A DNA stretch of 64,000 nt, taken from positions 42,057-106,056 of the forward strand of contig CADAER010000002.1 in NCBI GenBank assembly GCA_902787025.1, given 5' to 3'. Shown here piece by piece: positions 1-64,000 of the stretch. Positions within the stretch are counted from its first letter, which is position 1. Every line of letters starts with the position of its first letter. The notes under the pieces were generated by a model that did no database searches, was not told where the DNA came from, and saw nothing but the letters and a program-made list of their open reading frames with translations. The stretch comes from Oscillospiraceae bacterium (lineage in GTDB: Bacteria; Bacillota; Clostridia; Oscillospirales; Acutalibacteraceae). The position numbers and the translations under genes are program-made.

Positions 1-169
1 CGACGAGGGAGAGCAGAATGATATCGCTCATAACAGCGTCGCGCAGTTCGTCGTTAATCATCGCGTTGCCGCCGTATTTTATGACTACCGTCTTGTTCGA
101 GTAGCTTTTGATGTAAGGCAGAGCGTGAACGAGAATCTCCGCCCTAAGTTCATTGGGAATCTTTTCCAT
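1..169 (-). CDS. argB: Acetylglutamate kinase, N-terminal part (cut by window edge)
   Basis: Only the first 56 codons are inside the window; the gene runs off the left edge. The N-terminus reads [13 protein letters not shown] and then [10 protein letters not shown], which is the nucleotide-binding KYGG start of the amino acid kinase fold seen in ArgB. The enzyme phosphorylates N-acetyl-L-glutamate, the second step of cyclic arginine biosynthesis in the cytoplasm. The ATG at 169 is preceded by an AAGGA site, and the gap to argJ is 14 bases, so the two are co-transcribed. The arrangement argC-argJ-argB is a common arginine operon order. The identification rests on a short stretch plus context. 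Confidence 0.88.
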
Positions 170-183
170 ATTATTATCCTTCT

Positions 184-1395
184 TTAAGTTCTGTAATCGC
201 CGTTTATCCGGACATAATCGTAGGTAAGGTCGCAGCCCCAGGCTGTCGCTTTACTCCCGCCCGATTTCAAATCTATGTTGATTTTTATTTCTTTCTCAAC
301 AAGTATTTCCTTCGCCTTTTCTTCGCTGAAATCAATACCGGAACCGTTGACGCAGACGGTTATCGCGCCCGCGGCGGATTCAAACTCAACATCGATTTTC
401 TCAACATCTACATCCGCTCCGCTGTAGCCTATCGCGCAAAGCACTCTGCCCCAGTTCGCGTCCGCGCCGAACATCGCCGCCTTGAGAAGCGATGAGCAGA
501 TGACCGATTTCGCCACCGTCTTCGCGGTTTCGTCATCCTTCGCTCCGCTGACATTGCATTCAAGCAGCTTCGTCGCGCCCTCGCCGTCGCCGGCGATAAG
601 ACGGCAGAGATAAACCGTAACCGCGTTGAGCGCCTCGCAGAAAGCGTCAAACTCCGCGCCCTCGGTTGTTATTTCGGCGTTGCCCGCCATGCCGTTCGCC
701 ATAATGCAGACCATGTCGTTTGTCGAGGTGTCGCCGTCAACGCTCACCATGTTGAACGAGGTTTCAACATCCGCGCTCAGCGCCTTCTGAAGCATCGCGG
801 GTGAAATCGCGCAGTCCGTTGTGACAAAAACAAGCATCGTCGCCATATTCGGATGAATCATACCCGAGCCCTTCGCGATACCGCCGATTCTGCACTCCGT
901 TCCGTTTATGTCAAAACTGAAAGAAATCTGTTTTTCAACCGTGTCGGTCGTCATAATGCCTTCCGCCGCCGCGCTTCCGTTCGCGCCCAGTCCCTTCGCG
1001 AGAGCGGGAATGCCCGCCGCTATGGGAGAAATGTCGAGAGGCTGACCTATAACGCCCGTTGAAGCGACGACAATATCTTTTTCGCTTATGCCGAGTTCAT
1101 TCGCGCAGAGCGAGCACATTTCAAGAGCAATCTCCCTGCCGTTCGCGTTGCAGGTGTTCGCGTTTCCGCTGTTGCAGATAACCGCCTGGGCGTAACCGTC
1201 CGAAATATTCTCTTTCGTTACCGCAAGGGGAGCGCCCTTGACAAGATTTTTCGTGTAAACGCAGGCTGTCGCCGCGCGTTTTTCGCTGAATATGAGAGAG
1301 AGATCCCTCTTGCCCTTGTTCTTTCTTATTCCGCAGTGTATTCCGTTCGCGGTGAATCCTTTCGCGGCGCAGATGCCGCCTTCTGTCTGTTTCAT
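184..1395 (-). CDS. argJ: Bifunctional glutamate N-acetyltransferase / amino-acid acetyltransferase (ornithine acetyltransferase)
   Basis: A 403-residue protein of normal ArgJ length. It moves the acetyl group from N-acetylornithine to glutamate, closing the acetyl cycle of arginine synthesis; bifunctional members also use acetyl-CoA. The self-cleavage motif [14 protein letters not shown] lies at residues 175-188, so the precursor should split between Ala185 and Thr186, leaving Thr186 as the N-terminal nucleophile of the beta chain. The conserved STGVIG segment is at 112-117. It lies between argC (22 bases upstream) and argB (14 bases downstream) on the minus strand. No argA is visible, in keeping with a cyclic pathway. 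Whether it is mono- or bifunctional cannot be told from sequence alone. Confidence 0.96.
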
Positions 1396-1416
1396 ATCAT
1401 TGTTCCTTTCGGGTTA

Positions 1417-2352
1417 TTACTCAAGGTCGAGTCCTGTTTCGCGGTCGCAGCCCAGAAGAATGTTCAGGCACTCAACCGCCGCGCCCGAGGCGCCTTTGCC
1501 CAGGTTGTCATATCTGGCGATAAGAAGTATCCTCTCGTCGTTGCCTTCAACGAAAATTTCCATATTATCCCTGAATGACAGCGCGTTCGAACAGATAAAT
1601 CCCTCTTCGCCGATTTCCTCTTTGTAACGGACAAGCCCGTCGTTATATTTGTTTTTATATACCTCTTTAATGTCTTCCGCCGTTTTGCCCTCGCATAATT
1701 CTTTCGCGAAAACGGGAACGGTCACGCACATTCCGCTATAAAAGTCGGCTACTATCGGGCAGAAAACGGGAGCGTTCTCAATTCCGCTTACCGCGACCAT
1801 CTCTTTCAAATGTTTGTGCTGCTGCGTGAGCCCATATTGACGCGGAGATGAAAGAGCGGCTTCTCGGTTTTCGTCCTCATACTGCGCTATCATCTTTTTG
1901 CCGCCGCCGCTGTAACCCGTGATTGAGTGACAGGTCAGCAGCGCGCTCTTCGGAATGATTCCCGCCTCAATAAGCGGATGAACCAGAGCGATGAATCCGC
2001 TCGCGTGACAACCGGGAACCGCTATTCTTTTGCCGTTCTTTATTCTGTCCAAAAACTCATCGCCGAGTTCGGGAAAGCCGTATGCCCAGCCGGGAGCGGT
2101 CCTGTGCGCCGTCGAGGTGTCGAGCAGCTTCACATCGGGGTTCTCAACGAGCGAAACAGCCTCAACCGCCGCCGCGTCGGGCAGGCAGAGGAAAGCCGCG
2201 TCGCAGTTGTTGAGCGCCTGCTTTCTCGCTTCTGTGTCTTTCCTGAGTTCTTCAGGCAGGGTTACAAGCTCGATGTCGCTTCTCGCCGAGAGCCTCTCAA
2301 CTATGCGAAGTCCCGTCGTGCCCGCCGAACCGTCTATAAAAACTTTTGACAA
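1417..2352 (-). CDS. argC: N-acetyl-gamma-glutamyl-phosphate reductase, short (type 2) form
   Basis: A 311-residue NADP-dependent reductase making N-acetylglutamate semialdehyde. The N-terminal dinucleotide-binding loop GSAGTTG is at residues 8-14, and the active-site cysteine is Cys115 in VPGCHASG. The length and the IDGSAGTTG start fit the shorter ArgC class (about 310 residues) rather than the ~345-residue class. The start is a TTG codon with GGAG ten bases upstream; no ATG fits as well. It is the first gene of the argC-argJ-argB operon. A strong promoter and a candidate ArgR site lie just upstream, so repression by arginine is likely. Confidence 0.95.
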   Translation of the reverse strand: MSKVFIDGSAGTTGLRIVERLSARSDIELVTLPEELRKDTEARKQALNNCDAAFLCLPDAAAVEAVSLVENPDVKLLDTSTAHRTAPGWAYGFPELGDEFLDRIKNGKRIAVPGCHASGFIALVHPLIEAGIIPKSALLTCHSITGYSGGGKKMIAQYEDENREAALSSPRQYGLTQQHKHLKEMVAVSGIENAPVFCPIVADFYSGMCVTVPVFAKELCEGKTAEDIKEVYKNKYNDGLVRYKEEIGEEGFICSNALSFRDNMEIFVEGNDERILLIARYDNLGKGASGAAVECLNILLGCDRETGLDLE

Positions 2353-2385
2353 GGTGATATCACTCCATTATATAAACTGTGCATA

Positions 2386-2414
2386 ATAATACAACCTTGC
2401 CCTCTAAAAGTCAA
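2386..2414 (-). promoter_or_regulatory. argC operon promoter (sigma-A type)
   Basis: On the minus strand, TTGACT (2414-2409), a 17-base spacer and TATTAT (2391-2386) form a good sigma-A promoter. The predicted start of transcription is near 2379, giving a leader of about 27 bases before the argC TTG start. Confidence 0.75.
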
Positions 2415-2437
2415 TATATATTCACTCTATATTCATT
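2411..2437 (-). promoter_or_regulatory. Candidate ArgR/AhrC operator (ARG box)
   Basis: The minus strand at 2424-2411 reads TGAATATATATTGA, one base away from the ARG-box form TGAAT-N4-ATTCA. It overlaps the -35 hexamer of the argC promoter. A second, weaker TGAAT-containing half-site pair lies next to it (2437-2420). The match and the position over the promoter of an arginine operon suggest arginine repression. No ArgR gene is in the window. Confidence 0.5.
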
Positions 2438-2495
2438 AATTTCGGCGTTTTATGCAAAAACGCCCGCATTTTATGCAATCAAGTGTGAAAAATTA

Positions 2496-2527
2496 CATAT
2501 AATAAATATCCCTGCGGGTGCAGGGAT
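2496..2527 (-). terminator. Probable terminator of the polysaccharide deacetylase gene
   Basis: An 8-bp perfect stem, ATCCCTGC with GCAGGGAT (2508-2527) and a 4-base loop, lies just after the stop codon at 2537 on the minus strand. It is followed by an AT-rich but not purely T tail, so termination may be partial. Confidence 0.5.
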
Positions 2528-2536
2528 AAATAACTG

Positions 2537-3550
2537 TTATTCAGCTTCTTTGAGATAATCCGCGTTCACCCAGCCCGTCGTGCCGCGGTAACTCGTCTTC
2601 GCCCAGCCGTTTTCACACGCTTCAACCGTGATTTCGGTGCCTTTCGCGAGCCTCAGCAGCACCTCCGCGTCGGGTTCCGGCTCCGCCCTGAGCGTGAGCG
2701 GGCTCTCTCTCGTGTTCACGATATATCTGCCGGGCTCAAGCTTTGTCATACGGTTTATCCTGAAATAAACCTGACCGGGCTGCAGCTCCTCGCCGTAGGC
2801 CTCCGCCAGATCGGAAACGGAGCAGATTCTGTAACCCATCCCCGCGAGTTCGGGAATAACAATCTCCATAGTCTCCGCGGTGAAATCATAAATGTCGTGC
2901 ATAAGAACAATGGCGCCGGGGTTCCCGTCAACCTGGTCGATAATGTAATCCGCCAGATTTCTCGCCGCCTGCGCGTTGCCCGCGCTGCCCTTCTTGCGCC
3001 AGTCGTTCGTGTCAACGCACCAATGGATAATCGCGTAGTCGAGCTTGCCTTTGAGGTTTGAGAACGCTCCTCCGGGCGGCCGCATGAGCGTAGGCCTTAT
3101 GCCCGTCGCCTTTTCTATGGCGTCGCTCGTCGTCTCAAGCTCCTGACGGACCGTATCCATTGAAAGATTGTTGAGACTTGTCTTGTGATTCTGCGTGTGG
3201 TTGCCTATCTCGCAGCCGAGAGTGACAGCCCTTCTCATAACGGACGCGTTGTTTTCGTTAATATTTCTGCCGATTACGAAAAACGTCGCCGTGAAGCCGT
3301 ATTTCTCAAGCTGGTCGAGTATTCTGTTCGTGGTGGTCGTGCCGGGACCGTCGTCAAAGGTGAACGCCACCATTTTGTCAAGCTGTTCCTGCGTGTATTT
3401 CGGTTTCGCGGGTTCGGTGAATTCCGCGACGGTGCTGATTTCCGCTTCCGTTTCCTTTTCGGTAATATCGCCGCCCTTGTTCACCGAGCAGCCTCCGAAA
3501 ATCAGAAGAACCGCGAGCATAACGGCGATAACAGAGATTATCCTTTTCAT
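2537..3550 (-). CDS. Lipoprotein polysaccharide deacetylase (NodB domain) with C-terminal SH3 domain
   Basis: 337 residues. Residues 1-21 form a lipoprotein signal with the lipobox FGGC. A NodB carbohydrate esterase 4 domain follows: TFDDGP at 64-69, metal-binding HTQNH at 118-122, RPPGG, DTNDW and LMHD. All five family motifs, including the catalytic Asp and both His ligands, are present, so it should be an active metal-dependent deacetylase of peptidoglycan N-acetylglucosamine or a related glycan. Roughly residues 275-335 look like a bacterial SH3 domain (GTTGWVNADYL), which would bind cell wall. It is transcribed alone, divergently from the metal exporter gene. The exact glycan substrate is not shown by the sequence. 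Confidence 0.9.
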   Translation of the reverse strand: MKRIISVIAVMLAVLLIFGGCSVNKGGDITEKETEAEISTVAEFTEPAKPKYTQEQLDKMVAFTFDDGPGTTTTNRILDQLEKYGFTATFFVIGRNINENNASVMRRAVTLGCEIGNHTQNHKTSLNNLSMDTVRQELETTSDAIEKATGIRPTLMRPPGGAFSNLKGKLDYAIIHWCVDTNDWRKKGSAGNAQAARNLADYIIDQVDGNPGAIVLMHDIYDFTAETMEIVIPELAGMGYRICSVSDLAEAYGEELQPGQVYFRINRMTKLEPGRYIVNTRESPLTLRAEPEPDAEVLLRLAKGTEITVEACENGWAKTSYRGTTGWVNADYLKEAE

Positions 3551-3585
3551 ACTGCCTCCGTAAATAGTGAAATAAACAGTTCAGT

Positions 3586-3616
3586 ATTATAATATCACCT
3601 GCGGGTAAAAAGTCAA
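3586..3616 (-). promoter_or_regulatory. Candidate promoter of the deacetylase gene
   Basis: Minus strand TTGACT (3616-3611) with TATAAT (3591-3586). The spacer is 19 bases, longer than ideal; with 17 bases the -10 would be ATTATA. It lies back to back with the divergent promoter at 3646-3674, only 30 bases away. Confidence 0.4.
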
Positions 3617-3645
3617 TTATCAAAAGTATTACAAATATATATTCC

Positions 3646-3674
3646 TTGACACGGGCGGGTTTAAAGTATATTAT
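3646..3674 (+). promoter_or_regulatory. Promoter of the predicted metal exporter gene
   Basis: TTGACA (3646-3651), a 17-base spacer and TATTAT (3669-3674). The long open frame that could begin with TTG at 3646 actually starts inside this -35 box, so translation must begin downstream of about 3681. This rules out the longest start. Confidence 0.8.
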
Positions 3675-3708
3675 TATAGCCCGACTTAAAATGAAAGAGG
3701 CAGTCCTT

Positions 3709-4566
3709 ATGCTTGACGTTCTTCTTGACACGCTCAAAGACAATGCCAAGTTAATAGTTTTTCTTTATGCGACATATCTCCTTATGGAGTTCATCGAGCA
3801 TAAAACCTCCGAAAAGGCTGAGGAGACTATCCGTAAAGCGGGCGCCGTAGGCCCCCTCGCGGGCGGTCTGCTCGGCATAGTCCCCCAGTGCGGTTTTTCC
3901 GCCTCCGCGTCGGGCTTTTACGCGGGCAGGGTGATATCTCTCGGCACTCTCATCGCCGTGTTTTTATCCACCTCGGATGAAATGCTCCCCGTCTGCATTT
4001 CCGAACAGGCGGATATCAGAGTAATCGGCAAAATTTTGGCCTTCAAAGCCGTGTCGGGCATCGTGCTCGGCTTCGCGGTTGACGGAGTTATGCGTATTCT
4101 GAAAAAGGGCAAAAAGCCCGAGGCGATTCACTGCCTTTGTGAAAACGACGACTGCCACTGCGAGGAGGAGAGCATCTTCCTTTCCGCCCTTCACCACACA
4201 ATAAAAATAGCGGTTTTCATTCTGATAATTACCTTCGCGCTCAACACCGCAATTTATTTCATCGGCGAAGACAGATTAAGCAGACTCTTTGTCGATATTC
4301 CCATAGTCAGCTGCGCTGTATCTGGCATCGTCGGACTAATTCCGAACTGCGCCGCGTCGGTAGTAATCACCGAGCTTTATCTTTCGGGAGTAATCAACAC
4401 GGGCGCCATGCTCGCGGGTCTCCTTACAGGTTCGGGCATAGGTCTTCTCGTTCTCTTCCGCACAAACAAAAACATAAAGGAAAACATCGGCGTAGCCCTT
4501 CTTGTCTATATCCTCGGCGTCGCCGCCGGCAGCCTCGTCCAGCTCACCGGCATAACGCTGATGTGA
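3709..4566 (+). CDS. Predicted heavy-metal/manganese exporter, ArsP_2-like (10-TM family)
   Basis: About 285 residues, mostly membrane helices. Two related halves carry the paired motifs GLLGIVPQCGFS and GIVGLIPNCAAS, the signature of the family annotated as putative manganese transporter or arsenic efflux protein. Between the halves is a cytoplasmic loop rich in Cys and His (HCLCENDDCHCEEE), a likely metal-binding site. The ATG at 3709 has an AGAGG site about 8 bases upstream; an ATG at 3691 is also possible. Starts farther upstream lie in the promoter. The gene stands alone between a divergent promoter and a terminator. The transported ion is not determined by the sequence. Confidence 0.8.
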   Translation: MLDVLLDTLKDNAKLIVFLYATYLLMEFIEHKTSEKAEETIRKAGAVGPLAGGLLGIVPQCGFSASASGFYAGRVISLGTLIAVFLSTSDEMLPVCISEQADIRVIGKILAFKAVSGIVLGFAVDGVMRILKKGKKPEAIHCLCENDDCHCEEESIFLSALHHTIKIAVFILIITFALNTAIYFIGEDRLSRLFVDIPIVSCAVSGIVGLIPNCAASVVITELYLSGVINTGAMLAGLLTGSGIGLLVLFRTNKNIKENIGVALLVYILGVAAGSLVQLTGITLM

Positions 4567-4586
4567 AAAAATGTCGATATAAACAA

Positions 4587-4610
4587 AACCGCCAAAAAGG
4601 CGGTTTTTTC
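4587..4610 (+). terminator. Terminator after the metal exporter
   Basis: Perfect 7-bp stem AACCGCC / GGCGGTT with a 5-base loop followed by six T residues, 20 bases after the stop codon. Confidence 0.85.
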
Positions 4611-4663
4611 ATTGAACGGATTATTATTTTCACCGATACATCCTGTTTCTCCCCAAAAAGCCG

Positions 4664-4739
4664 AATCTTTACTTTTTCAGCTTTTTTGCCCGAAAATCTT
4701 TACTTTTTGCTCCTCAGATGCTATAATAAGTAAAGATTT
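4664..4739 (+). promoter_or_regulatory. Promoter with triple operator of the HTH-Fic gene
   Basis: TTTACT (4699-4704), a 17-base spacer and TATAAT (4722-4727) form the promoter. The sequence AATCTTTACTTTTT occurs twice in direct order (4664-4677 and 4695-4708), and AAGTAAAGATTT occurs inverted at 4728-4739. The second and third copies form a perfect 12-base inverted pair that brackets the -35 to -10 region. This is the layout expected of a negatively autoregulated gene whose product carries a Cro/CI-type HTH domain, as the downstream gene does. Binding is inferred, not shown. Confidence 0.7.
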
Positions 4740-4750
4740 GAGGTGAAATT

Positions 4751-5659
4751 ATGATTTCTTATGACGGTTTAAACAACAAGCTCAAGGAAAAATGTCTGAC
4801 AAAAAGCTCGCTTTGCAACGAAATCGGAATATCCTCACGCACAATTGCCAGAATGTCAAAAGGCGAAAAAATCTCCGACCGCGTGATGGAGAAAATAGCC
4901 GTGTATTTATCCTGCGCTCCGGAAGAACTTTACAGAGAAATATCCTCCAACGCACTTCTTCAGACGCTGCGTGATGAAAAGGCGATAAAACTCTCCGGCG
5001 GAATCTATCACGAACTGCAGGTGCGTATGACTTACAATTCGAATCATATTGAAGGCAGCCGACTGAGTGAAGACCAGACGAGAATGATTTTTGAAACAAA
5101 CACCGTCGATGTCGGCAAAGGAGTGCCGGTTGACGATATAATCGAAACCGCGAACCATTTCCGTGCTATTTATTATGTTATTGACACAGCCGAAAAACCT
5201 TTGAACGAAGTAATAATTAAGGAACTTCACCGCATCCTGAAACAAAGCACAAGGGATTCTGCTCTTGACTGGTTCGCTGTTGGCGATTACAAAAGGCGGG
5301 CAAACACCGTAGGCGGCAAAAAAACGGCAAGTCCCTCCGATGTTCACGCAAAAATGGAATTGCTGCTTTCGGATTATGAAAGCAAAAAAATTATAACTGT
5401 TGAAGATATAATTGAATTTCATTACAATTTTGAGAAGATACATCCCTTTCAGGACGGCAACGGCAGGGTCGGCAGACTGATTGCTTTAAAAGAATGTCTG
5501 CGGTTCAATATCGTTCCGTTTATAATTGAGGACTCCAAAAAAGTGTTTTATTACAGAGGGCTTTCCGAATGGGAAAACGAAAGAGGCTACCTCACCGATA
5601 CCTGCCTTGACGGGCAGGATACCTTCATCTCAATTATGAAAATGTTTGACATTGCGTAA
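4751..5659 (+). CDS. Fic domain protein with N-terminal HTH domain and internal inhibitory motif
   Basis: 302 residues. Residues about 8-60 form a Cro/CI-type helix-turn-helix (SLCNEIGISSRTIARMSKGE). A Fic domain follows, with the catalytic motif HPFQDGNGRVGR at 231-242, matching HxFx(D/E)GNGRxxR; His231 is the nucleophile activator. SNHIEG at 97-102 fits the (S/T)xxxE(G/N) inhibitory helix, placed N-terminal as in class II Fic proteins. The enzyme would transfer AMP or another nucleotide-phosphate group to a protein target, held in check by Glu101. The ATG at 4751 has GAGGTG 6 bases upstream. No separate antitoxin gene is seen. The target is unknown. Confidence 0.9.
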   Translation: MISYDGLNNKLKEKCLTKSSLCNEIGISSRTIARMSKGEKISDRVMEKIAVYLSCAPEELYREISSNALLQTLRDEKAIKLSGGIYHELQVRMTYNSNHIEGSRLSEDQTRMIFETNTVDVGKGVPVDDIIETANHFRAIYYVIDTAEKPLNEVIIKELHRILKQSTRDSALDWFAVGDYKRRANTVGGKKTASPSDVHAKMELLLSDYESKKIITVEDIIEFHYNFEKIHPFQDGNGRVGRLIALKECLRFNIVPFIIEDSKKVFYYRGLSEWENERGYLTDTCLDGQDTFISIMKMFDIA

Positions 5660-5732
5660 AACAAACCCTACCCGAATGGCAATTTCACATTGCGAAGCAA
5701 CATTTCACCCACCCGTAAGGGTAGATTCAGCC

Positions 5733-5764
5733 AAAAAAAGCACTGCCTGAGCAGTGCTTTTTTT
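5733..5764. terminator. Bidirectional terminator between the Fic gene and the tRNA-repeat unit
   Basis: Stem GCACTGC / GCAGTGC (5740-5757) with a 4-base loop, seven A on the left and seven T on the right. It can serve the plus-strand Fic gene and minus-strand transcripts from the tRNA side. Confidence 0.85.
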
Positions 5765-5784
5765 CATAGCATATACTCCGGGGA

Positions 5785-6005
5785 ATCGAACCCTCGTCGT
5801 CGCTGACTTCATATCGCTCGCGTCCTCGTTTCCTTGGACTCTCACTCATTCCGCCGCTCCTCCTTCTCCCCAAAAAGTCTTTTCGGACTTTTCGGGGACC
5901 CCTTTTTAAAGAGGTCAGTCCTGCCAATCCCCCATCTGAACCAAAGCAAAAAAGAAACAGCCCGCCCTGTCGGGCAGACTTATGTTATGGTTGACACTTC
6001 GGGGG
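5785..6005 (-). repeat. tRNA-linked repeat unit, distal copy
   Basis: About 221 bases, nearly the same as the next unit (6006-6221). Read on the minus strand, the unit runs from a hairpin terminator through a purine-rich stretch to a tRNA T-arm remnant (GGGTTCGATTCCCC near 5780-5793). It carries an open frame containing MSESPRKRGRERYE that ends inside the T-arm. That frame is present in both copies but has no clear ribosome site, so it is not called as a gene. Confidence 0.75.
5948..5980 (-). terminator. Hairpin terminator inside the distal repeat unit
   Basis: Minus strand GCCCG-acaggg-CGGGC stem followed by a T-rich run (TGTTTCTTTTTT). It is a copy of the terminator directly behind the intact tRNA-Ala. 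Confidence 0.6.
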
Positions 6006-6221
6006 ATCGAACCCTCGTCGTCGCTGACTTCATATCGCTCGCGTCCTCGTTTCCTCGGACTCTCACTCATTCCGCCGCTCCTCCTCTCCCCAAAAAGCCG
6101 CGGACTTTTCGGGGTCCCCTTTTTAAAGAGGTCAGTCTTGCCAATCCCCCATCTGAACCAAATCAAAAAGAAACAGCCCGCCCTGTCGGGCAGACTGTTT
6201 CTTTTGGTGGAGCATAGGGGG
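6006..6221 (-). repeat. tRNA-linked repeat unit, proximal copy
   Basis: About 216 bases, near identical to 5785-6005. Its distal end carries a second tRNA 3'-end remnant: on the minus strand GGGTTCGATCCCCC followed 10 bases later by an ACCA-like end at 5990-5988. The three T-arms (near 5786, 6007 and 6223) are spaced 221 and 216 bases apart. Only the last belongs to a complete tRNA. Confidence 0.75.
6165..6200 (-). terminator. Terminator of the tRNA-Ala gene
   Basis: Minus strand AAACAG-tct-GCCCG-acaggg-CGGGC-TGTTT stem with a TTTCTTTTT tail, five bases past the encoded CCA end of the tRNA. Confidence 0.75.
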
Positions 6222-6280
6222 ATCGAACCCCTGACCTCCAGATTGCGAACCTGGCGCTCTCCCAGCTGAGCTAATACCCC
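6205..6280 (-). tRNA. tRNA-Ala (anticodon CGC)
   Basis: A complete 76-base cloverleaf with encoded CCA. The acceptor stem GGGGTAT pairs with ATGCTCC and contains the G3-U70 wobble pair that identifies alanine tRNAs. D-arm GCTC/GAGC, anticodon stem CCAGG/TCTGG with loop TTCGCAA (anticodon CGC, reads GCG), T-arm AGGGG-TTCGATC-CCCCT. It is a single tRNA, not an array, and is followed by a terminator and two repeat units carrying 3'-end remnants. Confidence 0.96.
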
Positions 6281-6297
6281 GTGTGATAACAGGATAG

Positions 6298-6326
6298 ATT
6301 ATATAACCCATCCATTAAAAAGTCAA
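6298..6326 (-). promoter_or_regulatory. Promoter of tRNA-Ala
   Basis: Minus strand TTGACT (6326-6321), 17-base spacer, TATAAT (6303-6298), ending 18 bases before the tRNA 5' end. Confidence 0.8.
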
Positions 6327-6622
6327 GAATTTTTTGCACACACCCTTCACCGCCTGCATCCGCCCGCCAACCCACCGCAGTTTATAAACAATCTCGTAGG
6401 GCACGGATATATCCGTGCCGAAACAAAAAATACAGTTTTAAGCAACCCGCACCCGTAGAGAACGCGGTTCCGCGTTCCGCATACAGACCCCGCCCGCAGG
6501 TTCCTTAACTCCTCACTTCTAATTTCTAATTCCTAACTCCCAATCCCTACCTCCCACCCTCCTTTCCCGCCTGATTGTTTTTCTTTATCGGAATAATAAA
6601 GGTTACAAGCCTGTTACTTTGG
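6327..6622. other. Non-coding stretch with short palindromes and a truncated repeat
   Basis: No gene is seen. A perfect 20-base palindrome built on GGCACGGATA lies at 6400-6419. A truncated copy of the repeat found whole at 37117-37253 and 38442-38578 lies at about 6460-6510, recognised by GAACGCGGTTCCGCGTTCC and a degraded GACCGCAGGTCCCTTAAC segment. Confidence 0.6.
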
Positions 6623-6651
6623 TTGACATAAATTATGTGTTTTGTTAAAAT
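6623..6651 (+). promoter_or_regulatory. Promoter of the pseudokinase operon
   Basis: TTGACA (6623-6628), 17-base spacer, TAAAAT (6646-6651). The leader is about 100 bases long. Confidence 0.8.
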
Positions 6652-6660
6652 GGCGCTGAA

Positions 6661-6681
6661 TATAGATATTTTTTATCTATA
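6661..6681 (+). repeat. Inverted repeat at the start of the pseudokinase leader
   Basis: TATAGATA and TATCTATA form a perfect 8-bp inverted pair around a 5-base loop, right at the predicted transcription start. It could be an operator or a 5' hairpin. Confidence 0.45.
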
Positions 6682-6758
6682 TAAAAATAATAAAAACATC
6701 ACATCGGAACGGCGGTTTTCCGCCCGCCCGGTATTTAAGTTTTAAGGAGATTAACGCT

Positions 6759-8594
6759 ATGATCAGCACCGATAATCTGTGTATGAGCTGCATGCGGGAA
6801 ATCGGCGACGCCCGCCAGTGTCCCTACTGCGGCTATCACGTTGATTCGGCTCAGATTCCGCCTTACCTGCCGGTCAGAACAGTTATCGCCAACCGCTACC
6901 TTGTGGGCAAGCTCCTCGAATACAACGGCGAGGGCGCCACATATATCGGCTGGGATATCAGCGAAAAAAAGGCTGTCAATATCCGTGAATTTTTCCCGGA
7001 TGCAATAGCGATAAGAACATCAACCGCCCTGACGCTCAAAGTGAAGTCGGGCAGCGAAGCCGTGTTTGCCGACTGCAACCAGAGCTTTCTCGAGCTGTGG
7101 ACCAAGCTTTCGCGCCTCAAAGGGCTTTCCGCTCTTATCAATGTCACCGATGTCGTCGAGGATTACGGCACATCCTACGCGGTTTACGACCATGTCGAGG
7201 GCGTAACCCTGCGCGAGTATCTGCTTTCAAGCAAAACGGGCTATGTCTCGTGGGAGAGAGCCCGCCAGCTGCTTATGCCGATTCTCTCAACGCTCGGCAC
7301 CCTTCACTCGGCGGGTATCATTCACCGCGGCATCTCGCCCTCCACCCTTATCATCGGCAGAGACGGCAAGGTGCGCATCACCGGATTCGGAATCTGGCAG
7401 TCCCGTTCGCAGAGAGGCGACCTTAACGCGCAGATTTTCCCCGGCTACGCGGCAATCGAGCAATACGGTTTCGAAGGCCAGCAGGGTCCCTGGACCGATA
7501 TTTACGCTTTCGGCGCAGTGCTTTACCGCACGCTTATCGGCTCGGATCCGATTGACGCCACGGAACGTGTGACCAACGACAAGCTTATGGTTCCGGGCAA
7601 ATTCGCCGAGCAGCTTCCCGCCTATGTTATAAATGGGCTTATCAACGCCCTTCAGATTTTACCCGAAGACAGAACGAGAACCGTCGAGCAGCTCCGCGCG
7701 GAGCTTTCGGCATCTCCCGTCGCGGCAGCGAGTGAGAGCGTTTACACCTCTCCCCGCAAGAGCCAGACCTCGCCCATCAACCTGCCCGTCATCAACACTC
7801 CTCCCGCGCGCGCGGAGGAAGACGACGATGACGACGAGGAAGAGGAAGACCTCGCCCGTCTCAGAGCGATTAAACGCAGCGAGCGCAAAACAATGCTCAA
7901 AACAACAGCGATTATTCTCGCCGTCGGCATTGTCGCGTTTGTTATTCTCATATTCACCGTCTTCCGTGACGATTTCGGCATAACGCTCGGCTCGGGCAGA
8001 GTTCCCGACACAACGGCGGCGGCGGGCGACGGCACCGCAACGGTTCCCGACTTCCTCGGCAAAAACTACTTCGATGTCACCTCGAACCCCGTATTCACCT
8101 CGCTTTACGATTTCGAATCGCAGTATGAATACAGCGACGAGTTTGAGAAGAACTATATTATCCGTCAGAGCATCTCGGCAGGCACTCCCGTAAACAGCGG
8201 CACGACGATTGTTCTCACCGTCAGCAAGGGCAAGGAGCAGGTTGAACTGCCCGCGGATATCATCGGCTCCACCTACGATTATGTTTACAAACGCCTGGTC
8301 AACCTCGGCTTTGAGGTTGAGCGCAAGGATGCCAAGAGCGACGGCTACTACCACGCTCCCGACGAAGTCGTTTCGGCAAGCCCCGCGCCCGGCAAGAGCT
8401 ACGACAAGGGTACGAAGATTGTCGTTATGGTTTACGCCGGCGAGGAAGAGCCCGAAACCGAAGAACCGACCTCAAGCTTCGATTACGACTACGATCCTCC
8501 TCTCGAAGACGCTCCTCCCATGGACGATCCGGGACTTGACTACAACCCCGATGAAAACGGCGGCGACGAAGGCAGCGAAGACGTGATTTATTAA
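6759..8594 (+). CDS. Membrane pseudokinase with N-terminal zinc ribbon and two PASTA domains
   Basis: 611 residues. A zinc ribbon (CMSC..CPYC) is at 8-24. A Hanks-type kinase fold follows at about 45-315. One TM helix spans 381-402, two PASTA-like domains cover about 428-560, and the C-terminus is acidic. The kinase fold is clear from GYAAIEQY and GPWTDIYAFG, but the catalytic parts are changed: the VAIK lysine position is Arg76, HRD is HRG (189-191), DFG is GFG (209-211) and the glycine loop is degraded. It is thus most likely catalytically dead and may work as a scaffold or sensor. PASTA domains in other kinases bind peptidoglycan fragments outside the cell. It leads a three-gene set with 8625-10067 and 10084-10605. 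The start is supported by AAGGAG. Confidence 0.85.
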   Translation: MISTDNLCMSCMREIGDARQCPYCGYHVDSAQIPPYLPVRTVIANRYLVGKLLEYNGEGATYIGWDISEKKAVNIREFFPDAIAIRTSTALTLKVKSGSEAVFADCNQSFLELWTKLSRLKGLSALINVTDVVEDYGTSYAVYDHVEGVTLREYLLSSKTGYVSWERARQLLMPILSTLGTLHSAGIIHRGISPSTLIIGRDGKVRITGFGIWQSRSQRGDLNAQIFPGYAAIEQYGFEGQQGPWTDIYAFGAVLYRTLIGSDPIDATERVTNDKLMVPGKFAEQLPAYVINGLINALQILPEDRTRTVEQLRAELSASPVAAASESVYTSPRKSQTSPINLPVINTPPARAEEDDDDDEEEEDLARLRAIKRSERKTMLKTTAIILAVGIVAFVILIFTVFRDDFGITLGSGRVPDTTAAAGDGTATVPDFLGKNYFDVTSNPVFTSLYDFESQYEYSDEFEKNYIIRQSISAGTPVNSGTTIVLTVSKGKEQVELPADIIGSTYDYVYKRLVNLGFEVERKDAKSDGYYHAPDEVVSASPAPGKSYDKGTKIVVMVYAGEEEPETEEPTSSFDYDYDPPLEDAPPMDDPGLDYNPDENGGDEGSEDVIY

Positions 8595-8624
8595 TCTGTC
8601 AAATTTTACCGACGGGTGATTGCT

Positions 8625-10067
8625 ATGGATATAATGGACCTCGCTTCAAAATTCATTATCGGCAAAACAAAACGCTACGGCGCGAAAGTGGCGAAAACCA
8701 CCTCTGCGCCTGAAATTCCCGACGCCTCTCCCGTTGAGATTGACGGTCCGCAATGGTCCGCGGGCTTCGCGAGAGCGGAGATTATGCCCGAGGAAATCGG
8801 CGAAAAGACCTATTATATCGCGGGTCACGGCTCAGGTCATGTCATGGAGGGCGTGATTTCGCCCGTCTATATCCATGCCGTATGGCTTGACTGCGGCACG
8901 GATGAAGGCATCCTCTGGCTGAGCGCGGATATCGTCGGTATGACCCGCATCGAGGTCAACAAAATCCGCTCGATGATTCTCTCGTCCCCCGTAATCAAAG
9001 GCTGCCGCCACATAAATTTCAGCTGCACGCACAGCCATTCGGGCATTGACACCTTAGGCTACTGGGGCAAGCCCAATCTCGTGAGCATCCCCTCCGACGG
9101 CAAGGATAAAAACTATATGGATATGCTTATGAACAAGGCTGTCGAGGTCAGCGAAGAGGCATATCGCGGCAGAAAACCCGGCAGACTTTATTCGGGCAGA
9201 GTGCTTGTCCCCGGCGGACTTCTCGCGAAAAGAGATTTTGTTGACAAGCACGAGTATTTATCAAAAATCCGCTTTTCGCCCGATGACGGCGGAAATGAAA
9301 TATGGATACTTAACTTCGGCGGCCATCCCAATTCGCTCGGCGGCGGCAACCGTATGCTGAGCGGCGAATACCCCTACTTTATGCGCGAACAGATAAAATC
9401 CGAATGCGGCGCCGATGTGCTTTTCGGCGTGGGCGCGGTAGGCGGAATGGACGCTGCCGAAAACGATAAGGACGACAACCTGAACTGCGTGAAAATGCAG
9501 GGCAGAATGCTGTGCGAATACTCGCAGAAGGTCGAGGATGAAACGCAGCTCGAGCCGAAAATCAGGCTCATAAACCAGCCCTTCTATATGCCCGTTGACA
9601 ACAATGTCCTCACCCTCCTCGCCACAAGGGGAGTCATGAGCTTCAAAGCCTATCCCGCTTCCCCCGATGAAAGCGAACTCGGAATAAAGATGGAAACGGA
9701 AATGACCTATCTCACCCTGGGCAGTCAGAAAATTCTCTGCCTGCCGGGCGAAAACTTCGTTTCCACCGTCTACGGAGCGTATAACACGGCAGAGACCTCG
9801 GCGACAGGCAAAGGTCCCGAAATAAATCCCGAACCCCTCGCCGTAACCGCGGGCGACGACTCGATGATAACCTTCGGTGTCACAAACGATATGACGGGTT
9901 ATGTCGTGCCCCCGAACGATTTCATACTCAACCCCACCCAGCCCTATCTCAACGGTTACCGCGACAGGTTTGACAAAAACCACTACCACGAAACCAACTC
10001 GATGGGTCCGAAAAGCCAGAAGGTCATTGCGGACACATTCTCAAAAGTTTTAAAGAATTTCAGTTAA
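8625..10067 (+). CDS. Ceramidase-like hydrolase (neutral/alkaline non-lysosomal ceramidase family), no signal peptide
   Basis: About 480 residues. The motifs AGHGSGHVMEGV, CTHSHSGIDTLG and LNFGGHPNSLGGGN resemble the N-terminal zinc hydrolase domain of neutral ceramidases, where His residues bind zinc. No secretion signal is visible, so it is probably cytoplasmic. The ATG at 8625 has GGGTG 6 bases upstream; a GTG at 8616 in the same frame is less likely. It follows the pseudokinase by 30 bases. A secreted relative sits at 11530-13368. The family link is by motif; the substrate could be an amide or lipid other than ceramide. Confidence 0.7.
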   Translation: MDIMDLASKFIIGKTKRYGAKVAKTTSAPEIPDASPVEIDGPQWSAGFARAEIMPEEIGEKTYYIAGHGSGHVMEGVISPVYIHAVWLDCGTDEGILWLSADIVGMTRIEVNKIRSMILSSPVIKGCRHINFSCTHSHSGIDTLGYWGKPNLVSIPSDGKDKNYMDMLMNKAVEVSEEAYRGRKPGRLYSGRVLVPGGLLAKRDFVDKHEYLSKIRFSPDDGGNEIWILNFGGHPNSLGGGNRMLSGEYPYFMREQIKSECGADVLFGVGAVGGMDAAENDKDDNLNCVKMQGRMLCEYSQKVEDETQLEPKIRLINQPFYMPVDNNVLTLLATRGVMSFKAYPASPDESELGIKMETEMTYLTLGSQKILCLPGENFVSTVYGAYNTAETSATGKGPEINPEPLAVTAGDDSMITFGVTNDMTGYVVPPNDFILNPTQPYLNGYRDRFDKNHYHETNSMGPKSQKVIADTFSKVLKNFS

Positions 10068-10083
10068 GAACGGAGGCGCTGTT

Positions 10084-10605
10084 ATGGATTTAGGCAAACT
10101 TATCGTATTCGTATTTGTCGCGGGCGTCATTATAGCGGCGCTTGTCATCTATCTCAGAAACCACCCCGGCGTGTTCAAGCGCCCCGAAATCAAGGAGGAC
10201 AAAGGCGGCAGTCCGCTCATGATGTCCACAAAAGAAGCAATGTTCTTAAACGAAACAAAGGCTCAGATGAGCGGCGCGCCCGCCCCGGGCTCAATGCAGG
10301 AGCGCAGTCAGCAGCTCACCAACGGAGTGCGTACCGTAAAGTGTCCGGAATGCGGGCAGTCGGTTGAAGTAAACGATGAAAAAATCTGCACAGCCTGCGG
10401 AGCCTCCGTAGCCGAGCAGATAGCCGAACTCGTCAAGAGCGAGCAGGCGCTCAAAATTATGATGATGCAGATGGACGCCCAACGCGCCATAAAGGAAGAG
10501 CGCAAGGGAACGGCGGACGACATCACAAACACCCTAAAAAAAACCGCTCTCAACCTTATGCTCCCGGGCGCAGGCAGCCTCGTCGGCAGAAAAAAGAGAA
10601 AATAA
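10084..10605 (+). CDS. Small membrane protein with zinc ribbon
   Basis: 173 residues. One N-terminal TM helix spans residues 5-24. A linker follows, then a zinc ribbon (CPECGQ...CTACGA) at about 85-105, a Lys/Met-rich helical part and a basic C-terminus ending RKKRK. The gene starts 16 bases after the ceramidase-like gene, with GGAGG upstream, and closes the operon before a terminator. The pseudokinase also has a zinc ribbon of the CxxC-CxxC kind. Function unknown; operon membership suggests a role with the two upstream proteins. Confidence 0.75.
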   Translation: MDLGKLIVFVFVAGVIIAALVIYLRNHPGVFKRPEIKEDKGGSPLMMSTKEAMFLNETKAQMSGAPAPGSMQERSQQLTNGVRTVKCPECGQSVEVNDEKICTACGASVAEQIAELVKSEQALKIMMMQMDAQRAIKEERKGTADDITNTLKKTALNLMLPGAGSLVGRKKRK

Positions 10606-10630
10606 TAATGTAATAATAAAAAGCAAAGAT

Positions 10631-10662
10631 AAAAAGCACCCTCGCGGGTGCTTTTTGTTTTT
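10631..10662. terminator. Bidirectional terminator
   Basis: AAAAAGCACCC-tcgc-GGGTGCTTTTT hairpin between convergent genes. It touches the stop codon of the minus-strand hydrolase at 10661. Confidence 0.9.
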
Positions 10663-11482
10663 ATACTCCGAGAACCTTCGCCGTCTCCTGCGCGAATTTT
10701 TCGGGATTTTCGCTGACAAACATATGCGTGCTGTCGGGGAAACAAACCGCGTTATACGGAACATTCACGTTTTCCTTATACCAGTCCGCGAGCGCGGGTG
10801 AGAACAGCGAACCTGGCTCCGCGTAGAAATAGGTCAGGGGAACCGTAATCTGCTTCACGGCATCGCGGTTGTCCTGCTGCTGCATTGACGCCGCGAGACT
10901 TTTCAGCACAGCCTCGTCACAGCCCGAAAGCGTCTTCTTCAAAGGCTTTCTCAGAAGGAAGCCCGGCACTTTTTTGAGTCTCGGAATCGCACCTATGCAG
11001 AATTTTTTATACTGAGCGTAAAACTTCTTTTTCGCTTCCCGCTGAGCGTCTTCCTGCGTGAATTTTCCCTGATAAAGTCCGAGCTTCCATTCGTCGTCGT
11101 TTATCTGTTTCGGCGTCATATCGCAGAGAATAATCCGTTTGAGAGCGCCGCACCCGAAGAGCCTGACATAATTGAGCACAACGCCCGCCCCCATGGACCA
11201 GCCGAGCAGAGTTATATCCGAGAGAGAGAGCCCCTCAATAAGCTCGTTGAGGTCCCGCGCGAGAGTTTCCATGTCGGGATTCCCGCTGTTAGCGTTCTTG
11301 CTTCCCTTGTGGCCGCGGTGGTCATAGATAATGCATCTTGCCTTGTCCTGTAACAGTTCAACAGGCTTTTCGTAGGTTTCGTGCGAGCTTGTCCAGCCGT
11401 GCAGCATAACAATTGTTTCGGGTCCCTTCCCTTTGTCTTCATAATAAAGCTTTTCGCCGTTGCTTAATGTGAAATAACTCAT
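10661..11482 (-). CDS. Alpha/beta hydrolase
   Basis: 273 residues. Standard alpha/beta-hydrolase features: oxyanion-hole motif LHGWTSS near residue 28, nucleophile elbow GWSMGAG (Ser near residue 96) and a C-terminal STHMF histidine. The acid residue is probably the Glu in YAEPGS or a nearby Asp. No signal peptide is seen, so it is likely cytoplasmic. It ends in a bidirectional terminator and lies 48 bases downstream of the secreted ceramidase-like gene, in the same direction. Substrate not determined; esterase, lactonase and haloperoxidase-like activities all use this fold. Confidence 0.85.
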   Translation of the reverse strand: MSYFTLSNGEKLYYEDKGKGPETIVMLHGWTSSHETYEKPVELLQDKARCIIYDHRGHKGSKNANSGNPDMETLARDLNELIEGLSLSDITLLGWSMGAGVVLNYVRLFGCGALKRIILCDMTPKQINDDEWKLGLYQGKFTQEDAQREAKKKFYAQYKKFCIGAIPRLKKVPGFLLRKPLKKTLSGCDEAVLKSLAASMQQQDNRDAVKQITVPLTYFYAEPGSLFSPALADWYKENVNVPYNAVCFPDSTHMFVSENPEKFAQETAKVLGV

Positions 11483-11529
11483 TTCAATTCTCCTTTTTCA
11501 ACCCGTTTTGCCGTATCGGCAATTGTATT

Positions 11530-13368
11530 TTACCCTTTCGCCTCAACCTCAAGAAGCGCGCCGAAGCCTTTCACTATATCGGAGGCGCAGTGGTCCGAAA
11601 CCGTCATAAGCATCGAGTTCGAAACCTCGTTTCCGCCGCTGCCGTTGTAGATAAGAAGCGGAGTGAGTATGCCCTGCGTCGTTATCGTGTCGGGCAGATT
11701 ATACCCTATCGCGTCATTGGTAAGACCCATTACAAGCACCTGCTTGTCTTCATCGCCCGAAGCCTCTTTGACCATATCCTCAAGCGTTCTGTATTCCCAG
11801 TCCTTGCCGCTCCAGGACTGCGCTCCCGTCCATTTCGTGCTTCCGTCATAGTCCTCCCTCGTGCCGTAAACGCAGGCGGGCGCAAGCTCGCCGGGAACGG
11901 TAATGAAAGCGACGTCTTCGCCGAGTTCAATATATCCGAGCTCGACCATAATGCCGTAACCGCTCTGAGCCGTTGACGAACGCACAGCGTTGAAACCGAG
12001 AACGCCCGTCGCCGCTCCGACCTCCATAAGGCCGAAATCGCAGTCGAGAAGAATCTCCGTCGTTTTAATGTTCACAACGGGAGCGACCTCTTTTCTGCCG
12101 TCCGCCGCGTCAATCACAAAATGCGCGAGGGCGTAACCCTTTTTATACATATCGCCGAAGCCGGGTTCGCAGTTTTCATACATCTCATCAGCGACCTCTT
12201 CGCCGTATCTCTCAACCCACTCGTCTTTCGTAAGAGCCTTCGAGGCCGCCCACGCTTCCGCTTCCTCGCCGATTTCCGCGTCAGCCGTTGACACGCCCGC
12301 CTGAGTGCCCTGAATGAACATAAAGTCATAGCCCGCGTCCTTCATCGCCAGCTTCATATAATACGGATAATCGCAGTCCGTCATATGTGTGCTCTGCGCG
12401 TTCGCCGAAACGGGATGAGCGCCGATATTCGAAACAATCGTCTTTTTGCCGCTTTCCGACTCAAAGATAAACGATGAGAATCTGTTCTGCGTTTTCGCTC
12501 CGCTGTTGAACTTGTCCCTGACTCCGTTTGCCTCTTCCGTGTTGAAGAACGAAAGACTGCCGTCCTCCATACCCTCGAACGCACGAAGCGCCGCGTCGGA
12601 TGCCTTTTCAACAAGAGTCTCGTGCATATCCTCTTCAAGCGTGAGAATATAGCTGCCGGGAATAAAGCGCTTTATGAGATTCGCGATAAGCACGCCGATT
12701 ATCCTCTTCCAATACATTCCCTGAATGTCAAGTCCCGCGTGGCAGTGCGTGGCGCTGACCGTGCAGGAAAGAATGTCGTCGTGCGTGATGCCGTATTTCT
12801 TCAGCTTTTCCTCAACGCCTTTTCTGATGTCGCGGCAGGTCACGCTCGTTATTCCGACACCGTCAACGCTTATCATAATGATAATGTCGTTCTTTCCGTT
12901 TTTGTTCGTGTCGCAGTTGTTCGTAAGAACAAGAACATTGACATTCTGTCCCGAGTAAATCTTGTCAATTTCCGCCTGATAACCGCCTCCGCAGTGCATC
13001 TTGTCAAGGCAGTATCCCTCCGGGTCGGGGTTTCCCTGCGCGTCGCGGCGCCATTTTTCGGGAATAACGCTGTTGTCCGCGAATCCCGCTTTCCAGCCCG
13101 ATCCGCTGACCTTTCCGTCGGTTCCGCGGTAGAAAAATTCGCCTTCGCCTACCTTGTAATCCTTCGCGTCCGGAATTCCGAAACGGATGTTTATCGCCGT
13201 AAGAACAGCGAACAGACCGTCCTGAACAACGCCGAAAATATTATCTGCTGCGTGCTCAAAGAATCCGTAGCCCTCCTTGCCCGCGTCCGCCGCGAAAGCG
13301 CTTACGGATGAAACCGTAATCATCGCGACCGAAAGGACAATAGCCGTTGCTTTTTTCAGTAATTTCAT
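11530..13368 (-). CDS. Secreted ceramidase-like hydrolase
   Basis: 612 residues with a signal peptide (MKLLKKATAIVLSVAM through SAFAA). The motif SATHCHAGLDIQGMYW and the later GAHPVSANA and VPGELAP match positions in the intracellular relative at 8625-10067 (CTHSHSGIDTLGYW, GGHPNSLG, LPGENF). The two are distant paralogues with the fold of the neutral ceramidase N-terminal domain. It should act outside the cell on lipid-linked or other amides. It has an insertion near residues 250-300 absent from the shorter paralogue. No LPXTG or other anchor is seen. Substrate is inference. Confidence 0.72.
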   Translation of the reverse strand: MKLLKKATAIVLSVAMITVSSVSAFAADAGKEGYGFFEHAADNIFGVVQDGLFAVLTAINIRFGIPDAKDYKVGEGEFFYRGTDGKVSGSGWKAGFADNSVIPEKWRRDAQGNPDPEGYCLDKMHCGGGYQAEIDKIYSGQNVNVLVLTNNCDTNKNGKNDIIIMISVDGVGITSVTCRDIRKGVEEKLKKYGITHDDILSCTVSATHCHAGLDIQGMYWKRIIGVLIANLIKRFIPGSYILTLEEDMHETLVEKASDAALRAFEGMEDGSLSFFNTEEANGVRDKFNSGAKTQNRFSSFIFESESGKKTIVSNIGAHPVSANAQSTHMTDCDYPYYMKLAMKDAGYDFMFIQGTQAGVSTADAEIGEEAEAWAASKALTKDEWVERYGEEVADEMYENCEPGFGDMYKKGYALAHFVIDAADGRKEVAPVVNIKTTEILLDCDFGLMEVGAATGVLGFNAVRSSTAQSGYGIMVELGYIELGEDVAFITVPGELAPACVYGTREDYDGSTKWTGAQSWSGKDWEYRTLEDMVKEASGDEDKQVLVMGLTNDAIGYNLPDTITTQGILTPLLIYNGSGGNEVSNSMLMTVSDHCASDIVKGFGALLEVEAKG

Positions 13369-13401
13369 TTCTTTAACCTCCCGGAGTTTTATCTGTCGGT
13401 A

Positions 13402-13803
13402 TTATACCTCAAACGCTTCCTTCTGCTCAAATAAACCGCGGATTTCCGCTCTGCCGTTTTCAAGATAAAAAAGCTGCATCGTCCAGCCGTTTTTATCATA
13501 CATTTCCATAACCTGCGGCATTGCCTCCCTTGTTTTTTCAAGCAGCGCCTCGTCAAAAACCTCTTTCACCGTGCCGTCATAGCGAAGAAACTCGCCGTCA
13601 GCCATCGCGAGAATTTCAATTTTCGGGTTCTGCTTCAACTGCTTATATACATTTTTAAATGTTCCGCAGCCGAAATACAGTCTGTCATCAACAAGAAGAT
13701 GAAAGCCGAACGGTCTGCCCTTCGGCTGATTACCGTCTGTCGTCAGAAAATAAAACACCTCTGCCTTGTCCAGGAATTCACTTACCTTTGCCGCGTTACT
13801 CAT
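13402..13803 (-). CDS. Pyridoxamine 5'-phosphate oxidase-like flavin protein
   Basis: 133 residues with the split-barrel pattern of small FMN-binding proteins: FLTTDGNQPKGRPFGFH near the start, LYFGCGTFKNVYKQLKQNPKIEIL in the middle, and a C-terminal LENGRAEIRGLF strand. Small members of this family bind FMN, F420 or haem, and most are not true PdxH. It is located between a GNAT gene and the secreted ceramidase-like gene on the same strand. Function not determined. Confidence 0.82.
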   Translation of the reverse strand: MSNAAKVSEFLDKAEVFYFLTTDGNQPKGRPFGFHLLVDDRLYFGCGTFKNVYKQLKQNPKIEILAMADGEFLRYDGTVKEVFDEALLEKTREAMPQVMEMYDKNGWTMQLFYLENGRAEIRGLFEQKEAFEV

Positions 13804-13874
13804 ATTACTGCCTCCTTGAATTATGATTTGTATTATTCTTTCAGCAAAAAACTTTCCGGCAAACCGGAATTTAT

Positions 13875-14321
13875 CTATTTATGCAGAACGCAGTTATATC
13901 GAACCGCTGACCCGTCGGGGTATTCAATGACGATTCTCTCATCTGAAAAGCCGCATTTTCGGTAGAAGCCGATCGAATCATCATCTGTTTGAGCTTTGAT
14001 GCTTTCCAGATTCTCCGATTCCATTACTCGTTGGATCAGTTGTTTTCCAATTCCCTTACGGCGGGCATTATCAGATACAGCTATTCCGACAATCTCCGCA
14101 GCAGCTTCTGACAGTTTCAAAACCATCATTCCTGTTTTCTTGTCTCGATGTTCACATACAAACACTTTTACCGATGAATCGGTCAAACAGTCTTCCATCT
14201 GTGCTTTATAGTCCTCGTATGTCGGTTGAAACATACAGGAAGCATAGATCGAGAACGCTTCTTCTGACAGCAGCCAATCTGCATCCTCGCATAACATCCT
14301 CACAAACGCCGATTTATCCAC
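13875..14321 (-). CDS. GNAT family N-acetyltransferase, probably short at the N-terminus
   Basis: 148 residues from a GTG start. The acetyl-CoA loop is seen in VSDNARRKGIGKQLI and the C-terminal GFYRKCGF motif is present. Upstream in the same frame the sequence continues to read like GNAT (IGVCRDVDKSAFVRML) for 14 codons back to a TAA, but that stretch holds no ATG, GTG or TTG. The first beta strand may therefore be lost, or an unusual start may be used. Codon use is more AT-rich than in the neighbours, hinting at a recent arrival. The gap to the hexapeptide acetyltransferase is 28 bases. Substrate unknown. Confidence 0.72.
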   Translation of the reverse strand: MDKSAFVRMLCEDADWLLSEEAFSIYASCMFQPTYEDYKAQMEDCLTDSSVKVFVCEHRDKKTGMMVLKLSEAAAEIVGIAVSDNARRKGIGKQLIQRVMESENLESIKAQTDDDSIGFYRKCGFSDERIVIEYPDGSAVRYNCVLHK

Positions 14322-14349
14322 ATCTCGACAAACTCCGATTTGTCTTTCC

Positions 14350-14976
14350 CTATGACTCGGAAATTATGTTATTCCACGCCTCTGAATCAAACTCAAGATT
14401 TTTATAATAGTATTTTTTATCTTCGTCAGTTATTTCTTTAATTATTCTGCACGGATTTCCTGCGGCAACAACTCCGTCAGGAACATCCTTTGTCACAACC
14501 GCTCCGGCTCCGATAACCGTATTGCTTCCTATATTGACACCGGGCAGTATAATCGCTCCCGCTCCGATCCAGACATTATTGCCGATTGTTACGGGAATTC
14601 CGTATTCATATTTGGAATTACGGCTGTCGGGATGAATCGGATGACCGGCGGTAATAATCTGAACATTCGGTCCCAGCATAACATTGTCGCCTATCGTTAC
14701 GGGAGCGACATCAATTATTGTGCAATAGGAATTTGCGTAAAACCTTTTGCCGACCGTTATATGTTTGCCGTAATCACAGCGGAACGGAGTGTCAATAAAT
14801 GTATCCTTGCCGTATTTGAGCCCCATCAGTTTCAGAAGCAGATACGCCTTCGGGGCATTAAAAGGAATCATTCTGTTGTAGCTTTTCTGTAAAATGCGGG
14901 ACTTAAACTGCTCGGCCAATACGGACGCGTCCGTGATATACGCCATCCCTTTGTCGCGGCGCTCTCTGTTTGTCAT
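14350..14976 (-). CDS. Sugar O-acetyltransferase (hexapeptide repeat, maltose/galactoside type)
   Basis: 208 residues. The left-handed beta-helix repeats ([51 protein letters not shown]) and the acceptor-binding ITAGHPIHP with catalytic His are those of the Maa/LacA/NodL family. It would acetylate a sugar hydroxyl using acetyl-CoA. An AAGGAG site lies 9-10 bases before the ATG. Like the adjacent GNAT gene its composition is more AT-rich than that of surrounding genes. Substrate not specified. Confidence 0.88.
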
Positions 14977-15010
14977 AAAGCAATACTCCTTTTAAACTCC
15001 CGATTTATCC

Positions 15011-15343
15011 TTACCTCATCTCAACAAGAACAGCCTCTTCCGGCTGAAAATAATCATCCGTGCTGCTGCTTATCCCCGCGGCCATATACGCCCGCTCAAA
15101 AGTTATCTCCTCAATGTTGCTTAAATAAACAAATGTCGTGTCCGCCGCGGCGTTCGGCATCCTTCCGCTTATTTCAAGACGGTATTTATATGTGTAACCG
15201 TCGCACATCCAGGTCCCGTCCGTCATTTCGTAATATGTCTTCATACCGCCTCTGACGGTGTTTTTCACGCCGCCGCTCTTTCCGCACGCCGATATTGATA
15301 TTATCATCATCAGACACAGCAGTATTGCCGCTGTCCTTTTCAT
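15011..15343 (-). CDS. Small lipoprotein of unknown function
   Basis: 110 residues. An N-terminal lipoprotein signal ends in the lipobox ISAC (Cys at 20). The mature part is about 90 residues with no family I recognise, containing several short beta-like stretches. It lies between an acetyltransferase gene and a PAS-domain gene on the same strand. Confidence 0.7.
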   Translation of the reverse strand: MKRTAAILLCLMMIISISACGKSGGVKNTVRGGMKTYYEMTDGTWMCDGYTYKYRLEISGRMPNAAADTTFVYLSNIEEITFERAYMAAGISSSTDDYFQPEEAVLVEMR

Positions 15344-15366
15344 ATTTTCACCCCTTAAAGCAGGTT

Positions 15367-15744
15367 TTACACCAGTTCATACATCTTCGCGGTCTCGCGG
15401 TTGCGGTATTCGTGCTTTTCGTAATACCCGATAAGCTCTCCCCCGTCATCGCGGAGCGCGACCATATAAACATCCTTATTTTCTTTTTCGTTGTAGGATG
15501 TGTAAACCATATTGTTTTCCTTCGATTTCTTGAACAGTTCAAGCACTTTCACAATCATCTCACGGGATTTCTCATTGTGGCAGTCAAGCAGGTTTTTCCC
15601 CTTCAGTTCCTTTCCGCCCCGTTTACGGTATCTTTCCTCCGCCGCGGGATTCATATATATTATCGTGTGTTCGAGGTCGCAGATAACCACCGCCGCCCTG
15701 TCCGCCTCAAGAACACTTCTGTAAATCCTGCAAAGATTATCCAT
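15367..15744 (-). CDS. Single PAS-domain protein
   Basis: 125 residues that are essentially one PAS domain: VVICDLEHTIIYMNPAAEE at the start, LLDCHNEKS in the middle and a final strand ELIGYYEKHEYRN. The DCHxxKS phrase resembles the PAS domain at the end of DUF438/hemerythrin-like proteins. There is no output domain, so it would act through a partner or as a ligand binder. Neighbours do not point to a pathway. Confidence 0.78.
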   Translation of the reverse strand: MDNLCRIYRSVLEADRAAVVICDLEHTIIYMNPAAEERYRKRGGKELKGKNLLDCHNEKSREMIVKVLELFKKSKENNMVYTSYNEKENKDVYMVALRDDGGELIGYYEKHEYRNRETAKMYELV

Positions 15745-15789
15745 TTCTTCCTCCGTAATTCCGTTTACTTCTCCGCGGATTACCCCGCC

Positions 15790-16374
15790 TCACCATCTGT
15801 TGTCCGACAGCTCGCAGAACGCGTCCATATCCTTTATCTCGACCACCGTTCCGTCGTCAAGCGTGACCGTTCCCTCCCATTTGCCGAACACCTGGTGGCA
15901 GATATTTCCCACAAGCCCCAGCACTCTGTTGGATGTGAAATTGTCAAAATACGGCGTCATCGTCATTTCGAATCTGCCGTCCTCGCAGGTAAAATGCCAG
16001 GGAGCGAGCCAGTCGCTCTCATCCTTCGTCATCGTGATTTCGCCCAGCTTGTGCGCCTTTCCGTTATAGAAAATCATATTCTCCGTGGCGGCGCTCATAT
16101 CGCCGAAGCCCCAGCCGATTTCAAAGCCGAAAAGTTCGCCGTTCTCAAGCCTCGTCGTGCCGTTACCCCAATACCACTGCCCCGCGTAGGGCCAGACTCC
16201 TCTGCCCCAGTCGAGCACAGCGAACGCTTTGTCGGGAGTGAACTCAACGGTCAGGTCGCCGTAAGTCACCGTGCCCGTAACGGGCATGCAGTTGATTTTC
16301 TGGTTGAGATAAAACTGCTTGTCATTCCCCGGGAAGGGAACAGCCATGACAAGCGATTCCAGCCCGTCCATCAT
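15790..16374 (-). pseudogene. DUF2804 protein, C-terminal half of a gene split by an in-frame stop
   Basis: 194 codons carry the recognisable DUF2804 core WGRGVWPYAGQWYWGNG and the GFEIGWGFGD strand. It has the same frame as the upstream half at 16426-16896. The only break is one TAA at 16428-16426, followed by 17 sense codons before the first ATG at 16374. No ribosome site is seen before that ATG, so independent translation looks weak. Together the halves give about 368 residues, the usual length of the family. Either the gene is broken, the stop is read through, or the stop is a sequencing error. Confidence 0.72.
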
Positions 16375-16425
16375 TTCAAGAGACAGGTCTGCGGTAACAA
16401 TCTGGTCGTTTTTCTTCGCGTTCAG

Positions 16426-16896
16426 TTAAATTTTCGTCTCATTTTCCGTAACTTCTATGTCAAGGTCGAATTTGTTTTTGTGCCGCGAGAGAGTGTGCGG
16501 GGTCATAGCGTCGCTCTCCATCCCCATGCGCCCGAAGGTCAGAAGAGACAGGTTCATAACCTCGTATCTCTCGCCCGTCTGCATATCAACAAGCGTGAAG
16601 ATTCCCGCGCCCGCGAGCGAAATATCCGAAATTGTTATCTGCAGCATATATCTGCCGTCCGTAATCTGATAAAAGTCCCACTCCTTTATCCTCGTGGGTC
16701 TCGCCTTTATCGCCCTGCGGTCGTATTCATAGAGATTCGTCGTGCAGTAACCGGGCTCCGTCAGCTTTCCGTTTTCATCGAGCAGAGGAATCTTTTCCGT
16801 TATCCTGTGCTGCTCCGACGCGAAGACGGAAACCGCGCCGAGAAAAATCATAATGGTGGCGGCGAACAAAGCGGTGATTTTTACTGCTTTTCTCAT
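16426..16896 (-). pseudogene. DUF2804 protein, N-terminal half with signal peptide
   Basis: 156 codons. They begin with a signal peptide (MRKAVKITALFAATI up to VFASEQ), then the DUF2804 opening EPGYCTTNLYEYDR and RIKEWDFYQI. The frame ends at TAA after ENETKI. The codons after that stop (LNAKKNDQIVTADLSLE) continue the domain smoothly into 15790-16374 without a frameshift. A signal peptide on a DUF2804 protein suggests an exported form. The spacing to the neighbouring propeller-like gene is 24 bases. Confidence 0.72.
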
Positions 16897-16920
16897 CCTT
16901 TTTCTCTCCCTGTCCGTTTT

Positions 16921-17751
16921 TTATTTATCAAGCGGATAATATCTCAGATTCGTGTTGACGAAAAGCGGTCCCAGGTCGAAAGCGAGAATATAATCCTTCC
17001 CGTCTTTCGTCACAACCGTCATTCCTTCGCCCTCTCCGCCCGTAAGATTGCGGTCGGTGAATTTTTCAACCCCTCCCGTCTCAACGTTCACGGCGTAAAC
17101 CGCCTGCGTTTCGTCGTTTGTCGCCGCGTAAAGCAGACCGCCGTAAAACTCTGCGCCCTGAACGCTCGCGACCGTCCGCGAAAGAGCGACCTCCCCGACG
17201 GGCTCCATTTCATTATTTACATCATATATAAGTATTTTTCCGGGCTGTTTCGAGTGGTCAAAAGCGTAAAGATATCCGTTTTCAGGGTTCACGCACACCC
17301 ACGGCAGCCCTCTCGTGTGAACGGCGCTGTCAAGCTCGTAATATTTGACAAGCTCGAGTGAATCGGGCGAGAAAACGCCCACCACGGGATGCTCCCAGAC
17401 CTTGCTGTCCTCCATACCCGCGTAAATGTAACCGCCGTAATAACTCATCCCGCCGATATGCTTTATTCCGATATCCTTGAGTTGTGCGGGAATAGCCGAA
17501 AGATTTATCCCGACAAACTCCCTGCCCGTAATATCCGTTTTGTAAAGCGTCGTTTTCGAACTGAAATAAAGGTATTCCCCGTCCGTCGCGACTCCCTGAG
17601 AACGGAAATACGCGCCGATACCCACAATATTCACGCTCGTTTCATCCGTCCTTTTCCCCGCCGAAACGGCGTCGATCGCCGCCGTCAGCGCGTAGAGAGG
17701 AATAAGAAGAACCGCCGCGAACGCCGAAATAACGCGGATAAACACAGTCAT
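16921..17751 (-). CDS. Exported beta-propeller-like protein
   Basis: 276 residues with a hydrophobic N-terminal signal or anchor (residues about 5-30). Repeated strands such as GVATDGEYLYFSS, GMSYYGGYIYAGM, VNPENGYLYAFD and AEFYGGLLYAATND are about 40-50 residues apart, the pattern of a beta-propeller. No catalytic motif is seen. It lies between the DUF2804 remnant and the DNA glycosylase, starting 9 bases before the latter's end. Function unknown. Confidence 0.72.
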   Translation of the reverse strand: MTVFIRVISAFAAVLLIPLYALTAAIDAVSAGKRTDETSVNIVGIGAYFRSQGVATDGEYLYFSSKTTLYKTDITGREFVGINLSAIPAQLKDIGIKHIGGMSYYGGYIYAGMEDSKVWEHPVVGVFSPDSLELVKYYELDSAVHTRGLPWVCVNPENGYLYAFDHSKQPGKILIYDVNNEMEPVGEVALSRTVASVQGAEFYGGLLYAATNDETQAVYAVNVETGGVEKFTDRNLTGGEGEGMTVVTKDGKDYILAFDLGPLFVNTNLRYYPLDK

Positions 17752-17760
17752 AAAATCACC

Positions 17761-18588
17761 TCAGTTGTTTCTGCGCCAGTGGAAAAGATACTGCTGGGCT
17801 ATGCCCGCCGTACCCCTCGTGCATCCGGGCAGCCCCGCGGGATAAAGCTCCTCGAGAATCCGCTTTACCCATACGTCAACGGGAAAGGCGTCCGCCCTGC
17901 CCAGTCCGTATAAAAGAGCGCAGGCGGCAACCTTGTCGCCGACACCCTTGATTTTTTTGAGTTCTTCCGCCGCTTCGGGAAGCGGAAGGGCTTTTATTTT
18001 GTCAAAATCAATCTCCCCGTCGCGCACTTTGACGGCGGCGTCATAAATGTATTTCGCGCGGAAGCCCGAACGGATGGGAGCAAGACCGTCAACGCCAGCC
18101 TCAACTATCCTTTCGGGAGAGGGAAAAGCGTAATCGCCGCCGTCAAGCCTGTCCCCGAGCAGAGCGCAGAGCCTCGCCACTATTCCCTTTATCCTCGGAA
18201 TATTGTTGTTCTGCGAAATGATGAACGAGCAGAGGGCCTCCCACGGCTCCTGATTGAGTATGTGAATCCCCCCGCAGAAATCAACCGCCTTTTTCAGACT
18301 TTCGTCGGCGCTGTATGCGGCTTTGAGGCTCTCGTAATCGCGGTCGAGGTCAAAATAGTTTTTCCAGACAGATTGAAACTCCTCTTCGTCAACATTGAAA
18401 AGCGTAACCTCCCCGTCCTTTTCCGCGAGAGTCAGCGCTTTTCCGAAAGCGACACCGTGCCACAGACCGTTTTCATCCGCGCTCCAGCGGAAGGCCTGAC
18501 CGCAGTCGAGACTCAGCGCGGCGCTGAAACCGGGGGCCTTTATCACCGTATTTTTACTGTCAGAGAATGAGGTAAAATTCTGTTGCAT
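17761..18588 (-). CDS. 8-oxoguanine DNA glycosylase/AP lyase (OGG1-like)
   Basis: 275 residues. The N-terminal OGG domain includes DCGQAFRW, and the HhH-GPD domain includes the helix-hairpin-helix LKKIKGVGDKVAACALLYG with the catalytic Lys in GDK and the catalytic Asp in AFPVDVWVKRIL. It removes oxidised guanine and cuts the strand. It ends without the Fe-S cluster of Nth. Both glycosylase genes here are on the minus strand, separated by 267 bases with DnaA boxes. Confidence 0.93.
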   Translation of the reverse strand: MQQNFTSFSDSKNTVIKAPGFSAALSLDCGQAFRWSADENGLWHGVAFGKALTLAEKDGEVTLFNVDEEEFQSVWKNYFDLDRDYESLKAAYSADESLKKAVDFCGGIHILNQEPWEALCSFIISQNNNIPRIKGIVARLCALLGDRLDGGDYAFPSPERIVEAGVDGLAPIRSGFRAKYIYDAAVKVRDGEIDFDKIKALPLPEAAEELKKIKGVGDKVAACALLYGLGRADAFPVDVWVKRILEELYPAGLPGCTRGTAGIAQQYLFHWRRNN

Positions 18589-18751
18589 CTTTTCACCTTA
18601 AAGTTACAAAATTGTAATCAAAAAACATCCGAATCAGTATAAAAAAGGGCTTGACATAAAGTTTTTATAACCATTTGTAAAATTCCGAAAAAGAACAAAA
18701 ATCAGCGTTTCCACCCGAAAATCTGCGTAAAACCCTTGAAAAACCGCAAAG
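18589..18751. other. AT-rich intergenic stretch upstream of ogg
   Basis: No gene. AT-rich DNA with candidate but unconvincing promoter hexamers on both strands. It sits beside the DnaA-box cluster. Confidence 0.4.
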
Positions 18752-18781
18752 TTATTCACATTATCCACATAGTTATCCACA
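18752..18781 (+). promoter_or_regulatory. Cluster of three DnaA boxes
   Basis: TTATTCACA (18752-18760), TTATCCACA (18761-18769) and TTATCCACA (18773-18781) match the DnaA box TTATNCACA exactly. They are in the same direction with spacings of 0 and 3 bases. They lie between nth and ogg, and just left of the point where genes change from mostly minus to mostly plus. No dnaA or dnaN is nearby, so a main origin is not claimed; a DnaA-titrating or regulatory site is possible. Confidence 0.6.
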
Positions 18782-18855
18782 ATTGACATCTTCGCCGTGA
18801 ATATACAGATTGTATATTACGCTTATAAAACGGGCATAAGAAATCCCGAACGGAA

Positions 18856-19500
18856 TTACGGATTTCCGTCTTTGTTTTTTGAACTTTTGCAAAAGCCGGC
18901 CATACAGCAGGAGGCGCAGTCGGGTCTTCTCGCGACGCAGACCGCCCTTCCGTGAAGCACGCACCTGTGGCAGAAATTGTTGCTCTCCGCGGGGTCAAGT
19001 AGCTTTCTCAGCTCCGTCTCAACCTTCTCGGGATTCTTCGTGTTCACGAGACCGAGCAGGTTCGTTATTCTTATCACGTGCGTGTCCGTAACAACGGCGG
19101 GCTTTCCGTAAATGTCGCCCACAACGAGGTTCGCGGTCTTTCTTCCCACGCCCGGCAGCGTGACAAGCTCCTCTATCGTCGAAGGCACCTCGCCGCCGAA
19201 ACGGTCGATTATCTGCCCGCACATACCGATTATGTCAGCCGCCTTCATCCTGTAAAAACCGCAGGAGTGTATTATTCTCTCAACATCCTCCTGTTTCGCT
19301 TTCGCAAAAGCGTGAACATCGGGGTATTTTTCAAACAGCTCGGGCGTGACAAGGTTCACTCTCGCGTCGGTGCACTGAGCCGAAAGCCTTGTGGCGATAA
19401 GCAGCTCGAGCGGGTTCGTGTAGTCAAGCGAACACAGCGAATCGGGATACTCCTTTTTAAGCGCCGCGACGGCGGAATCCGCTATCTGTTTCTTCGTCAT
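18856..19500 (-). CDS. nth: Endonuclease III
   Basis: 214 residues. The helix-hairpin-helix LPGVGRKTANLVVG with catalytic Lys and VTDTHVIRI with catalytic Asp are present. The C-terminal [4Fe-4S] ligands are C-x6-C-x2-C-x5-C in the segment from CVARRPDC to FCKS. It excises oxidised pyrimidines and nicks the AP site in base-excision repair. The ATG follows CCGGAGGAAAAAT, a strong ribosome site. Full length and no missing residues. Confidence 0.96.
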   Translation of the reverse strand: MTKKQIADSAVAALKKEYPDSLCSLDYTNPLELLIATRLSAQCTDARVNLVTPELFEKYPDVHAFAKAKQEDVERIIHSCGFYRMKAADIIGMCGQIIDRFGGEVPSTIEELVTLPGVGRKTANLVVGDIYGKPAVVTDTHVIRITNLLGLVNTKNPEKVETELRKLLDPAESNNFCHRCVLHGRAVCVARRPDCASCCMAGFCKSSKNKDGNP

Positions 19501-19590
19501 ATTTTTCCTCCGGAGAAAAAAACAATAAAAATTGTATCTTAATCTATTTTTTAATTAATTGTAAACTTTGTTAACTTATTTTTCAAGTCA

Positions 19591-19619
19591 TTGATTTTAA
19601 AAAACTCTTATGATACGAT
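19591..19619 (+). promoter_or_regulatory. Promoter of the large lipoprotein gene
   Basis: TTGATT (19591-19596), 17-base spacer, TACGAT (19614-19619). The longest possible reading frame would start with this very TTG, which argues for the downstream start at 19657. Confidence 0.6.
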
Positions 19620-19656
19620 AAAATCGCACAAAACTCTGATTGGGAGGATGAACTTG

Positions 19657-21765
19657 ATGAAATCACTCGTTTTCAGGTCAGTAAGTATTCTTATGTGCCT
19701 GGCTCTTATAGTAACCGCTTTCACAGCCTGCAAAAAGGGCTCGAAGAGCGACGAAGGCGTAACCGTCTCGGGCGATGCCTGGTCCCAGGGCGTTCCCTCA
19801 ACCAAGGTTGACCTTACCGAAGAGGAGATTATCGACCTTGTAAAAGAGGCTCTCGGCGAAAATATGCCCAAGGATTTCAACGGCGACCTTACGACTCTTT
19901 CCGCGGATGAAATTGCGCTTGTCAGAGCGAAAGCGGAAGAGCACGGTTATTATTTCACCAAAAACGCAGACGGCACATTCACCGTCCAGAAAACGGTCGC
20001 GCTCGTAAATGTCTCCGACGGCAGCGTAGTGGCTCTCGTTGAAGACGCTCTCGGCGAAGACGCGGCTAAGGATTTTGACGGCGACCTTGCCTCTCTCGAC
20101 AAAGAAGACCTCGAAAAGGTCAAGGAATACGCCGAAGACAAGGATGTCTACATCGTCACGGACGCGGAAGGCAAGCCCGAGGCTAAGGTTGACGCTTCTA
20201 AGTCCTCCGATTCATCCAACAAGAAATACCGCGATGCCGAAACAACCACCAAGGAAGTCGAAATGATAAACGGCACGACGGAGAAACCCGGCAAAAAAGA
20301 AAACAAGAAAGACAATAACGATAAAGGCGGCTCGGGCGGCTCAGGCGGCGGCGATTCGGGCAGCGGCGGCAGCGGAGACAGCGGCGGCTTCACCACCGAA
20401 TCGACAACCTCCTCCATCGAAGGCAGGCAGATCGTAACCGCCATCACGGCCGACTGGCTCGAAGGCTTCGAGAACAGCACCTCCGCTCTCTCCGCGGTCA
20501 AAGCGACAAGCGACGGCGGAATGGTAGCGGCAGGCTCGTCAACGGACGGCGCCTCAACCACGGCGTCAATAGTCAAGTTCAGCTCAAACGGCAAAAACCA
20601 GTGGGATGACACAATCAAAGGCGTTGAAAACGTGGCTTTCCAGGATGTCGCCGTGCTTTCCGACGGCTCGATTATTGCCGTAGGCTATACATTTGACAAG
20701 AATATTTCCGAAATCAAAGCGGAATATCTGGATCCCTCGACCTCCGCGCAGAAGGGTATGGGCGATTTCCTCATCGTCAAATACTCCCCCAAGGGCAAGC
20801 TCGACTGGGCAAAGGTATTCGGCGGCTCTCAGGGCGACCTCATTTACAGCGTGGCGGCATGCCCCGGCGGCGGATTTGTCATAGGCGGCGTATCGAAGTC
20901 AACCGACGGCGATTTCGCGGGCATCCCGAAAATCGCGCTCAACGGTCAGTCCTCCGCTGTCGCGATAAAATTCGCGGACAACAACGCCTCGTCAATTTCC
21001 TGGATTAAACAGCTGACAAGCTCAAAATACGCCTGCGTTGAAGGCATAACCGTAGCCGACAACGGCGACATTTTCACCTCCACCATAGTAAACAAAGCCG
21101 ATTTCGATTTCGCCTCAATCCCGAACAGCGACATCGGCGGCATGAAGACTCTCATAGTCAAATACAATTCCGGCGGCGATTATCAGTGGCAGCAGACTCT
21201 CTGTTCGTCGGCAGCGACAAAAATGACGTCTCTCGCGGCGGATAACGACGGCGGCTGCGTAGTCGCGGGTTACTACTCGTCCGCGGCCCCCACAAACGAG
21301 AACAATCTCGGCTGTCTCGGCACCTTCAGCCAGGTTTACAACGGCGGCAACGCCGGCAGCGCGGACGGCGCGGTAGTCGCTCTCGGCAGCAGCGGCGCCG
21401 TTCAGTGGATTTCCGTTCTCGTCGGCTTCTATGTCGATTTCGTCACGGATATCGTTCCCGTCTCAACGGGCTATGTCCTTGTGGGCTATTCCAACTCCAC
21501 AAACCGCGATTTCGCGACTATGCCGGGCGCGGGCGATTACGATGTTTTCGTGTGCGCCATGAGCCACTACGGCACGAACCAGAAGATGCTCACCTTCGGC
21601 GGCAGCGACGCCGACAAGATTCTGGCGGCGTGTGTGCTCAGCGACGGCTCGGTCGGCTTCTGCGGCTCAACATCATCGAGCGACCAGGGCTTCAGCAGCC
21701 TGTCGCCCTCAGGCTCCTCCACATCGGCGGCGTCATTTGTCTCAAAAGCGACTCTTACTTACTGA
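19657..21765 (+). CDS. Large lipoprotein: two repeated N-terminal modules and a propeller-like domain
   Basis: About 702 residues. Lipoprotein signal with Cys in AFTACKKG. Two related ~60-residue modules follow (IIDLVKEALGENMPKDFNGDL and VVALVEDALGEDAAKDFDGDL), then a Lys/Gly/Ser-rich linker. The rest has repeated units of the type T-DGG..AG-S......I-KFS..G...W at about 50-60 residue steps, a propeller-like array. No catalytic motif is seen. The ATG at 19657 has GGGAGG 9 bases upstream; an ATG at 19648 is too close to that site. It stands alone between a promoter and a terminator. Surface-exposed; function unknown. Confidence 0.78.
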   Translation: MKSLVFRSVSILMCLALIVTAFTACKKGSKSDEGVTVSGDAWSQGVPSTKVDLTEEEIIDLVKEALGENMPKDFNGDLTTLSADEIALVRAKAEEHGYYFTKNADGTFTVQKTVALVNVSDGSVVALVEDALGEDAAKDFDGDLASLDKEDLEKVKEYAEDKDVYIVTDAEGKPEAKVDASKSSDSSNKKYRDAETTTKEVEMINGTTEKPGKKENKKDNNDKGGSGGSGGGDSGSGGSGDSGGFTTESTTSSIEGRQIVTAITADWLEGFENSTSALSAVKATSDGGMVAAGSSTDGASTTASIVKFSSNGKNQWDDTIKGVENVAFQDVAVLSDGSIIAVGYTFDKNISEIKAEYLDPSTSAQKGMGDFLIVKYSPKGKLDWAKVFGGSQGDLIYSVAACPGGGFVIGGVSKSTDGDFAGIPKIALNGQSSAVAIKFADNNASSISWIKQLTSSKYACVEGITVADNGDIFTSTIVNKADFDFASIPNSDIGGMKTLIVKYNSGGDYQWQQTLCSSAATKMTSLAADNDGGCVVAGYYSSAAPTNENNLGCLGTFSQVYNGGNAGSADGAVVALGSSGAVQWISVLVGFYVDFVTDIVPVSTGYVLVGYSNSTNRDFATMPGAGDYDVFVCAMSHYGTNQKMLTFGGSDADKILAACVLSDGSVGFCGSTSSSDQGFSSLSPSGSSTSAASFVSKATLTY

Positions 21766-21793
21766 GTGAACAAAAAGTTGATATAAACACCCG

Positions 21794-21829
21794 GCGGGGC
21801 AGCCTTTATGCGGCTGCCCCGCTTTTTTC
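21794..21829 (+). terminator. Terminator after the large lipoprotein gene
   Basis: GCGGGGCAGCC / GGCTGCCCCGC 11-bp stem with a 7-base loop and TTTTTT tail. Confidence 0.92.
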
Positions 21830-21933
21830 AAATCCCCGCGCGAAAAAAACCGATTATTTGTAGAATATTACATTGAAATCGGCTTTATAAAATGATAATA
21901 TTTAAAAAGACAAACATAAGAAACGGGATGAAA

Positions 21934-22380
21934 ATGAACAACGGCGAAATCATAAACAAAATTGAAGACCTTCTTGAAAAAGACTGCTTTGTCATCGATT
22001 TTCTTCCCCGCAGAGTCCCCGAAAACAGCGGCGGCGGCTTTTTCGCGGTCGAGGAGCATTATCTTGAGAGTCACGGCACTCAACTCCGCCGTAAATTCGC
22101 GGATATCCTTTTGAAACTCAACTGCTATTACAGCTTCATCGTCTGCTCGGGCGAAGACTGCGTGTGCGAGGAAAAGCCCTCGCCCGCGCGCGTTGAAGCG
22201 CTCACGCTCGAAAACAAAACTTTTTTCAACATTCTCATAGAATCGGAAAACACTCTGCTCTCCGTTGACAGAGACAGCGTATATATTTCTGTTTACAACC
22301 CTTCTTCCGAGGTGCTCAAAACGCTTGAGCCTCTCGCTCAGGCAAACGGGCTCTTCATCCGCAAATCCGGTATTGATTGA
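21934..22380 (+). CDS. Hypothetical protein
   Basis: About 148 residues with no family I recognise. It has mixed alpha/beta character, a CSGEDCVCEE cysteine group in the middle and no signal peptide. The ATG at 21934 is chosen because GGGATG lies just upstream; starts at 21928 and 21892 in the same frame remain possible. It lies 26 bases before the ZIP transporter gene on the same strand and may share its transcript. The GxFxxxExH..ExHGxxLR style of the first third could be a domain core, but I cannot name it. Confidence 0.6.
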   Translation: MNNGEIINKIEDLLEKDCFVIDFLPRRVPENSGGGFFAVEEHYLESHGTQLRRKFADILLKLNCYYSFIVCSGEDCVCEEKPSPARVEALTLENKTFFNILIESENTLLSVDRDSVYISVYNPSSEVLKTLEPLAQANGLFIRKSGID

Positions 22381-22406
22381 TTTTTACATAAAGGGAGACG
22401 GTCAAA

Positions 22407-23189
22407 TTGAATCTTCAGGTTTTAATCGGCATAATGATTCCCCTCGTCGGCACAACGCTCGGCGCTGGCATCGTTTTCTTCATGAAAGAGGAAATGTCGA
22501 CAAAACTGCGCAAAATACTGACGGGCTTCGCGGGCGGCGTTATGATAGCCGCGTCTTTCTGGAGCCTGCTCGAGCCCTCGCTCGAGGAATCCTCTCATCT
22601 CGGCAAGCTCTCGTTTATCCCCGCGGCAATCGGCTTTCTCGTCGGCATCGCGTTCCTGCTTGTCATAGATGTCGCCACTCCCCATGTTCACATAAACAAC
22701 CAGGATGAAGGTCCGCAGCGAAAGGGTATGAGCCACAACGCAAAACTCTTCCTCGCCGTGACGATTCACAACATCCCCGAAGGTATGGCGGCGGGCGTCG
22801 TTTTCGCGGGCTGGATGTCGGGCAAGGCTTCAATAAGCATAACCTCCGCCCTCGCCCTCTCAATAGGCATCGCCATACAGAACTTCCCCGAAGGCGGCGT
22901 CGTTTCCGCGCCCCTGCTCGCGAACGGAATGTCAAAGGGCAAAACCTTCTTTTACGGCTTCCTTTCGGGCGTCGTCGAGCCCATCGCGGCAGTCGTCACA
23001 ATCTGCGCCACGGCCCTCGTCGTTCCCGTTCTCCCTTATTTTCTCGCTTTCGCGGCAGGCGCCATGATTTATGTCGTAATCGAGGAGCTTATCCCCGAAA
23101 TGGCTGAAGGCCCGCACTCAAACTCAGGCACAATCTCCTTCGCTCTCGGCTTTGTCACAATGATGATTCTCGATGTCGCGCTCGGTTGA
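22407..23189 (+). CDS. ZIP family metal transporter (ZupT-like)
   Basis: 260 residues with about eight TM helices. The binuclear metal-site motifs are TIHNIPEGMA in the fourth helix and IQNFPEGGV in the fifth, typical of ZIP importers for zinc and related divalent ions. The loop between helices 3 and 4 has the His-bearing PHVHINN. The start is TTG at 22407 with GGGAG 9 bases upstream; no ATG fits. The next gene follows after 36 bases. The ion cannot be fixed from sequence, but zinc is usual. Confidence 0.93.
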   Translation: MNLQVLIGIMIPLVGTTLGAGIVFFMKEEMSTKLRKILTGFAGGVMIAASFWSLLEPSLEESSHLGKLSFIPAAIGFLVGIAFLLVIDVATPHVHINNQDEGPQRKGMSHNAKLFLAVTIHNIPEGMAAGVVFAGWMSGKASISITSALALSIGIAIQNFPEGGVVSAPLLANGMSKGKTFFYGFLSGVVEPIAAVVTICATALVVPVLPYFLAFAAGAMIYVVIEELIPEMAEGPHSNSGTISFALGFVTMMILDVALG

Positions 23190-23225
23190 TTTTCTCCCCC
23201 ACGGCAGTTTTTCAGAGGTGCAGTT

Positions 23226-24143
23226 ATGATAATTTTACTATTAAAAAGGGGAATTGTTTTTCTTATGTCAATTATTTCACTCTTTACCTCCGCAGGCGGC
23301 GAAAGATGGGCCGACAATTACTCCGCCCACGAATTTCCGATAATCTCCGCCGAACAGCAGGAGGAAGGCACCGTGCGCGTTATGTCCTTCAACATCCGCT
23401 GTGCCGATGTCAACGGCGTAAACGTGCCCGATCGTCTCGGTATAGGTGTGCGCCAGATTCTCGAAGTAATGCCCGACTCTCTCGGCATCCAGGAGGCTAC
23501 CGCCGAATGGATGAAAGCGCTCGGAGCAAGCCTTCTTCTATATGACTGGGTAGGCATCGAAAGGGAAAAAGGCGAGCCCGCTGACAAATCGGGTGAATCC
23601 TGCCCGATATTCTACCTCAAAGCAAAATTCAGCCTCGTTGACAGCGGCAATTTCTGGCTTTCCGAAACCCCCGACGAGCCTTCATACGGGCCGGGAGCGG
23701 CGTGCAGAAGAATCTGCACCTGGGCAAAGCTCAAAGACCGCGCCACAGGTCAGGTTTATGTTCATGTAAACACCCATTTCGACCATGTTTCCGAAGACGC
23801 GAGAGTATTCGCCGCGGATATGGTAAACCGCTTCGTCATTGAAAACTTCGCGGATGTTCCCGTTGTTTTCACCGCGGATATCAACACCTTTGAAGGCCTT
23901 CAGACTTACTCGACCCTTACGGAAAACCTCGACGATTCCCGCAAAACCGCGAAAGACGCGCAGGCTTTCGGCACCTTCCACGCATGCAGCCCCGAAACCC
24001 ACGCCGATTACACAATAGATTTCCTTCTCTGCTCGCGCGATATAACCGTAAACACCTACCGCACGGTCACAAAGGGCGTTGACGGAAGATTCGTCTCCGA
24101 CCATTTCCCGATTTACGCCGACATCGTCCTCCCCGAAAACTAA
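23226..24143 (+). CDS. Exported endonuclease/exonuclease/phosphatase (EEP) family protein
   Basis: 305 residues with an N-terminal signal (residues 1-23). EEP motifs in order: MSFNIRC, GIQEA with the catalytic Glu, VNTHFDH, TADINTFEG in place of the usual GDFN, IDFLLCS and SDHFPIYA. All metal and catalytic positions are occupied, so it should be an active phosphodiesterase or phosphatase acting outside the membrane. The closest known types act on sugar or lipid phosphates or nucleic acids. GAGGTG lies 5 bases before the ATG. The SGNH hydrolase gene follows 21 bases later. Confidence 0.86.
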   Translation: MIILLLKRGIVFLMSIISLFTSAGGERWADNYSAHEFPIISAEQQEEGTVRVMSFNIRCADVNGVNVPDRLGIGVRQILEVMPDSLGIQEATAEWMKALGASLLLYDWVGIEREKGEPADKSGESCPIFYLKAKFSLVDSGNFWLSETPDEPSYGPGAACRRICTWAKLKDRATGQVYVHVNTHFDHVSEDARVFAADMVNRFVIENFADVPVVFTADINTFEGLQTYSTLTENLDDSRKTAKDAQAFGTFHACSPETHADYTIDFLLCSRDITVNTYRTVTKGVDGRFVSDHFPIYADIVLPEN

Positions 24144-24164
24144 AACCGACAGGCAGGCAAAACA

Positions 24165-24980
24165 GTGAAAAAAAGCAAAACTCTCAGAATAATTAAAATC
24201 ACCTTATGCTCGGCGTTCGCCCTCGCCTTTCTCGTCTTCGCTGGGCTCGGCGCCTCTATCGGTTACGGCCCTCTTCATTTTCTGAGAAGCGCTCTGACCT
24301 CAACGGCGAAAGGCAATTCCAAACAGTTCGGTTTCGATAAAATCGAGCGCCTCGACGGCAATCCGCTCGAAGGTAAAAACATCTGCGTTCTCGGCTCGTC
24401 CGTCGTTTTCGGCCACGCCTCGCAGGAGGAATCCGTCGCCGAGTATTTCGGCAGAAGATTCGGCTGCGCATACACAAAAGAGGCTGTAAGCGGCACAACT
24501 CTCGTTGACAGCGGCACCCTCTCCTATGTCAGCCGCCTCAGAAAGCTTGACCGCTCCGTTCACTACGACCTGTTCATCTGCCAGCTTTCCACCAACGACG
24601 CCACGAAGGAAAAACCGCTCGGCGAGATAAGTGCAGGCCCGGATTACGACACCTCGACCGTCACGGGAGCGATGGAGTTCATCATCAATTACGCGAGGGA
24701 TACCTGGAACTGCCCCGTCGTGTTTTTCACAGGCTCCCGCTATGAGAGCGAAAACTACGCGGCGATGGTCAGGCGGCTCCTCGAACTCAGGGAAAAATAC
24801 GGTATCGGTGTTCTCGACCTGTGGAGCGACGATGATTTCAACAATATCCCCGATGACCTGCGCGAAATATATATGAGCGATCCCATCCACCCCACAAAGG
24901 CGGGCTACCGCGACTGGTGGTGTCCCGAAATGGAAAGACAACTCCTCGAATATCTGAACAACCAACCGACAAATAAATAA
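24165..24980 (+). CDS. Exported SGNH/GDSL-type hydrolase
   Basis: 271 residues. An N-terminal membrane helix spans about residues 10-32. SGNH blocks: LGSSVVFGH with the nucleophile Ser, AVSGTTL with Gly, LSTNDA with Asn, and SDPIHPTKAGY with the Asp-His pair. The typical substrates are acetyl groups on sugars or lipids. GTG start with an AGGCAGG site. It sits in one run with the EEP gene and ends in a terminator. Confidence 0.87.
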   Translation: MKKSKTLRIIKITLCSAFALAFLVFAGLGASIGYGPLHFLRSALTSTAKGNSKQFGFDKIERLDGNPLEGKNICVLGSSVVFGHASQEESVAEYFGRRFGCAYTKEAVSGTTLVDSGTLSYVSRLRKLDRSVHYDLFICQLSTNDATKEKPLGEISAGPDYDTSTVTGAMEFIINYARDTWNCPVVFFTGSRYESENYAAMVRRLLELREKYGIGVLDLWSDDDFNNIPDDLREIYMSDPIHPTKAGYRDWWCPEMERQLLEYLNNQPTNK

Positions 24981-24990
24981 CCCAAACTCA

Positions 24991-25020
24991 ACGGCGCGGA
25001 AATTCCGTGCCGTTTTTTTC
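24991..25020 (+). terminator. Terminator after the SGNH hydrolase
   Basis: Stem ACGGC-g-CGGAA / TTCCG-t-GCCGT followed by seven T residues. Confidence 0.85.
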
Positions 25021-25043
25021 TAACCGCAATTTCCCCTTATGCA

Positions 25044-25094
25044 TAGCCTCCCTCATTGAGGGAGGTGGCTTGCCGAAGGCAAGACGGAGGGAGT
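25044..25094. repeat. Short intergenic repeat, family A
   Basis: A 51-base element starting TAGCCTCCCTCATTGAGGGAGG, with inner inverted repeats (CCTCC/GGAGG, TTGCCGAAGGCAA) and ending CGGAGGGAGT. Related copies lie at 28632-28683, 38327-38373 and in the right-end cluster. Similar elements are widespread between genes in gut Clostridia as far as I recall. Confidence 0.8.
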
Positions 25095-25363
25095 CAAAGC
25101 CCACCCTCAACTCCTAACTCCTACTTCCTGCTGTTTTCACGGTCATTCCCCCATAATTCACATTAATTTCACAATATTTTAATTAAAAAAATAAATAAAT
25201 ACTTTATTTTTATTAAAACAAGTGATATAATACTTTGAATTAATCTGCCCGCGGTTTTTCGCAGGCGGTGAAAAATCAGAAACCGCATTTGTTTTATTTA
25301 CATTATTTTCAGTAATCAAGGCGCGGCTGTGAACCGTTCGCGGACGCGCTACCGGAGGTAAAA
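25095..25363 (+). other. Intergenic leader of the ABC transporter operon
   Basis: No gene. AT-rich DNA with a clear TATAAT at 25226-25231 and only a weak TTTATT -35 17 bases before it. A leader of about 125 bases follows, holding GCGG-rich inverted segments (CCCGCGGTTTTTCGCAGG) that could form a hairpin before the GGAGG of the ABC gene. Confidence 0.45.
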
Positions 25364-26269
25364 ATGGAAAACAACAACAATTTCCCCGAAAAGTCGGAAG
25401 ACTTTATGGAAGAGGTTTCGTTCGATTTTGAGGATCTGAGCGCGAAGCCCGAAACGGCGGCGTCGATTCCCGACATCGGCGCGCAGGTGATTCCGGATAT
25501 CGTCCCGGAAACAATACCCGAAACAAGACCGGCGGCGAAGCCCGCGGCCAGACCCGCGACGGGCGACAGCATCATTTCGGTTCGCAATCTTTCTAAATCC
25601 TACGGCGCCAAGAAGGTTCTTGACGGAGTGTCGTTCGACCTTGAAAGAGGCCACATAATCGGCCTGCTCGGCCCCAACGGCAGCGGCAAGACCTCGCTTA
25701 TCAAAATATTCACCGGTCTTATCAACGACTACACAGGCGATGTTTTCATCGACGGCCACAGACCGGGCGTCTACACAAAGGCGAAGGTCGCCTATCTTCC
25801 CGAAAAGACCTATCTCGCGAGCTATATGACGGTTGACGACTCCATAAACTACATAGCCGATTTCTACGACGATTTCGACAAGAAAAAGGCGATGAAGATG
25901 GTTGATGTCTTCCAGCTCCCGCACAAGCAGAAGGTAAAGACCATGTCGAAAGGCCAGCAGGAAAAAATCCAGCTCCTTCTCGTTATGTGCAGAAACGCGG
26001 AGATTTACATTCTCGACGAGCCGATGGGCGGCGTTGACCCCGCGGCGAGAGACTTTATTCTTCAGGCGATTCTTCAGAACAGACCCGAAGGCTCGACAAT
26101 TCTTATGAGCACTCACCTTATTCACGACATCGAACCCGTCCTCGACTCAATAATCATGATAGGCCACGGCGCTCTCCTCAAGCAGGATACAACCGCCAAC
26201 CTCACCGCGAAAGGCCAGACAATAAACGAAATCTTCAAGGAGGTGTTCCGCAATGACTGGGAATTCTGA
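25364..26269 (+). CDS. ABC transporter ATP-binding protein
   Basis: 301 residues. The first ~65 are a disordered acidic and Pro/Ala-rich extension, unusual for this family. The ATPase follows: Walker A GPNGSGKTS, signature MSKGQQEKI in place of LSGGQ, Walker B YILDEPMGGVD and the switch His in MSTHLI. It resembles the two-gene export systems of Clostridia in which a single ATPase pairs with a separate membrane protein. The permease gene overlaps its end by 17 bases. Substrate unknown; many such pairs give resistance to antimicrobial peptides. Confidence 0.92.
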   Translation: MENNNNFPEKSEDFMEEVSFDFEDLSAKPETAASIPDIGAQVIPDIVPETIPETRPAAKPAARPATGDSIISVRNLSKSYGAKKVLDGVSFDLERGHIIGLLGPNGSGKTSLIKIFTGLINDYTGDVFIDGHRPGVYTKAKVAYLPEKTYLASYMTVDDSINYIADFYDDFDKKKAMKMVDVFQLPHKQKVKTMSKGQQEKIQLLLVMCRNAEIYILDEPMGGVDPAARDFILQAILQNRPEGSTILMSTHLIHDIEPVLDSIIMIGHGALLKQDTTANLTAKGQTINEIFKEVFRNDWEF

Positions 26270-27083
26270 TAAGCCCAAGAACAAAATGGGTATGCTTCTC
26301 AAAAACGACTTTTTGGCGTCGTCGAGAGTTATAAGCCTTGTTTATATTGTTGAAATAATCGCCTTCGTATTCTTTATGATTATCAAGGACCGCGGCAACA
26401 ACCGTATGCTCGCGCTCGGCATTATTCTCAACTTCGCAATCCCCTTCCTTCTTGTTTTCGTCAGCCTGTTCTTCGTGGTTTACGATTTCAACAAGTCGCT
26501 CTACTCGCAGCAGGGTTATCTCACCTACTCGCTGCCCGTCACGGCAAAACAGCTTCTCGGCTCCAAAATGATTGTTTACGGTCTGTGGATGTGCGTAAGC
26601 TATGTTGTCGCGGTTTTCGTATGGGGCTATCTCGCCTCCTACGCGGAGGGCAACGAAAATGTCAAGATGGCGGATGTCGCCCTGACTCTTTTCGGTATGC
26701 CGTCAATCGCTCACATCAAGGTTTACCTTTTCTACTATATGATTATGTTCTTCGTAATCCTGTTCTCGTTTATCTCAATGCTTTATTTCGCGATTACCGC
26801 GAGCCATATGAGAACATTCCAGAACGCGAATTTCATCTGGGCTGTCATCATCTGCCTCATCTGCGCCATCATAATGATTATTATGATAGCCATTGTTGAC
26901 AAGAACATCTTCATAAGCTTCCTCGTCTATGACGAAGGGCCGACGAAGCTCGTAATCGGCAAGAAGAACCTCTCGGACGGCGTGTCGCTTCCGATGTCCC
27001 CGATATTCTACCTTATTATCCAGGATATCGTGCTGTTCTTTATTACATCAACCATAATGAAAAAGTGGATTAACATCAAATAA
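26253..27083 (+). CDS. ABC transporter membrane protein
   Basis: 276 residues with about six TM helices, the last near the C-terminus. No known motif beyond the ABC-2-like pattern (TYSLPVTAKQLLGSKM in the cytoplasmic loop after helix 2). ATG at 26253 with GGAGG 8 bases upstream, overlapping the ATPase gene. Its TAA shares a base with the ATG of nadD-yqeK (TAATG), so translation is probably coupled. Confidence 0.85.
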   Translation: MTGNSDKPKNKMGMLLKNDFLASSRVISLVYIVEIIAFVFFMIIKDRGNNRMLALGIILNFAIPFLLVFVSLFFVVYDFNKSLYSQQGYLTYSLPVTAKQLLGSKMIVYGLWMCVSYVVAVFVWGYLASYAEGNENVKMADVALTLFGMPSIAHIKVYLFYYMIMFFVILFSFISMLYFAITASHMRTFQNANFIWAVIICLICAIIMIIMIAIVDKNIFISFLVYDEGPTKLVIGKKNLSDGVSLPMSPIFYLIIQDIVLFFITSTIMKKWINIK

Positions 27084-28249
27084 TGAGAAAAACCGGTATT
27101 TTCGGCGGCTCCTTCAATCCGCCGCATCTCGGGCATAAGAAACTCGCGCTGACGGCGGCGGACTCGCTCGACCTTGACAGAGTGATAATTATGCCCGCGG
27201 GAATTCCGCCCCACAAGGTTCCCGTGGCTTTCGCGGGAGCGAAAGACAGAACGGAGATGTGCCGCGTTATGTTCCGCGGCGACAGCCGTTTTGAAATAAG
27301 CACCCTCGAAATCGAGAGAGGAAACAAAAGCTACACGGTTGACACGCTCAACATTCTCAGACGGCAGTTCCCGGACGACGAGTTTTATCTCATCACCGGC
27401 TCGGATATGCTCGAAACCTTCACGCAGTGGTATAAGTGGGAGGAAATCCTTTCTCTCGCCTATGTCTGCACGGCGGTCAGGGAAAAATCGGCAAAGCTCG
27501 ACTACTCCGCCTTTACGGACGAACAGAAAAAGCGGTTTATTCCGATTGAAGCCGACCCGATAGAAATAAGCTCGACCGAAATCAGAAACGCCCTCGCGAA
27601 CGGCGGAGATGTCTCGCGATACCTTGACGGCGGAGTGCTCGACTATATAAAAGAAAACGGGCTTTACGCCGACAGGTTTCCCCGGTACAGACGCCTTGTC
27701 GAGAGCAAACTCGACGCAGAGAGGCTCAACCACAGCTTCGGCGTCTCACGCGCGGCGAGAAAACTCGCCCTGAAATACGGCGCGGACGCGGACAAGGCAG
27801 AACTCGCGGGGCTTCTTCACGATGTTATGAAAAACGCCCCGAAAGAGGAGCAGAAAAGCGTAATCGAGCGCGGCGGGCATAAACTCACCGCGGTTGAACT
27901 CGCGAACAGCAAGGTCTGGCACGCCATGGCGGGCGAAGCGTTTTTGAGGCTCGAAACAGATATTGACGACGCCGAAATTCTCTCGGCTGTCAGACGCCAC
28001 ACAACGGGCGCGGCGGGTATGAGCCTGCTTGACAAAATCGTCTATATCGCCGATTTCATCTCCGAAGAGCGCGATTACCCCGATGTCGAAACGGTGCGCG
28101 CACTCGCGGACGAAAGCCTTGAAAAAGCGATAATCTACACAACTACTTACACAATCCGCGATTTAGCGGGAAAAGGTCTGCCGATTCATCCCGACACGGT
28201 GGACTGCTACAACGATATACTGATAAATCTTACCGAAGGGGAATTATAA
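27083..28249 (+). CDS. nadD-yqeK: Nicotinate-nucleotide adenylyltransferase fused to YqeK-type HD hydrolase
   Basis: 388 residues. Residues 1-195 are NadD: GGSFNPPHLGH at 8-18, GSDM near 107 and ISSTEIR at 163-169; it makes nicotinate adenine dinucleotide from NaMN and ATP. Residues about 200-385 are YqeK: His217, the metal pair His247-Asp248 in LLHDVMKN, a later RRHTTG and VYIADFISEERDY. YqeK splits Ap4A. In most Firmicutes these are two adjacent genes; here the stop is gone and they form one chain. It ends TAATG into rsfS. Confidence 0.94.
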   Translation: MRKTGIFGGSFNPPHLGHKKLALTAADSLDLDRVIIMPAGIPPHKVPVAFAGAKDRTEMCRVMFRGDSRFEISTLEIERGNKSYTVDTLNILRRQFPDDEFYLITGSDMLETFTQWYKWEEILSLAYVCTAVREKSAKLDYSAFTDEQKKRFIPIEADPIEISSTEIRNALANGGDVSRYLDGGVLDYIKENGLYADRFPRYRRLVESKLDAERLNHSFGVSRAARKLALKYGADADKAELAGLLHDVMKNAPKEEQKSVIERGGHKLTAVELANSKVWHAMAGEAFLRLETDIDDAEILSAVRRHTTGAAGMSLLDKIVYIADFISEERDYPDVETVRALADESLEKAIIYTTTYTIRDLAGKGLPIHPDTVDCYNDILINLTEGEL

Positions 28250-28605
28250 TGGAATCACTTGAACTCGTAAAAGAGATAGTAAAGATTCTCGACAAGAAAA
28301 AGGCGGTTGACATCAAAGCCATCCGCACCGAGGAGGTAACGATAGTCTCCGACTATTTCGTAATCGCCTCGGGCACATCGACCACCCACACGAAATCGCT
28401 CGCGGAGGAAGTGGAATACGAACTCAAAAAACTCGGCGTCGAGCCCGACCATATCGAGGGCAGGGCAACGGGCTGGATTCTCCTTGACTACGGCACGGTA
28501 ATCGTTCACGTATTCCAGGAGGATCAGAGAGAGTATTACAGCCTCGAGCGTCTGTGGACCGACGCGGCGGGCGTTGACCTGTCGGATGTGCTGACAGAGG
28601 ACTGA
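28249..28605 (+). CDS. rsfS: Ribosomal silencing factor RsfS
   Basis: 118 residues, normal length. The family core is clear: VIASGTSTTHTKSLAEEVE, GRATGWILLDYGTVIVHVF and YYSLERLWTDA. RsfS binds L14 on the large ribosomal subunit and blocks subunit joining in poor growth conditions. The order nadD-yqeK-rsfS followed by leuS is usual in Firmicutes. The start overlaps the fusion gene by one base. Confidence 0.96.
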   Translation: MESLELVKEIVKILDKKKAVDIKAIRTEEVTIVSDYFVIASGTSTTHTKSLAEEVEYELKKLGVEPDHIEGRATGWILLDYGTVIVHVFQEDQREYYSLERLWTDAAGVDLSDVLTED

Positions 28606-28620
28606 TATAAACGATTATTC

Positions 28621-28683
28621 CGGAGGGAGTATAGCCTCCTCCTTTGGGGGGAGGTGGCTTGCCGAAGGCAAGACGGAGGGAGT
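28621..28683. repeat. Family A repeat in front of leuS, flanked by 10-bp direct repeats
   Basis: CGGAGGGAGT occurs at 28621-28630 and again at 28674-28683, bracketing a family A element. The right copy is the Shine-Dalgarno site of leuS (GGAGGG, 7 bases before the ATG). This looks like an element that arrived in the leader and kept or duplicated the ribosome site. Confidence 0.75.
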
Positions 28684-28687
28684 TTAA

Positions 28688-31114
28688 ATGGCAAATTACG
28701 ACTATAAAGCGATAGAAAAGAAATGGCAGAAATACTGGGAGGAACACGAAACCTTCAAGACGGATGTATGGGATTTTTCAAAGCCCAAATTCTACGCTCT
28801 TGATATGTTTCCCTACCCGTCGGGCGTAGGTCTTCACGCGGGTCATCCCGAGGGCTACACCGCGACGGATATAGTCTCGCGTATGAAGAGAATGCAGGGC
28901 TACAACGTGCTTCATCCGATGGGCTACGACTCTTTCGGTCTGCCCGCGGAGCAGTATGCGGTCTCAACGGGTCACAACCCGAACGGCTTCACGCAGGACA
29001 ATATCAAGACCTTTTCAAAGCAGCTCAAGGAACTCGGCTTTGACTACGACTGGTCGAAGATGATAGCCACGTCCGACCCGACTTATTACAAGTGGACTCA
29101 GTGGATATTCAAACAGCTTTATCTCAAGGGCTACGCGAAGCTTGTTGACATTCCCGTAAACTGGTGCGAGGAACTCGGCACCGTTCTCGCGAACGACGAG
29201 GTCATCGACGGCAAAAGCGAGCGCGGCGGCTATCCCGTAATCCGCAAGAATATGAAGCAGTGGGTCATCGACCAGGTCGCCTTCGCCGAGGAACTGCTTG
29301 ACGGTCTCAACGAGATTGACTGGCCCGAATCCACAAAGGATATGCAGCGCCACTGGATAGGCAAAAGCACGGGCGTCGAGGTCGATTTCGACATTGTCGG
29401 CGGCGGAAAATTCTCGATTTACACCACCTGTATCGAAACCATCTACGGCATCACCTTTATGGTTCTCGCTCCCGACGGAGATCTCGTGCAGACTCTTATG
29501 CCCCGCATTGAGAATCAGGACGAGGTCAAGGCCTATATTGAAGAGACAATCAAAAAGACCGATATGGACCGCACCGAGCTCAACAAAACAAAGAGCGGCT
29601 GCTGTCTCAAAGGCATTTACGCTATAAATCCCGTAAACGGCAGGGAAGTCCCCGTTTTCATCGGCGACTTCGTTCTCGCCAGCTACGGCACGGGCGCGGT
29701 TATGGCTGTTCCGAGCCACGACCAGCGCGACTTTGAATACGCCGTTGTTCACAACATCCCGATGCTTCAGGTAATCGACGGCAGAGATGTCTCCGAGTGC
29801 GCCTTCGAAAAGGGCGACTATCTCGGCAAGGGCTGCAAACTCATCAATTCCGAAGAGTTCACGGGTCTCACCGTCGAAGAAGCCAAAGAGGCGATTACCG
29901 TCAAGCTCGAAAAGATGGGCGTTGCCAGACGCAAGACCAATTATCACTTCCGCGAGTGGATATTCGCCCGCCAGCGCTACTGGGGCGAACCCGTTCCCGT
30001 ATATTACACCGACGACGGCGAAATCCATGTTCTCGACGACGACGAACTGCCCCTCGTCCTGCCCGAACTTGACGACTACAAGGGCAAAAACGGCAAGGCT
30101 CCCCTTGAAAACGCGGAGGACTGGAAATACATTGAGAAAAACGGCGTCAAGGGCAAGCGCGAAACCTCGACAATGCCCGGTTCCGCAGGCTCAAGCTGGT
30201 ATTTCCTGCGCTACATCGACCCGCAGAACAACGACGCGATAGGCGACCCCGAACTGCTTAAACACTGGCTGCCCGTTGACCTTTACATCGGCGGTCCCGA
30301 GCACGCGGTGGGCCACCTCATCTATTCAAGAATCTGGAACAGATTCCTTTACAATATGGGCGTTTCACCCGTCAAAGAGCCGTTTATGAAGCTCGTTCAC
30401 CAGGGTATGATTCTCGGCGCGAACGGAATCAAAATGGGCAAACGCTTCCCCGAATTTGTCGTAAATCCGTCGGATATCGTGCGCGATTACGGCGCCGACA
30501 CGCTTCGCCTCTACGAAATGTTCATGGGTCCCATCGAAGCCTCAAAGCCGTGGAGCAACCAGGGCGTCGAAGGCGCGAAGAGATTCCTCACCCGCGTGTG
30601 GACCTTCTTCACGGATGAAAACAACATAAACGACGAAAAACGCGCCGACCTCGAAAAGGATTACAATGTAACGGTCCGCAAGGTAACAAAGGATTTCGAG
30701 ACTCTCGCGTTCAACACGGCGATAAGCCAGATGATGATTTTCGTCAACGCCGTCTATAAGGCAGGCTCCTGCCCGAAGGATTACGCCGAAGGTCTCATTA
30801 AACTGCTCTCCCCCATCTGCCCGCACATCTGCGAGGAAATCTGGCAGATTTTAGGTCACGGCGAAACCATCGCCTACGAAAGCTGGCCGACTTACGACGA
30901 GTCGAAATGCGTTGACACCAGCATCGAAATCGCCGTTCAGGTAAACGGCAAAATCAAGGACAGAATCACCGTTGACGCGGAAATCTCGCAGGAAGACGCT
31001 CTCGCAGCGGCGAAGTCTCTCGAAAAGGTCAGAAGCTCAATCGAGGGTATGAGCATAGTCAAGGAATTCTATGTAAAAGGCAAACTTGTCAACATTGTTG
31101 TTAAACCTGCATAA
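28688..31114 (+). CDS. leuS: Leucyl-tRNA synthetase
   Basis: 808 residues, class I. The HIGH-like motif lies in FPYPSGVGLHAGHPEGY near residue 42. The editing domain (CP1) is present, with TTCIETIYG and the GTGAVMAVPSHDQRD motif. The anticodon-binding and C-terminal domains are complete. The second signature is KMGKR (near residue 581) where KMSKS is usual, so the catalytic loop is a variant. The gene is the fourth of a tightly packed set with the ABC permease, nadD-yqeK and rsfS. Its ribosome site lies in an intergenic repeat. Confidence 0.96.
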   Translation: MANYDYKAIEKKWQKYWEEHETFKTDVWDFSKPKFYALDMFPYPSGVGLHAGHPEGYTATDIVSRMKRMQGYNVLHPMGYDSFGLPAEQYAVSTGHNPNGFTQDNIKTFSKQLKELGFDYDWSKMIATSDPTYYKWTQWIFKQLYLKGYAKLVDIPVNWCEELGTVLANDEVIDGKSERGGYPVIRKNMKQWVIDQVAFAEELLDGLNEIDWPESTKDMQRHWIGKSTGVEVDFDIVGGGKFSIYTTCIETIYGITFMVLAPDGDLVQTLMPRIENQDEVKAYIEETIKKTDMDRTELNKTKSGCCLKGIYAINPVNGREVPVFIGDFVLASYGTGAVMAVPSHDQRDFEYAVVHNIPMLQVIDGRDVSECAFEKGDYLGKGCKLINSEEFTGLTVEEAKEAITVKLEKMGVARRKTNYHFREWIFARQRYWGEPVPVYYTDDGEIHVLDDDELPLVLPELDDYKGKNGKAPLENAEDWKYIEKNGVKGKRETSTMPGSAGSSWYFLRYIDPQNNDAIGDPELLKHWLPVDLYIGGPEHAVGHLIYSRIWNRFLYNMGVSPVKEPFMKLVHQGMILGANGIKMGKRFPEFVVNPSDIVRDYGADTLRLYEMFMGPIEASKPWSNQGVEGAKRFLTRVWTFFTDENNINDEKRADLEKDYNVTVRKVTKDFETLAFNTAISQMMIFVNAVYKAGSCPKDYAEGLIKLLSPICPHICEEIWQILGHGETIAYESWPTYDESKCVDTSIEIAVQVNGKIKDRITVDAEISQEDALAAAKSLEKVRSSIEGMSIVKEFYVKGKLVNIVVKPA

Positions 31115-31154
31115 AATCTTGCTCAAATCGAATTATTTTTCTTAATGTTTGTCG

Positions 31155-31183
31155 TTGACAACAAACAAGGCGTTTTGTATAAT
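31155..31183 (+). promoter_or_regulatory. Consensus promoter of rpsU
   Basis: TTGACA (31155-31160), 17-base spacer, TATAAT (31178-31183), both hexamers perfect. Expected to be very strong. Confidence 0.92.
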
Positions 31184-31230
31184 ACTTAAAGATTAAGAGG
31201 GACAACCCTGCAAAAGGGAGGGAATAAAGA

Positions 31231-31407
31231 ATGAGTCAGGTAAAAGTTAAAGAAGGCGAATCTCTCGACAACGCTCTCAGAAGATTCAAGAGACAGACTT
31301 CCAGAGACGGAGTTATCCAGGAAGTCCGCAAGAGAGAACACTATGAAAAGCCGTCGGTTAAAAGAAAAAAGAAATCCGAGGCCGCTCGTAAACGCAAGTA
31401 CAAATAA
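31231..31407 (+). CDS. rpsU: 30S ribosomal protein S21
   Basis: 58 residues starting [20 protein letters not shown] and ending in a Lys/Arg-rich tail (RKRKYK), the typical S21. GGGAGGG lies 8 bases upstream of the ATG. It is transcribed alone from a perfect consensus promoter and closed by a terminator. S21 sits on the small subunit near the anti-Shine-Dalgarno end of 16S rRNA. It is too short for many automatic gene finders. Confidence 0.97.
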
Positions 31408-31422
31408 TTGATTTACCGACAG

Positions 31423-31450
31423 ACGGCAGGTTTACCTGCCGTTTTGTTTT
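31423..31450 (+). terminator. Terminator of rpsU
   Basis: ACGGCAGG-ttta-CCTGCCGT stem with a TTTGTTTTT tail. Confidence 0.88.
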
Positions 31451-31457
31451 TCTGTTA

Positions 31458-31486
31458 TTGAATTGCCTTGTTAAATCTTATATAAC
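31458..31486 (+). promoter_or_regulatory. Promoter of the Xaa-Pro peptidase gene
   Basis: TTGAAT (31458-31463), 17-base spacer, TATAAC (31481-31486). Confidence 0.6.
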
Positions 31487-31554
31487 CGTTACGCAGGCGG
31501 ATTTTCCGCCGTATTTTGTGAAAATGCCCGGTAACGCGCAAAAAGGAAGATACT

Positions 31555-32619
31555 ATGAATATTGAAAAACTTGCATCAACGCTTGCAAAAGGCGAAGCGT
31601 ATCTCATAACAACAGCCGAAAACTGCTTTTATTTCACGGGCTTTCAGAACGGAGAGGGCGCCCTTCTCATAACTCCGAAAGAGCGCGTCTATATGACCGA
31701 CGGGCGCTATATTGAAGCGGCGAACGCGAAAATCACCTGCTGCACGGATATCCTCGACGCGGCAGTTTTCACCGATGAAATCGAACGAATCTGCTCGTTT
31801 GAGGGCATAAAGACTCTTTTCGTCGAAAGCAGGGTAACTCTCGGCTTTTACGAAAAACTCCGTTCGTCGCTTGAAGGAATAAGCATTACGGGCGGCAGCC
31901 GTCTCGATGATGAAATAAACGCCCTTCGCCGCGTAAAATCTGCGGAAGAGGCGGAAAAAATCAGAAAGGCGCAGGCAATAGCCGAAAAGGGCTTCGACTT
32001 CATTCTCACCCGCGTAAAACCCGGCGTCAGCGAGATTGAAATCGCCCGCGAGCTCGATTACTTTATGCTTACGAACGGAGCGCAGGCGGTGTCTTTTGAC
32101 ACAATAGCCGTAACGGGCGCGAAAACCTCGATGCCCCACGGCGTGCCGGGAGAGGAAATCATAAAACGCGGCGACCTGTTCCTTCTCGATTTCGGCGCGG
32201 TTTACGAGGGCTATCACAGCGATATGACCCGCACCGTCGCCGTAGGCGAGGCAGACGGCAAAAAAGCGGAAATCTACAACATCGTGCTTGAAGCGCAGAA
32301 ACGGTCCCTTGACTTTCTCGCGCCCGGCAGAACCTGCAAAGACGCGGACGCGGCGGCAAGGGATTACATAAAAGAAAAAGGCTTCGGCGAAAAATTCACG
32401 CACTCGACGGGTCACGGCGTGGGCGTTGAAATCCACGAAAAGCCCAACCTCTCATCAAAAAACGAAAAAGGCGTTCTCGAAGCGGGCAATGTCGTCACGG
32501 TCGAGCCGGGAATCTATCTGCCGGGCGAATTCGGCATACGGATTGAGGATATGGCGCTCATCACCCCGCAGGGCAGCGTGAACCTTACAAACTGCGGAAA
32601 AGAGCTCATCGTTTTATAA
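31555..32619 (+). CDS. Xaa-Pro aminopeptidase/dipeptidase (M24 family)
   Basis: 354 residues. The N-terminal creatinase-like domain covers about 1-130. The pita-bread catalytic domain has all five metal ligands: LLDFGAVYEGYHSDMTRT (two Asp), STGHGVGVEIHE (His), TVEPGIYL (Glu) and IRIEDMA (Glu). It cleaves the bond before proline in peptides. It lies just upstream of efp, as in many Clostridia and Bacilli; efp helps ribosomes at proline runs, so both genes deal with proline-rich peptides. AAGGAAG lies upstream of the ATG. Confidence 0.95.
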   Translation: MNIEKLASTLAKGEAYLITTAENCFYFTGFQNGEGALLITPKERVYMTDGRYIEAANAKITCCTDILDAAVFTDEIERICSFEGIKTLFVESRVTLGFYEKLRSSLEGISITGGSRLDDEINALRRVKSAEEAEKIRKAQAIAEKGFDFILTRVKPGVSEIEIARELDYFMLTNGAQAVSFDTIAVTGAKTSMPHGVPGEEIIKRGDLFLLDFGAVYEGYHSDMTRTVAVGEADGKKAEIYNIVLEAQKRSLDFLAPGRTCKDADAAARDYIKEKGFGEKFTHSTGHGVGVEIHEKPNLSSKNEKGVLEAGNVVTVEPGIYLPGEFGIRIEDMALITPQGSVNLTNCGKELIVL

Positions 32620-32631
32620 ATAAAAAAACTC

Positions 32632-32660
32632 TTGAAATATACACACGCATAGTGTAAAAT
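32632..32660 (+). promoter_or_regulatory. Promoter of efp
   Basis: TTGAAA (32632-32637), 17-base spacer, TAAAAT (32655-32660), in the short gap between the peptidase gene and efp. Confidence 0.75.
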
Positions 32661-32694
32661 ATTAATGTATTTTATAATCAAAGGAGATATTTTT

Positions 32695-33252
32695 ATGGTA
32701 TCAGCAGGCGATTTCAGAAACGGCGTAACGTTCGAGATGGAAGGTTCTGTTTATCAGATTATCGAATTCCAGCATGTAAAACCCGGCAAGGGCGCCGCTT
32801 TTGTCAGAACCAAACTCAGAGATGTCATCAAGGGCGCTGTGGTTGAACGCACATTCAACCCCACGGATAAATTCCCCACCGCTTACATCGAGCGCAGAGA
32901 GATGGAGTATTCATACAGCGACGGCGGTCTTTACTACTTCATGGATCCCGAAACCTATGATATGACTCCCCTTAACGAGTCCGACCTTCCCGACAACTTC
33001 AAGTTCGTCAAAGAGAACACGGTCTGCCGTATTCTCTCCTACAAGGGCAAGGTTTTCGGTCTTGAGCCTCCCACCTCGGTAGAGCTTCAGGTTGTAAAAA
33101 CCGACCCCGGCTTCGCGGGCAACACAGCCACAAACGCCACCAAACCCGCTACACTCGAAACGGGCGCGGAGGTCAAGGTTCCCCTCTTCATCGACGAGGG
33201 CGAAATGATTGTCATTGACACAAGAACAGGCGAATATCTCAGCAGAGCGTAA
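32695..33252 (+). CDS. efp: Elongation factor P
   Basis: 185 residues. Starts [13 protein letters not shown]. Lys32 in [10 protein letters not shown] is the tip residue that is modified in many bacteria. Domains II and III are complete, ending [13 protein letters not shown]. It frees ribosomes stalled at consecutive prolines. The ATG at 32695 follows AAAGGAGAT; a longer frame back to 32665 has no ribosome site. The modification enzyme is not in the window. Confidence 0.97.
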
Positions 33253-33270
33253 TTTTCAAGGAGGCACATT

Positions 33271-33723
33271 ATGGATTTTGAAGAAAAAACCATCACCGAA
33301 AAAACCTCGTTCGTAAAAGGTCTCGCGGAAGGCCTCGGTCTGGGCGACTCCGCTCAGGACAAACTCATCAAAGCGCTTATCGACCTCGTTGACGATATGG
33401 CGGTTGAGATTGCCGACCTTCAGGAAGAACTCGACGGTCTCTATGATGAAATCGACGAACTCGAAGAGCAGGTTGACGCCGTTGACGAAGACCTTGCCGA
33501 TGTCGAGGATTTCATCTGGGACGACGAAGAATTCGACGAGTGGGATGATGATGATGAGGAAGGCGACGACGATTACGAAGACTGCTTCGACATCACCTGC
33601 CCCTCCTGCGGCGAGGAATTCAGCGTTGACGAAGAAACCCTTATCGACGGCAGCGTGAACTGCCCGAAATGCAACGAACTCCTCACCTTCGATTTCGACG
33701 AAGACGACGAATCAGAAGAATAA
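33271..33723 (+). CDS. CD1247-type protein: coiled coil, acidic segment and zinc ribbon
   Basis: 150 residues. Residues 1-25 resemble the CD1247 N-terminal domain (TSFVKGLAEGLGL). A heptad-rich acidic helix follows (about 30-80), then an Asp/Glu-only stretch, and a zinc ribbon CPSC...CPKC at about 112-135. Common directly after efp in Clostridia; the gap here is 18 bases with GGAGG. Very acidic overall. Its role is not known; the neighbourhood suggests translation. Confidence 0.85.
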   Translation: MDFEEKTITEKTSFVKGLAEGLGLGDSAQDKLIKALIDLVDDMAVEIADLQEELDGLYDEIDELEEQVDAVDEDLADVEDFIWDDEEFDEWDDDDEEGDDDYEDCFDITCPSCGEEFSVDEETLIDGSVNCPKCNELLTFDFDEDDESEE

Positions 33724-33739
33724 TAAAACAAAAACAGTA

Positions 33740-33770
33740 AAGCCCCGTCGGTGACGGGGCTTCTTTTTTG
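33740..33770. terminator. Terminator between the CD1247-type gene and alaX
   Basis: AGCCCCGTC-ggt-GACGGGGCT stem with TTCTTTTTT tail, between convergent genes. Confidence 0.9.
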
Positions 33771-33775
33771 TTCTT

Positions 33776-34945
33776 TTATTCTGTTTCTTCCGTCTCAGCG
33801 GTGAGCTTTTCCCACGCCGCAACGGCTTTTTCGATTGTGCAGGGAAGGCTGCCCTGAACCATTTCGGCTCTGCCGCCGCCTCTGCCGTCAAGGGCGCTGT
33901 TGAGCGCCTCGCCTGTCGGGCGCACATCCTTTTCGTGGCTGGCTATGCAGTATTTCACTTCTTCGTCAAAAACGCCGAAAACCGCGCCTACCTGCGCCTT
34001 TTCGCATATCATATCGCAGAGCTTCTGCGCTTCCTTCGCGTCTCCGCCCGTGATAACCTCAAGATAATACGGCGTGCCGGGCTCGATTTTCTCACATTTT
34101 ATCGCGTTGAGTTTAAGCCTTAAATCGGTAATAACCGCCTTCTGCATGTCGAGCTTTTCGAGCAGATGCTCAACTCCCGCGGGAACCTCGGAGGGCTTTG
34201 CCGCGAGCAGGGCTCCCGCCGCGCGGATGCTTTTGTTGACAGCGTCATAATCCTCAAGGGCTCTCGCGCCCGCGTGAAGGGTAATGCGCACTCCGCCTTT
34301 GTAGTTCTGCATCGAAACGGCTTTAATCATGCCGATTTCGCCCGTGTAGTGAACATGAGTGCCGCAGCACGCGCAAAGGTCCGCGTCCTCAATTCTCACA
34401 AGGCGCACCTGACCGTCAATTTCCTTCTTGCTGCGGTAGTCGTAGTTTTCAAGCTCCTCGTCGTTCGGGTAAATCGTCTCAATTTCAAGGTTGTTCCATA
34501 CAGCCTCGTTCGCGAGACGCTCCGCCTGAGCGAGAATTTCGGGGGTGACAACGCCGTTGAAATCAACCGTGACCGCGCTCTCTCCCATATGGAAACCCAC
34601 ATTGTCAAAGCCCGTGAGCTGATGGATGTAGCCCGAAAGAATATGCTCGCCCGAATGAAGCTGCATATTCAGGAATCTGCGGTCGAAATCGATTGAACAG
34701 CCTACATTTTCTCCGGGTTCAAACTCCTCGGAGCAGTAGTGATAAATAATGCCGTCAACTTCCTGCACGTCGATTACGGCGGCTGAGTTGATGAAGCCCG
34801 TGTCGGCGGGCTGGCCGCCGCCTTCGGGGTAGAATGCGGTCTTGTCAAGCACGACGGCGTATCCCTTTTCGGTCGCCTCGCACGAAACAACATCCGCGCT
34901 GAACTCCGACATATAGGCGTCAAAATAATAGAGTTTCTGAGTCAT
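33776..34945 (-). CDS. Alanyl-tRNA editing protein, long form (AlaX-L)
   Basis: 389 residues. The editing domain has the zinc ligands HSGEH and CCGTH and the TAFYPEGGGQPADTG segment of AlaRS. A coiled-coil stretch and a DHHA1 domain (about 300-385, GRGGGRAEMVQGS) follow. There is no aminoacylation domain, so it clears Ser or Gly wrongly attached to tRNA-Ala in trans. Its substrate tRNA type is also in the window (6205-6280). Promoter at 34974-35002; convergent with the CD1247-type gene. Confidence 0.94.
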   Translation of the reverse strand: MTQKLYYFDAYMSEFSADVVSCEATEKGYAVVLDKTAFYPEGGGQPADTGFINSAAVIDVQEVDGIIYHYCSEEFEPGENVGCSIDFDRRFLNMQLHSGEHILSGYIHQLTGFDNVGFHMGESAVTVDFNGVVTPEILAQAERLANEAVWNNLEIETIYPNDEELENYDYRSKKEIDGQVRLVRIEDADLCACCGTHVHYTGEIGMIKAVSMQNYKGGVRITLHAGARALEDYDAVNKSIRAAGALLAAKPSEVPAGVEHLLEKLDMQKAVITDLRLKLNAIKCEKIEPGTPYYLEVITGGDAKEAQKLCDMICEKAQVGAVFGVFDEEVKYCIASHEKDVRPTGEALNSALDGRGGGRAEMVQGSLPCTIEKAVAAWEKLTAETEETE

Positions 34946-34973
34946 TCGTTCACCTGATATTATTTTAAAAATA

Positions 34974-35002
34974 ATTATAAAGCAAATTTATCGCGGAAAC
35001 AA
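34974..35002 (-). promoter_or_regulatory. Promoter of the AlaX gene
   Basis: Minus strand TTGTTT (35002-34997), 17-base spacer, TATAAT (34979-34974). Confidence 0.6.
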
Positions 35003-35065
35003 AGTTTAGCACATATTTATAAAATATGCAATACTCTCATTTTTTACATTTGAGATGTTCATTTT

Positions 35066-37030
35066 TCAAGGCAGCATACTCATATATTCCTCTTCGGATA
35101 TTATCGGAATCCCGAGTTCCTTCGCCTTCTTGTTTTTTCCGCTCGTCGAGTTCACGTCGTTGTTGATGAGGTAATCCGTCTTCGCCGAAACGGAGGAAGC
35201 GACCTTGCCGCCGAGCGACTCAATCTCCGCCTTGACCGCGTCCCTGTTCGGGTAGTGATAAACCGCGCCCGTGATTACAAAGGTCTTGCCCGCGAACGGA
35301 GCGTCACCCGCGATCACCGCGTCATCCGAAACATTGAGGCAGCCGAGCAGGTCGTCGAACTCCGCCCTGTTTTCGTTCATCCACGAAATGATATTGTCGG
35401 AAACTATGTCGCCTATGCCGTCGATTTCCGCGAACGAGCCGCCGTTTTCAACCGTCTCAATGAATTTTTCAAGCGCGTTCTCTCCGAAATAACCCGAAAT
35501 GAGCTTGCCCGTGTTTTTGCCGACATTCGGAATTCCGAGCGAGCCGATGAACGCCGAAAAAGTGACGTTTCTCGAAACATTCACAGCGTCGATAATGTTG
35601 GCGTAAGCCTTTTCGCCGAAGCCTTCCAGCGAGGTTATCTCATCTCTGAAACGCTCAAGACGGTAAATGTCCGCGAGGGTTTTCACGAAGCCCGCGTCAA
35701 CGAATTTTTCAAGCGTCGCCTCGCTGAGTCCGATTATATTCATCGAATCCCTCTCGCAGAAATGGGCGAATTTACCCACATTTTTCGCGGGGCAGGCGGG
35801 ATTGGAACAGTAGAGCGTCTTTATACCGTCGTTGTCTTTTATAACCGTTTCCCCTCCGCAAAGAGGACACTCGCTGGGAATGACCGTCTCGCCCGTTGAC
35901 TCAACGGTTTTCGCTATCTGCGGAATTATCATGTTCGCTTTATAGACCTCGACTTTCGAACCGATGCCGAGCCTGAGCGACTGCGCCACGCTCACATTGT
36001 GAACGGACGCCCTCGACACCTCCGTTCCCTCCAGCTCAACCGTGTCGAAAATCGCGACGGGATTGAGAAGACCCGTCCTCGACGGCGACCACTCAATTTC
36101 GCGGATTGTCGTTATTTCCGTCGCGTCCTCCCATTTGAACGCCATGCCGTTTCGCGGGAATTTGCCCGTCGAGCCGAGCTGTTTTCCGTATTTTATATCG
36201 TCAAGCACGAAGACGAGACCGTCTGAGGGGAAGTCGTTTGACGGCAGCTTCGCCTTGTATTCCTCTATTTTTTCAGCCGCGTTCTCCCGTGTCACAACGC
36301 AGTGCTCAACGACCTCAAAGCCCGATTTCTCAAGGTAACTGAGGTTCTTCGCGAGGCTGTTTTCCGCGTTCACCTCTTCGTTGTCGGTGAAAACAAGGTC
36401 AAACGCGAAAACGTGAATCTCGCGCTCCCTTGACTCCCTGCTGTCGAGCATCCGCACGGTTGACGACGCGAGATTTCTCGGGTTCTTGTATTTCGCCTCC
36501 GTCTCGGGAACAAGCGAGTTTATTCTCTCAAACTCGCTGAATTTCATAAGCGCCTCTCCGCGCACAATCAGCTTGCCTTTATACTGCACCGCGTGGGGCA
36601 GACCTTTGAAATAAACGGCGTTGTGCGTAACGTCCTCGCCCGTCTCGCCGTCTCCGCGCGAGCAGACAGAAACAAGCCGTCCGTCCTGATAGGTAGCGAC
36701 AACCGTAAGGCCGTCGCACTTCCAGCTTAAAACGGCGCTCTTGTCGCCGAGCCAGCTTTCGATTTCGGCTGCCGATTTCGTTTTGTTGAGCGAAAGAGCC
36801 GGATATTCGTGCTTTATCTTTCTGAGCTTCGATACCGTCTGCTCGGTAAAAACCCTCTGCGTCGGGCTGTCCTCATAAACCGTTCCCGTCTCCTTTTCGA
36901 GGGCGAGCAGCTCATCGTAAAGCGCGTCATATTCAAAGTTTGAGATTATCTCCTCATTTCGCGAATAGTAGGAGTCCGCCGCCTTGTTGAGCGTGCGGAT
37001 AAGTTCTCTCATTCTTTCGTCTTTTGTCAT
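35066..37030 (-). CDS. ligA: NAD-dependent DNA ligase
   Basis: About 654 residues, full LigA layout. The adenylation domain has the active Lys in SWKCDGLTVVA and DSPTQRV upstream. An OB fold is followed by a four-Cys zinc finger (CPLCGG...CSNPACPAKN), helix-hairpin-helix repeats and a C-terminal BRCT domain (FAGKTFVITGAV). It seals nicks in replication and repair. The third possible start (ATG at 37030) is chosen because AAGGTGATG lies right before it; GTG 37039 and ATG 37036 overlap that site. Essential in most bacteria. Confidence 0.95.
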   Translation of the reverse strand: MTKDERMRELIRTLNKAADSYYSRNEEIISNFEYDALYDELLALEKETGTVYEDSPTQRVFTEQTVSKLRKIKHEYPALSLNKTKSAAEIESWLGDKSAVLSWKCDGLTVVATYQDGRLVSVCSRGDGETGEDVTHNAVYFKGLPHAVQYKGKLIVRGEALMKFSEFERINSLVPETEAKYKNPRNLASSTVRMLDSRESREREIHVFAFDLVFTDNEEVNAENSLAKNLSYLEKSGFEVVEHCVVTRENAAEKIEEYKAKLPSNDFPSDGLVFVLDDIKYGKQLGSTGKFPRNGMAFKWEDATEITTIREIEWSPSRTGLLNPVAIFDTVELEGTEVSRASVHNVSVAQSLRLGIGSKVEVYKANMIIPQIAKTVESTGETVIPSECPLCGGETVIKDNDGIKTLYCSNPACPAKNVGKFAHFCERDSMNIIGLSEATLEKFVDAGFVKTLADIYRLERFRDEITSLEGFGEKAYANIIDAVNVSRNVTFSAFIGSLGIPNVGKNTGKLISGYFGENALEKFIETVENGGSFAEIDGIGDIVSDNIISWMNENRAEFDDLLGCLNVSDDAVIAGDAPFAGKTFVITGAVYHYPNRDAVKAEIESLGGKVASSVSAKTDYLINNDVNSTSGKNKKAKELGIPIISEEEYMSMLP

Positions 37031-37116
37031 TTTCATCACCTTATAGATTTTACTCCAAATAAACCCCTTTTGTCAATTTTATCCACCCGCCAAACCCACT
37101 CCTCCGCTGTACGCAG

Positions 37117-37253
37117 GGAACGCGGTTCCGCGTTCCATATACAAAAGCTGACCGCAGGTCCCTTAACATTTTGCCCCGCAAAATATATCGCGCCGTTTAC
37201 GGCATATCGCGTTCACTGAACATATAGAACGCCGCAGGCGTATCTCGCGCGGG
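37117..37253. repeat. 137-bp repeat family B, left copy
   Basis: Begins with the palindrome GGAACGCGGTTCCGCGTTCC and contains several small hairpins (ATTTTGCCCCGCAAAAT, GACCGCAGGTC). It matches 38442-38578 along its whole length with about ten differences by eye and no gaps, in the same direction. The two copies bracket the hemolysin III gene. A truncated relative is at about 6460-6510. The stretch 37031-37116 and 37254-37341 holds no gene. Confidence 0.85.
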
Positions 37254-37341
37254 CAAAGCCCGCCCACAGCCCCGCCAACCCCCGATTCCACTCCCGGTAG
37301 AGCCGTTTCCCGAACAGTAGAGTCAAAACCGCAAGAGTAGG

Positions 37342-37370
37342 TTTACTTTTTCCGCGCCCGCAGGTAGAAT
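37342..37370 (+). promoter_or_regulatory. Promoter of the hemolysin III gene
   Basis: TTTACT (37342-37347), 17-base spacer, TAGAAT (37365-37370). Confidence 0.6.
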
Positions 37371-37411
37371 ATTTCACGAAAAAACAAACTTTGTCAGGGA
37401 GGTGGCTGTTC

Positions 37412-38086
37412 TTGAGAACCCCGCTTAACGAAAGAAAACTGCCCGACTACACAAGGGGCGAGGAAATATTCAATATGGTGTCGCACACGGTCGGCGGCGG
37501 CTTCGGTCTTGTCGCCCTCATTCTGTGCGTGGTTTTCTCCGCGTTACGACGCGACAGAGCCGCTCTCGCGGGCGGTCTCGTTTACGGTATCTCAATGATT
37601 TTTTTATACTCGGTCTCGAGCGTTTATCACGGTCTCACCGCGATAAAGGCGAAAAAGGTTATGCAGGTGCTCGACCACTGCACGATTTACGCGCTGATTT
37701 ACGGCACCTACGCTCCCGTTCTCCTGACGGGGCTTCTCGACAGATATCCCAAGGTCGCGCTGATTATTCTCTGCGTCATCACCGCCGGAACCGCTGTCGG
37801 CGTAACCTTCACCGCCATCGATTTTCACCGCTACCGCGTAATCTCCCACACCTGTTACTTCGTTGTCGGATGGTGCGCGCTTTTCGCCGTGAAATATATC
37901 ATTCTCGCGTTCGGCCTCCCCTTCTTTCTCTGGATTCTCGCGGGCGGCGTCTTCTACACATCGGGTATGATTTTTTACGGTCTCGGCAGAAACAGACGGT
38001 GGTTTCACTGCGTTTTTCACATATTCATCCTGCTCGGCAGCGTTTTCCAGTTCGTCGGCATTTTCACAGGATGTATGATGAAATGA
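37412..38086 (+). CDS. Hemolysin III / PAQR family membrane protein
   Basis: About 224 residues, seven TM helices. Family motifs: YSVSSVYHG, LDHCTIYALIYGTYAP and, near the end, RWFHCVFHIFILLGS; these hold the His/Asp/Ser metal-site residues of the PAQR (CREST) fold. Likely a membrane hydrolase or stress protein; the name hemolysin is historical. TTG start at 37412 with GGGAGG 9 bases upstream; the longer frame from 37391 starts inside the ribosome site. It is flanked by two direct copies of a 137-bp repeat. Confidence 0.9.
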   Translation: MRTPLNERKLPDYTRGEEIFNMVSHTVGGGFGLVALILCVVFSALRRDRAALAGGLVYGISMIFLYSVSSVYHGLTAIKAKKVMQVLDHCTIYALIYGTYAPVLLTGLLDRYPKVALIILCVITAGTAVGVTFTAIDFHRYRVISHTCYFVVGWCALFAVKYIILAFGLPFFLWILAGGVFYTSGMIFYGLGRNRRWFHCVFHIFILLGSVFQFVGIFTGCMMK

Positions 38087-38150
38087 AGATGTCAGATGTC
38101 AGCTACCGGATGTTGGATTGTTGAATTACCGCAATCTCCCCTCACACATA

Positions 38151-38373
38151 ACCTCCTCCTAAGACGGAGGGAGTTTGCTTGCCTCGCCCTTTGGGGCGCG
38201 GGTGTTCAGTGAACACCTCTGCCGTAAGGCAGAAGCGCCGACCGAGCCGGCAGGCGAGACGGTGGCGCCGAAGGCGACGGAGATGGCCAAGCCTTCCCCT
38301 TGAGAGCGCAGGTCTCATCCTTCTTATAGCCTCCCTCATTGAGGGAGGTGGCGCCGAAGGCGACGGAGGGAGT
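38151..38373. repeat. Cluster of intergenic repeats (families A and C)
   Basis: No gene is seen from 38087 to 38680. Within it lie a truncated family A piece (38151-38174), a family C segment with the palindrome GTGTTCAGTGAACAC (about 38202-38216) followed by CTCTGCCGTAAGGCAGA, and a full family A copy at 38327-38373. Family C recurs at the right end of the window (about 63889-63903). Confidence 0.75.
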
Positions 38374-38441
38374 CCGCAAATTTCATAATCAACAACAATT
38401 AAACCAAGAACTCAAAACAACAAACCAACGTAACTCCGTAA

Positions 38442-38578
38442 GGAACGCGGAACCGCGTTCCGCATACAAAAGCCGACCGCAGGTCCCTTAACATTTTGCA
38501 CCGCAAAATATATCGCGCCGTTTACGGCATATCGTGTTCGCTGAACATATCGAACGCCGCAGGCGTATATCGCGCGGG
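38442..38578. repeat. 137-bp repeat family B, right copy
   Basis: Same length and direction as 37117-37253, offset 1325 bases, about 93 percent identical by eye. Begins GGAACGCGGAACCGCGTTCC. The many inner palindromes suggest folded single-strand or RNA forms. Confidence 0.85.
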
Positions 38579-38680
38579 ATGACATCATCCCGCCCTTTTT
38601 ATATTTATCGTTTTAATAAAAGTCTTTATTTTTTTCAAAACATAATGTATAATCAACAGAAAAGCGTCGGAGGTAAACTT

Positions 38681-39070
38681 ATGACACTTGAAGAAGCAAG
38701 AGAATTTTTCGCGGCGGACCGTTTCGCCACATACAAAACGGGCATAACCATCGATGAGGTGGGCGAAAACTACGCTAAATGCTCGTTTACGGCAGGTGAA
38801 AACGATGTCGCTGCTCACGGCGCGGTTATGGGCGGAGCGATATTCACCCTGGCGGATTTCACCTTCGCCGTCTCAACAAACACGCGTGAAAGCCTGACCG
38901 TAACCACCTCCGCGGATATCAATTTCATAAGCGCGCCCAAGGACAGAAAGCTGACGGGCGAGAGCCGCTGCCTCAAAAACGGCAGAAAAGCCTGCTTTTT
39001 TGAAATCACGATTACCGACGGCGCGGACAATCTCGTGGCAACCGCGCTCTTCAACGGAATACATTTATAA
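38681..39070 (+). CDS. PaaI-family hotdog thioesterase
   Basis: 129 residues. The hotdog core HGAVMGGAIFTLADFTFA holds the typical HGG-like loop and the catalytic Asp; the strand SADINFISAP follows. It would release free acid from an acyl- or aryl-acetyl-CoA. ATG at 38681 after CGGAGG; a much longer frame to 38534 reads through repeat DNA and is not real. It precedes iorA by 15 bases, so it is the first gene of the ior operon. A TATAAT at 38648-38653 with a weak TTTATT is the likely promoter. Confidence 0.88.
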   Translation: MTLEEAREFFAADRFATYKTGITIDEVGENYAKCSFTAGENDVAAHGAVMGGAIFTLADFTFAVSTNTRESLTVTTSADINFISAPKDRKLTGESRCLKNGRKACFFEITITDGADNLVATALFNGIHL

Positions 39071-39085
39071 TCAAGAGGTAAACGG

Positions 39086-40879
39086 ATGAAAGAATATGTA
39101 ATGGGCAACGGCGCCATAGCCCTGGGCGCTCTCGCGGCGGGAGTCAATCTTGTCGCGGGCTATCCCGGCACGCCGTCCTCCGAAATAATAGAAACCGTCT
39201 CGAAATATCCGCACGACGGAGTGCATCTCGAGTGGTCGGTAAACGAGAAAGCCGCCCTCGAGGTAGCCGTCGCCGCCGCATACAGCGGAGCGAGAGCCCT
39301 TGTCACCATGAAGCAGATGGGTCTCAACGTCGCCTCAGATCCGCTTATGAGCGTCGCTTATGTCGGCGTCAAAGGCGGTCTTGTAATCGTCAGCGCGGAC
39401 GACCCCGGTCCCATCTCGTCCCAGACGGAGCAGGATACCCGCCGTTACGCGGATTTCTGCCGTATTCCCGTCTTCGACCCGTCCTCTCCAGAAGAGGCAT
39501 ACAAAATGATAGGCGACGCCTTCGAATACTCCGAAAAATACTCTACTCCCGTGCTTTTCAGACCGACCACGAGAGTCTGCCACGCCTACGCCTCAATTGA
39601 TATCCCCGAAAAAACCGCTCCGAAAGAATACGAGGGTTTTATAAAAGATTCGGGCAGGTGGGTTATTTTCCCCCGCCTTTCATACGCGAATCACGGCAAA
39701 ATCGAGGAGCGCAATGTTGAAATCGGTAAGGATTTTTCATCATATTCATTCAATACCGTCGAGGGAAGCGGCGCCAAAGCGGTCGTCGCCTCGGGCGTAA
39801 GCTACGCCTATGTCAGAGAATGTCTCAAAGACCGCGATGATGTCAGACTCATCCGTGTAGCGACGGCTTTTCCGTTCCCCGAAGACTTTATTCTCAACGC
39901 CCTTGACGGCGTGAAGGAAGCCCTCTGCGTCGAGGAACTCAGCCCCTATATCGAGGAGCAGATTCTCAAAACCGCGGGCAGGCATCGCCTTGACATAACG
40001 GTTCACGGCAAGCTTGACGGCAGCGTGCCGCACAACGGCGAAAACAGCGTCGAGCTTTCGGAAAAAATACTCGGAAACTATCTCGGAAACACAGCGAAGG
40101 AGCGTATCGACCTTTCGGGCGCTCCCGCTCTTCCCGCGCGTCCTCCCGTCCTCTGCGCGGGCTGTCCGCACAGAGCTTCGTTCTATGCCGTCAAGCAGGC
40201 GATGAAGGGCAGAAAAGCCTTTTTCTGCGGGGATATCGGCTGCTATACCCTCGGCAACGCGATGCCTCTCGATATGGTCGACACCTGCCTGTGCATGGGC
40301 GCCGGCATAACAATGGCGCAGGGCTTCAGTCACACGGATAAAGACGCCGTCTGCTTCGCTTTCACGGGCGATTCCACATTTTTCGCTTCGGGTATGACGG
40401 GCGTTGTCAACGCGGTTTACAACGAGGCGGATATCATCCTTTGCGTGCTCGACAATTCCACAACAGCGATGACGGGCCACCAGCCCCACCCCGGCACCGG
40501 GCGCAATATGGCGGGCAATATCGTCGAAAAGGTTGATATCGCTAAGGTTCTCGAGGGCGCGGGAGTCAGAAAAATTATCACCGTAAACCCGCTCAATCTC
40601 GAAGAAAGCATAAACGCGGTCAGAGAGTGCGCCGACGAAAAGGGAGTCAAAGCGATAATATTCAAGTCCCCCTGCATAGCGATAACAAAGCCCTCGGGCA
40701 GATGCTCGGTTGACCCTGAAAAATGCGTCAACTGCAAAAAATGCATCCGTGAAATCGGCTGCCCCGCCCTGATTACTCTCGACGGAAATGTCACAATTGA
40801 CGGCAATCTCTGCACGGGCTGCGGACTCTGTTCGCAGATATGCCCGATGAACGCAATCGGAGGTGAAGAGCGTGAATAA
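39086..40879 (+). CDS. iorA: Indolepyruvate ferredoxin oxidoreductase, alpha subunit
   Basis: 597 residues. The pyrimidine-binding domain is at the start (GNGAIALGALAAGVNLVAGYPG), the TPP-binding domain contains CAGCPHRASF and FCGDIGCYTLG, and the C-terminal ferredoxin domain has two 4Fe-4S motifs (CVNCKKC...C and CTGCGLC..CP). It oxidises aryl-pyruvates from Trp, Phe or Tyr to aryl-acetyl-CoA with reduction of ferredoxin. The beta subunit gene overlaps by 8 bases. Complete and of normal length. Confidence 0.96.
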   Translation: MKEYVMGNGAIALGALAAGVNLVAGYPGTPSSEIIETVSKYPHDGVHLEWSVNEKAALEVAVAAAYSGARALVTMKQMGLNVASDPLMSVAYVGVKGGLVIVSADDPGPISSQTEQDTRRYADFCRIPVFDPSSPEEAYKMIGDAFEYSEKYSTPVLFRPTTRVCHAYASIDIPEKTAPKEYEGFIKDSGRWVIFPRLSYANHGKIEERNVEIGKDFSSYSFNTVEGSGAKAVVASGVSYAYVRECLKDRDDVRLIRVATAFPFPEDFILNALDGVKEALCVEELSPYIEEQILKTAGRHRLDITVHGKLDGSVPHNGENSVELSEKILGNYLGNTAKERIDLSGAPALPARPPVLCAGCPHRASFYAVKQAMKGRKAFFCGDIGCYTLGNAMPLDMVDTCLCMGAGITMAQGFSHTDKDAVCFAFTGDSTFFASGMTGVVNAVYNEADIILCVLDNSTTAMTGHQPHPGTGRNMAGNIVEKVDIAKVLEGAGVRKIITVNPLNLEESINAVRECADEKGVKAIIFKSPCIAITKPSGRCSVDPEKCVNCKKCIREIGCPALITLDGNVTIDGNLCTGCGLCSQICPMNAIGGEERE

Positions 40880-41462
40880 AGATATCCTCATCTGCGGCGT
40901 AGGCGGTCAGGGCACCGTGCTCGCATCGAAGATTATCGCCGCGTCGGCAATGCGCGAGGGCAGCGCCGTTCACTCCGCCGAAACAATCGGTATGGCTCAG
41001 CGCGGCGGTCCCGTCACAAGCCATGTCCGCGTAGGCGAAAACGCATTCTCGCCTCTCATCCCCTTCGGAAACGCGGATATCATCCTCGCCTTCGAGCCGG
41101 GCGAAGCCGTGAGAAACCTCAAATATCTGAAAAAAGACGGCGTTGCCGTCGTCAACACAGCCCCCGTAAAGCCCGTTACCGAATCGCTCAATCCCTCGGG
41201 CTATGACGGCAAGGCGGAGGTTGAATACCTCAAAAGCAGATGCTCCTGCATCTTCGTGAATTCCGACGAGGTCTGCAAGCCCTTCGGCTCGTCGAAATTC
41301 TTCAATATCATCATACTTGGCACGGCAGCGGGCTCGGGCAGACTCGGCATAAGCAAGGAAACGATACTTTCGCAGATTGAAAAACTCGTGCCGCCGAAAT
41401 TCATTGAGATAAACAAAAAAGCCTTCCTCGCGGGTTATGAAACCGGCGAAAAGGCCCTGTAA
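40872..41462 (+). CDS. iorB: Indolepyruvate ferredoxin oxidoreductase, beta subunit
   Basis: About 196 residues of the gamma-domain type: ICGVGGQGTVLASKI, GMAQRGGPVTSHVRVG and a C-terminal helix ending in AFLAGYETGEKAL. It forms the enzyme with IorA. GTG start at 40872 with GGAGGTG 6 bases upstream; an in-frame GTG at 40863 is within that site. paaK starts 15 bases downstream. Confidence 0.95.
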   Translation: MNKDILICGVGGQGTVLASKIIAASAMREGSAVHSAETIGMAQRGGPVTSHVRVGENAFSPLIPFGNADIILAFEPGEAVRNLKYLKKDGVAVVNTAPVKPVTESLNPSGYDGKAEVEYLKSRCSCIFVNSDEVCKPFGSSKFFNIIILGTAAGSGRLGISKETILSQIEKLVPPKFIEINKKAFLAGYETGEKAL

Positions 41463-41477
41463 TAAAAGGAGAACGAT

Positions 41478-42719
41478 ATGAGAATAAGCGAAAAACAGCT
41501 CGCCCTCGTTGACAGGCAGATAAAACGCATCATCGAAAGCGGCAACTATTACAGCGAAATCTATAAAAAAGCGGGCATAACGGGCGTTTCGACTCCCGAG
41601 GATTTTGAGAAAATCCCGTTCACAGACAAGGCCGATTTGCGCAACGCATATCCCCTCGGCATACAGGCCGTCCCCGATGAAAAGGTCGTGCGCATCCACT
41701 CGTCCTCGGGAACTACGGGCAAGCCCGTAATCATTCCCTACACCTCGAAGGATGTTGACGACTGGGCTACTATGTTCGCGAGATGCTATGAAATCGCGGG
41801 AATCACCGCGCAGGACAGAATCCAGATTACTCCCGGCTACGGTCTGTGGACCGCGGGCATCGGCTTCCAGGCGGGCTGCGAAAAGCTCGGCGCCATGGCT
41901 ATTCCGATGGGACCGGGCAACACCGAAAAACAGCTTCAGATGATGGTCGATCTTCAGTCAACGGTCATCTGCGCCACTTCCTCCTACGCCCTTCTGCTCG
42001 CGGAGGAAATCAACAAACGCGGTTTAAAGGATAAAATCAAACTCAGAAAGGGCGTAATAGGCTCGGAAAGATGGAGCGACGCCAAACGCAACTATATCGC
42101 GCGCGAGCTCGGAATCGAGCTTTACGACATTTACGGCCTTACCGAAATCTACGGCCCCGGCATAGGCGTCAACTGCCCCGACCAGACGGGTATGCACATC
42201 TTCGACGACTTCCTCTACACCGAGATTATCGACCCGAAAACGGGCGAGGTCCTTCCCGACGGCGAGGAGGGCGAAATAGTCATCACCACCCTTGTCAAGG
42301 AGGGCGCCCCCCTCATCCGTTTCCGCACGCACGATCTGTCGAGAATAATCCCCGGCGAATGCCCCTGCGGCAGAACTTACCCGAGGCTCGACACAATCAA
42401 GGGCAGAAGCGACGATATGTTCAAGGTTCACGGCGTCAATATGTTCCCGAGCCAGGTCGAGGAAATCCTCGGTCAGGTTGACGGCGTTTCAAGCGAATAC
42501 AAAATCGACATTGCCCACGATGAGAACAAGAACAGGGATATCATCATGATTACCGCCGAGGCGGACGGCAGGGTCGATTTCGAAAAAACCGCCGAAACAA
42601 TAAAGAATCTTTTCAAATCAAGGCTAAATGTCACGCCCAATGTCGTCATAGTCTCTCTCAACACCCTTCCGCGTTCCGAAAAGAAAACGCAGAGAGTTTT
42701 CGATCACAGAGGCGACTGA
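41478..42719 (+). CDS. paaK: Phenylacetate-CoA ligase family (AMP-forming aryl-acid:CoA ligase)
   Basis: 413 residues. The P-loop-like SSSGTTGKPVIIPYT, the LYDIYGLTEIYGPG motif, IRFRTHDLSRI and the C-terminal GRSDDMFKVHGVN hinge are those of PaaK. It links phenylacetate, indoleacetate or a similar acid with CoA. Behind iorAB and a thioesterase it may either activate aryl-acetates for use or run backwards to recover energy from the aryl-acetyl-CoA; the sequence does not say which. Last gene of the operon. Confidence 0.93.
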   Translation: MRISEKQLALVDRQIKRIIESGNYYSEIYKKAGITGVSTPEDFEKIPFTDKADLRNAYPLGIQAVPDEKVVRIHSSSGTTGKPVIIPYTSKDVDDWATMFARCYEIAGITAQDRIQITPGYGLWTAGIGFQAGCEKLGAMAIPMGPGNTEKQLQMMVDLQSTVICATSSYALLLAEEINKRGLKDKIKLRKGVIGSERWSDAKRNYIARELGIELYDIYGLTEIYGPGIGVNCPDQTGMHIFDDFLYTEIIDPKTGEVLPDGEEGEIVITTLVKEGAPLIRFRTHDLSRIIPGECPCGRTYPRLDTIKGRSDDMFKVHGVNMFPSQVEEILGQVDGVSSEYKIDIAHDENKNRDIIMITAEADGRVDFEKTAETIKNLFKSRLNVTPNVVIVSLNTLPRSEKKTQRVFDHRGD

Positions 42720-42759
42720 TTACCGCTTATTGCACAAAACAAAACCGTATAATTTGTTG

Positions 42760-42820
42760 AAAATCAACAGTCTTTATTATAATTATTACTTATTTTTATA
42801 AGGACTGTTGATTTTATTTT
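42760..42820 (+). terminator. Long hairpin after paaK (terminator or regulatory inverted repeat)
   Basis: An 18-base stem, 42760-42777 with 42798-42815 (AAAATCAACAGTC... / ...GGACTGTTGATTTT, one G-U pair), around a 20-base AT loop and followed by ATTTTTATTTT. It lies 41 bases after the paaK stop and 94 bases before the next start. Confidence 0.65.
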
Positions 42821-42908
42821 TATTTTATGCAATAATTATCCTGCATATTATGGAATTGTGCCCCTTCGGCACAGCGTTTTTCAGCGCAACCATTAAGGAG
42901 GAAAAGAA

Positions 42909-45900
42909 ATGACAAAATGCAAAAAGGTGATAAGCCTGGTGCTCGCAATCGCTCTGATTGTCGGAACCGTCGCCTGCCTCGGCACCGTTGTCGGTCTTAA
43001 GGCAAAGGCGGAAACCCCCACAATCACGAACCTTGACGGCATCGAAAGAACACCCGGACAGCACCGCGGACTGGATAAGGACGGCAATCCGAGAACCGCT
43101 CCCCTTACGAAGAGCGAGCTCGCGGAACTGTATCCCGCCGGATATTCCTATCTTTCCGGCTGGGCTTATGAGATTGACACATCCGACGGCTACACTCCCA
43201 ACTATGATTTCCAGAATCATATGACAGAGACCGACGGTTATGTCCAACCCGGCGACTATATCGTCCTGCTCATCAAGTTCACAACCAGCTACCCCTATAT
43301 GGGCAACCTTACGGGCTGGTTCACACATACTTATGATTTCTTTGAAAATATCAACACCGACAACGACGGTCTGACCGACCTTACAATCAAACCCCTTAAT
43401 TCATCCAACACCAACCTTGAAACCTACGGCTGTATTATGAACCCTCTTCAGGCTGATGTTCCGGCGGCAACTGCCAAAAACGATTCAAACATCACCAAAT
43501 CCGGCTGGACCGCGGATGAACTCGACACCATCGGCGTAAATGTTTATGTCGGCGGCAGAACAGGTTCCACCATTTACTATCAGAACGAGGATGACCTCTG
43601 GTCACTCGCTATTATGTATAGAGTCAGAACCGAACATCCGGATGCGGAACATACTCCTCTCGAAGACGGTGAAATCGGCTCAATCTTCCTTCCCGCAACC
43701 CAGGATCCGAACAAAGGTATGTTCAAGGTTCCGGTAACCGGTATGACCAAAGCTCAGGCAGCCAAGAAAACAGGCACCCTCGCGGTCAGCGAGAACGGAA
43801 CAAAGGCCGTCAACTCCCACGAAGTTCCCAATTTCGATTATCAGGACTTCGGCGTTACTCTCTGCATAGGCGAGCCGTCCTCGCAGGGCAAGACCTACAC
43901 CGCGACTTTCTATGACGAGGCAGGCGAAAATGTTCTCGGCACAATAACAGACATTCGCGACGGTCAGTCAATAGACGCAATCGAAAGCCCCGCTGACACA
44001 GCGACAACCTTCTTCAAGGGCTGGAGCACCGTAAAGGGCGATGAAAGCGCTATTGTAACATTCCCGCAGACTATTACGGAAAATGTCAAATATTATGCGA
44101 TTTACAGCGAAGCGACTCCCATAACGCTCGTTTTCGGCGACACGGAAGTCAGAGCGTTCAACGGCGATACAATCGAATCCTTCCCCACAGCTCCCGCGAT
44201 TACAGGCAAAGACTTCAAAGGCTGGAGCACAACGGAAGGCGACGCCTCCGCTATTGTAACTCTTCCTTATTCAGTAAATACAACCGAAAGTGAAATCGTT
44301 TTCTATCCCATTTATGAAACCTCGAAATTCACCGTAACCTTCGACATGAACGGCGGCAACGAGAATAATGTCGTTATAAAGAATGTTGAATACGGCAAAG
44401 CCGCTTCGACAATCGTTCCCTCCGGTGATTTCACCAAGACCGGCTTCAACTTCGCAGGCTGGTCGACATCAAATACCGCGACCGCTCCCGATGCGGATCT
44501 CGGTGCAATAACAGAAGACACGACATTCTTCGCCGTCTGGACCGCGAAGGAATACAGCGTCAGACTGTATCTCACAGAAGACGCAGCTGATCCTTACATG
44601 ACCTTTGCTGTTACATACGGAGGAAGCTCTCCCAAGATTTCGGCGAACGATGACAAACCCTCCAAGCAGGCGGGAGCTCCCGAAAACAGCATCTTTGCCG
44701 CATGGGTAAACAAAGCCACCGGCGACACCGTTTCCACAACGGAACTCAGACCCGCGGGCACAGCCAGCGCCTATACAATCGACGGCGACCTTGATGTTTA
44801 CGTCAGATGGACAAGCGTCTCAACCTTCTCCTTCTACATTCCCAGCGTTGAAAACGAGGGCGAATGGGTGCTTGTAGACACATACTCACAGGTAACAGCC
44901 TCCACCTGGACAACAATAAAGACAGCGTTTACCAGCAAGGCAACCGAACTCGGCTACGCTTACCAGACATCAGCAACCACCGCTACCGAAAAACAAAACC
45001 TCGCCAAGTGGGCAACCAACCCCGAAGGCACAGAGGGCATTGTTTCACTCGACGGTAAAAACGCGGACGGCGGCACCGTCGTTACGGTTAACGATCCCGT
45101 TACCAACACAGCGTTCTACATCGTCGGCAAGAGACTTTCGAACACCGATGTTCTCGCAGGCGAAGACGGTCCCTCACTCCTTGATGACACCCAGCGCACA
45201 GGTCAGTATGAGACCAACCCCGTAAATATTTTGCTTGACAAGATAGCCGAGAACGCTCCCGAGGGCAAGGAATTCGCAGGCTACTTCGTTGACGAAAACG
45301 GCAACGAGGTTGAAACCGAGGTTTCCGCGTCCTTCGCGACATTCGCGCTTCCTTACGGTCAGCACACATATTACCCCGCATGGCAGGATATCGTTTACAC
45401 AATAGTATTCAGTATTGACGGCTATGTCGCCACTGCCGATGTCGTTTACGGCGAGACTCTTACCGTAAACAGCGAGGAAATCGTTCCTTACGAATCCTAC
45501 ACAGGCTTCCCGGTAATTCCCGAGAACATTCCCGATATAGACGCCGATCCCTCCAAGAGCGTTGAACTCTATGACAAGACGCTCAAAGACTGGAACAAAG
45601 ACGGTTATATCATCACCGGCTGGGAGATTATCTACGACGGTCAGGCTGTTGCCACACTTGACAACGAGAATCCCTACCCCGTAAATCCCGACCACTCCTA
45701 TGTTCCCAACCTCGGCGAATTCAGCGGCAAGCATGTTATAAACATCAACGCCACAGTCAAACCTCTCTACTACGAAGCAACATTCGACTGCGGCCAGGTC
45801 AAGGCTAAATTCCCGGACGGCTCAACCGTTCAGAAACTCTGGATAGCGACCGGCACAGGCGCGAGCGCCATCAGAGAGATGACAGAAGCAGCATTCGGCG

Positions 45901-46820
45901 TTCCCGTAAAAGAGAACTGCACATTTATGTCATGGCAGCCCAACGAACCGATGGGAGCGGAAGCGACCACCTTCGTTCCTATGATTTACGGCAAGCCCGT
46001 CAAGATCTTCTTCGTATACGGCGACCTCGGTGAAGAGGGCCTCAACTACGAGGCGATTTACAACGGCGAAGCCACCGACTATATGGTCCTCAACAAATAC
46101 TGCGAACAGGACGGCTCAACCCTTCTTGAAGAAGGCGCAGAAATGGTAGATCCCTACTCATGGGCTCCCTACAGCCTGCTTATGGGCTGGAGCGTCGCCC
46201 CCGCCTACACCTTCACAAATGAGGAAGGCGAAGAAATCGAGTTTGTCGACCGCCTCGGTCCTGACGACGTAATCAAGGGCAACATGATCTTCACCACCAG
46301 CTACAAGCCCTTCGAAGACTGCTGGCTCATCATCTACGACAGCAACACAAGCTACCTCATCGGTTCAATCCTTGAAGGCATCATCGACAAGGAGCGCGCC
46401 ATCAACGAACTCTTCAACTTCACAGGCGAACCGGCGGCTCCCGGTAAGATTGAAGAACTTGTAGGCGACTACACCGGCAGAACAATCGAACAGATTCTCT
46501 CCGAGGAACTTCAGAAATCGTTCAACGCCAACATCTACAAGACAGTCGGCAAGGACTTCTCGAAGATTTACTGGCACGAAGGCAAACAGGTTGACAAGAA
46601 GGATGCGGTAGTCAACGCAAACGCAGAAGAAGAAATCATCATCTGGTATCAGTTCAAACTCATCAACTTCAACCTGAAGAAACTGTTCAGCAGAGAGATG
46701 TGGCAGAGCGTTTACATTGTCGGCAGACCCGTCACCATCCCGAAGGCATGGCTTGACCCGTCGCAGACAGCGCAGACACTTGAAACAATCATCAATGTTG
46801 TCAAAGGCCTTCTCGGCTAA
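42909..46820 (+). CDS. Large secreted protein with InlB-type (Listeria-Bacteroides) repeats
   Basis: 1303 residues. Signal peptide (residues about 1-36, ending LKAKAE). An N-terminal domain of ~330 residues follows, then at least eight repeat units of the form (T/V)xF......G..........F.GWS......T..Y.A.(Y/W), typical of the Flg_new/InlB B-repeat family (for example FAGWSTSNTATAPDADLG). No LPXTG or other anchor at the C-terminus (ends VKGLLG). Lower GC and frequent Thr/Asn codons. It stands alone between a hairpin and a terminator. Likely surface or matrix protein; binding partner unknown. GGAGG upstream of the ATG. Confidence 0.85.
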   Translation: MTKCKKVISLVLAIALIVGTVACLGTVVGLKAKAETPTITNLDGIERTPGQHRGLDKDGNPRTAPLTKSELAELYPAGYSYLSGWAYEIDTSDGYTPNYDFQNHMTETDGYVQPGDYIVLLIKFTTSYPYMGNLTGWFTHTYDFFENINTDNDGLTDLTIKPLNSSNTNLETYGCIMNPLQADVPAATAKNDSNITKSGWTADELDTIGVNVYVGGRTGSTIYYQNEDDLWSLAIMYRVRTEHPDAEHTPLEDGEIGSIFLPATQDPNKGMFKVPVTGMTKAQAAKKTGTLAVSENGTKAVNSHEVPNFDYQDFGVTLCIGEPSSQGKTYTATFYDEAGENVLGTITDIRDGQSIDAIESPADTATTFFKGWSTVKGDESAIVTFPQTITENVKYYAIYSEATPITLVFGDTEVRAFNGDTIESFPTAPAITGKDFKGWSTTEGDASAIVTLPYSVNTTESEIVFYPIYETSKFTVTFDMNGGNENNVVIKNVEYGKAASTIVPSGDFTKTGFNFAGWSTSNTATAPDADLGAITEDTTFFAVWTAKEYSVRLYLTEDAADPYMTFAVTYGGSSPKISANDDKPSKQAGAPENSIFAAWVNKATGDTVSTTELRPAGTASAYTIDGDLDVYVRWTSVSTFSFYIPSVENEGEWVLVDTYSQVTASTWTTIKTAFTSKATELGYAYQTSATTATEKQNLAKWATNPEGTEGIVSLDGKNADGGTVVTVNDPVTNTAFYIVGKRLSNTDVLAGEDGPSLLDDTQRTGQYETNPVNILLDKIAENAPEGKEFAGYFVDENGNEVETEVSASFATFALPYGQHTYYPAWQDIVYTIVFSIDGYVATADVVYGETLTVNSEEIVPYESYTGFPVIPENIPDIDADPSKSVELYDKTLKDWNKDGYIITGWEIIYDGQAVATLDNENPYPVNPDHSYVPNLGEFSGKHVININATVKPLYYEATFDCGQVKAKFPDGSTVQKLWIATGTGASAIREMTEAAFGVPVKENCTFMSWQPNEPMGAEATTFVPMIYGKPVKIFFVYGDLGEEGLNYEAIYNGEATDYMVLNKYCEQDGSTLLEEGAEMVDPYSWAPYSLLMGWSVAPAYTFTNEEGEEIEFVDRLGPDDVIKGNMIFTTSYKPFEDCWLIIYDSNTSYLIGSILEGIIDKERAINELFNFTGEPAAPGKIEELVGDYTGRTIEQILSEELQKSFNANIYKTVGKDFSKIYWHEGKQVDKKDAVVNANAEEEIIIWYQFKLINFNLKKLFSREMWQSVYIVGRPVTIPKAWLDPSQTAQTLETIINVVKGLLG

Positions 46821-46842
46821 AACCAAAACCGTATAATATCCA

Positions 46843-46880
46843 CGCGGGGGCGCAGGATTTTTCCTGCGCCCCGCTTTTTT
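46843..46880 (+). terminator. Terminator of the large secreted protein gene
   Basis: GCGGGG-cGCAGG / CCTGCGCCCCGC stem with TTTTTT tail. Confidence 0.88.
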
Positions 46881-46882
46881 AC

Positions 46883-46911
46883 TTTACAACAGCCGTCCGT
46901 ATTGCTATAAT
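46883..46911 (+). promoter_or_regulatory. Promoter of the M20 peptidase operon
   Basis: TTTACA (46883-46888), 17-base spacer, TATAAT (46906-46911), directly after the terminator of the previous gene. Confidence 0.75.
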
Positions 46912-46950
46912 GTAATATATATTTAATTACTTTAAAAGAAGGTTGATTCT

Positions 46951-48390
46951 TTGAAAATCTTATTTGCGGTTCTTATAATTATCGCGGTTGCGGCCGCGGT
47001 GTGCGTAATAAGGGCGGCGCGCCTGAAAGCGAAACCGTCGGGAAACGCGGAACATAAAAAGGAATTTGACGATGACACTGCGGTTGACCGCTTCTGCGAG
47101 ATTCTCCGCAAAAAGACGGTCTGGCCGAGAAACGGCGAATTTGACCGCGACGAGTTCGACTCCTTCCTGCCGCTGCTGAAAAGCCTCTACCCCGCCGCGT
47201 TTGAAACGCTCGAGGTCAACACAATCAACAACTACGGCATCCTTCTGCGCTGGAAGGGTAAAAATCCCGAAGCGAAGCCCTTCGTGCTTATGGCGCACTA
47301 TGATGTCGTGAGCGTTGACGAAAGCAAGTGGAATTATCCTCCTTTCGGCGCCGAAATTCACGACGGCAAAATCTACGCGAGAGGCTCCGTTGACACAAAA
47401 TGCATAATCTCCGCCGAAATGGAAGCGGTAACATATCTTCTCTCAAAAGGCTTCGCGCCCGAGAGCGACATCTGGTTCTCCTTCACCAACAACGAGGAAA
47501 CAGGCGGAGACACCACTCCCGCCGTTGTCGAGTTCTTCAAGGCAAACGGCATTGACCCCCGCTTCGTGCTTGACGAAGGCGGAGCGATAGTCAACAGCCC
47601 CGAGCTCGGAGTCAAGGACGACCTCGCTATGATAGGCGTGTGCGAGAAGGGCATCTGCGACACGGTCGTCACCGCGGAAGCGAAACCCGGCCACTCATCG
47701 ACACCGATGCCCGGCGACTCTCCCGACCTCCTGGCGGACTGCATCGCGAAAATCAGAAAAATCCATTTCAGACCGAGGCTCGAGCCCGTCGTGCGCGATA
47801 TGCTCAAAGGAATCGGCGCATACTGCCCGTTCTATCTTCGCCTCGCTATTGCCAATATGTGGCTGTTCGCCCCCGTCATCAAGCTTGTAATGAAGAATTT
47901 CGGAGAGTCGAACGCCGTTATGCGCACCACAATCTGTTTAACCCAGCTTAAAGGCTCCGACACAATAAATGTCATCCCCGCGACATCACAGGCGGGCTAC
48001 AGCGTAAGAATCGCCCCGTGGGACAGCGTTGACAAAGTCCTCGGAATCATCCGCAAGGCTGTCGGCAAAAAGGCGACGGTTGAAGCCGAATACTCGTTTG
48101 AGCCCTCGCCCGTTTCCGACTACAAATGCGCGGAATTCGACCTGCTGAAAAACACAATAAACTCCGTTTACCCGCAGGTCGGCGTTTCAACAATGATTAT
48201 GACAGGCGGCACGGACTCTAAACATTTCGCGAGAATAAGCAAAAATGTTTACCGTTTCGCGGGCTTCCGCTTCTCGGGCGAAAACATCGCGGGTATGCAC
48301 GGCAACAACGAATCCCTCGATGTTCAGGCATACCTTGACGGAATAGATTTCTACATTGAACTGATAAGAAACTTCAACACGGGAGTTTGA
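46951..48390 (+). CDS. M20 family metallopeptidase (carboxypeptidase S / PM20D1-like)
   Basis: 479 residues with an N-terminal membrane helix (residues 2-22). Metal ligands and catalytic residues are visible: LMAHYDVV (His, Asp), YARGSVDTK (Asp bridge), NNEETGGD (catalytic Glu and metal Glu), FVLDEGGA (Asp) and a late MTGGTDSKHF (His). A dimerisation domain lies in between. It should cleave small peptides or N-acyl amino acids. TTG start with AGAAGG upstream. Followed at once by the YhhN gene (1 base). Confidence 0.92.
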   Translation: MKILFAVLIIIAVAAAVCVIRAARLKAKPSGNAEHKKEFDDDTAVDRFCEILRKKTVWPRNGEFDRDEFDSFLPLLKSLYPAAFETLEVNTINNYGILLRWKGKNPEAKPFVLMAHYDVVSVDESKWNYPPFGAEIHDGKIYARGSVDTKCIISAEMEAVTYLLSKGFAPESDIWFSFTNNEETGGDTTPAVVEFFKANGIDPRFVLDEGGAIVNSPELGVKDDLAMIGVCEKGICDTVVTAEAKPGHSSTPMPGDSPDLLADCIAKIRKIHFRPRLEPVVRDMLKGIGAYCPFYLRLAIANMWLFAPVIKLVMKNFGESNAVMRTTICLTQLKGSDTINVIPATSQAGYSVRIAPWDSVDKVLGIIRKAVGKKATVEAEYSFEPSPVSDYKCAEFDLLKNTINSVYPQVGVSTMIMTGGTDSKHFARISKNVYRFAGFRFSGENIAGMHGNNESLDVQAYLDGIDFYIELIRNFNTGV

Positions 48391-48391
48391 T

Positions 48392-49114
48392 ATGGCTCTT
48401 AAAATAACAGCGGCGGTCCTGCTTTTCGCGGCTCTGTCCGTTTTCGCGACTCTCTTCTGCCGCGCAGGCTGGCCGAAATCAACCAAAAAAGGCTTTTATT
48501 TCAAAATGGCGGCGTCAACCGTGTTCCTGATTTCCGGCTTCCTATGCAGCAGAATATCGGGAAACAGGGGCTACTGCGCCCTCATCCTCGCGGGGCTCGC
48601 GCTCGGCTGGGTGGGCGATGTGTTTATGACGCTCGACCCCTTCCTTGTAAACAAGTCAAAAGGAGCGAAAGCGGCGGCGGGAATACTCGGCGGTCTCGCG
48701 TTTCTCGCAGGGCATATCTTCTACATAATCGCGTTTTTCAGGCTCCTTCCCCGTGGCGGAAAAACAACCTGCGCGCTCATCATTATGATAGCGGTCCTTA
48801 TGTGCGTGGTCATAATAATCAAGCAGGCGCTCAAAGTGAAGCTCGGCAAACTCGCTCCCGCCGTGGCGGTTTACGCGGTCATGCTCCTCACAATGCTTTC
48901 ATCCGCGTGGCTCCTCGCCTTTACGGGCGATGTCCGCCCCCTTTTCGGCGTTTCGGTCGCGGCAGGCTCGCTCCTGTTCGTCATTTCCGATTTCACGCTG
49001 GCGCTCAAGCTCTTCGCGGGCAAGCGCTTTGACACGCTGACGGTCCGCGCGGTTTACATTTACACTTACTTTTTCGCGCAGATGCTCATAGCGGGCAGCC
49101 TCGCGCTCATATGA
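48392..49114 (+). CDS. YhhN family membrane protein (lysoplasmalogenase-like)
   Basis: 240 residues, about eight TM helices. The YhhN pattern is seen in KMAASTVFLISG, LALGWVGDVFMTLD and GGLAFLAGHIFYIIAF, with conserved Asp and His in the membrane. Mammalian members split the vinyl ether of lysoplasmalogens; plasmalogens are common in Clostridia, so a role in their turnover is possible. It lies 1 base after the M20 gene and 8 bases before the AbrB gene. Confidence 0.88.
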   Translation: MALKITAAVLLFAALSVFATLFCRAGWPKSTKKGFYFKMAASTVFLISGFLCSRISGNRGYCALILAGLALGWVGDVFMTLDPFLVNKSKGAKAAAGILGGLAFLAGHIFYIIAFFRLLPRGGKTTCALIIMIAVLMCVVIIIKQALKVKLGKLAPAVAVYAVMLLTMLSSAWLLAFTGDVRPLFGVSVAAGSLLFVISDFTLALKLFAGKRFDTLTVRAVYIYTYFFAQMLIAGSLALI

Positions 49115-49122
49115 GGTGAATT

Positions 49123-49398
49123 ATGGCAAAATCGGGTTATTTAAGAGAAATTGACAGGCTCGGCAGGGTTGTTATCCCCAAGCAGTTCCGCAAGGAAATG
49201 AATATCCCCGAAGATGGCGGAGAGGTACTCCTTACCTGCAAAAACGGAGTTGTTACCGTCTCCAAGTCGGCGGAAACCTGCATATTCTGCCGCTCAAGAA
49301 GAAGGCTTTCCGACTTCAAGGGCAGACCCGTCTGCGCGAAATGCCTTGACGAAATAAAATACGGCGCCCGGGATGAAAGCGCCGCAGAGGAAGAATAA
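49123..49398 (+). CDS. AbrB/SpoVT-type regulator with C-terminal zinc finger
   Basis: 91 residues. An AbrB swapped-hairpin DNA-binding domain at 1-48 (GYLREIDRLGRVVIPKQFRK) is followed by CIFCRSRRRLSDFKGRPVCAKC (two CxxC pairs, about 53-75), a treble-clef or ribbon zinc site, and an acidic tail. Probable transcription factor; such AbrB-zinc fusions appear in Clostridia but I do not know a named target. GAGGTG lies just before the ATG. Confidence 0.87.
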   Translation: MAKSGYLREIDRLGRVVIPKQFRKEMNIPEDGGEVLLTCKNGVVTVSKSAETCIFCRSRRRLSDFKGRPVCAKCLDEIKYGARDESAAEEE

Positions 49399-49438
49399 AC
49401 CCGCTTTCGCGGAGAAATATTAATCAGGGAGAATCATT

Positions 49439-50491
49439 ATGAAAAAACTTTTGTGCGTATTGATGTCCGTCATTATCGCCCTTTCGTGCGTTGTATGCGC
49501 CTTCGCATACGAGGATCCCGACTGGATAGCGAAACTCGCGGATGAATTCATTGACGAAAAAGGCCCCGAGGTTGACGGGCTCGTCATCGACTATGTCAGC
49601 TACACGCCCCGCAACCTGAAGGGCAGCACCAAATACCCCCTTGTCATCCTCCTTCACGGTATGGGTCAGGGCGGAAAGCCCCGCGAACAGATAGAAGACA
49701 ACTACTTCCCCGCGTTCGCGAGCAAGGAGATGCAGTCAAAATTCACAAACGGCGCGGCTTTCTTTATGATTCCCCGCTCGGATGAATCGAAAAACGCGAT
49801 GGGAACCTGGACCGACGACGAGGTCCGTCCGCTCTATGAAACAATTCAGGACTTCATCGCAAGACATAAGAACAACATCGACCTTTCCAGAATATATATC
49901 GGCGGTTATTCGATGGGCGGCAAGATGACTCTCAAAATGCTCTCGACCTACCCCGAAATGTTCGCCGCCGCCTTCCCGATGTGTCCCGCTTATATTCCGA
50001 GCGACGATCAGCTCAAAGCCATAGCCGACATCCCGCTGTGGTTCTCCTGCTCGAAGTTCGACATCCTCGCGGGCTACTATGTTTACGGCAAGGATATCTG
50101 GGAAAAGGTCTGCGCCTATACCAACAGACCGCAGGACTGCCGTATGTCCGTCATCGGCAAGGTCTGCCTGCCCGACGGCAAGAAGGCCGACAGCAACCAC
50201 CATGTATGGTTCGCGGCGTCAAACGATATGTTCACCTATGAAAACGGCGACTACCCGAATATGACAACCACCGACGCCACGGGCAAAACGGTCAAACTCA
50301 CGGCGCCCGACGGCCTCATTTCGTGGCTTTGCAGATACAAATCCTCTTATGACGGCAAAGAAATAAAAGGCACAAGCCTCGTCGACGAAAACGAGTCAAC
50401 CGTTTTCGATATGCTTCACAAAATGATAGGCGCCCTGCGCTTTATGTTCAGAGACACAATCAAAACGGCGCTTTCGGCTCTGTCACGCTGA
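49439..50491 (+). CDS. Secreted alpha/beta hydrolase (esterase)
   Basis: 350 residues with a signal peptide (residues 1-23, VVCAFAYE). LLHGMGQGGKP forms the oxyanion region, GGYSMGGKM the nucleophile elbow (Ser), SKFDILAG the likely acid region and SNHHVW the His. It resembles feruloyl/PHB-depolymerase-like and phospholipase/carboxylesterase enzymes. Acts outside the cell; the ester is not determined. It follows the AbrB gene by 40 bases. Confidence 0.85.
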   Translation: MKKLLCVLMSVIIALSCVVCAFAYEDPDWIAKLADEFIDEKGPEVDGLVIDYVSYTPRNLKGSTKYPLVILLHGMGQGGKPREQIEDNYFPAFASKEMQSKFTNGAAFFMIPRSDESKNAMGTWTDDEVRPLYETIQDFIARHKNNIDLSRIYIGGYSMGGKMTLKMLSTYPEMFAAAFPMCPAYIPSDDQLKAIADIPLWFSCSKFDILAGYYVYGKDIWEKVCAYTNRPQDCRMSVIGKVCLPDGKKADSNHHVWFAASNDMFTYENGDYPNMTTTDATGKTVKLTAPDGLISWLCRYKSSYDGKEIKGTSLVDENESTVFDMLHKMIGALRFMFRDTIKTALSALSR

Positions 50492-50533
50492 CGGCTGATT
50501 AATTTAAAACAGGAACAAAAAAAGGAAAAAGAA

Positions 50534-51487
50534 ATGAAAAACAAATGGATAGCGGTGACGGTGATTATCGTCGTCGCGATATCTGCGGCGGTCGGCGCGG
50601 GAATAGCCGCTCACCGCTCGGCAGTTAAAAGGGAGGCAGCAAAACCCGCCTCTCAGACACAGGAAGACTCCGCGCCCGAAATAGTCATTATGTCGGATGA
50701 GGAGAGAATAGCCTTCATAAAATCCCTCGCGAAGGATTCCGACTTTCTCGCCTCTTATCCGGGAGCGTCGGGCAACGGTGAGGACGGGGACTATTCCCAC
50801 GACCTGAAATACGCGAACAACTCAAAACCTCTTCCCCTTTCCTACGACATAGCGCTCTACACGATTTACAAGGCGCAGCAAAGCGGAGTCGACCCCGACC
50901 TTATCTTCTGCATTATGTGGCGCGAGAGCAATTTCAACCCCAACGAAATCGGCAGAAACTCGAACGGCACCTATGACTACGGCCTTATGCAGATTAACTC
51001 CTCCAACTTCAGCTTTTTAAGCCAGAAGGTCGGCATAACCTCCATGAACGACCTGCTCGACCCCTATAAAAACATCGACTGCGGCGTCTATTACATTTCC
51101 TCATATATGAGAAAATACAACGACATCAACAAGGCGCTTATGTGCTATAACTTAGGCGAGGGCGGAGCGCAGAAAAAATGGAGTCAGGGCATTTACTACT
51201 CCTCCTATTCGAAAAGCATAATCGAGAGAATGGGGCAGTATTATTTAGTCGAAAACTACACAATGCCGCGCTCATATTCGCAGGGCGGAGCCGTTTACTA
51301 CAATGACGACGGCGAAGAGGTAACGGATGAAATCCCCGAAGAGACCGAAACCGAAACCGTCATCGAAACAACAACAAAGGCGAACAAGAAAGAATATGTT
51401 CCTCACGAAAAGGAATACCAGAAAAACGAAAAAACAACGACCGCCCGCCGCGAAACAAACAAAAGCAAAACAACCGAAAAACAATAA
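50534..51487 (+). CDS. Membrane-anchored lytic transglycosylase (SLT domain)
   Basis: 317 residues. N-terminal membrane helix (5-25), a spacer, then an SLT/Slt70-like domain at about 115-235 with the catalytic Glu in WRESNFNP, the YGLMQIN motif and ALMCYNLGEGG. A Thr/Lys/Glu-rich tail (about 250-317) could lie in the wall. It cuts glycan strands of peptidoglycan to 1,6-anhydro products. Ends in a terminator shared with corA. Confidence 0.92.
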   Translation: MKNKWIAVTVIIVVAISAAVGAGIAAHRSAVKREAAKPASQTQEDSAPEIVIMSDEERIAFIKSLAKDSDFLASYPGASGNGEDGDYSHDLKYANNSKPLPLSYDIALYTIYKAQQSGVDPDLIFCIMWRESNFNPNEIGRNSNGTYDYGLMQINSSNFSFLSQKVGITSMNDLLDPYKNIDCGVYYISSYMRKYNDINKALMCYNLGEGGAQKKWSQGIYYSSYSKSIIERMGQYYLVENYTMPRSYSQGGAVYYNDDGEEVTDEIPEETETETVIETTTKANKKEYVPHEKEYQKNEKTTTARRETNKSKTTEKQ

Positions 51488-51493
51488 TATCAA

Positions 51494-51535
51494 AAAAGAG
51501 GTTAAGGCGCTGCGCCTTAACCTCTTGTGTTTTTA
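51494..51535. terminator. Bidirectional terminator between the transglycosylase gene and corA
   Basis: AAGAGGTTAAGGCG-ctg-CGCCTTAACCTCTT 14-bp perfect stem, A-rich on the left and T-rich on the right. Confidence 0.93.
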
Positions 51536-52462
51536 CCATTTCTTTTTCTTTCCTATAAGTATCATCACGAGTATCGTCACTACCGAGAGCGATATCACAA
51601 AAAGATATCCGAAACGCCATTTGAATTCGGGCATCGACTGGAAGTTCATACCGTACCAGCCCACGATAATCGTCAGCGGGAAGAATATGCTTGTCAGCAC
51701 AGTGAGCGTTTTCATCGTCGAGTTGAGCCTCGCGTCAAGCTGCGAGGTGTAGGCGCTCTGCAGGTGCTCAACCGTGTTTTTGCAGCTGTCCGAGTCCTCG
51801 CGCAGGCGTTCCGTCTTTTTTGAAATGTTGCTTATATAGATAAGATTCTCGTCCCTGAAAACGCCGTTCTCGTTTTCCTCAATCGCTTCCGTAATGTCAA
51901 GAATCTGCTCATAGTAGTTATGCTGCCTGAGCAGGTTCTTTTTTATGTTGAGAAGCTCTGCGGTAAATGAATCGTCCGCCTTGTTGTGAAAGAGAAGCTC
52001 CTCAAGGTCGGTGAGCTTCGTGACCGTTTCCTCAAGCGTCTTTACATCGCCCGAAAGAATTTTGTCAAAGAAGGCGGATATCAGTTTTTCGAGCGTGACG
52101 GCGCTTGCGGGATACCTTTTGACCGCCGCGAGAAAACGCTGCTTTATACTGCCGTCATTGTCCTCGACATCAACAACAAGAAAAAGATTCTTCTTTATGT
52201 AAAGAGCGACGCAGTCGTCGTGTTTGCGGTCCGCGCTGATAATCCTCAGCTCCGTAAACGTGTATTCGTCGTGAATCTCAACGCCCGAACGGAAGCCGCC
52301 CGCGGCAACGCGGCAGCACTCCACCGTGGTCTCGGAAAAGCCCGCGTCCCCGTAGATTTTCTCAAGCTCGTCAACATCGACATAGCCCGCGTAAAGCGAG
52401 CCGCCGTTCAATGGGAGAGACTCCGTCTCACGCACCGTATTTCCGTCAAATTCGAAAAACAT
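51533..52462 (-). CDS. CorA-family divalent cation transporter
   Basis: 309 residues. Long helical cytoplasmic part and two C-terminal TM helices. The pore signature YGMN (with FQSMPE after it) is at the end of TM1. Transports magnesium, or cobalt or nickel in some members. ATG at 52462, preceded by AAGGAA; a longer frame to 52519 overlaps the end of the GDPD gene and lacks support. It is the last of the run that starts with the thi genes. Confidence 0.93.
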   Translation of the reverse strand: MFFEFDGNTVRETESLPLNGGSLYAGYVDVDELEKIYGDAGFSETTVECCRVAAGGFRSGVEIHDEYTFTELRIISADRKHDDCVALYIKKNLFLVVDVEDNDGSIKQRFLAAVKRYPASAVTLEKLISAFFDKILSGDVKTLEETVTKLTDLEELLFHNKADDSFTAELLNIKKNLLRQHNYYEQILDITEAIEENENGVFRDENLIYISNISKKTERLREDSDSCKNTVEHLQSAYTSQLDARLNSTMKTLTVLTSIFFPLTIIVGWYGMNFQSMPEFKWRFGYLFVISLSVVTILVMILIGKKKKW

Positions 52463-52479
52463 AAAATCACGTTCCTTTG

Positions 52480-53250
52480 TTATTCCGGTTTTATTGTGCC
52501 TGTTGTTTCCGCCGCCCACGGCTTGTATTCCCGCGCCGCGCGCTCAAAGCTCGCAAGATCCTTTATCGCCCATATCGAAAGCTTCGCGTATTTGTTTATT
52601 ATTTTGCATTTCGCGGGGGACGCGAACCACTCATCAGGCGCCCAGGACGCCATTTCATAATCAACGGGAATCCACACCGAAAAACGGTCTCTGCCCGCGA
52701 GGGCGTTTATCTTTTCAAGCTCCTTCTCATCGGTCATCCCGTCAAACGATATTTCCGCTTTGGGGAGTTCCGACACAACCTTTTTCGCGGCGGCGTAATT
52801 CCAGCAGGAGATTATGACCCGCGCTCCGCTTTTACGGAGCATTTCAAAAAGCGCTTCCAGTTCTTCTTCCGAAAACCGCTGAATCTTATTGTCGATTTTC
52901 AGCTGAATGTTGTTTTCCTCCGCAAGTCTGAGCACATCCTCAAAAAGCGGAATTTTCACGCCTCTGAATTCAGGGGAAAACGAAACGCCGAAATCATATT
53001 CCAGCGCCTCCTCGTATGTGAGCGAGGAGATTTCCGTTTCCTTTTCTATTTCGCTGCCGTCCGCGTTTCTCGCGGTGCGGTTGATTGTGCCGTCGTGCAG
53101 AACAACGATTTTTCCGTCTTTCGTAACAGCCAGGTCGAGCTCAATCATCTCGTAGCCCTGCTTTACCGCCGCCTCAAACGACGGCATCGTGTTTTCGGGA
53201 TATTCGCACTCAACGCCCTTGTGCGCCTGGAGCCTGACTCCGTTTCTCAT
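52480..53250 (-). CDS. Glycerophosphodiester phosphodiesterase
   Basis: 256 residues. GDPD motifs: QAHKGVE (in place of HRG), PENTMPSF, MIELDLAVTKDG and VVLHDGTINRT, with the metal-binding Glu/Asp and catalytic His pair in place. Splits glycerophosphodiesters from lipids or teichoic acids into glycerol 3-phosphate and alcohol. No signal peptide, so cytoplasmic. Sits 12 bases after thiE and 17 before corA. Confidence 0.93.
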   Translation of the reverse strand: MRNGVRLQAHKGVECEYPENTMPSFEAAVKQGYEMIELDLAVTKDGKIVVLHDGTINRTARNADGSEIEKETEISSLTYEEALEYDFGVSFSPEFRGVKIPLFEDVLRLAEENNIQLKIDNKIQRFSEEELEALFEMLRKSGARVIISCWNYAAAKKVVSELPKAEISFDGMTDEKELEKINALAGRDRFSVWIPVDYEMASWAPDEWFASPAKCKIINKYAKLSIWAIKDLASFERAAREYKPWAAETTGTIKPE

Positions 53251-53262
53251 ACGGCGGCCTCC

Positions 53263-53826
53263 TTACATTTTCATAAAAGCGGACATCATACATCCGCCCG
53301 CGGCTCCCGCCTCAAGAACGGAGCCGAGATTTTCAGGCGTAATTCCGCCTATCGCGTAAACGGGAAGGTCCGTTTTTCCGCAGATTTCCTTTACAAACGA
53401 AACTCCTCTGCCCTCAAGTCCGGGCTTGCAATCCGTTTCGAATATCGTGCCGAGAACAATCCTTGTCGCGCCCGCGTTTTCCGCTTCACAAACATCCTCT
53501 TCGCCGTGGCACGAAACGCTTATATTCTCAAAACCGCCTAGCCTGTCCTTACTCTCCCGCAGGACGGGAACAGACAGGTGAATGTTTCTGAAACCGTGTT
53601 TTCGCGCGAGGTCAATATGCGAGTGGATATAAAACGGCACTCCGTTTCTCTCGCAGATTCCGCTTATCTTAACGGCAAGCGCCTCATATTCGTTTTCGCT
53701 TAAATCCTTCTCGCGCAGAATGAGCGAGCAGGGCGCAAGCCCGCAGACCTTTTCAATCTGCGCAATAAAATCCCCTTCGCACAGCAGACGGTTCGTTATT
53801 ACAATAAGCTTCGAATAATCAGACAT
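53263..53826 (-). CDS. thiE: Thiamine phosphate synthase (ThiE/TenI family)
   Basis: 187 residues. ThiE fold motifs: LIVITNRLLC, LILREKDLSE, HIDLARKHG, LSVPVLRE, VSCHGEED (the SxH loop), VLGTIFETDCKPG and YAIGGITPENL. It joins HMP-PP to the thiazole phosphate to make thiamine phosphate. It overlaps thiH by 8 bases and so is translated right after it. TenI, the thiazole tautomerase, is a close relative and cannot be fully ruled out, but the operon has no other ThiE. Confidence 0.85.
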   Translation of the reverse strand: MSDYSKLIVITNRLLCEGDFIAQIEKVCGLAPCSLILREKDLSENEYEALAVKISGICERNGVPFYIHSHIDLARKHGFRNIHLSVPVLRESKDRLGGFENISVSCHGEEDVCEAENAGATRIVLGTIFETDCKPGLEGRGVSFVKEICGKTDLPVYAIGGITPENLGSVLEAGAAGGCMMSAFMKM

Positions 53827-55087
53827 AGATATAATCGTTGAGAACGGGCTGAAGACCGCCCCTCTCCATATCCTTATACATACTTTCAATCGAACGGCTG
53901 TCGTTTATCTCAAACTGCTCGTCGCCCGCGTCCTCTTCCTGACTGCCCGTATATTTCTCCTCATGGTCGCCTATGCCCGTCGAAACACCCGCCGAAACCT
54001 TCGTAGCGCAGATTTTCGCTATCCCGTTCCTGAACTGAGCGCTCTCCCTGCTCGAAACGGTTATTCCCGCGAACGGCAGAAAAATTCTGTAAGCGCACAG
54101 CACCTGGCACAATTCCTTTTCGCCTACATCACGGGGATTTATTTTATCGTTGTTGATAATCGGACGAAGCCTCGGGCAGCTCAGACTCAATTCCGCGTGC
54201 GGATAGCGGCGGTTCAAGTGGTAAACATGCAGAGCCGTCGCGAGCGCGTCCTTGCGGAAATCGTCAAGACCGAGCAGCGCGGAAAAACCCGCTCCTCTCA
54301 TGCCCGCCCTGAGCGCTCTTTCCTGCGCGTCAAAACGGTAGGGCCATACCCTCTTGTGTCCCATAAGGTGGAGCGTCTCATATTTTTCCTTGTTGTATGT
54401 CTCCTGAAAAACGGTCACATAGTCAACGCCGCACTCGTGCAGATATTTATATTCATCCGTGTTTACGGGGTAAATCTCAATTCCTATGTTGCGGAAATAC
54501 TTTTTCGCGATTTTCACCGCCTGACCGATATATTCAATGTCGGAATATTTCCTGCTCTCGCCCGTTAGCATAAGAATTTCCTCCATGCCCGTTTCGGCGA
54601 TTACCTTCATCTCGTGCTCGATTTCCTCAAAGCTCAGGCGCTTGCGGCGGATGTTGTTGTAGCAGTTGAAACCGCAGTAAACGCAGTAGTTCTCGCAGTA
54701 GTTCGCGATGTAAATCGGCGTGAAGATATAAACCGTGTTGCCGAAATGCTCCGCGGTTATCCTCTCCGCCTTCCTCGCCATCCGCTCTAAAAACGGAGCC
54801 GCGGCGGGCGAGAGAAGCGCCTTGAAATCCTCAACAGAGCAGGTCTCCCTGCTCAGAGCGCGCTCAACATCCCGCGCTGTGTATGAGTTGTAATCATATC
54901 CGCGGACCGCTTCAAGCACCAGGTCCTTTACATCGGAATCAATAACCTCCATACCCGGCAGATACTCCATAATATCCGTGCGGCTCGAAGGGTCCGTTTC
55001 AAGCGCGTGCTTGCGTTCGAGAGCCGCGGGCGGAAGCTCGTCCGAGTCTATGAAATAAACCTTGTTTTCTTCGTTTACAGGAGTCAA
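53819..55087 (-). CDS. thiH: 2-iminoacetate synthase ThiH (radical SAM)
   Basis: 422 residues. Radical SAM cluster motif CENYCVYC (CxxxCxxC) at about residue 126, followed by GFNCYN. It cleaves tyrosine to dehydroglycine and p-cresol for thiazole synthesis, so it works under anaerobic conditions; aerobic bacteria use ThiO. TTG start with AGAGGTG 9 bases upstream. Gap to thiG is 15 bases. Full length. Confidence 0.95.
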   Translation of the reverse strand: MTPVNEENKVYFIDSDELPPAALERKHALETDPSSRTDIMEYLPGMEVIDSDVKDLVLEAVRGYDYNSYTARDVERALSRETCSVEDFKALLSPAAAPFLERMARKAERITAEHFGNTVYIFTPIYIANYCENYCVYCGFNCYNNIRRKRLSFEEIEHEMKVIAETGMEEILMLTGESRKYSDIEYIGQAVKIAKKYFRNIGIEIYPVNTDEYKYLHECGVDYVTVFQETYNKEKYETLHLMGHKRVWPYRFDAQERALRAGMRGAGFSALLGLDDFRKDALATALHVYHLNRRYPHAELSLSCPRLRPIINNDKINPRDVGEKELCQVLCAYRIFLPFAGITVSSRESAQFRNGIAKICATKVSAGVSTGIGDHEEKYTGSQEEDAGDEQFEINDSRSIESMYKDMERGGLQPVLNDYIYV

Positions 55088-55102
55088 TTCAATGCACCTC
55101 TT

Positions 55103-55867
55103 TTATCTGAGAAAGCCCGTGAGCGGGTCCGAAGCGCTGCCGCCTCTCGCGAGCACTCTGCCCATACCCGTTATGTATGCCGCGCGTCCCGCCTCAATAG
55201 CCTTGCGGAAAGCGCCCGCCATCGCGGGAACATCGCCCGCCGTCGCTATCGCCGTGTTTGCCATAACGGCGGCCGCGCCCATCTCCATTGCCTCGCAGGC
55301 CTGCGAGGGTCTGCCTATGCCCGCGTCAACAATAACCGGCAGGTCGATTTCGTCAATTAAAATCTGTATGAAATCTCTCGTGGCAAGCCCCTTGTTGCTG
55401 CCTATCGGAGCCGCAAGCGGCATAACCGCCGCCGCGCCCGCGCTCTGCAAATCCCTCGCGATGTTTAAATCGGGATACATATAAGGCAGAACAACAAAGC
55501 CTTCGTCCGCGAGAATTTTTGTCGCTTTGACCGTCTCGTAATTGTCGGGCAGAAGATATTTCGCGTCGTGCATAATCTCGATTTTCACGAAATCCCCGCA
55601 GCCCATCGCCCTGCTTAAACGCGCGATTCTCACTGCCTCGTCGGCGTTTCTCGCCCCCGATGTGTTCGGCAGAAGGGTCACGCCCTCGGGAATGTGGTCG
55701 AGTATGCTCTCGCTCTGCTGAGTGTTCGCCCTGCGCAGAGCCAGCGTGATAATCTGCGCTCCGCCCTGCTCGACGGCAGCCTTTATAAGATTGATATTAT
55801 ACTTGCCCGAGCCTAATATGAAGCGGCTTGTAAATTCGTGACCGCCTAAAATAAGTTTGTCGTCCAT
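55103..55867 (-). CDS. thiG: Thiazole synthase ThiG
   Basis: 254 residues. Motifs [24 protein letters not shown] with the Schiff-base Lys, [12 protein letters not shown] and [10 protein letters not shown] mark ThiG. It builds thiazole phosphate from deoxyxylulose phosphate, dehydroglycine and ThiS thiocarboxylate. Lies 15 bases downstream of thiF. Confidence 0.96.
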
Positions 55868-55882
55868 AGTGTTTCTCCGCTT

Positions 55883-56500
55883 TTATTTTAATATTAACTG
55901 AATAACCTTGTTCGCCTGATGCCCCGCGCATACAGCGACTCTCGGAGCCATAAGCCCCGTGCCCGAGCCGACATCCGTCGTGAGGTCCCCGCAGACGAAA
56001 AGCCTTCCGTTGACCCTGTTCGTCCTTATTTCATCCGCGTCGCCGTAGCCCGCCATACCGTTGCCCGAAACAACAACCGCTTCTGTCTGTGTAAGCAGTT
56101 CCCGCACGAGCATCGCCTTCCTGTCGGGCCTGTCAAACGCCTCGCATACAATGCCGTATTCCCCGAAAAGCCGGGAAACATTCCCGGGCGTCACCTCGAC
56201 ACATTCCGTTTTTATGTCGAGATACGGGTTTATATCGGCAAGTATCATCTTAATCGCGTCGGTCTTGTCCATACCGAGATGCGGGATTGTATAAGCCTGA
56301 CGGTTCAGATTCGTTGTGTCAACCTTATCGAAATCGACTAAAAAAAGATGTCCAACGCCCGAGCGCGCGAGCATGACGGCTATGTTTGAGCCGAGCCCTC
56401 CGAGACCTGCCACCGCCACACGCGCAGCCTGCAGTTTCTCTTTTATTTCGGGCGAAAACCGCGCGTCAAAGGCTCTGTCGAGTTCTTCCTTCGCTATCAT
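55883..56500 (-). CDS. thiF: Sulfur carrier protein ThiS adenylyltransferase ThiF
   Basis: 205 residues, the shorter family-2 ThiF. Nucleotide site AGLGGLGSNIAV, DFDKVDTTNLNRQ and the GNGMAGYG loop match the E1-like fold. It adenylates the C-terminal glycine of ThiS. ATG at 56500 overlaps the thiS stop, with GGAGG inside the end of thiS; a TTG at 56518 is less likely. Confidence 0.93.
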   Translation of the reverse strand: MIAKEELDRAFDARFSPEIKEKLQAARVAVAGLGGLGSNIAVMLARSGVGHLFLVDFDKVDTTNLNRQAYTIPHLGMDKTDAIKMILADINPYLDIKTECVEVTPGNVSRLFGEYGIVCEAFDRPDRKAMLVRELLTQTEAVVVSGNGMAGYGDADEIRTNRVNGRLFVCGDLTTDVGSGTGLMAPRVAVCAGHQANKVIQLILK

Positions 56501-56501
56501 A

Positions 56502-56696
56502 TCAGCCGCCTCCGACAAAGTTCAGAATCTCAACGCTGTCGCCGTCCTCAAGCACCGTTTCGCCCAGCTCTTCCTTCTTTAAAATTACAAGGTTGCGCTC
56601 GACCACAACACGCTCGGCGTTGTAGCCCGCTTCGGCTATATACTGCGCGACGGTTTTTCCCGCGGCGTTTACGCTTTCTCCGTTTATTGTTACCAT
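56502..56696 (-). CDS. thiS: Sulfur carrier protein ThiS
   Basis: 64 residues. Ubiquitin-like, begins MVTINGESV and ends NFVGGG, the required Gly-Gly tail. First gene of thiSFGHE. AGGAGA precedes the ATG and lies right after the T-tract of the riboswitch terminator, so control acts on the leader. Confidence 0.95.
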   Translation of the reverse strand: MVTINGESVNAAGKTVAQYIAEAGYNAERVVVERNLVILKKEELGETVLEDGDSVEILNFVGGG

Positions 56697-56706
56697 GGCT
56701 TCTCCT

Positions 56707-56740
56707 GAAAAAAACAGACACACCCGCAGGGTATGCCTGT
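56707..56740 (-). terminator. Terminator of the TPP riboswitch
   Basis: Minus strand ACAGGCATACCC-tgc-GGGTGTGTCTGT, a 12-bp stem with two G-U pairs, followed by seven T residues and then the thiS ribosome site. Confidence 0.88.
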
Positions 56741-56744
56741 ATTG

Positions 56745-56840
56745 CACAAATATCCCTACGTTGGCATTACCCAAATCAGGTTTCGGTTCGAGACAGCTTC
56801 AGTCTCCTCTCAGCCGACTGCCGTCAGCTCACCGTTTGCT
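56745..56840 (-). ncRNA. TPP riboswitch
   Basis: The minus strand carries the conserved thi-box cores: CGGCTGAGAGG near the 5' side and AACCTGATTTGGGTAATGCCAACGTAGGGA in two adjacent parts near the 3' side. A terminator follows. TPP binding should stop transcription of thiSFGHE and probably the GDPD and corA genes behind it. Confidence 0.94.
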
Positions 56841-56861
56841 GTTTAGTTTTTATTACATTAT

Positions 56862-56889
56862 ATTATATGCGATTGAAACGGTATGTCAA
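56862..56889 (-). promoter_or_regulatory. Promoter of the thi operon
   Basis: Minus strand TTGACA (56889-56884), 16-base spacer, TATAAT (56867-56862). It begins two bases after the larE stop codon. Confidence 0.85.
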
Positions 56890-56890
56890 G

Positions 56891-57685
56891 TTATATTTTA
56901 TTCATACTGCCCGTTTTATATCCGCCCAAATCAAGCGACACAAAGTCGAAGCCGAGCGATTCAAGAAAACCTCCGGCCTCGTCCGCAATCCCCGCGAGTT
57001 TCTGTATATCGTCCTTCTCCGTCTCAATCCTCGCCAGATTGCCGTGAACCCTCACGCGCACCTGCCAAAAGCCCTTTGAGTGCAGAAAATCCTCCGCCTT
57101 TTCAATCATCGCGAGTTTTTCCTTTGTGATTTCCTCACCGCAGGCAATACGCGTGGCAAGGCAGGCAAACGACGGCTTTCCGCTTGTGGGCAGCTTCATT
57201 TCCTCCGACAGCGCGCGGATTTCCGCCTTCGTAAGTCCCGACTCAAGCAGCGGGCTTAAAACGCCGAGTTCCTTCACCGCTCTCATCCCGGGACGGTAAT
57301 CGCTGACATCGTCCGCGTTCGAGCCTTCCGCGACATTTTCTATGCCTCTTTGCGCCGCCGCGTTTTTTATCCGCGTGAAAATACTTTTCTTGCAGATATA
57401 GCACCTGTCGGGCGGGTTCGCGGAAAAGCCTTCTATTTCAAGCTCGTCCGCTTCAATCACTATCTGCTCTATGCCCTCTTTTTCGCAGAAGCCGACCGAG
57501 CCTTCAAACTCTTTTCCGGGAAACAAGTCCGAGTTCACCGTCACCGCGACCGCCTTTTCGCCGAGAACGTTTTGCGCGGTTTTGAGCAGAAAGGTCGAAT
57601 CCACTCCGAACGAGAACGCGACCGCCACGCTGCCCAGAGAGCGCAGATAATCTTCAAGCGCCCGTTTCTTTTCGTTTATATTCAT
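56891..57685 (-). CDS. larE: Pyridinium-3,5-biscarboxylic acid sulfur transferase LarE
   Basis: 264 residues. PP-loop SFGVDSTFLL binds ATP. CYICKKS and FACLATRI follow; the Cys in ACLATR probably matches the sacrificial Cys that gives its sulfur to the nickel-pincer precursor. Last gene of larB-larC-larE; overlaps larC by 4 bases. Sequence order B-C-E is the usual set. Confidence 0.94.
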   Translation of the reverse strand: MNINEKKRALEDYLRSLGSVAVAFSFGVDSTFLLKTAQNVLGEKAVAVTVNSDLFPGKEFEGSVGFCEKEGIEQIVIEADELEIEGFSANPPDRCYICKKSIFTRIKNAAAQRGIENVAEGSNADDVSDYRPGMRAVKELGVLSPLLESGLTKAEIRALSEEMKLPTSGKPSFACLATRIACGEEITKEKLAMIEKAEDFLHSKGFWQVRVRVHGNLARIETEKDDIQKLAGIADEAGGFLESLGFDFVSLDLGGYKTGSMNKI

Positions 57686-58878
57686 AAGCTTTTGTTTATC
57701 TCTTCAATAACCTGAGTGATGCTCATATCCTTTTCTTCCGCGATTTTCGCCAGGTCGTCATACTCAAACTTCGATTTTTCACAGCCGTAGCCCGAGGATG
57801 TCTTTATCCCCACCTCGCCCAGCGGAGTGTTCACAATCCTCTCCTCACGCTCGAGAGTATATCTTTTCATAACACTTTCGCGCACGCCGAGCGTCGATGT
57901 GTGCTTGAAGATTAATTTCAGAATTCCGTCTTTATCGGCGTTTTTGCACAGAACGTTAAGCACTGTGCCCTGTCTTCCCTTTTTCATAACCGCGGGAACG
58001 CACCAAACATCGAGAGCGCCGTTTTTCATCAGCTGCCCGCAGGCGAAAGCGATTGCCTCCGCGCTCATATCGTCAAGGTTGCAGGCAAGCTCCGTGACCG
58101 TGTCTCCTTCTCCGCTCTCACCGAGCAGCGCTCGCACGCAGTTCGCCCTTTCAAAATCCTTCTTCCCCATGCCGTAACCCGTCTTTTCGGTTTTCATAAG
58201 CGGCATATCGCAAAATTCCTTAACGAAATATTTAAGCAGAGCCGCCCCCGTCGGTGTGCAAAGCTCGCCGTCCGTCCCGTCCGAGTAAGCGGGAATTCCC
58301 TTTAACAATTCCGCTGTTGCGGGCGCGGGAACGGGAAGCACTCCGTGAGCGCATTTCACCGAGCCGCTGCCCGTGTTGACGGGCGTCGCGTAAACCTCCG
58401 CTCCGAGGTCGTTTACCAGCATGCAGACCGCGGCGACATCCGCGACCGCGTCGAGCGAGCCGACCTCGTGAAAGTGTATTTCATCCACCGTTTTTCCGTG
58501 AACCCTGCTCTCCGCCTCTGCTATGCTCTCATAGACGGCAAGAGCGTCCGCCTTGACCTTCTCGGGAGCGTTCAGATCTTCAATTATATGCGAAATCCCG
58601 TGCAGGGTGCTGTGTTCGTGGTGGTGATGCTCATGGTGATGATGTTCGTGTTCGTGATGATGCTCCTCACCCTCTTCGGCGCCGTGAACCTTAACCGAAA
58701 TATGCGTTCCCGTAATACCGCATTTTTCAGTCTTTTCCCTGACATATTCAACTCCCGGTATTCCGAGGGAATTGAGCCTGTCCGTATATTCTTCGGGGCT
58801 GTCCGTCAGTTCAAGAAGAGCCGCCGTGAGCATATCGCCCGCCGCCCCCATCGAACAGTCAAGAAAGATTTTTCTCAT
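57682..58878 (-). CDS. larC: Nickel insertion enzyme LarC of the nickel-pincer cofactor
   Basis: 398 residues in one frame. In several Lactobacillales larC is split by a programmed frameshift into two parts; here it is a single gene. A His-rich metal run (HHHEHEHHHHEHHHHEH type) lies at about 70-92. N-terminal LDCSMGAAGDM and central EIHFHEVGSLDAVADV are typical. CTP-dependent cyclometallase that inserts nickel. Overlaps larB and larE by 4 bases on each side. Confidence 0.95.
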   Translation of the reverse strand: MRKIFLDCSMGAAGDMLTAALLELTDSPEEYTDRLNSLGIPGVEYVREKTEKCGITGTHISVKVHGAEEGEEHHHEHEHHHHEHHHHEHSTLHGISHIIEDLNAPEKVKADALAVYESIAEAESRVHGKTVDEIHFHEVGSLDAVADVAAVCMLVNDLGAEVYATPVNTGSGSVKCAHGVLPVPAPATAELLKGIPAYSDGTDGELCTPTGAALLKYFVKEFCDMPLMKTEKTGYGMGKKDFERANCVRALLGESGEGDTVTELACNLDDMSAEAIAFACGQLMKNGALDVWCVPAVMKKGRQGTVLNVLCKNADKDGILKLIFKHTSTLGVRESVMKRYTLEREERIVNTPLGEVGIKTSSGYGCEKSKFEYDDLAKIAEEKDMSITQVIEEINKSL

Positions 58879-59630
58879 TTTTTCGCCTCCGGATGGTTTA
58901 TCATACTCGCGAGATAGCCCGCGCCGAAACCGTTGTCAATGTTTACGACCGAGACCCCGCTCGCGCAGGAGTTAAGCATTGAGAGAAGCGCCGTGATTCC
59001 TTCGAAAGCCGCTCCGTAGCCGACGCTTGTCGGAACCGCAATTACGGGGCAGTCCGCGAGACCGCCGATAACGCTCGCGAGAGCGCCTTCCATGCCCGCT
59101 ATCGCTATAATCACGCTCGCGGACATTATTTCCTTCGCGTGAGAGAGCAGCCTGTGAAGCCCCGACACGCCCACGTCATAAAGCCGCACAACCTTGTTGC
59201 CCAGCGCCTGAGCGGTAACGGCAGCCTCCTCCGCCACGGGAATGTCGCTTGTGCCGCCCGTCGCTACGACGATGTTTCCCGTGCCGTCGGGCCCGGGCAT
59301 TCCGCCGCAAAGAGCGATTCTCGCTTCGGGGTAATATTCAATATTCTCTTCTTTTTTTATTTCCTCCGCCTTTTCGGAAGAAAGCCTCGTTATCAGTATT
59401 CTCTCCTGACCGTCAGCCTTCAATGACCGAATAACAGAGCAAATCTGCGCGGGAGTTTTACCCTCGCCGTAGATTACCTCCGTCACGCCCTGTCGCAGGT
59501 TGCGGTGCAGGTCAACCTTCGCGAAGCCGAGGTCCTCGAAAGGCTCCGTCTTGAGTTTCAGCAGAGCGTCGTCAACGCTCATCGAGCCGTCGGCGACCGC
59601 TTTCAATATCTGTTTTGCCTGAGAGTTCAT
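58875..59630 (-). CDS. larB: Pyridinium-3,5-biscarboxylic acid synthase LarB
   Basis: 251 residues. The C-terminal half resembles the AIR carboxylase PurE (VVATGGTSDIPVAEEA, IAIAGMEGALASVIGGL, AVPTSVGYGA). It carboxylates and hydrolyses nicotinic acid adenine dinucleotide to start the cofactor; NaAD is the product of NadD, which is also in the window. No promoter fits between the hairpin at 59651-59684 and its ATG, so expression depends on read-through from the two small membrane genes. Confidence 0.94.
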   Translation of the reverse strand: MNSQAKQILKAVADGSMSVDDALLKLKTEPFEDLGFAKVDLHRNLRQGVTEVIYGEGKTPAQICSVIRSLKADGQERILITRLSSEKAEEIKKEENIEYYPEARIALCGGMPGPDGTGNIVVATGGTSDIPVAEEAAVTAQALGNKVVRLYDVGVSGLHRLLSHAKEIMSASVIIAIAGMEGALASVIGGLADCPVIAVPTSVGYGAAFEGITALLSMLNSCASGVSVVNIDNGFGAGYLASMINHPEAKK

Positions 59631-59650
59631 ATAATCACCCTGTGATGTTT

Positions 59651-59684
59651 CAAAAAAGCGGCTTTGCCGAATGGCAAAACCGCC
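59651..59684 (-). terminator. Terminator or attenuator between the membrane pair and larB
   Basis: Minus strand GCGGTTTTGCC-attc-GGCAAAGCCGC, an 11-bp stem with a G-U or A-C step, followed by TTTTTT. The T-tract ends 22 bases before the larB ATG, too little for a promoter. Confidence 0.75.
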
Positions 59685-59690
59685 GTTTTG

Positions 59691-59891
59691 TTAATTCTTT
59701 TTTCTTATAACGGGAGTGAAATACCCGCTTTTGAGTTCCATATACTCAACAAAAGCGTCAACAAACCACATAATCGAAGCGCCCCAATACATAAGGGCAA
59801 GGATCCCGGGCTTCATTTCGCTTTTTCCGTTTGTCTTGTACCATACAATCGTCGCAATGCACGCGGCGAAAACAGTAATCAGCAGCGTCAT
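59691..59891 (-). CDS. Small membrane protein (partner of 59888-60298)
   Basis: 66 residues. Two predicted TM helices: residues 1-17 and about 30-48 (ILALMYWGASIMWFVDAFVEYM). Overlaps the upstream gene by 4 bases (ATGA), so translated in step with it. No family I can name. It is followed by a hairpin and then larB. The tight coupling implies the two proteins work together in the membrane. Confidence 0.72.
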   Translation of the reverse strand: MTLLITVFAACIATIVWYKTNGKSEMKPGILALMYWGASIMWFVDAFVEYMELKSGYFTPVIRKKN

Positions 59892-60298
59892 ACGTTTTCC
59901 TCAACCGTCTTTGCGGCCGACTTGCTTTCAAGCACGCCCGATATAACGACCATCCCCACCCACACAAGGGTTACAAGCACAGCCATCGCGACGCCCGAGG
60001 TTCCCATCTCGTGCAGCATTTCCGCTTTCGAGGCGGGATCAGCCGCCGCGGTCAGGAAGGGCGGGAAGGGAACTACCTCGCCGTGCCAGATATGTTCAAA
60101 CGCGAGCAGGGCTACGCCTCCCCAGAGAAGGGAGCAGAGCCAGCCGAGTTTTTTTGAAAAAGGAGTTTTCTTTTCGGTCTGAGCCGCATTGCCGTTTCCG
60201 AGCGAGGGAGCCGCAAGCTTTTTCTCGTGATGTTTAACAGCGACAAGAACAGCGGTCGCGACAATCGCTTCGGTGCCGGGAACTACAAAACATGCCAT
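59888..60298 (-). CDS. Membrane protein of unknown function, first gene before larBCE
   Basis: 136 residues with three predicted TM segments (about 3-21, 50-68 and 103-125). Starts MACFVVPGTEAIVATA; has a basic loop and the phrase FEHIWHGEVVPFPPF. I recall similar short proteins in Clostridia, without known function. It has its own promoter (60338-60366) and AGGAGG before the ATG. Paired with the 66-residue gene. A role with nickel or with the enzyme that uses the nickel-pincer cofactor is an inference from position only. Confidence 0.72.
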   Translation of the reverse strand: MACFVVPGTEAIVATAVLVAVKHHEKKLAAPSLGNGNAAQTEKKTPFSKKLGWLCSLLWGGVALLAFEHIWHGEVVPFPPFLTAAADPASKAEMLHEMGTSGVAMAVLVTLVWVGMVVISGVLESKSAAKTVEENV

Positions 60299-60337
60299 TA
60301 TGTTTTCCTCCTGACAAAAGTTATATTTCTTTTTTAT

Positions 60338-60366
60338 AATATAACATCTTAAAAAAAGGATGTCAA
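60338..60366 (-). promoter_or_regulatory. Promoter of the membrane pair and lar genes
   Basis: Minus strand TTGACA (60366-60361), 17-base spacer, TATATT (60343-60338), between the ACP stop and the first membrane gene. Confidence 0.75.
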
Positions 60367-60385
60367 TATCAAAGGAGGGGCTGTC

Positions 60386-60625
60386 TTACGCCTGCTTTTT
60401 CGCCGCCGCCTGCTCAATGTAGTCGGCAACCTCGCCGAGAGTGTAGAACGAAGCCATTTTGCGGTCGCTGACGCTGACGCCCGTTTCATCCTCTATCGCT
60501 ACCGCAAGATTTATGATGTCAAGCGAGTTGAGACCGAAATCACTGCGGAGATTCGCTTCGGGAGTGATAATTTCGGGGTCGATATCAACGTATTCAAGAA
60601 TAAGAGCCTTCAGAGTATCGAACAT
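60386..60625 (-). CDS. Acyl/peptidyl carrier protein, stand-alone
   Basis: 79 residues. The phosphopantetheine site is Ser in DFGLNSLDIINL (near residue 35). Four-helix carrier length. Its partners are the condensation-domain gene (22 bases upstream) and the adenylation gene, so it is probably a dedicated carrier for that set and not the fatty-acid AcpP. Loads an acyl or aminoacyl group as a thioester. Confidence 0.92.
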   Translation of the reverse strand: MFDTLKALILEYVDIDPEIITPEANLRSDFGLNSLDIINLAVAIEDETGVSVSDRKMASFYTLGEVADYIEQAAAKKQA

Positions 60626-60647
60626 TTTTCTCTTCCTTTCCTGTCTT

Positions 60648-62030
60648 TCAGTCTATATTGTCAAGAATTTCCTTAAGCGTCATATCGGGATTCGCACAGC
60701 CCATTACGAGAGCCTTGACCGTGTTGTCGTGAAGGCGGTCAATGTCGGCTGTCGAAATCTGATTTGTCCTGTGCAGGTAGGCAAAACGCAGGCCGCCCGT
60801 TACGGAATCCTTCATCGTGTATGTGTAAAGCGGCATAACGTATCTGCCGAGACTGTAGCTGTGGAATTCGTATTCCCAGCCGTTCATCGTGTCGTCCTCA
60901 AGCGGGAACCACGAGAACATCATCGTCGATGTGCCGTCAACCATACTGTAATTGAAAAGTTCTCTCTCGTTTTCAAGCCAGGTGATGAACGGATAGTTGT
61001 TGTGGCGCATAATCTCCGCCTGAAGGCCTCTCAGCTTCTCAACCGCCTCGTTGAAGGTCAGTTCTTCGGGAAGAATTATTCTCCACGGAAGCGCGGATGC
61101 CATTGTGCCGCCGCAGCGCTTGTCGTTTACCGTCTTACGTCTGTTTGAAAGCACAAGGAAATGCGTGTCGTCGTGACGGTGGTTGATTTTGCTTACGTGC
61201 AGCCTCATACCGAGCTGAATAACACACTCGCCGCTTAAACGGTTCTGCTCCATGTAGTTGAGAATAACCCTGCTGTCCTCAACCGAAAGAGGTCTGCGCG
61301 CGAGTTCCGCTCTGTCGTGAATCGGGTCAAAGCTTCCGCAGGCGCGAAGCTCGGGGTTCTTCTTTTTGATTCTCGCCCTGTCAAGCGGTCCCGAACCCAT
61401 AACGCCGTTCCAGATGGGCTCGCCGTCTTTTTTGAAGTAGTTTACAAAGAAATCCTTGTCCGCCTTAAGCTTTTCCGCGTTATGCTTGTATTCGATTTCC
61501 TTCCTGAGCGTCTCTTTGTAACTGCCGAGAGGTCTGGGCATCTCCCCGCCCGATTCAAGCGCCTCGTAAACGGCGAGAAGGTCCGCAAAGAAGATGAAAA
61601 CCGCGGGAGCGTCCATCGCGAGGTGGATTACATTTATGTAAATACCGTTTCTTCCGTCGGGAGTGTTGAAGAAATAAATGCGGTATGTCTCACCCTTGAA
61701 ACAGCGTATCGGCTTCTGCGCGTCTGCGGTAAGAAAATCGTCCTGCTCCTTCTGCGTCTTGAAAGTATATACGGGGATTTTGCCGATTTCCGCCTTTTCC
61801 TCAAAATACTGTCTGAAACCGCCCTTTTTCTCAAAGCGGAGTCTCATACAGTCGTTGCGCTGCGCTTCGATTTCAAGCGCCTTCTGCATTATATCGAAGT
61901 CAATCTTTCTCTTTAAAACGATGGAGGAGGGAATCTGAATAACCTGCTTGTGGAAAAACGAATATTTAAGCATGAAGTTAATCATTTCCTGCGCAGGTGA
62001 AAATTCGAAATATTCTCTGTTATTGCTCAT
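60648..62030 (-). CDS. Stand-alone condensation-domain (C-domain-like) acyltransferase
   Basis: 460 residues. Fold of NRPS condensation domains and related acyltransferases. The HHxxxDG motif is present as IHLAMDA: the second, catalytic His136 and Asp140 are kept, while the first His and the Gly are replaced. Later C-domain features such as the LSNRRKTVNDKRCGG segment and MMFSWFPLEDD are seen. It would join a carrier-bound acyl group to an amine or hydroxyl. Overlaps the adenylation gene by 4 bases (ATGA). The acceptor is not known. Confidence 0.82.
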   Translation of the reverse strand: MSNNREYFEFSPAQEMINFMLKYSFFHKQVIQIPSSIVLKRKIDFDIMQKALEIEAQRNDCMRLRFEKKGGFRQYFEEKAEIGKIPVYTFKTQKEQDDFLTADAQKPIRCFKGETYRIYFFNTPDGRNGIYINVIHLAMDAPAVFIFFADLLAVYEALESGGEMPRPLGSYKETLRKEIEYKHNAEKLKADKDFFVNYFKKDGEPIWNGVMGSGPLDRARIKKKNPELRACGSFDPIHDRAELARRPLSVEDSRVILNYMEQNRLSGECVIQLGMRLHVSKINHRHDDTHFLVLSNRRKTVNDKRCGGTMASALPWRIILPEELTFNEAVEKLRGLQAEIMRHNNYPFITWLENERELFNYSMVDGTSTMMFSWFPLEDDTMNGWEYEFHSYSLGRYVMPLYTYTMKDSVTGGLRFAYLHRTNQISTADIDRLHDNTVKALVMGCANPDMTLKEILDNID

Positions 62031-63586
62031 ATTTCCGCCTTCTTTCTCAATAATTTTCCGGTGCTCGTCCTCGGCAGCGGCTCGCTGACCACGTTAACCT
62101 GCGTGATGACGTGCGAGGGCTTCGCGCCTTCGTTCATCTGCTTTACAATCGCGGTGATGACGCCCTTCGGGTCGTCAATGTCGTTGTCGGAACAGTAGCC
62201 GAAATTGGGATATATGTCAGCCGTAATTCTGTCATTTTCGGAATAAACGAGAATTTCCGAAACAATGTCGTAATCGGCGAATTTTTTCTCAATGGCCTCG
62301 GGCGAAACATTTTCGCCGTTCGAGAGGATGATAAGATTTTTAAGTCTGCCCGTGATGAAAAGCTCTCCGCTCTCGGAGATTTCACCTATGTCGCCCGTCC
62401 TCAGCCAGCCGTCCTCGGTGAAAGCCGCCTTCGTCTCCTCGGGCATTTTGTAGTAGCCCATCATAAGCGTGGGGCCTTTTACCTGAATTTCGCCGCCCTG
62501 AATACGGGTGACGAACATGTTCGTTACTCTGCCGACGGATTCAAGCGGACACTCCGCGTCGGGAACGGAGATTCTGCAGCCCGCCTCCGTCATACCGTAG
62601 CCCTGGCGCAGAAAGATACCGAAACGCTCATACTCCGTTACAAGGAAGGGGTCGAGGTAGGCGGCGCCCGAAATGAGCCATCTGATATTCTTTCCGAAAA
62701 CATCTTCCGCCGCGTGACGGGGATCGCGTTCGGGGTGGCGGTTCTCCTTCATTTTGACAAGCTTGAGAAGAGTCTGCGCTATCATCGGAACAACGCGCAT
62801 AACCGTAGGCTCGAATGTCCTGAGGCTTTCGGTCAGGTCGCGCATGCTGCCGTTGAGGCAGACCGTCAGACCGTCCTTCAAATTTCTCACATAGTCGCCC
62901 GAGAGGCAGTATGCGTGAAACATAGGCAGAACCGAAAGCACAACCGCGTTCTCGTTCAATATATCAACATACTCGTCATACATCACGTTGCCGACAAAGG
63001 CGTTCATCGAAAGCATAACGCCCTTCCTCGTGCCCGTCGTGCCGGATGTGTAGATGATAACCGCGCACTCGTTGACATCAACCTTATAGGATGAAAGCGG
63101 AGCGTAAACGGACGAATCGGAATATTTTTCAACAATGCCGTCGAGCACGCCCTCTTCCGTGATGTTGAGCGGGGGAATAATCGAGCTGAAATGTCTTTTT
63201 AATTTATCGGTGCAGTTGTAGGCGCCGTCATAAAAGAGGATGTCTATATCCGCGCGCTTGAAAAGCGAGTCGGATTCCTTTTCGGAAATTTCGGGTGAAA
63301 ACGGAACAAGAATGTTTCCGCTCGTGAGAATACCCGTGACGAAGACTATGTATTCGTAACTCGTTCTCGCGGCAACGGCAATGTGCATCTTTTCCCTGCC
63401 GAGATTTCTCAGGAAACGGCAGACCGCGAGACTGTCGCTGCGAAGGCGGTTGAAGCTTCTCTCCTCAACCTCGCCGTCTTTTATGAACTTTATGAAAGTG
63501 CGGTCGCCGAACTTCGCTGCGGAGTTGTCGAGTATTTCCCGTATTGACGGAGCCCTGTAATCGACCGCGTTACCGTAGTTAACCAT
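62027..63586 (-). CDS. AMP-binding acyl/aminoacyl ligase (adenylation enzyme)
   Basis: 519 residues. ANL superfamily motifs: IIYTSGTTGTRKGVMLS (P-loop), GYGMTEAGCRIS, DGWLRTGDIGEI and the C-terminal catalytic Lys in PRTSTGKLLRK. Activates a carboxylic acid as the adenylate and loads it on CoA or, here, more likely on the adjacent ACP. Reads more like the acyl-CoA synthetase branch than an NRPS A-domain, so the substrate may be a fatty acid. First gene of the three; ATG with AAGGGA upstream and promoter at 63653-63682. Confidence 0.9.
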   Translation of the reverse strand: MVNYGNAVDYRAPSIREILDNSAAKFGDRTFIKFIKDGEVEERSFNRLRSDSLAVCRFLRNLGREKMHIAVAARTSYEYIVFVTGILTSGNILVPFSPEISEKESDSLFKRADIDILFYDGAYNCTDKLKRHFSSIIPPLNITEEGVLDGIVEKYSDSSVYAPLSSYKVDVNECAVIIYTSGTTGTRKGVMLSMNAFVGNVMYDEYVDILNENAVVLSVLPMFHAYCLSGDYVRNLKDGLTVCLNGSMRDLTESLRTFEPTVMRVVPMIAQTLLKLVKMKENRHPERDPRHAAEDVFGKNIRWLISGAAYLDPFLVTEYERFGIFLRQGYGMTEAGCRISVPDAECPLESVGRVTNMFVTRIQGGEIQVKGPTLMMGYYKMPEETKAAFTEDGWLRTGDIGEISESGELFITGRLKNLIILSNGENVSPEAIEKKFADYDIVSEILVYSENDRITADIYPNFGYCSDNDIDDPKGVITAIVKQMNEGAKPSHVITQVNVVSEPLPRTSTGKLLRKKAEI

Positions 63587-63720
63587 CAGAAAAATCCCTT
63601 TATAAACTAAATAAATATAAATATAATTACTATAAAGCGTTTAACCTGCAACATTATATAACAGGCTGTAACAATTTGTCATTATTTTTGTTATTTTCTT
63701 AATATTTTATTAATTATTCC
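63587..63720 (-). promoter_or_regulatory. Leader and promoter of the A-C-ACP operon
   Basis: Minus strand ATGACA (63682-63677), 18-base spacer, TATAAT (63658-63653), followed by a ~65-base AT-rich leader to the ATG at 63586. Confidence 0.55.
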
Positions 63721-64000
63721 GAAAACGCAAATTATTCCGAATACGCAAAAAGCCCCCGCCAATCCCACCGCAATCTCCCCCTCCGCATAGCCTCCTCCTT
63801 TGGGACGCGGGTCTCCGTCCTCATATAGCCTCCTCCTCTGTGGGTGCAGGTCCCCATTCTCTTATAGCCTCCCTCATTGAGGGCGCGGGTGTTCGGTGAA
63901 CACCTCTGCCGAAGGGCGAAGCGGAATGCCGCTGCCGGTGGCAGATGAAGGCATTGCGCTGAGGTGAAGAAATAGGGAGTATCACGACGCGCTCCAAGCG
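63721..64000. repeat. Right-end cluster of intergenic repeats; no gene
   Basis: Three starts of family A elements (TAGCCTCCTCC near 63788 and 63825, TAGCCTCCCTCATTGAGGG near 63864) in degraded tandem, then a family C segment with GTGTTCGGTGAACAC and CTCTGCCGAAGGGC. No coding region is seen up to the window edge. Confidence 0.7.

Follow-up and report, generated by a model that had tools for sequence, protein, structure and literature searches.

The window, a 64,000-nucleotide (nt) stretch of genomic DNA from an Oscillospiraceae bacterium, carries four closely spaced genes on one strand: a hotdog thioesterase gene, iorA and iorB for the two subunits of indolepyruvate:ferredoxin oxidoreductase (IOR), and a paaK-type ligase gene (Table 1). 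The thioesterase gene ends 15 bases before iorA, and iorA and iorB overlap by 8 bases. The coordinates, the shared strand and the profile matches bear out the four-gene set described in an earlier note on this DNA, both in the spacing ahead of iorA and in the last place of paaK, after iorB. The arylpyruvate and arylacetyl-CoA chemistry and the gene names given there stand as annotations, predicted by homology.

Table 1 Features of the thioesterase–iorA–iorB–paaK locus (window coordinates)
Feature	Position	Strand	Remarks
Terminator-like hairpin 5′ of the operon	38574-38593	+	8 pairs, then CCTTTTTATA; consensus match only
TATAAT, likely −10 of the operon promoter	38648-38653	+	Read from the sequence; absent from promoter-scan output
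Hotdog (4HBT) thioesterase gene	38681-39070	+	PaaI-like, yet below the PaaI cut-off
iorA, indolepyruvate:ferredoxin oxidoreductase alpha subunit	39086-40879	+	TPP-binding domains and 4Fe-4S domain
iorB, beta subunit	40872-41462	+	POR domain; GTG start after GGAGG
paaK-type AMP-forming arylacetate-CoA ligase gene	41478-42719	+	Profile and structure matches; substrate predicted

IorA scores 734.5, above the NCBIfam cut-off of TIGR03336 (650.9). IorB, at 170.1, lies below the cut-off of TIGR03334 (205.8) and those of all other listed IorB models, and contains the POR domain PF01558. PaaK scores 397.8 against a TIGR02155 cut-off of 646.3; it has AMP-binding and AMP-binding_C_2 domains, and its closest solved structure is 4r1l (E 1.1e-109), which is named phenylacetate-CoA ligase. 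The thioesterase exceeds the cut-off of the general hotdog model TIGR00369 (49.6 against 36.6) and falls short of that of the PaaI/PaaD hydroxyphenylacetyl-CoA thioesterase model TIGR02286 (65.5 against 118.9).

The iorA–iorB–paaK set is a conserved core unit. Of 80 related loci, 77 have paaK after iorA, a grouping beyond chance, and the remaining three reach a contig end; in these 77, as in the window, the IOR genes are joined to the gene for a predicted arylacetate-activating ligase. iorB and paaK are the only neighbours in fixed position across the 80 loci, and three further clusters recur in 7, 5 and 4 of them. Directly 5′ of iorA, a same-strand gene lies within 200 nt in 38 loci, none does in another 38 and the upstream sequence is too short in 4; judged by first residues, no single gene is constant in that place. 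Rumen MAGs are the source of many of the named loci retrieved.

T-box leaders on related operons

T-boxes respond to uncharged tRNA. The window's IorA belongs to type A, a fully supported clade. Of the 100 other distinct sequences of this clade, 8 are encoded in an operon headed by such a leader, and on the tree the T-box loci examined fall in two separate parts of it. The specifier is UGG (Trp) in seven operons, and the eighth has two T-boxes, with UGG and UUC (Phe). In six loci (L047, L095, L101 from genome G059, L103 from G067, L104 from G074 and L106 from G051) the T-box ends 53–177 nt 5′ of iorA, with UGG six bases 5′ of the stem I GAG in every case. L249 (G040) forms one train, T-box(UGG)–trpB2–trpP–ECF A, A′, T–iorA, which continues with iorB and paaK as seen in L111; the trpB2 link is visible only in a longer stretch of DNA, and no trpC was found in G040. 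In L243 (G047), two T-boxes, the first with UGG and the second with UUC, precede a lactate/oxalate-formate type MFS gene and iorA.

The specifier register was controlled with T-boxes before other genes: it reads UGG in the leaders of a trpE-to-trpA operon (G007) and of trpB (G022), CUG in that of leuA (L095), and UUC in that of pheS in the window's own genome. These trpE, trpB, leuA and pheS leaders rule out a one-base shift, which would give Gly triplets, or Ser for the Phe one. In each of the ten leaders and the four controls the specifier lies 6 nt upstream of GAG, whereas the portion of PMC2494555 available to us places it at 1–5 nt.

At the Rfam gathering cut-off of 93 bits, most T-boxes reported here go undetected; permissive Rfam searches were therefore used, covering the window stretch, 13 loci of the genus and 15 further loci. 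As to control of the window operon by aromatic amino acid shortage, no T-box was found at positions 36900-43000, even with E up to 10; if TATAAT is the −10 element, the 5′ untranslated region would be about 20 nt long, and a leader RNA would not fit. The window's genus has 14 other type-A loci; the permissive search found no T-box in 13 of them, nor did the motif scan, used alone, at the G003 locus. The search was extended by scanning 183 iorA ORFs for the motif and by applying a purpose-built model, R1; most of the 80 named loci were covered by these two only, and weak T-boxes may therefore be missed among them. R1 gave no support to a weak T-box motif 687 nt 5′ of a type-B iorA (L117).

Probable salvage of arylacetates and the genomic setting

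Because T-boxes respond to uncharged tRNA, the iorA operons they head should supply the amino acid, and control by Trp shortage (once also Phe shortage) in relatives makes salvage likelier than waste production. We consider it reasonably probable that iorA–iorB–paaK is an arylacetate assimilation module feeding Trp (or Phe) synthesis. PaaK would spend ATP to convert indoleacetate (or phenylacetate) from the rumen or gut into indoleacetyl-CoA (or phenylacetyl-CoA), IorAB running in reverse would use reduced ferredoxin and CO2 to form indolepyruvate (or phenylpyruvate), which an aminotransferase from another locus would convert to Trp (or Phe). The flux direction, the substrates and the aminotransferase are predictions, as is an equal role for the window operon; this operon combines a thioesterase gene with no T-box that could be found, so its own direction, too, is predicted. 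For this operon, too, amino acid synthesis from indoleacetate or phenylacetate is probably likelier than their release as waste. Among the points against salvage, T-boxes head only the eight operons counted above, and a thioesterase within an anabolic operon would cost wasted ATP.

The genomic setting agrees in part. The window's genome gave no match to trpC or canonical trpB, has trpB2 behind a Trp (UGG) T-box, and contains a prephenate dehydratase (PDT) gene, so that Phe need not derive from phenylacetate. Among 45 genomes of the genus, type-A iorA occurs in 15, canonical trpB in 25 and both together in 0. A tree of 36 of the 45 genomes, which leaves out the type-A genomes G004 and G010, gives only four independent contrasts for this exclusion where branches are supported; no contrast is contrary, and the median p is 0.25. 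Outside the genus, trpC tends to accompany type A: it occurs in 8 of the 12 genomes with type A and in 15 of the 58 that lack it. Together with the few genus contrasts, this rules out a general replacement of the trp operon by type A. Within the genus, PDT is missing from 4 of the 15 genomes with type A and from 5 of the 30 that lack it, and in the family set 8 of the 14 PDT-free genomes and 51 of the 76 with PDT have an IOR of either type; these counts do not support type A as compensation for lost prephenate dehydratase. A search for trp, ACT and PDT genes next to type-A loci gave one PDT match (L083) among 120 loci files.

The thioesterase and the direction of flux

The thioesterase is a local extra to the conserved core. 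It adjoins iorA in 2 of 80 wider loci and in 6 of the 15 type-A loci of the window's genus, counts that rule it out as a constant partner. The six linked pairs come from six species-level genomes, with gaps of 14–29 nt, and the linked thioesterases form one group in 54% of bootstrap trees. Of nine unlinked homologues whose surroundings were read, six lie beside HlyIII and/or sodium:solute symporter genes; homologues with other neighbours occur in genomes G004, G007, G010, G012 and G131 of the genus and in G039 outside it. With its likely promoter, the gene is a local addition whose product probably hydrolyses arylacetyl-CoA (or another acyl-CoA), freeing CoA when carboxylation stalls.

The homologues with other neighbours would also suit an unrelated housekeeping enzyme, co-transcribed by position only, which is compatible with salvage; linkage retained across the six species-level genomes argues against this possible but doubtful reading. 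The same retention at short gaps, the different company of most unlinked homologues and the likely −10 directly 5′ of the thioesterase gene would fit a module working both ways, in which a salvage unit, used at amino acid shortage, became switchable in the window's lineage by joining a thioesterase gene with its own promoter, for release at plenty. We judge this quite improbable, given that the linked thioesterases group together in little more than half of the bootstrap trees and that the enzyme's substrate is a prediction.

In the fermentative direction, aromatic amino acids would be transaminated, IorAB would oxidise arylpyruvates to arylacetyl-CoA with a gain of reduced ferredoxin, and the thioesterase or PaaK in reverse would free arylacetate. 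The position of the thioesterase at the head of the operon, so close to iorA, is in keeping with this scheme, as is the Bacteroides thetaiotaomicron work, cited in the available part of PMC13285125, that ties IOR to phenylacetate formation from Phe; a membrane pyrophosphatase gene in the genome makes a PPi-linked reverse ligase not absurd. We nevertheless find fermentation unlikely. The ADP-forming ligase family PF13607 was not found in the window's genome, and the wasteful last step through the thioesterase that the earlier note had envisaged is at odds with the locus counts: in 9 of the 15 type-A loci of the genus, and in 78 of the 80 wider ones, iorA has no thioesterase gene next to it. Net arylacetate production, also proposed there, is contradicted in relatives by the eight Trp T-box operons, one of them also with Phe and one with trpB2 and a TrpP-type transporter gene; in the window itself, where no T-box was found, such production is unlikely rather than contradicted.

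IOR in reverse is already in print for methanogens and has been proposed for Bacteroides. In the portions available to us, PMC4162585 (citing Porat et al.) and PMC13285125 link methanogen IOR, by proposal or by demonstration, to the making of aromatic amino acids from aryl acids (MMP0713/0714 of M. maripaludis); the present module would share the reverse reaction and differs in being bacterial, in its joined PaaK-type ligase gene and in the T-boxes on some relatives' operons. The Bacteroides IOR likewise lies beside an AMP-forming arylacetate-CoA ligase with a proposed biosynthetic role (PMC13285125, same portion), whereas here the hosts are Clostridia, with T-boxes in some relatives and a thioesterase in the window's lineage. 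Clostridial Hpd arylacetate fermentation, as outlined there, also uses an arylpyruvate:ferredoxin oxidoreductase with CoA but ends in phosphotransacylase and kinase with ATP gain, where the conserved partner here is an AMP-forming ligase gene. Among the matches listed, only PMC13285125, in its available part, credits a bacterial IOR with a role in making aromatic amino acids, and the main texts of PMC2494555 and PMC3766115 do not mention indole, ferredoxin or phenylacetate. A literature search for a link between T-box, tryptophan and indolepyruvate found no paper.

Rumen bacteria reportedly make Phe from phenylacetate, as Allison is said to have described in 1965 (reference 48 of PMC7356843), and we know of no genes assigned in that work. 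Its net reaction is the one proposed here, making iorA–iorB–paaK candidate genes for it. Whether the broader picture holds seems to us evenly balanced: in rumen and gut Clostridia, iorAB–paaK would be a dedicated supply of Trp (in places Phe) from neighbours' indoleacetate and phenylacetate; uncharged tRNA would control it in several lineages, it would take the place of the trp operon in the window's genus, and the thioesterase-fronted form would be a derived release valve. An IOR and PaaK annotation readily suggests that a cell makes indoleacetate or phenylacetate. Should the module mainly consume arylacetates, production predictions from annotation would have the direction wrong for one widespread clade, and the bacteria that carry it would use up, rather than release, two microbial products with signalling effects on the host.

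The operon and its relatives

The set of four genes that the earlier note had proposed is borne out: a thioesterase, iorA and iorB (indolepyruvate:ferredoxin oxidoreductase) and paaK (AMP-forming arylacetate-CoA ligase) were all found on the same strand. IorA scores above the curated threshold for its family; the other three proteins have the expected domains, yet fall below the cut-offs of their nearest equivalogs. Structures of Escherichia coli PaaI match the thioesterase weakly (about 28 bits), and the two proteins have in common an LAD segment, the site of PaaI's catalytic Asp. A TATAAT stops 27 nt short of the thioesterase ATG, and further upstream comes a terminator-like hairpin, an arrangement that would place the operon promoter at the thioesterase; this TATAAT was not among the results of a promoter scan.

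Positions of features in the window and in related stretches
Sequence	Feature	Position	Strand	Remark
Window	Short repeats	38154-38380		GGTGGCGCCGAAGGCGACGGAG twice; between HlyIII and thioesterase
Window	thioesterase	38681-39070	+	15 nt gap to iorA
Window	iorA	39086-40879	+	8 nt overlap with iorB
Window	iorB	40872-41462	+	15 nt gap to paaK
Window	paaK	41478-42719	+	last of the four genes
Window	Radical-SAM and BATS domain gene	53819-55087	-	further along the riboswitch's strand
Window	TPP riboswitch	56734-56844	-	
Window	Nickel insertion protein gene	57682-58878		near the Condensation-domain/AMP-binding pair
Window	Condensation-domain protein	60648-63586	-	beside AMP-binding enzyme
L133 (own genome, C30)	Type-B iorAB	6730-9492	-	adjoins Trp-repressor-like protein (PF01371)
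L226 (own genome, C38)	Second paaK	3304-5010	-	directly followed by ACT-domain-pair protein (PF19571)
G004, C42	Broken type-A iorA	25828-27629		downstream paaK without internal stop, 93% identity to the window's
L095	Leu T-box, leuA, leuB, Trp T-box, iorA	1448-5995		one strand
L243 (G047)	Inverted repeat TAGTGTTCTGACC ... GGTCAGAACACTA	about 5000-5190		around short stretch between Trp and Phe T-boxes
L249 (G040)	Trp T-box, trpB2, trpP-like ECF transporter genes, iorA	1356-8300	-	single train

Among IorA relatives in named genomes, mostly rumen and gut MAGs, the best 80 of at least 588 stretches were kept; paaK lies downstream of iorA in 77 of these (L047, L052 and L094 are contig ends), and a distinct iorB ORF is present in 78 (exceptions, L100 and the cut L047). 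Within the window's genus, represented by 45 genomes, window-like iorA (type A) occurs in 15 genomes, and is fragmented in 2 of them, across contigs in G003 and in two parts in G004. Another 3 of the 15 (G129, G142 and G018) carry a more distant type-A gene (59-61% identity). A second kind (type B, about 40% identity) occurs in 40 of the 45 genomes, at full length in 36, with paaK inside the stretch for 23 of the 32 type-B loci read; no paaK was found in the 16 kb read around type-B iorAB in L133.

Neighbours of the thioesterase

The thioesterase stands next to iorA in 2 of the best 80 of at least 588 loci (L021 and L024). In the genus, 15 of 45 genomes have a homologue, and six link it to iorA (G000, the window's own genome, and G132, G013, G144, G019 and G021). 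Longer surroundings were read for nine unlinked homologues: HlyIII and/or a sodium:solute symporter gene lies beside six (G004, G007, G010, G012, G131 and G039, the last from outside the genus), and neither was found beside three (G016, G038 and G054). HlyIII is also upstream of the thioesterase in the window and in G144. Homologues in L142, L141, L238, L239 and L144 (the last outside the genus) adjoin or lie near a sodium:solute symporter gene. This partnership may be a clue to the thioesterase's older role. The likely history is one of a pre-existing thioesterase with iorAB-paaK arriving behind it, left unproven because the thioesterase tree is too weak, uniting the linked thioesterases in 54% of bootstrap trees. 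The repeat pattern ahead of the window's thioesterase recurs in 3 of 254 loci, each a copy of the window stretch.

T-box leaders ahead of type-A iorA

At its gathering cut-off, Rfam places a T-box, a leader RNA that answers to uncharged tRNA, immediately ahead of type-A iorA in L103. Three more (L047, L095 and L104) emerged when 183 iorA ORFs were scanned for the motif, and a permissive Rfam search confirmed all four (75-96 bits versus a gathering cut-off of 93). R1, our own model of the antiterminator/terminator part built from these four, revealed additional T-boxes in L101 and L106, and one in L110 ahead of a transporter gene that lies upstream of iorA; their Rfam scores (81, 55 and 52 bits, respectively) are all below the gathering cut-off, the L110 match being incomplete with its 5′ end cut. 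When run over the 80 named loci (863,417 bases), R1 gave two matches at E<0.01, both immediately ahead of iorA and both among its training sequences; its independent finds are the T-boxes of L101, L106 and L110, those met in the longer G040 and G047 stretches and the one ahead of the window genome's trpB2. With the G040 and G047 operons described below counted, 8 operons among 100 distinct type-A IorA sequences are headed by a T-box (window's excluded; 98 of them with 300 nt or more of upstream sequence). Ahead of type-B iorA (53 distinct sequences, 33 of them with 300 nt or more upstream), neither the motif scan nor R1 found a T-box, and none was found at the window operon or in the 13 genus type-A loci searched.

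Six bases 5′ of the GAG closing stem I, the specifier triplet is UGG (Trp) in L047, L095, L101, L103, L104 and L106. As register controls, the same position holds UGG ahead of the G007 trp operon (trpE to trpA) and of G022 trpB, CUG ahead of leuA-leuB in L095, and UUC (Phe) ahead of pheS in the window's own genome; according to a passage of a T-box survey, specifier codons agreed with the function of verified downstream genes (PMC2494555). In simple folds of ten leaders, including those of G040, G047 and the window genome's trpB2, the triplet is unpaired in seven and wholly or partly paired in L047, L106 and L225.

Longer stretches revealed two further operons of this kind. The G040 T-box (L249) carries CAAAUGGA and is followed, on one strand, by genes for a TrpB2-type enzyme (PRK12391, 688 bits), a TrpP-type component (PF17099, 35.1 bits versus a cut-off of 27.2), two ATPase-like proteins (one tested: PF00005) and a CbiQ-type T component, then iorA, with iorB and paaK after it in L111; this train possibly sets three routes to Trp side by side. 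In G047 (L243), a UGG T-box is followed by a UUC T-box, an MFS gene, closest to lactate and oxalate/formate carriers (both below cut-off), and iorA. Of these three T-boxes, Rfam backs one, the near G047 element (its 3′ part, as in L110); the far one and that of G040 were identified by R1 and reading. The repeat-bounded stretch between the tandem G047 T-boxes resembles a small mobile insert. A like MFS gene lies immediately ahead of iorA in G052, where no T-box was found.

Tryptophan genes and the direction of the route

No trpC (PF00218) match was obtained in G000, in six other type-A genus genomes tested or in three of four tested genus genomes without type A (G016, G022 and G054); the fourth, G007, has trpC. 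G000 is 87.7% complete, and trpC is also absent from relatives that are 91-98% complete. G000 gave no trpB above cut-off; the single long match to TrpB in this genome is a TrpB2, encoded behind a UGG T-box (R1 48 bits, E 3e-8, plus reading), and PDT is present. Because trpC and canonical trpB were not found, the cell apparently cannot make Trp from chorismate, and would have to import Trp, indole or, if the operon runs in the salvage direction (arylacetate to arylacetyl-CoA to arylpyruvate to Trp or Phe), indoleacetate.

Type-A iorA (15/45) and canonical trpB (25/45) never co-occur in the genus; for this exclusion, a type-B iorA tree covering 36 genomes offers only four independent contrasts with branch support, and none of them points the other way (median p 0.25). 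At least one genome with canonical trpB, G022, gave no match to trpC; salvage of indole may thus be among the roles of its trpB. Other genera show the opposite pattern, with trpC in 8 of 12 type-A genomes versus 15 of 58 without type A, counts that speak against replacement of the trp route by type A.

The earlier note had read the operon in reverse, as arylacetate production by fermentation. Passages of PMC13285125 cite in vivo evidence that the B. theta IOR participates in phenylacetate formation, and argue that the AMP-forming ligase is a pointer to biosynthesis. The thioesterase, too, would work against a purely salvage role in the window operon. Because no T-box was found there, because of the thioesterase, and because those passages point both ways, we only lean towards salvage as the main role of the window operon; in the T-box-bearing relatives, salvage is well supported.

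Follow-up and report, generated by a model that had tools for sequence, protein, structure and literature searches.

The closest described relative of the locus reported here is a pathway of Coprococcus eutactus, in which OaaA, OaaACP and OaaC were reconstituted and yield fatty acid amides such as oleoyl aminovaleric acid (PMC13142362). According to the available parts of that report, the known family excludes both proteogenic and nonproteogenic amino acids as substrates and uses aminovaleric acid and GABA, and OaaC is an autoinhibited homodimer that is opened by holo-ACP. The same text describes a helix-bearing insertion in OaaC (Gln214-His224) and gives the family motif as (D/H)HxxxD with Ser (42%), Ala (36%) or Gly (17%) as the next residue; it does not call the first position conserved. 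A three-gene set has separately been named the CTA operon (PMC13060934, in the parts available). At 70% identity it was found in 36 species, all of them Lachnospiraceae, and in each case the carrier gene stood between those for C and A. That study ties it to the making of N-acyl amines and, in Blautia, to eased fatty acid toxicity. Chang et al. 2021 (Nat Microbiol 6:792) is cited in both reports and receives one sentence in the available text of the review PMC9886687. Starter condensation domains are a further point of comparison; they are embedded in nonribosomal peptide synthetases (NRPSs) and take a carrier-bound amino acid as acceptor (PMC13142362).

We analyzed a 64,000-nucleotide stretch of DNA from an Oscillospiraceae bacterium, referred to below, at its full length, as the window. 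A first-pass annotation of this DNA had proposed that a ligase, a condensation protein and a carrier protein encoded there constitute an unrecognised pathway. That proposal is refuted, as the trio corresponds to the OaaA/OaaACP/OaaC pathway and to the three-gene set called the CTA operon, as far as these are described in the available parts of PMC13142362 and PMC13060934. We regard it as highly likely that the trio is a fatty acid amide (N-acyl amine) operon, and the comparisons below suggest that it represents a deep, divergent branch of the known pathway type.

The A-C-ACP locus and its surroundings

The open reading frames listed for the window place the trio on the minus strand in the order A-C-ACP (AMP-ligase, free-standing condensation protein, carrier protein), with the following features.

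62027-63586, minus strand (63586 to 62027): A, a 519-residue acyl ligase of the ANL family, whose proposed role is to adenylate a fatty acid and charge ACP with it
60648-62030, minus strand (62030 to 60648): C, a 460-residue free-standing condensation protein, proposed to be an acyl-ACP:amine N-acyltransferase
60386-60625, minus strand (60625 to 60386): ACP, a 79-residue acyl carrier protein
61608-61628, minus strand: active-site motif IHLAMDA, C residues 135-141, with His136 and Asp140 kept in all 76 C proteins compared
63653-63682, minus strand: promoter-like site ATGACA-18-TATAAT upstream of A, a consensus match only (11/12)
60338-60366, minus strand: promoter-like site between ACP and the next gene, a consensus match only (11/12)

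The gene positions and the close packing given in the first-pass annotation were exact; A and C overlap by 4 bases and 22 bases separate C from ACP. The promoter-like site at 63682-63653 ends 66 bases before A. The stretch contains nine promoter-like sites where 3.4 would be expected, and some of the nine fall within genes; transcription of the trio from one promoter is plausible. The window stops at the contig end, and sequence upstream of A is limited to 414 bases in the source genome. Antisense to A lies an open frame of 327 codons (window 62111-63094, plus strand).

Two small unannotated membrane-like proteins of 136 and 66 residues are encoded after ACP (window 59691-60298, minus strand). 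A Pfam search of both returned no family over its cut-off, and the 66-residue protein lacks, in frame, 34 residues that are present in its 100-residue homologue at locus L031. The promoter-like site at 60366-60338 suggests that these genes form a separate unit. Their inclusion in the operon was considered and rejected on the basis of this site and of their neighbourhood in 29 same-genus loci (L031-L059, some cut by contig ends), where homologues adjoin the trio only in L031 and L032, the two closest relatives. Further downstream (window 55103-59630, minus strand) are putative larB, larC and larE genes for the nickel-pincer cofactor and thiS, thiF and thiG genes for thiamine, all named from their translations. 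In L037, homologues of the three putative lar genes lie next to the trio as well, there on its upstream side and divergent.

The three proteins and the proposed reaction

Pfam matches and sequence confirm the AMP-ligase, condensation and carrier domains and the IHxxxDA motif named in the first-pass annotation. The ligase carries an AMP-binding domain (PF00501, E 6e-49) and a C-terminal domain (PF23562, E 9e-6), together with the strings YTSGTTG, YGMTE, TGD, GRLKN and TGKLLRKK, which we take to be the usual ANL motifs. ACP matches PP-binding (PF00550, E 2.5e-14) and contains the carrier serine within FGLNSLD, presumably the usual carrier motif. The top NCBIfam model for A is PRK06187, a long-chain fatty acid-CoA ligase subfamily, at 203 bits against a cut-off of 476, and all 25 of the 102 NCBIfam matches that were listed fall under their cut-offs. 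When A was compared by sequence to solved chains, the top two were fatty acyl-CoA synthetases, followed by 4-coumarate-CoA ligases. The structural model of A (pLDDT 86.8) best matches 4-coumarate-CoA ligase and luciferase, with the fatty acyl-CoA synthetase 3R44 at rank 8; it predicts an ANL fold and gives no hint at the acid, fatty acid ligases not being singled out.

A ligase and a carrier protein are also used in D-alanylation (Dlt), and the trio could on that ground be assigned to Dlt or a similar cell-wall modification. A condensation protein is not known to be part of Dlt, however, and neither DltB nor DltD was recognised among the open reading frames beside the trio. The sole DltD match in the source genome, which is 88% complete, lies elsewhere and is sub-threshold (17.4 versus 22.7 bits). 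In addition, A resembles fatty acyl and aryl CoA ligases by sequence, and the 25 NCBIfam matches listed out of 102 include no DltA model. These results leave the Dlt assignment a negligible probability.

Sequence comparison links the condensation protein (PF00668, E 3e-24) to the fatty acid amide family. Among the sequences of all solved chains its best match is 12KH (465 residues), at E 1.6e-38 with residues 5-457 aligned on 5-463; the next condensation protein follows at E 4e-5 and the stand-alone amide synthase 1L5A at E 0.71. The data section of PMC13142362, in its available form, identifies 12KH as OaaC. Identity between C and OaaC is 24% over 464 residues, and it ranges from 22 to 28% across the OaaC-type proteins compared. 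The OaaC insertion Gln214-His224 aligns gap-free with the window C, whose model shows a helix at 214-222. The window motif agrees with the family pattern at H136, D140 and A141, and its first residue, Ile, falls outside (D/H). In a tree, 47 stand-alone C proteins lie on one side and 10 C domains of multi-domain NRPSs on the other, separated by a branch with support 100. C thus sides with OaaC and not with NRPS-embedded domains, on both the E values and this tree; the 10 NRPS domains in the tree include none assigned to the starter type, which is the neighbouring clade in the published work.

The model of C (pLDDT 92.2) gives as its best fold matches the first condensation domain of CDA synthetase, LgrA and the RzmA starter domain; 12KH is absent from the best 50 matches in a structure library ending 8 April 2026. 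Starter condensation domains share with C their fold and an acyl donor (for RzmA according to the titles of its structure entries, for CDA synthetase C1 presumably), and their place among the matches would fit a trio that serves as the loading module of a lipopeptide NRPS encoded elsewhere. Such a system would contain further condensation and carrier modules. The source genome holds one condensation protein, both condensation matches falling in the C gene, along with two PP-binding proteins including ACP and ten AMP-binding matches including A. By these counts from an assembly 88% complete, the trio has its own carrier and no NRPS was found for it to feed, which makes a loading module very improbable.

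The fatty acid amide reading predicts the following reaction. A would activate a free fatty acid with ATP and load it onto the phosphopantetheine arm of ACP; C would then dock the acyl-ACP and move the acyl chain onto a small free amine, releasing an N-acyl amine. With a free amine as acceptor, a second carrier protein and a thioesterase would both be unnecessary. We infer this reaction and its free-amine acceptor from the characterised relatives. The source genome has one match to an ACPS-type phosphopantetheinyl transferase, which could arm ACP. Fatty acid synthesis was considered and set aside. The first-pass annotation had proposed a minimal N-acyl or ester-forming pathway that is neither fatty acid synthesis nor Dlt; a minimal carrier-dependent N-acylation is supported, the best solved relative of C being OaaC, and this part of the proposed chemistry is probably right. 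Its suggested acyl-amino acid product needs narrowing. If the selectivity known from the family (PMC13142362, available parts) holds here, such a product would be limited to, for example, an acyl aminovalerate or acyl GABA.

Distribution and branches of the operon

The co-occurrence of the three genes, proposed as a check in the first-pass annotation, was borne out. C was found in 29 of 60 genomes, namely the source genome and 28 of 36 others of its genus, and in none of 23 genomes from other families of the order; in three of the 28 the sole copy is a distant one (29-32% identical). Scanning named species genomes, many of them in common with this set, gave 58 loci. The order is A-C-ACP in 51 of these (48 plain, three with a further ligase after the trio), and the other seven comprise three cut by contig ends, three with C alone and one with A, C and a ligase without a recognised ACP between. 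Among 391 class genomes, 19 besides the source genome have a stand-alone C at E 8e-87 or better (two cut by contig ends). A further 28 have weaker matches alone (E 6e-32 or worse), in frames of 840-2505 residues except for two below 500. At the 19 stand-alone loci, which are more distant, the order is C-ACP-A in 18, with one cut. The arrangement is conserved far beyond chance. Of the record titles for the 58 loci, those that mention a host give goat, sheep, roe deer, water deer, reindeer, horse, water buffalo or dairy cattle, and the remaining titles mention none.

A second, distant ligase follows the trio in L040 (7776-9434), L042 (7573-9225), L043 (7502-9169) and L116 (6645-8270), and is 28-30% identical to A in the first three. 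In L043 it stands directly after C, with no recognised ACP.

Compared with the OAA pathway, the window trio shares three free-standing, co-encoded proteins of the same kinds, full-length homology of C, the second His and the Asp of the motif, and the insertion helix. It differs in the 24% identity of C, in its Ile-His...Asp-Ala against the Asp-His...Asp-Ser of OaaC, and in the bacteria concerned. Gene order also differs if the nearest relatives of OaaC serve as a proxy for the OAA cluster: L164, L160, L159 and L166, 52-56% identical to OaaC, are all C-ACP-A, in contrast to A-C-ACP in the window. With the CTA operon of Blautia, Coprococcus catus and other Lachnospiraceae the window trio shares its make-up of a ligase, a carrier and an acyltransferase in one operon, the known members using a fatty acid and an amine. 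The window carrier is last, however, and identities lie far below the 70% of the definition (at most 28% for C and 38% for A against the 13 C-ACP-A loci compared). The window trio was therefore not classed as a CTA operon in the published sense.

Three groups were distinguished: W, the C clade of the window; D, a second A-C-ACP group (L056-L059 and L097-L117); and T, the C-ACP-A set. Median identities from 19 W, 11 D and 13 T operons are 45.4% (W-D), 36.1% (W-T) and 37.2% (D-T) for A, and 26.3%, 25.0% and 30.4%, respectively, for C. The A tree joins W with D at support 100. The C tree rooted on the 10 NRPS domains places W outside D and T (support 93) on a branch of 1.35 changes per column, and forcing W and D together is rejected (p 0.008). 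This outer position may be an artefact of the long W and outgroup branches meeting. Under either reading of the tree, C of W changed or was replaced out of step with A. Gene order and tree disagree in places, as with the long-branched T row L162, which stands beside D in the C tree.

The motif was surveyed in 76 distinct C proteins (35 W, 21 D and 20 T including OaaC). Among W sequences the first residue is His in 18, each with Asn last, and another residue in 17, each with Ala last. D sequences start with His (11) or Gln (10) and end in Ala (13) or Gly (8), and T sequences start with Asp in 16 and end in Ser (13) or Ala (7).

Because C is only 24% identical to OaaC and W has so long a branch (1.35), the acceptor may differ from that of the known family. 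One explanation keeps the donor half of the reaction and changes the acceptor: C would form an ester or a modified lipid by passing the acyl chain to an alcohol, to a lipid head group, to an amino acid or to some other acceptor. Agreeing with it are the identities above, in which W is closer to D than to T in A yet hardly so in C, and the C proteins of D and T are closer to each other, as if C had changed or been replaced out of proportion to A; the Ile at motif position 1 points the same way. Against it, the catalytic His and Asp are invariant in the survey, the predicted fold of C resembles amide-forming condensation domains, and its best solved relative is OaaC. We consider this explanation unlikely and continue to favour amide formation. 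A literature search, in the portions of the sources available, returned no biochemistry for the W branch.

Separate histories of A/ACP and C

Within 19 W operons, C of the window groups with those of L031-L038 at 77-93% identity. The other two genes divide these loci: relative to the window, L031-L033 are 73-92% identical in A and 72-91% in ACP, and L034-L038 are 52-55% and 35-45%. Imposing the C clade on the A alignment lowers the log-likelihood by 191 (p 1e-120), and imposing the A clade on the C alignment lowers it by 61 (p 1.5e-4); both are rejected, each tested clade having been named from the tree of the other gene. With 18 rows, the ACP alignment fits the topology of A better than that of C by 50 log units (p 6e-5).

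A tree of RpoB and GyrB from the 17 genomes in common, of which two are filled to less than half, stands at a tree distance of 14 from A and 24 from C. Fitted to the marker data, the A topology loses 75 log units and the C topology 844 relative to the marker tree. The AU test rejects both (A, p 0.003; C, p 1e-11) and the SH test does not reject A; by the AU result A is not perfectly vertical either. These alignments indicate that, within the genus of the window, A and ACP share one history nearer the species tree and that C, whose gene lies between theirs, has a different one.

G006, G034 and G032, the three genomes with a lone C, carry a ligase of this family on another contig; it is 49-50% identical to the L047 ligase, and a recognised ACP adjoins it in two of these genomes. 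G014 carries such an A-ACP pair, and the search of 60 genomes gave no C in it. At L046, L048 and L051, C has no adjoining A or ACP, and A, or A plus ACP, lies elsewhere in the genome. A gene of 413-442 residues follows C there on the same strand; we take it to resemble an NAD-dependent oxidoreductase.

We favour the reading that C was exchanged between species long ago; an old duplication with uneven loss of copies would be the alternative. Synonymous differences (pS) between L034-L038 and the window are 0.62-0.74 for C and 0.68-0.81 for A, a comparison that does not separate exchange of C from stronger constraint on C. Both values are near saturation, so that any exchange of C would be old and cannot be dated.

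A broader proposal, which we put forward tentatively and as less probable than not, is that the amide-forming half has been swapped. A and ACP would be inherited as an acyl-loading pair, with C exchanged between species and standing alone on another contig in one branch. On this view C of W would serve as an acceptor module, using an amine or other acceptor of its own and yielding new acyl conjugates per lineage in the herbivore gut. If C does exchange under a fixed A-ACP pair, these operons would be a natural experiment in the compatibility of carrier and condensation proteins, a practical obstacle in NRPS engineering.

Our literature search, which covered few subscription papers and judged those listed by title and opening of the abstract, found no paper on fatty acid amide clusters from rumen or herbivores besides the structure preprint; we do not claim that the A-C-ACP order is unpublished. 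Host receptors, GPR119 among them, are reported targets of fatty acid amides from gut Clostridia, and detoxification of free fatty acids has been proposed in Blautia (PMC13142362 and PMC13060934, available parts). Candidate roles for the pathway are fatty acid detoxification, as proposed for Blautia, host signalling, or both. Human gut bacteria are already known to have this type of pathway, and the window trio is very probably a remote, rearranged branch of it, seen in bacteria from the guts of herbivorous mammals. A widespread, divergent branch from sheep, goats, deer, horses and water buffalo would extend the published range, which is Lachnospiraceae in PMC13060934, and points to unexplored products.
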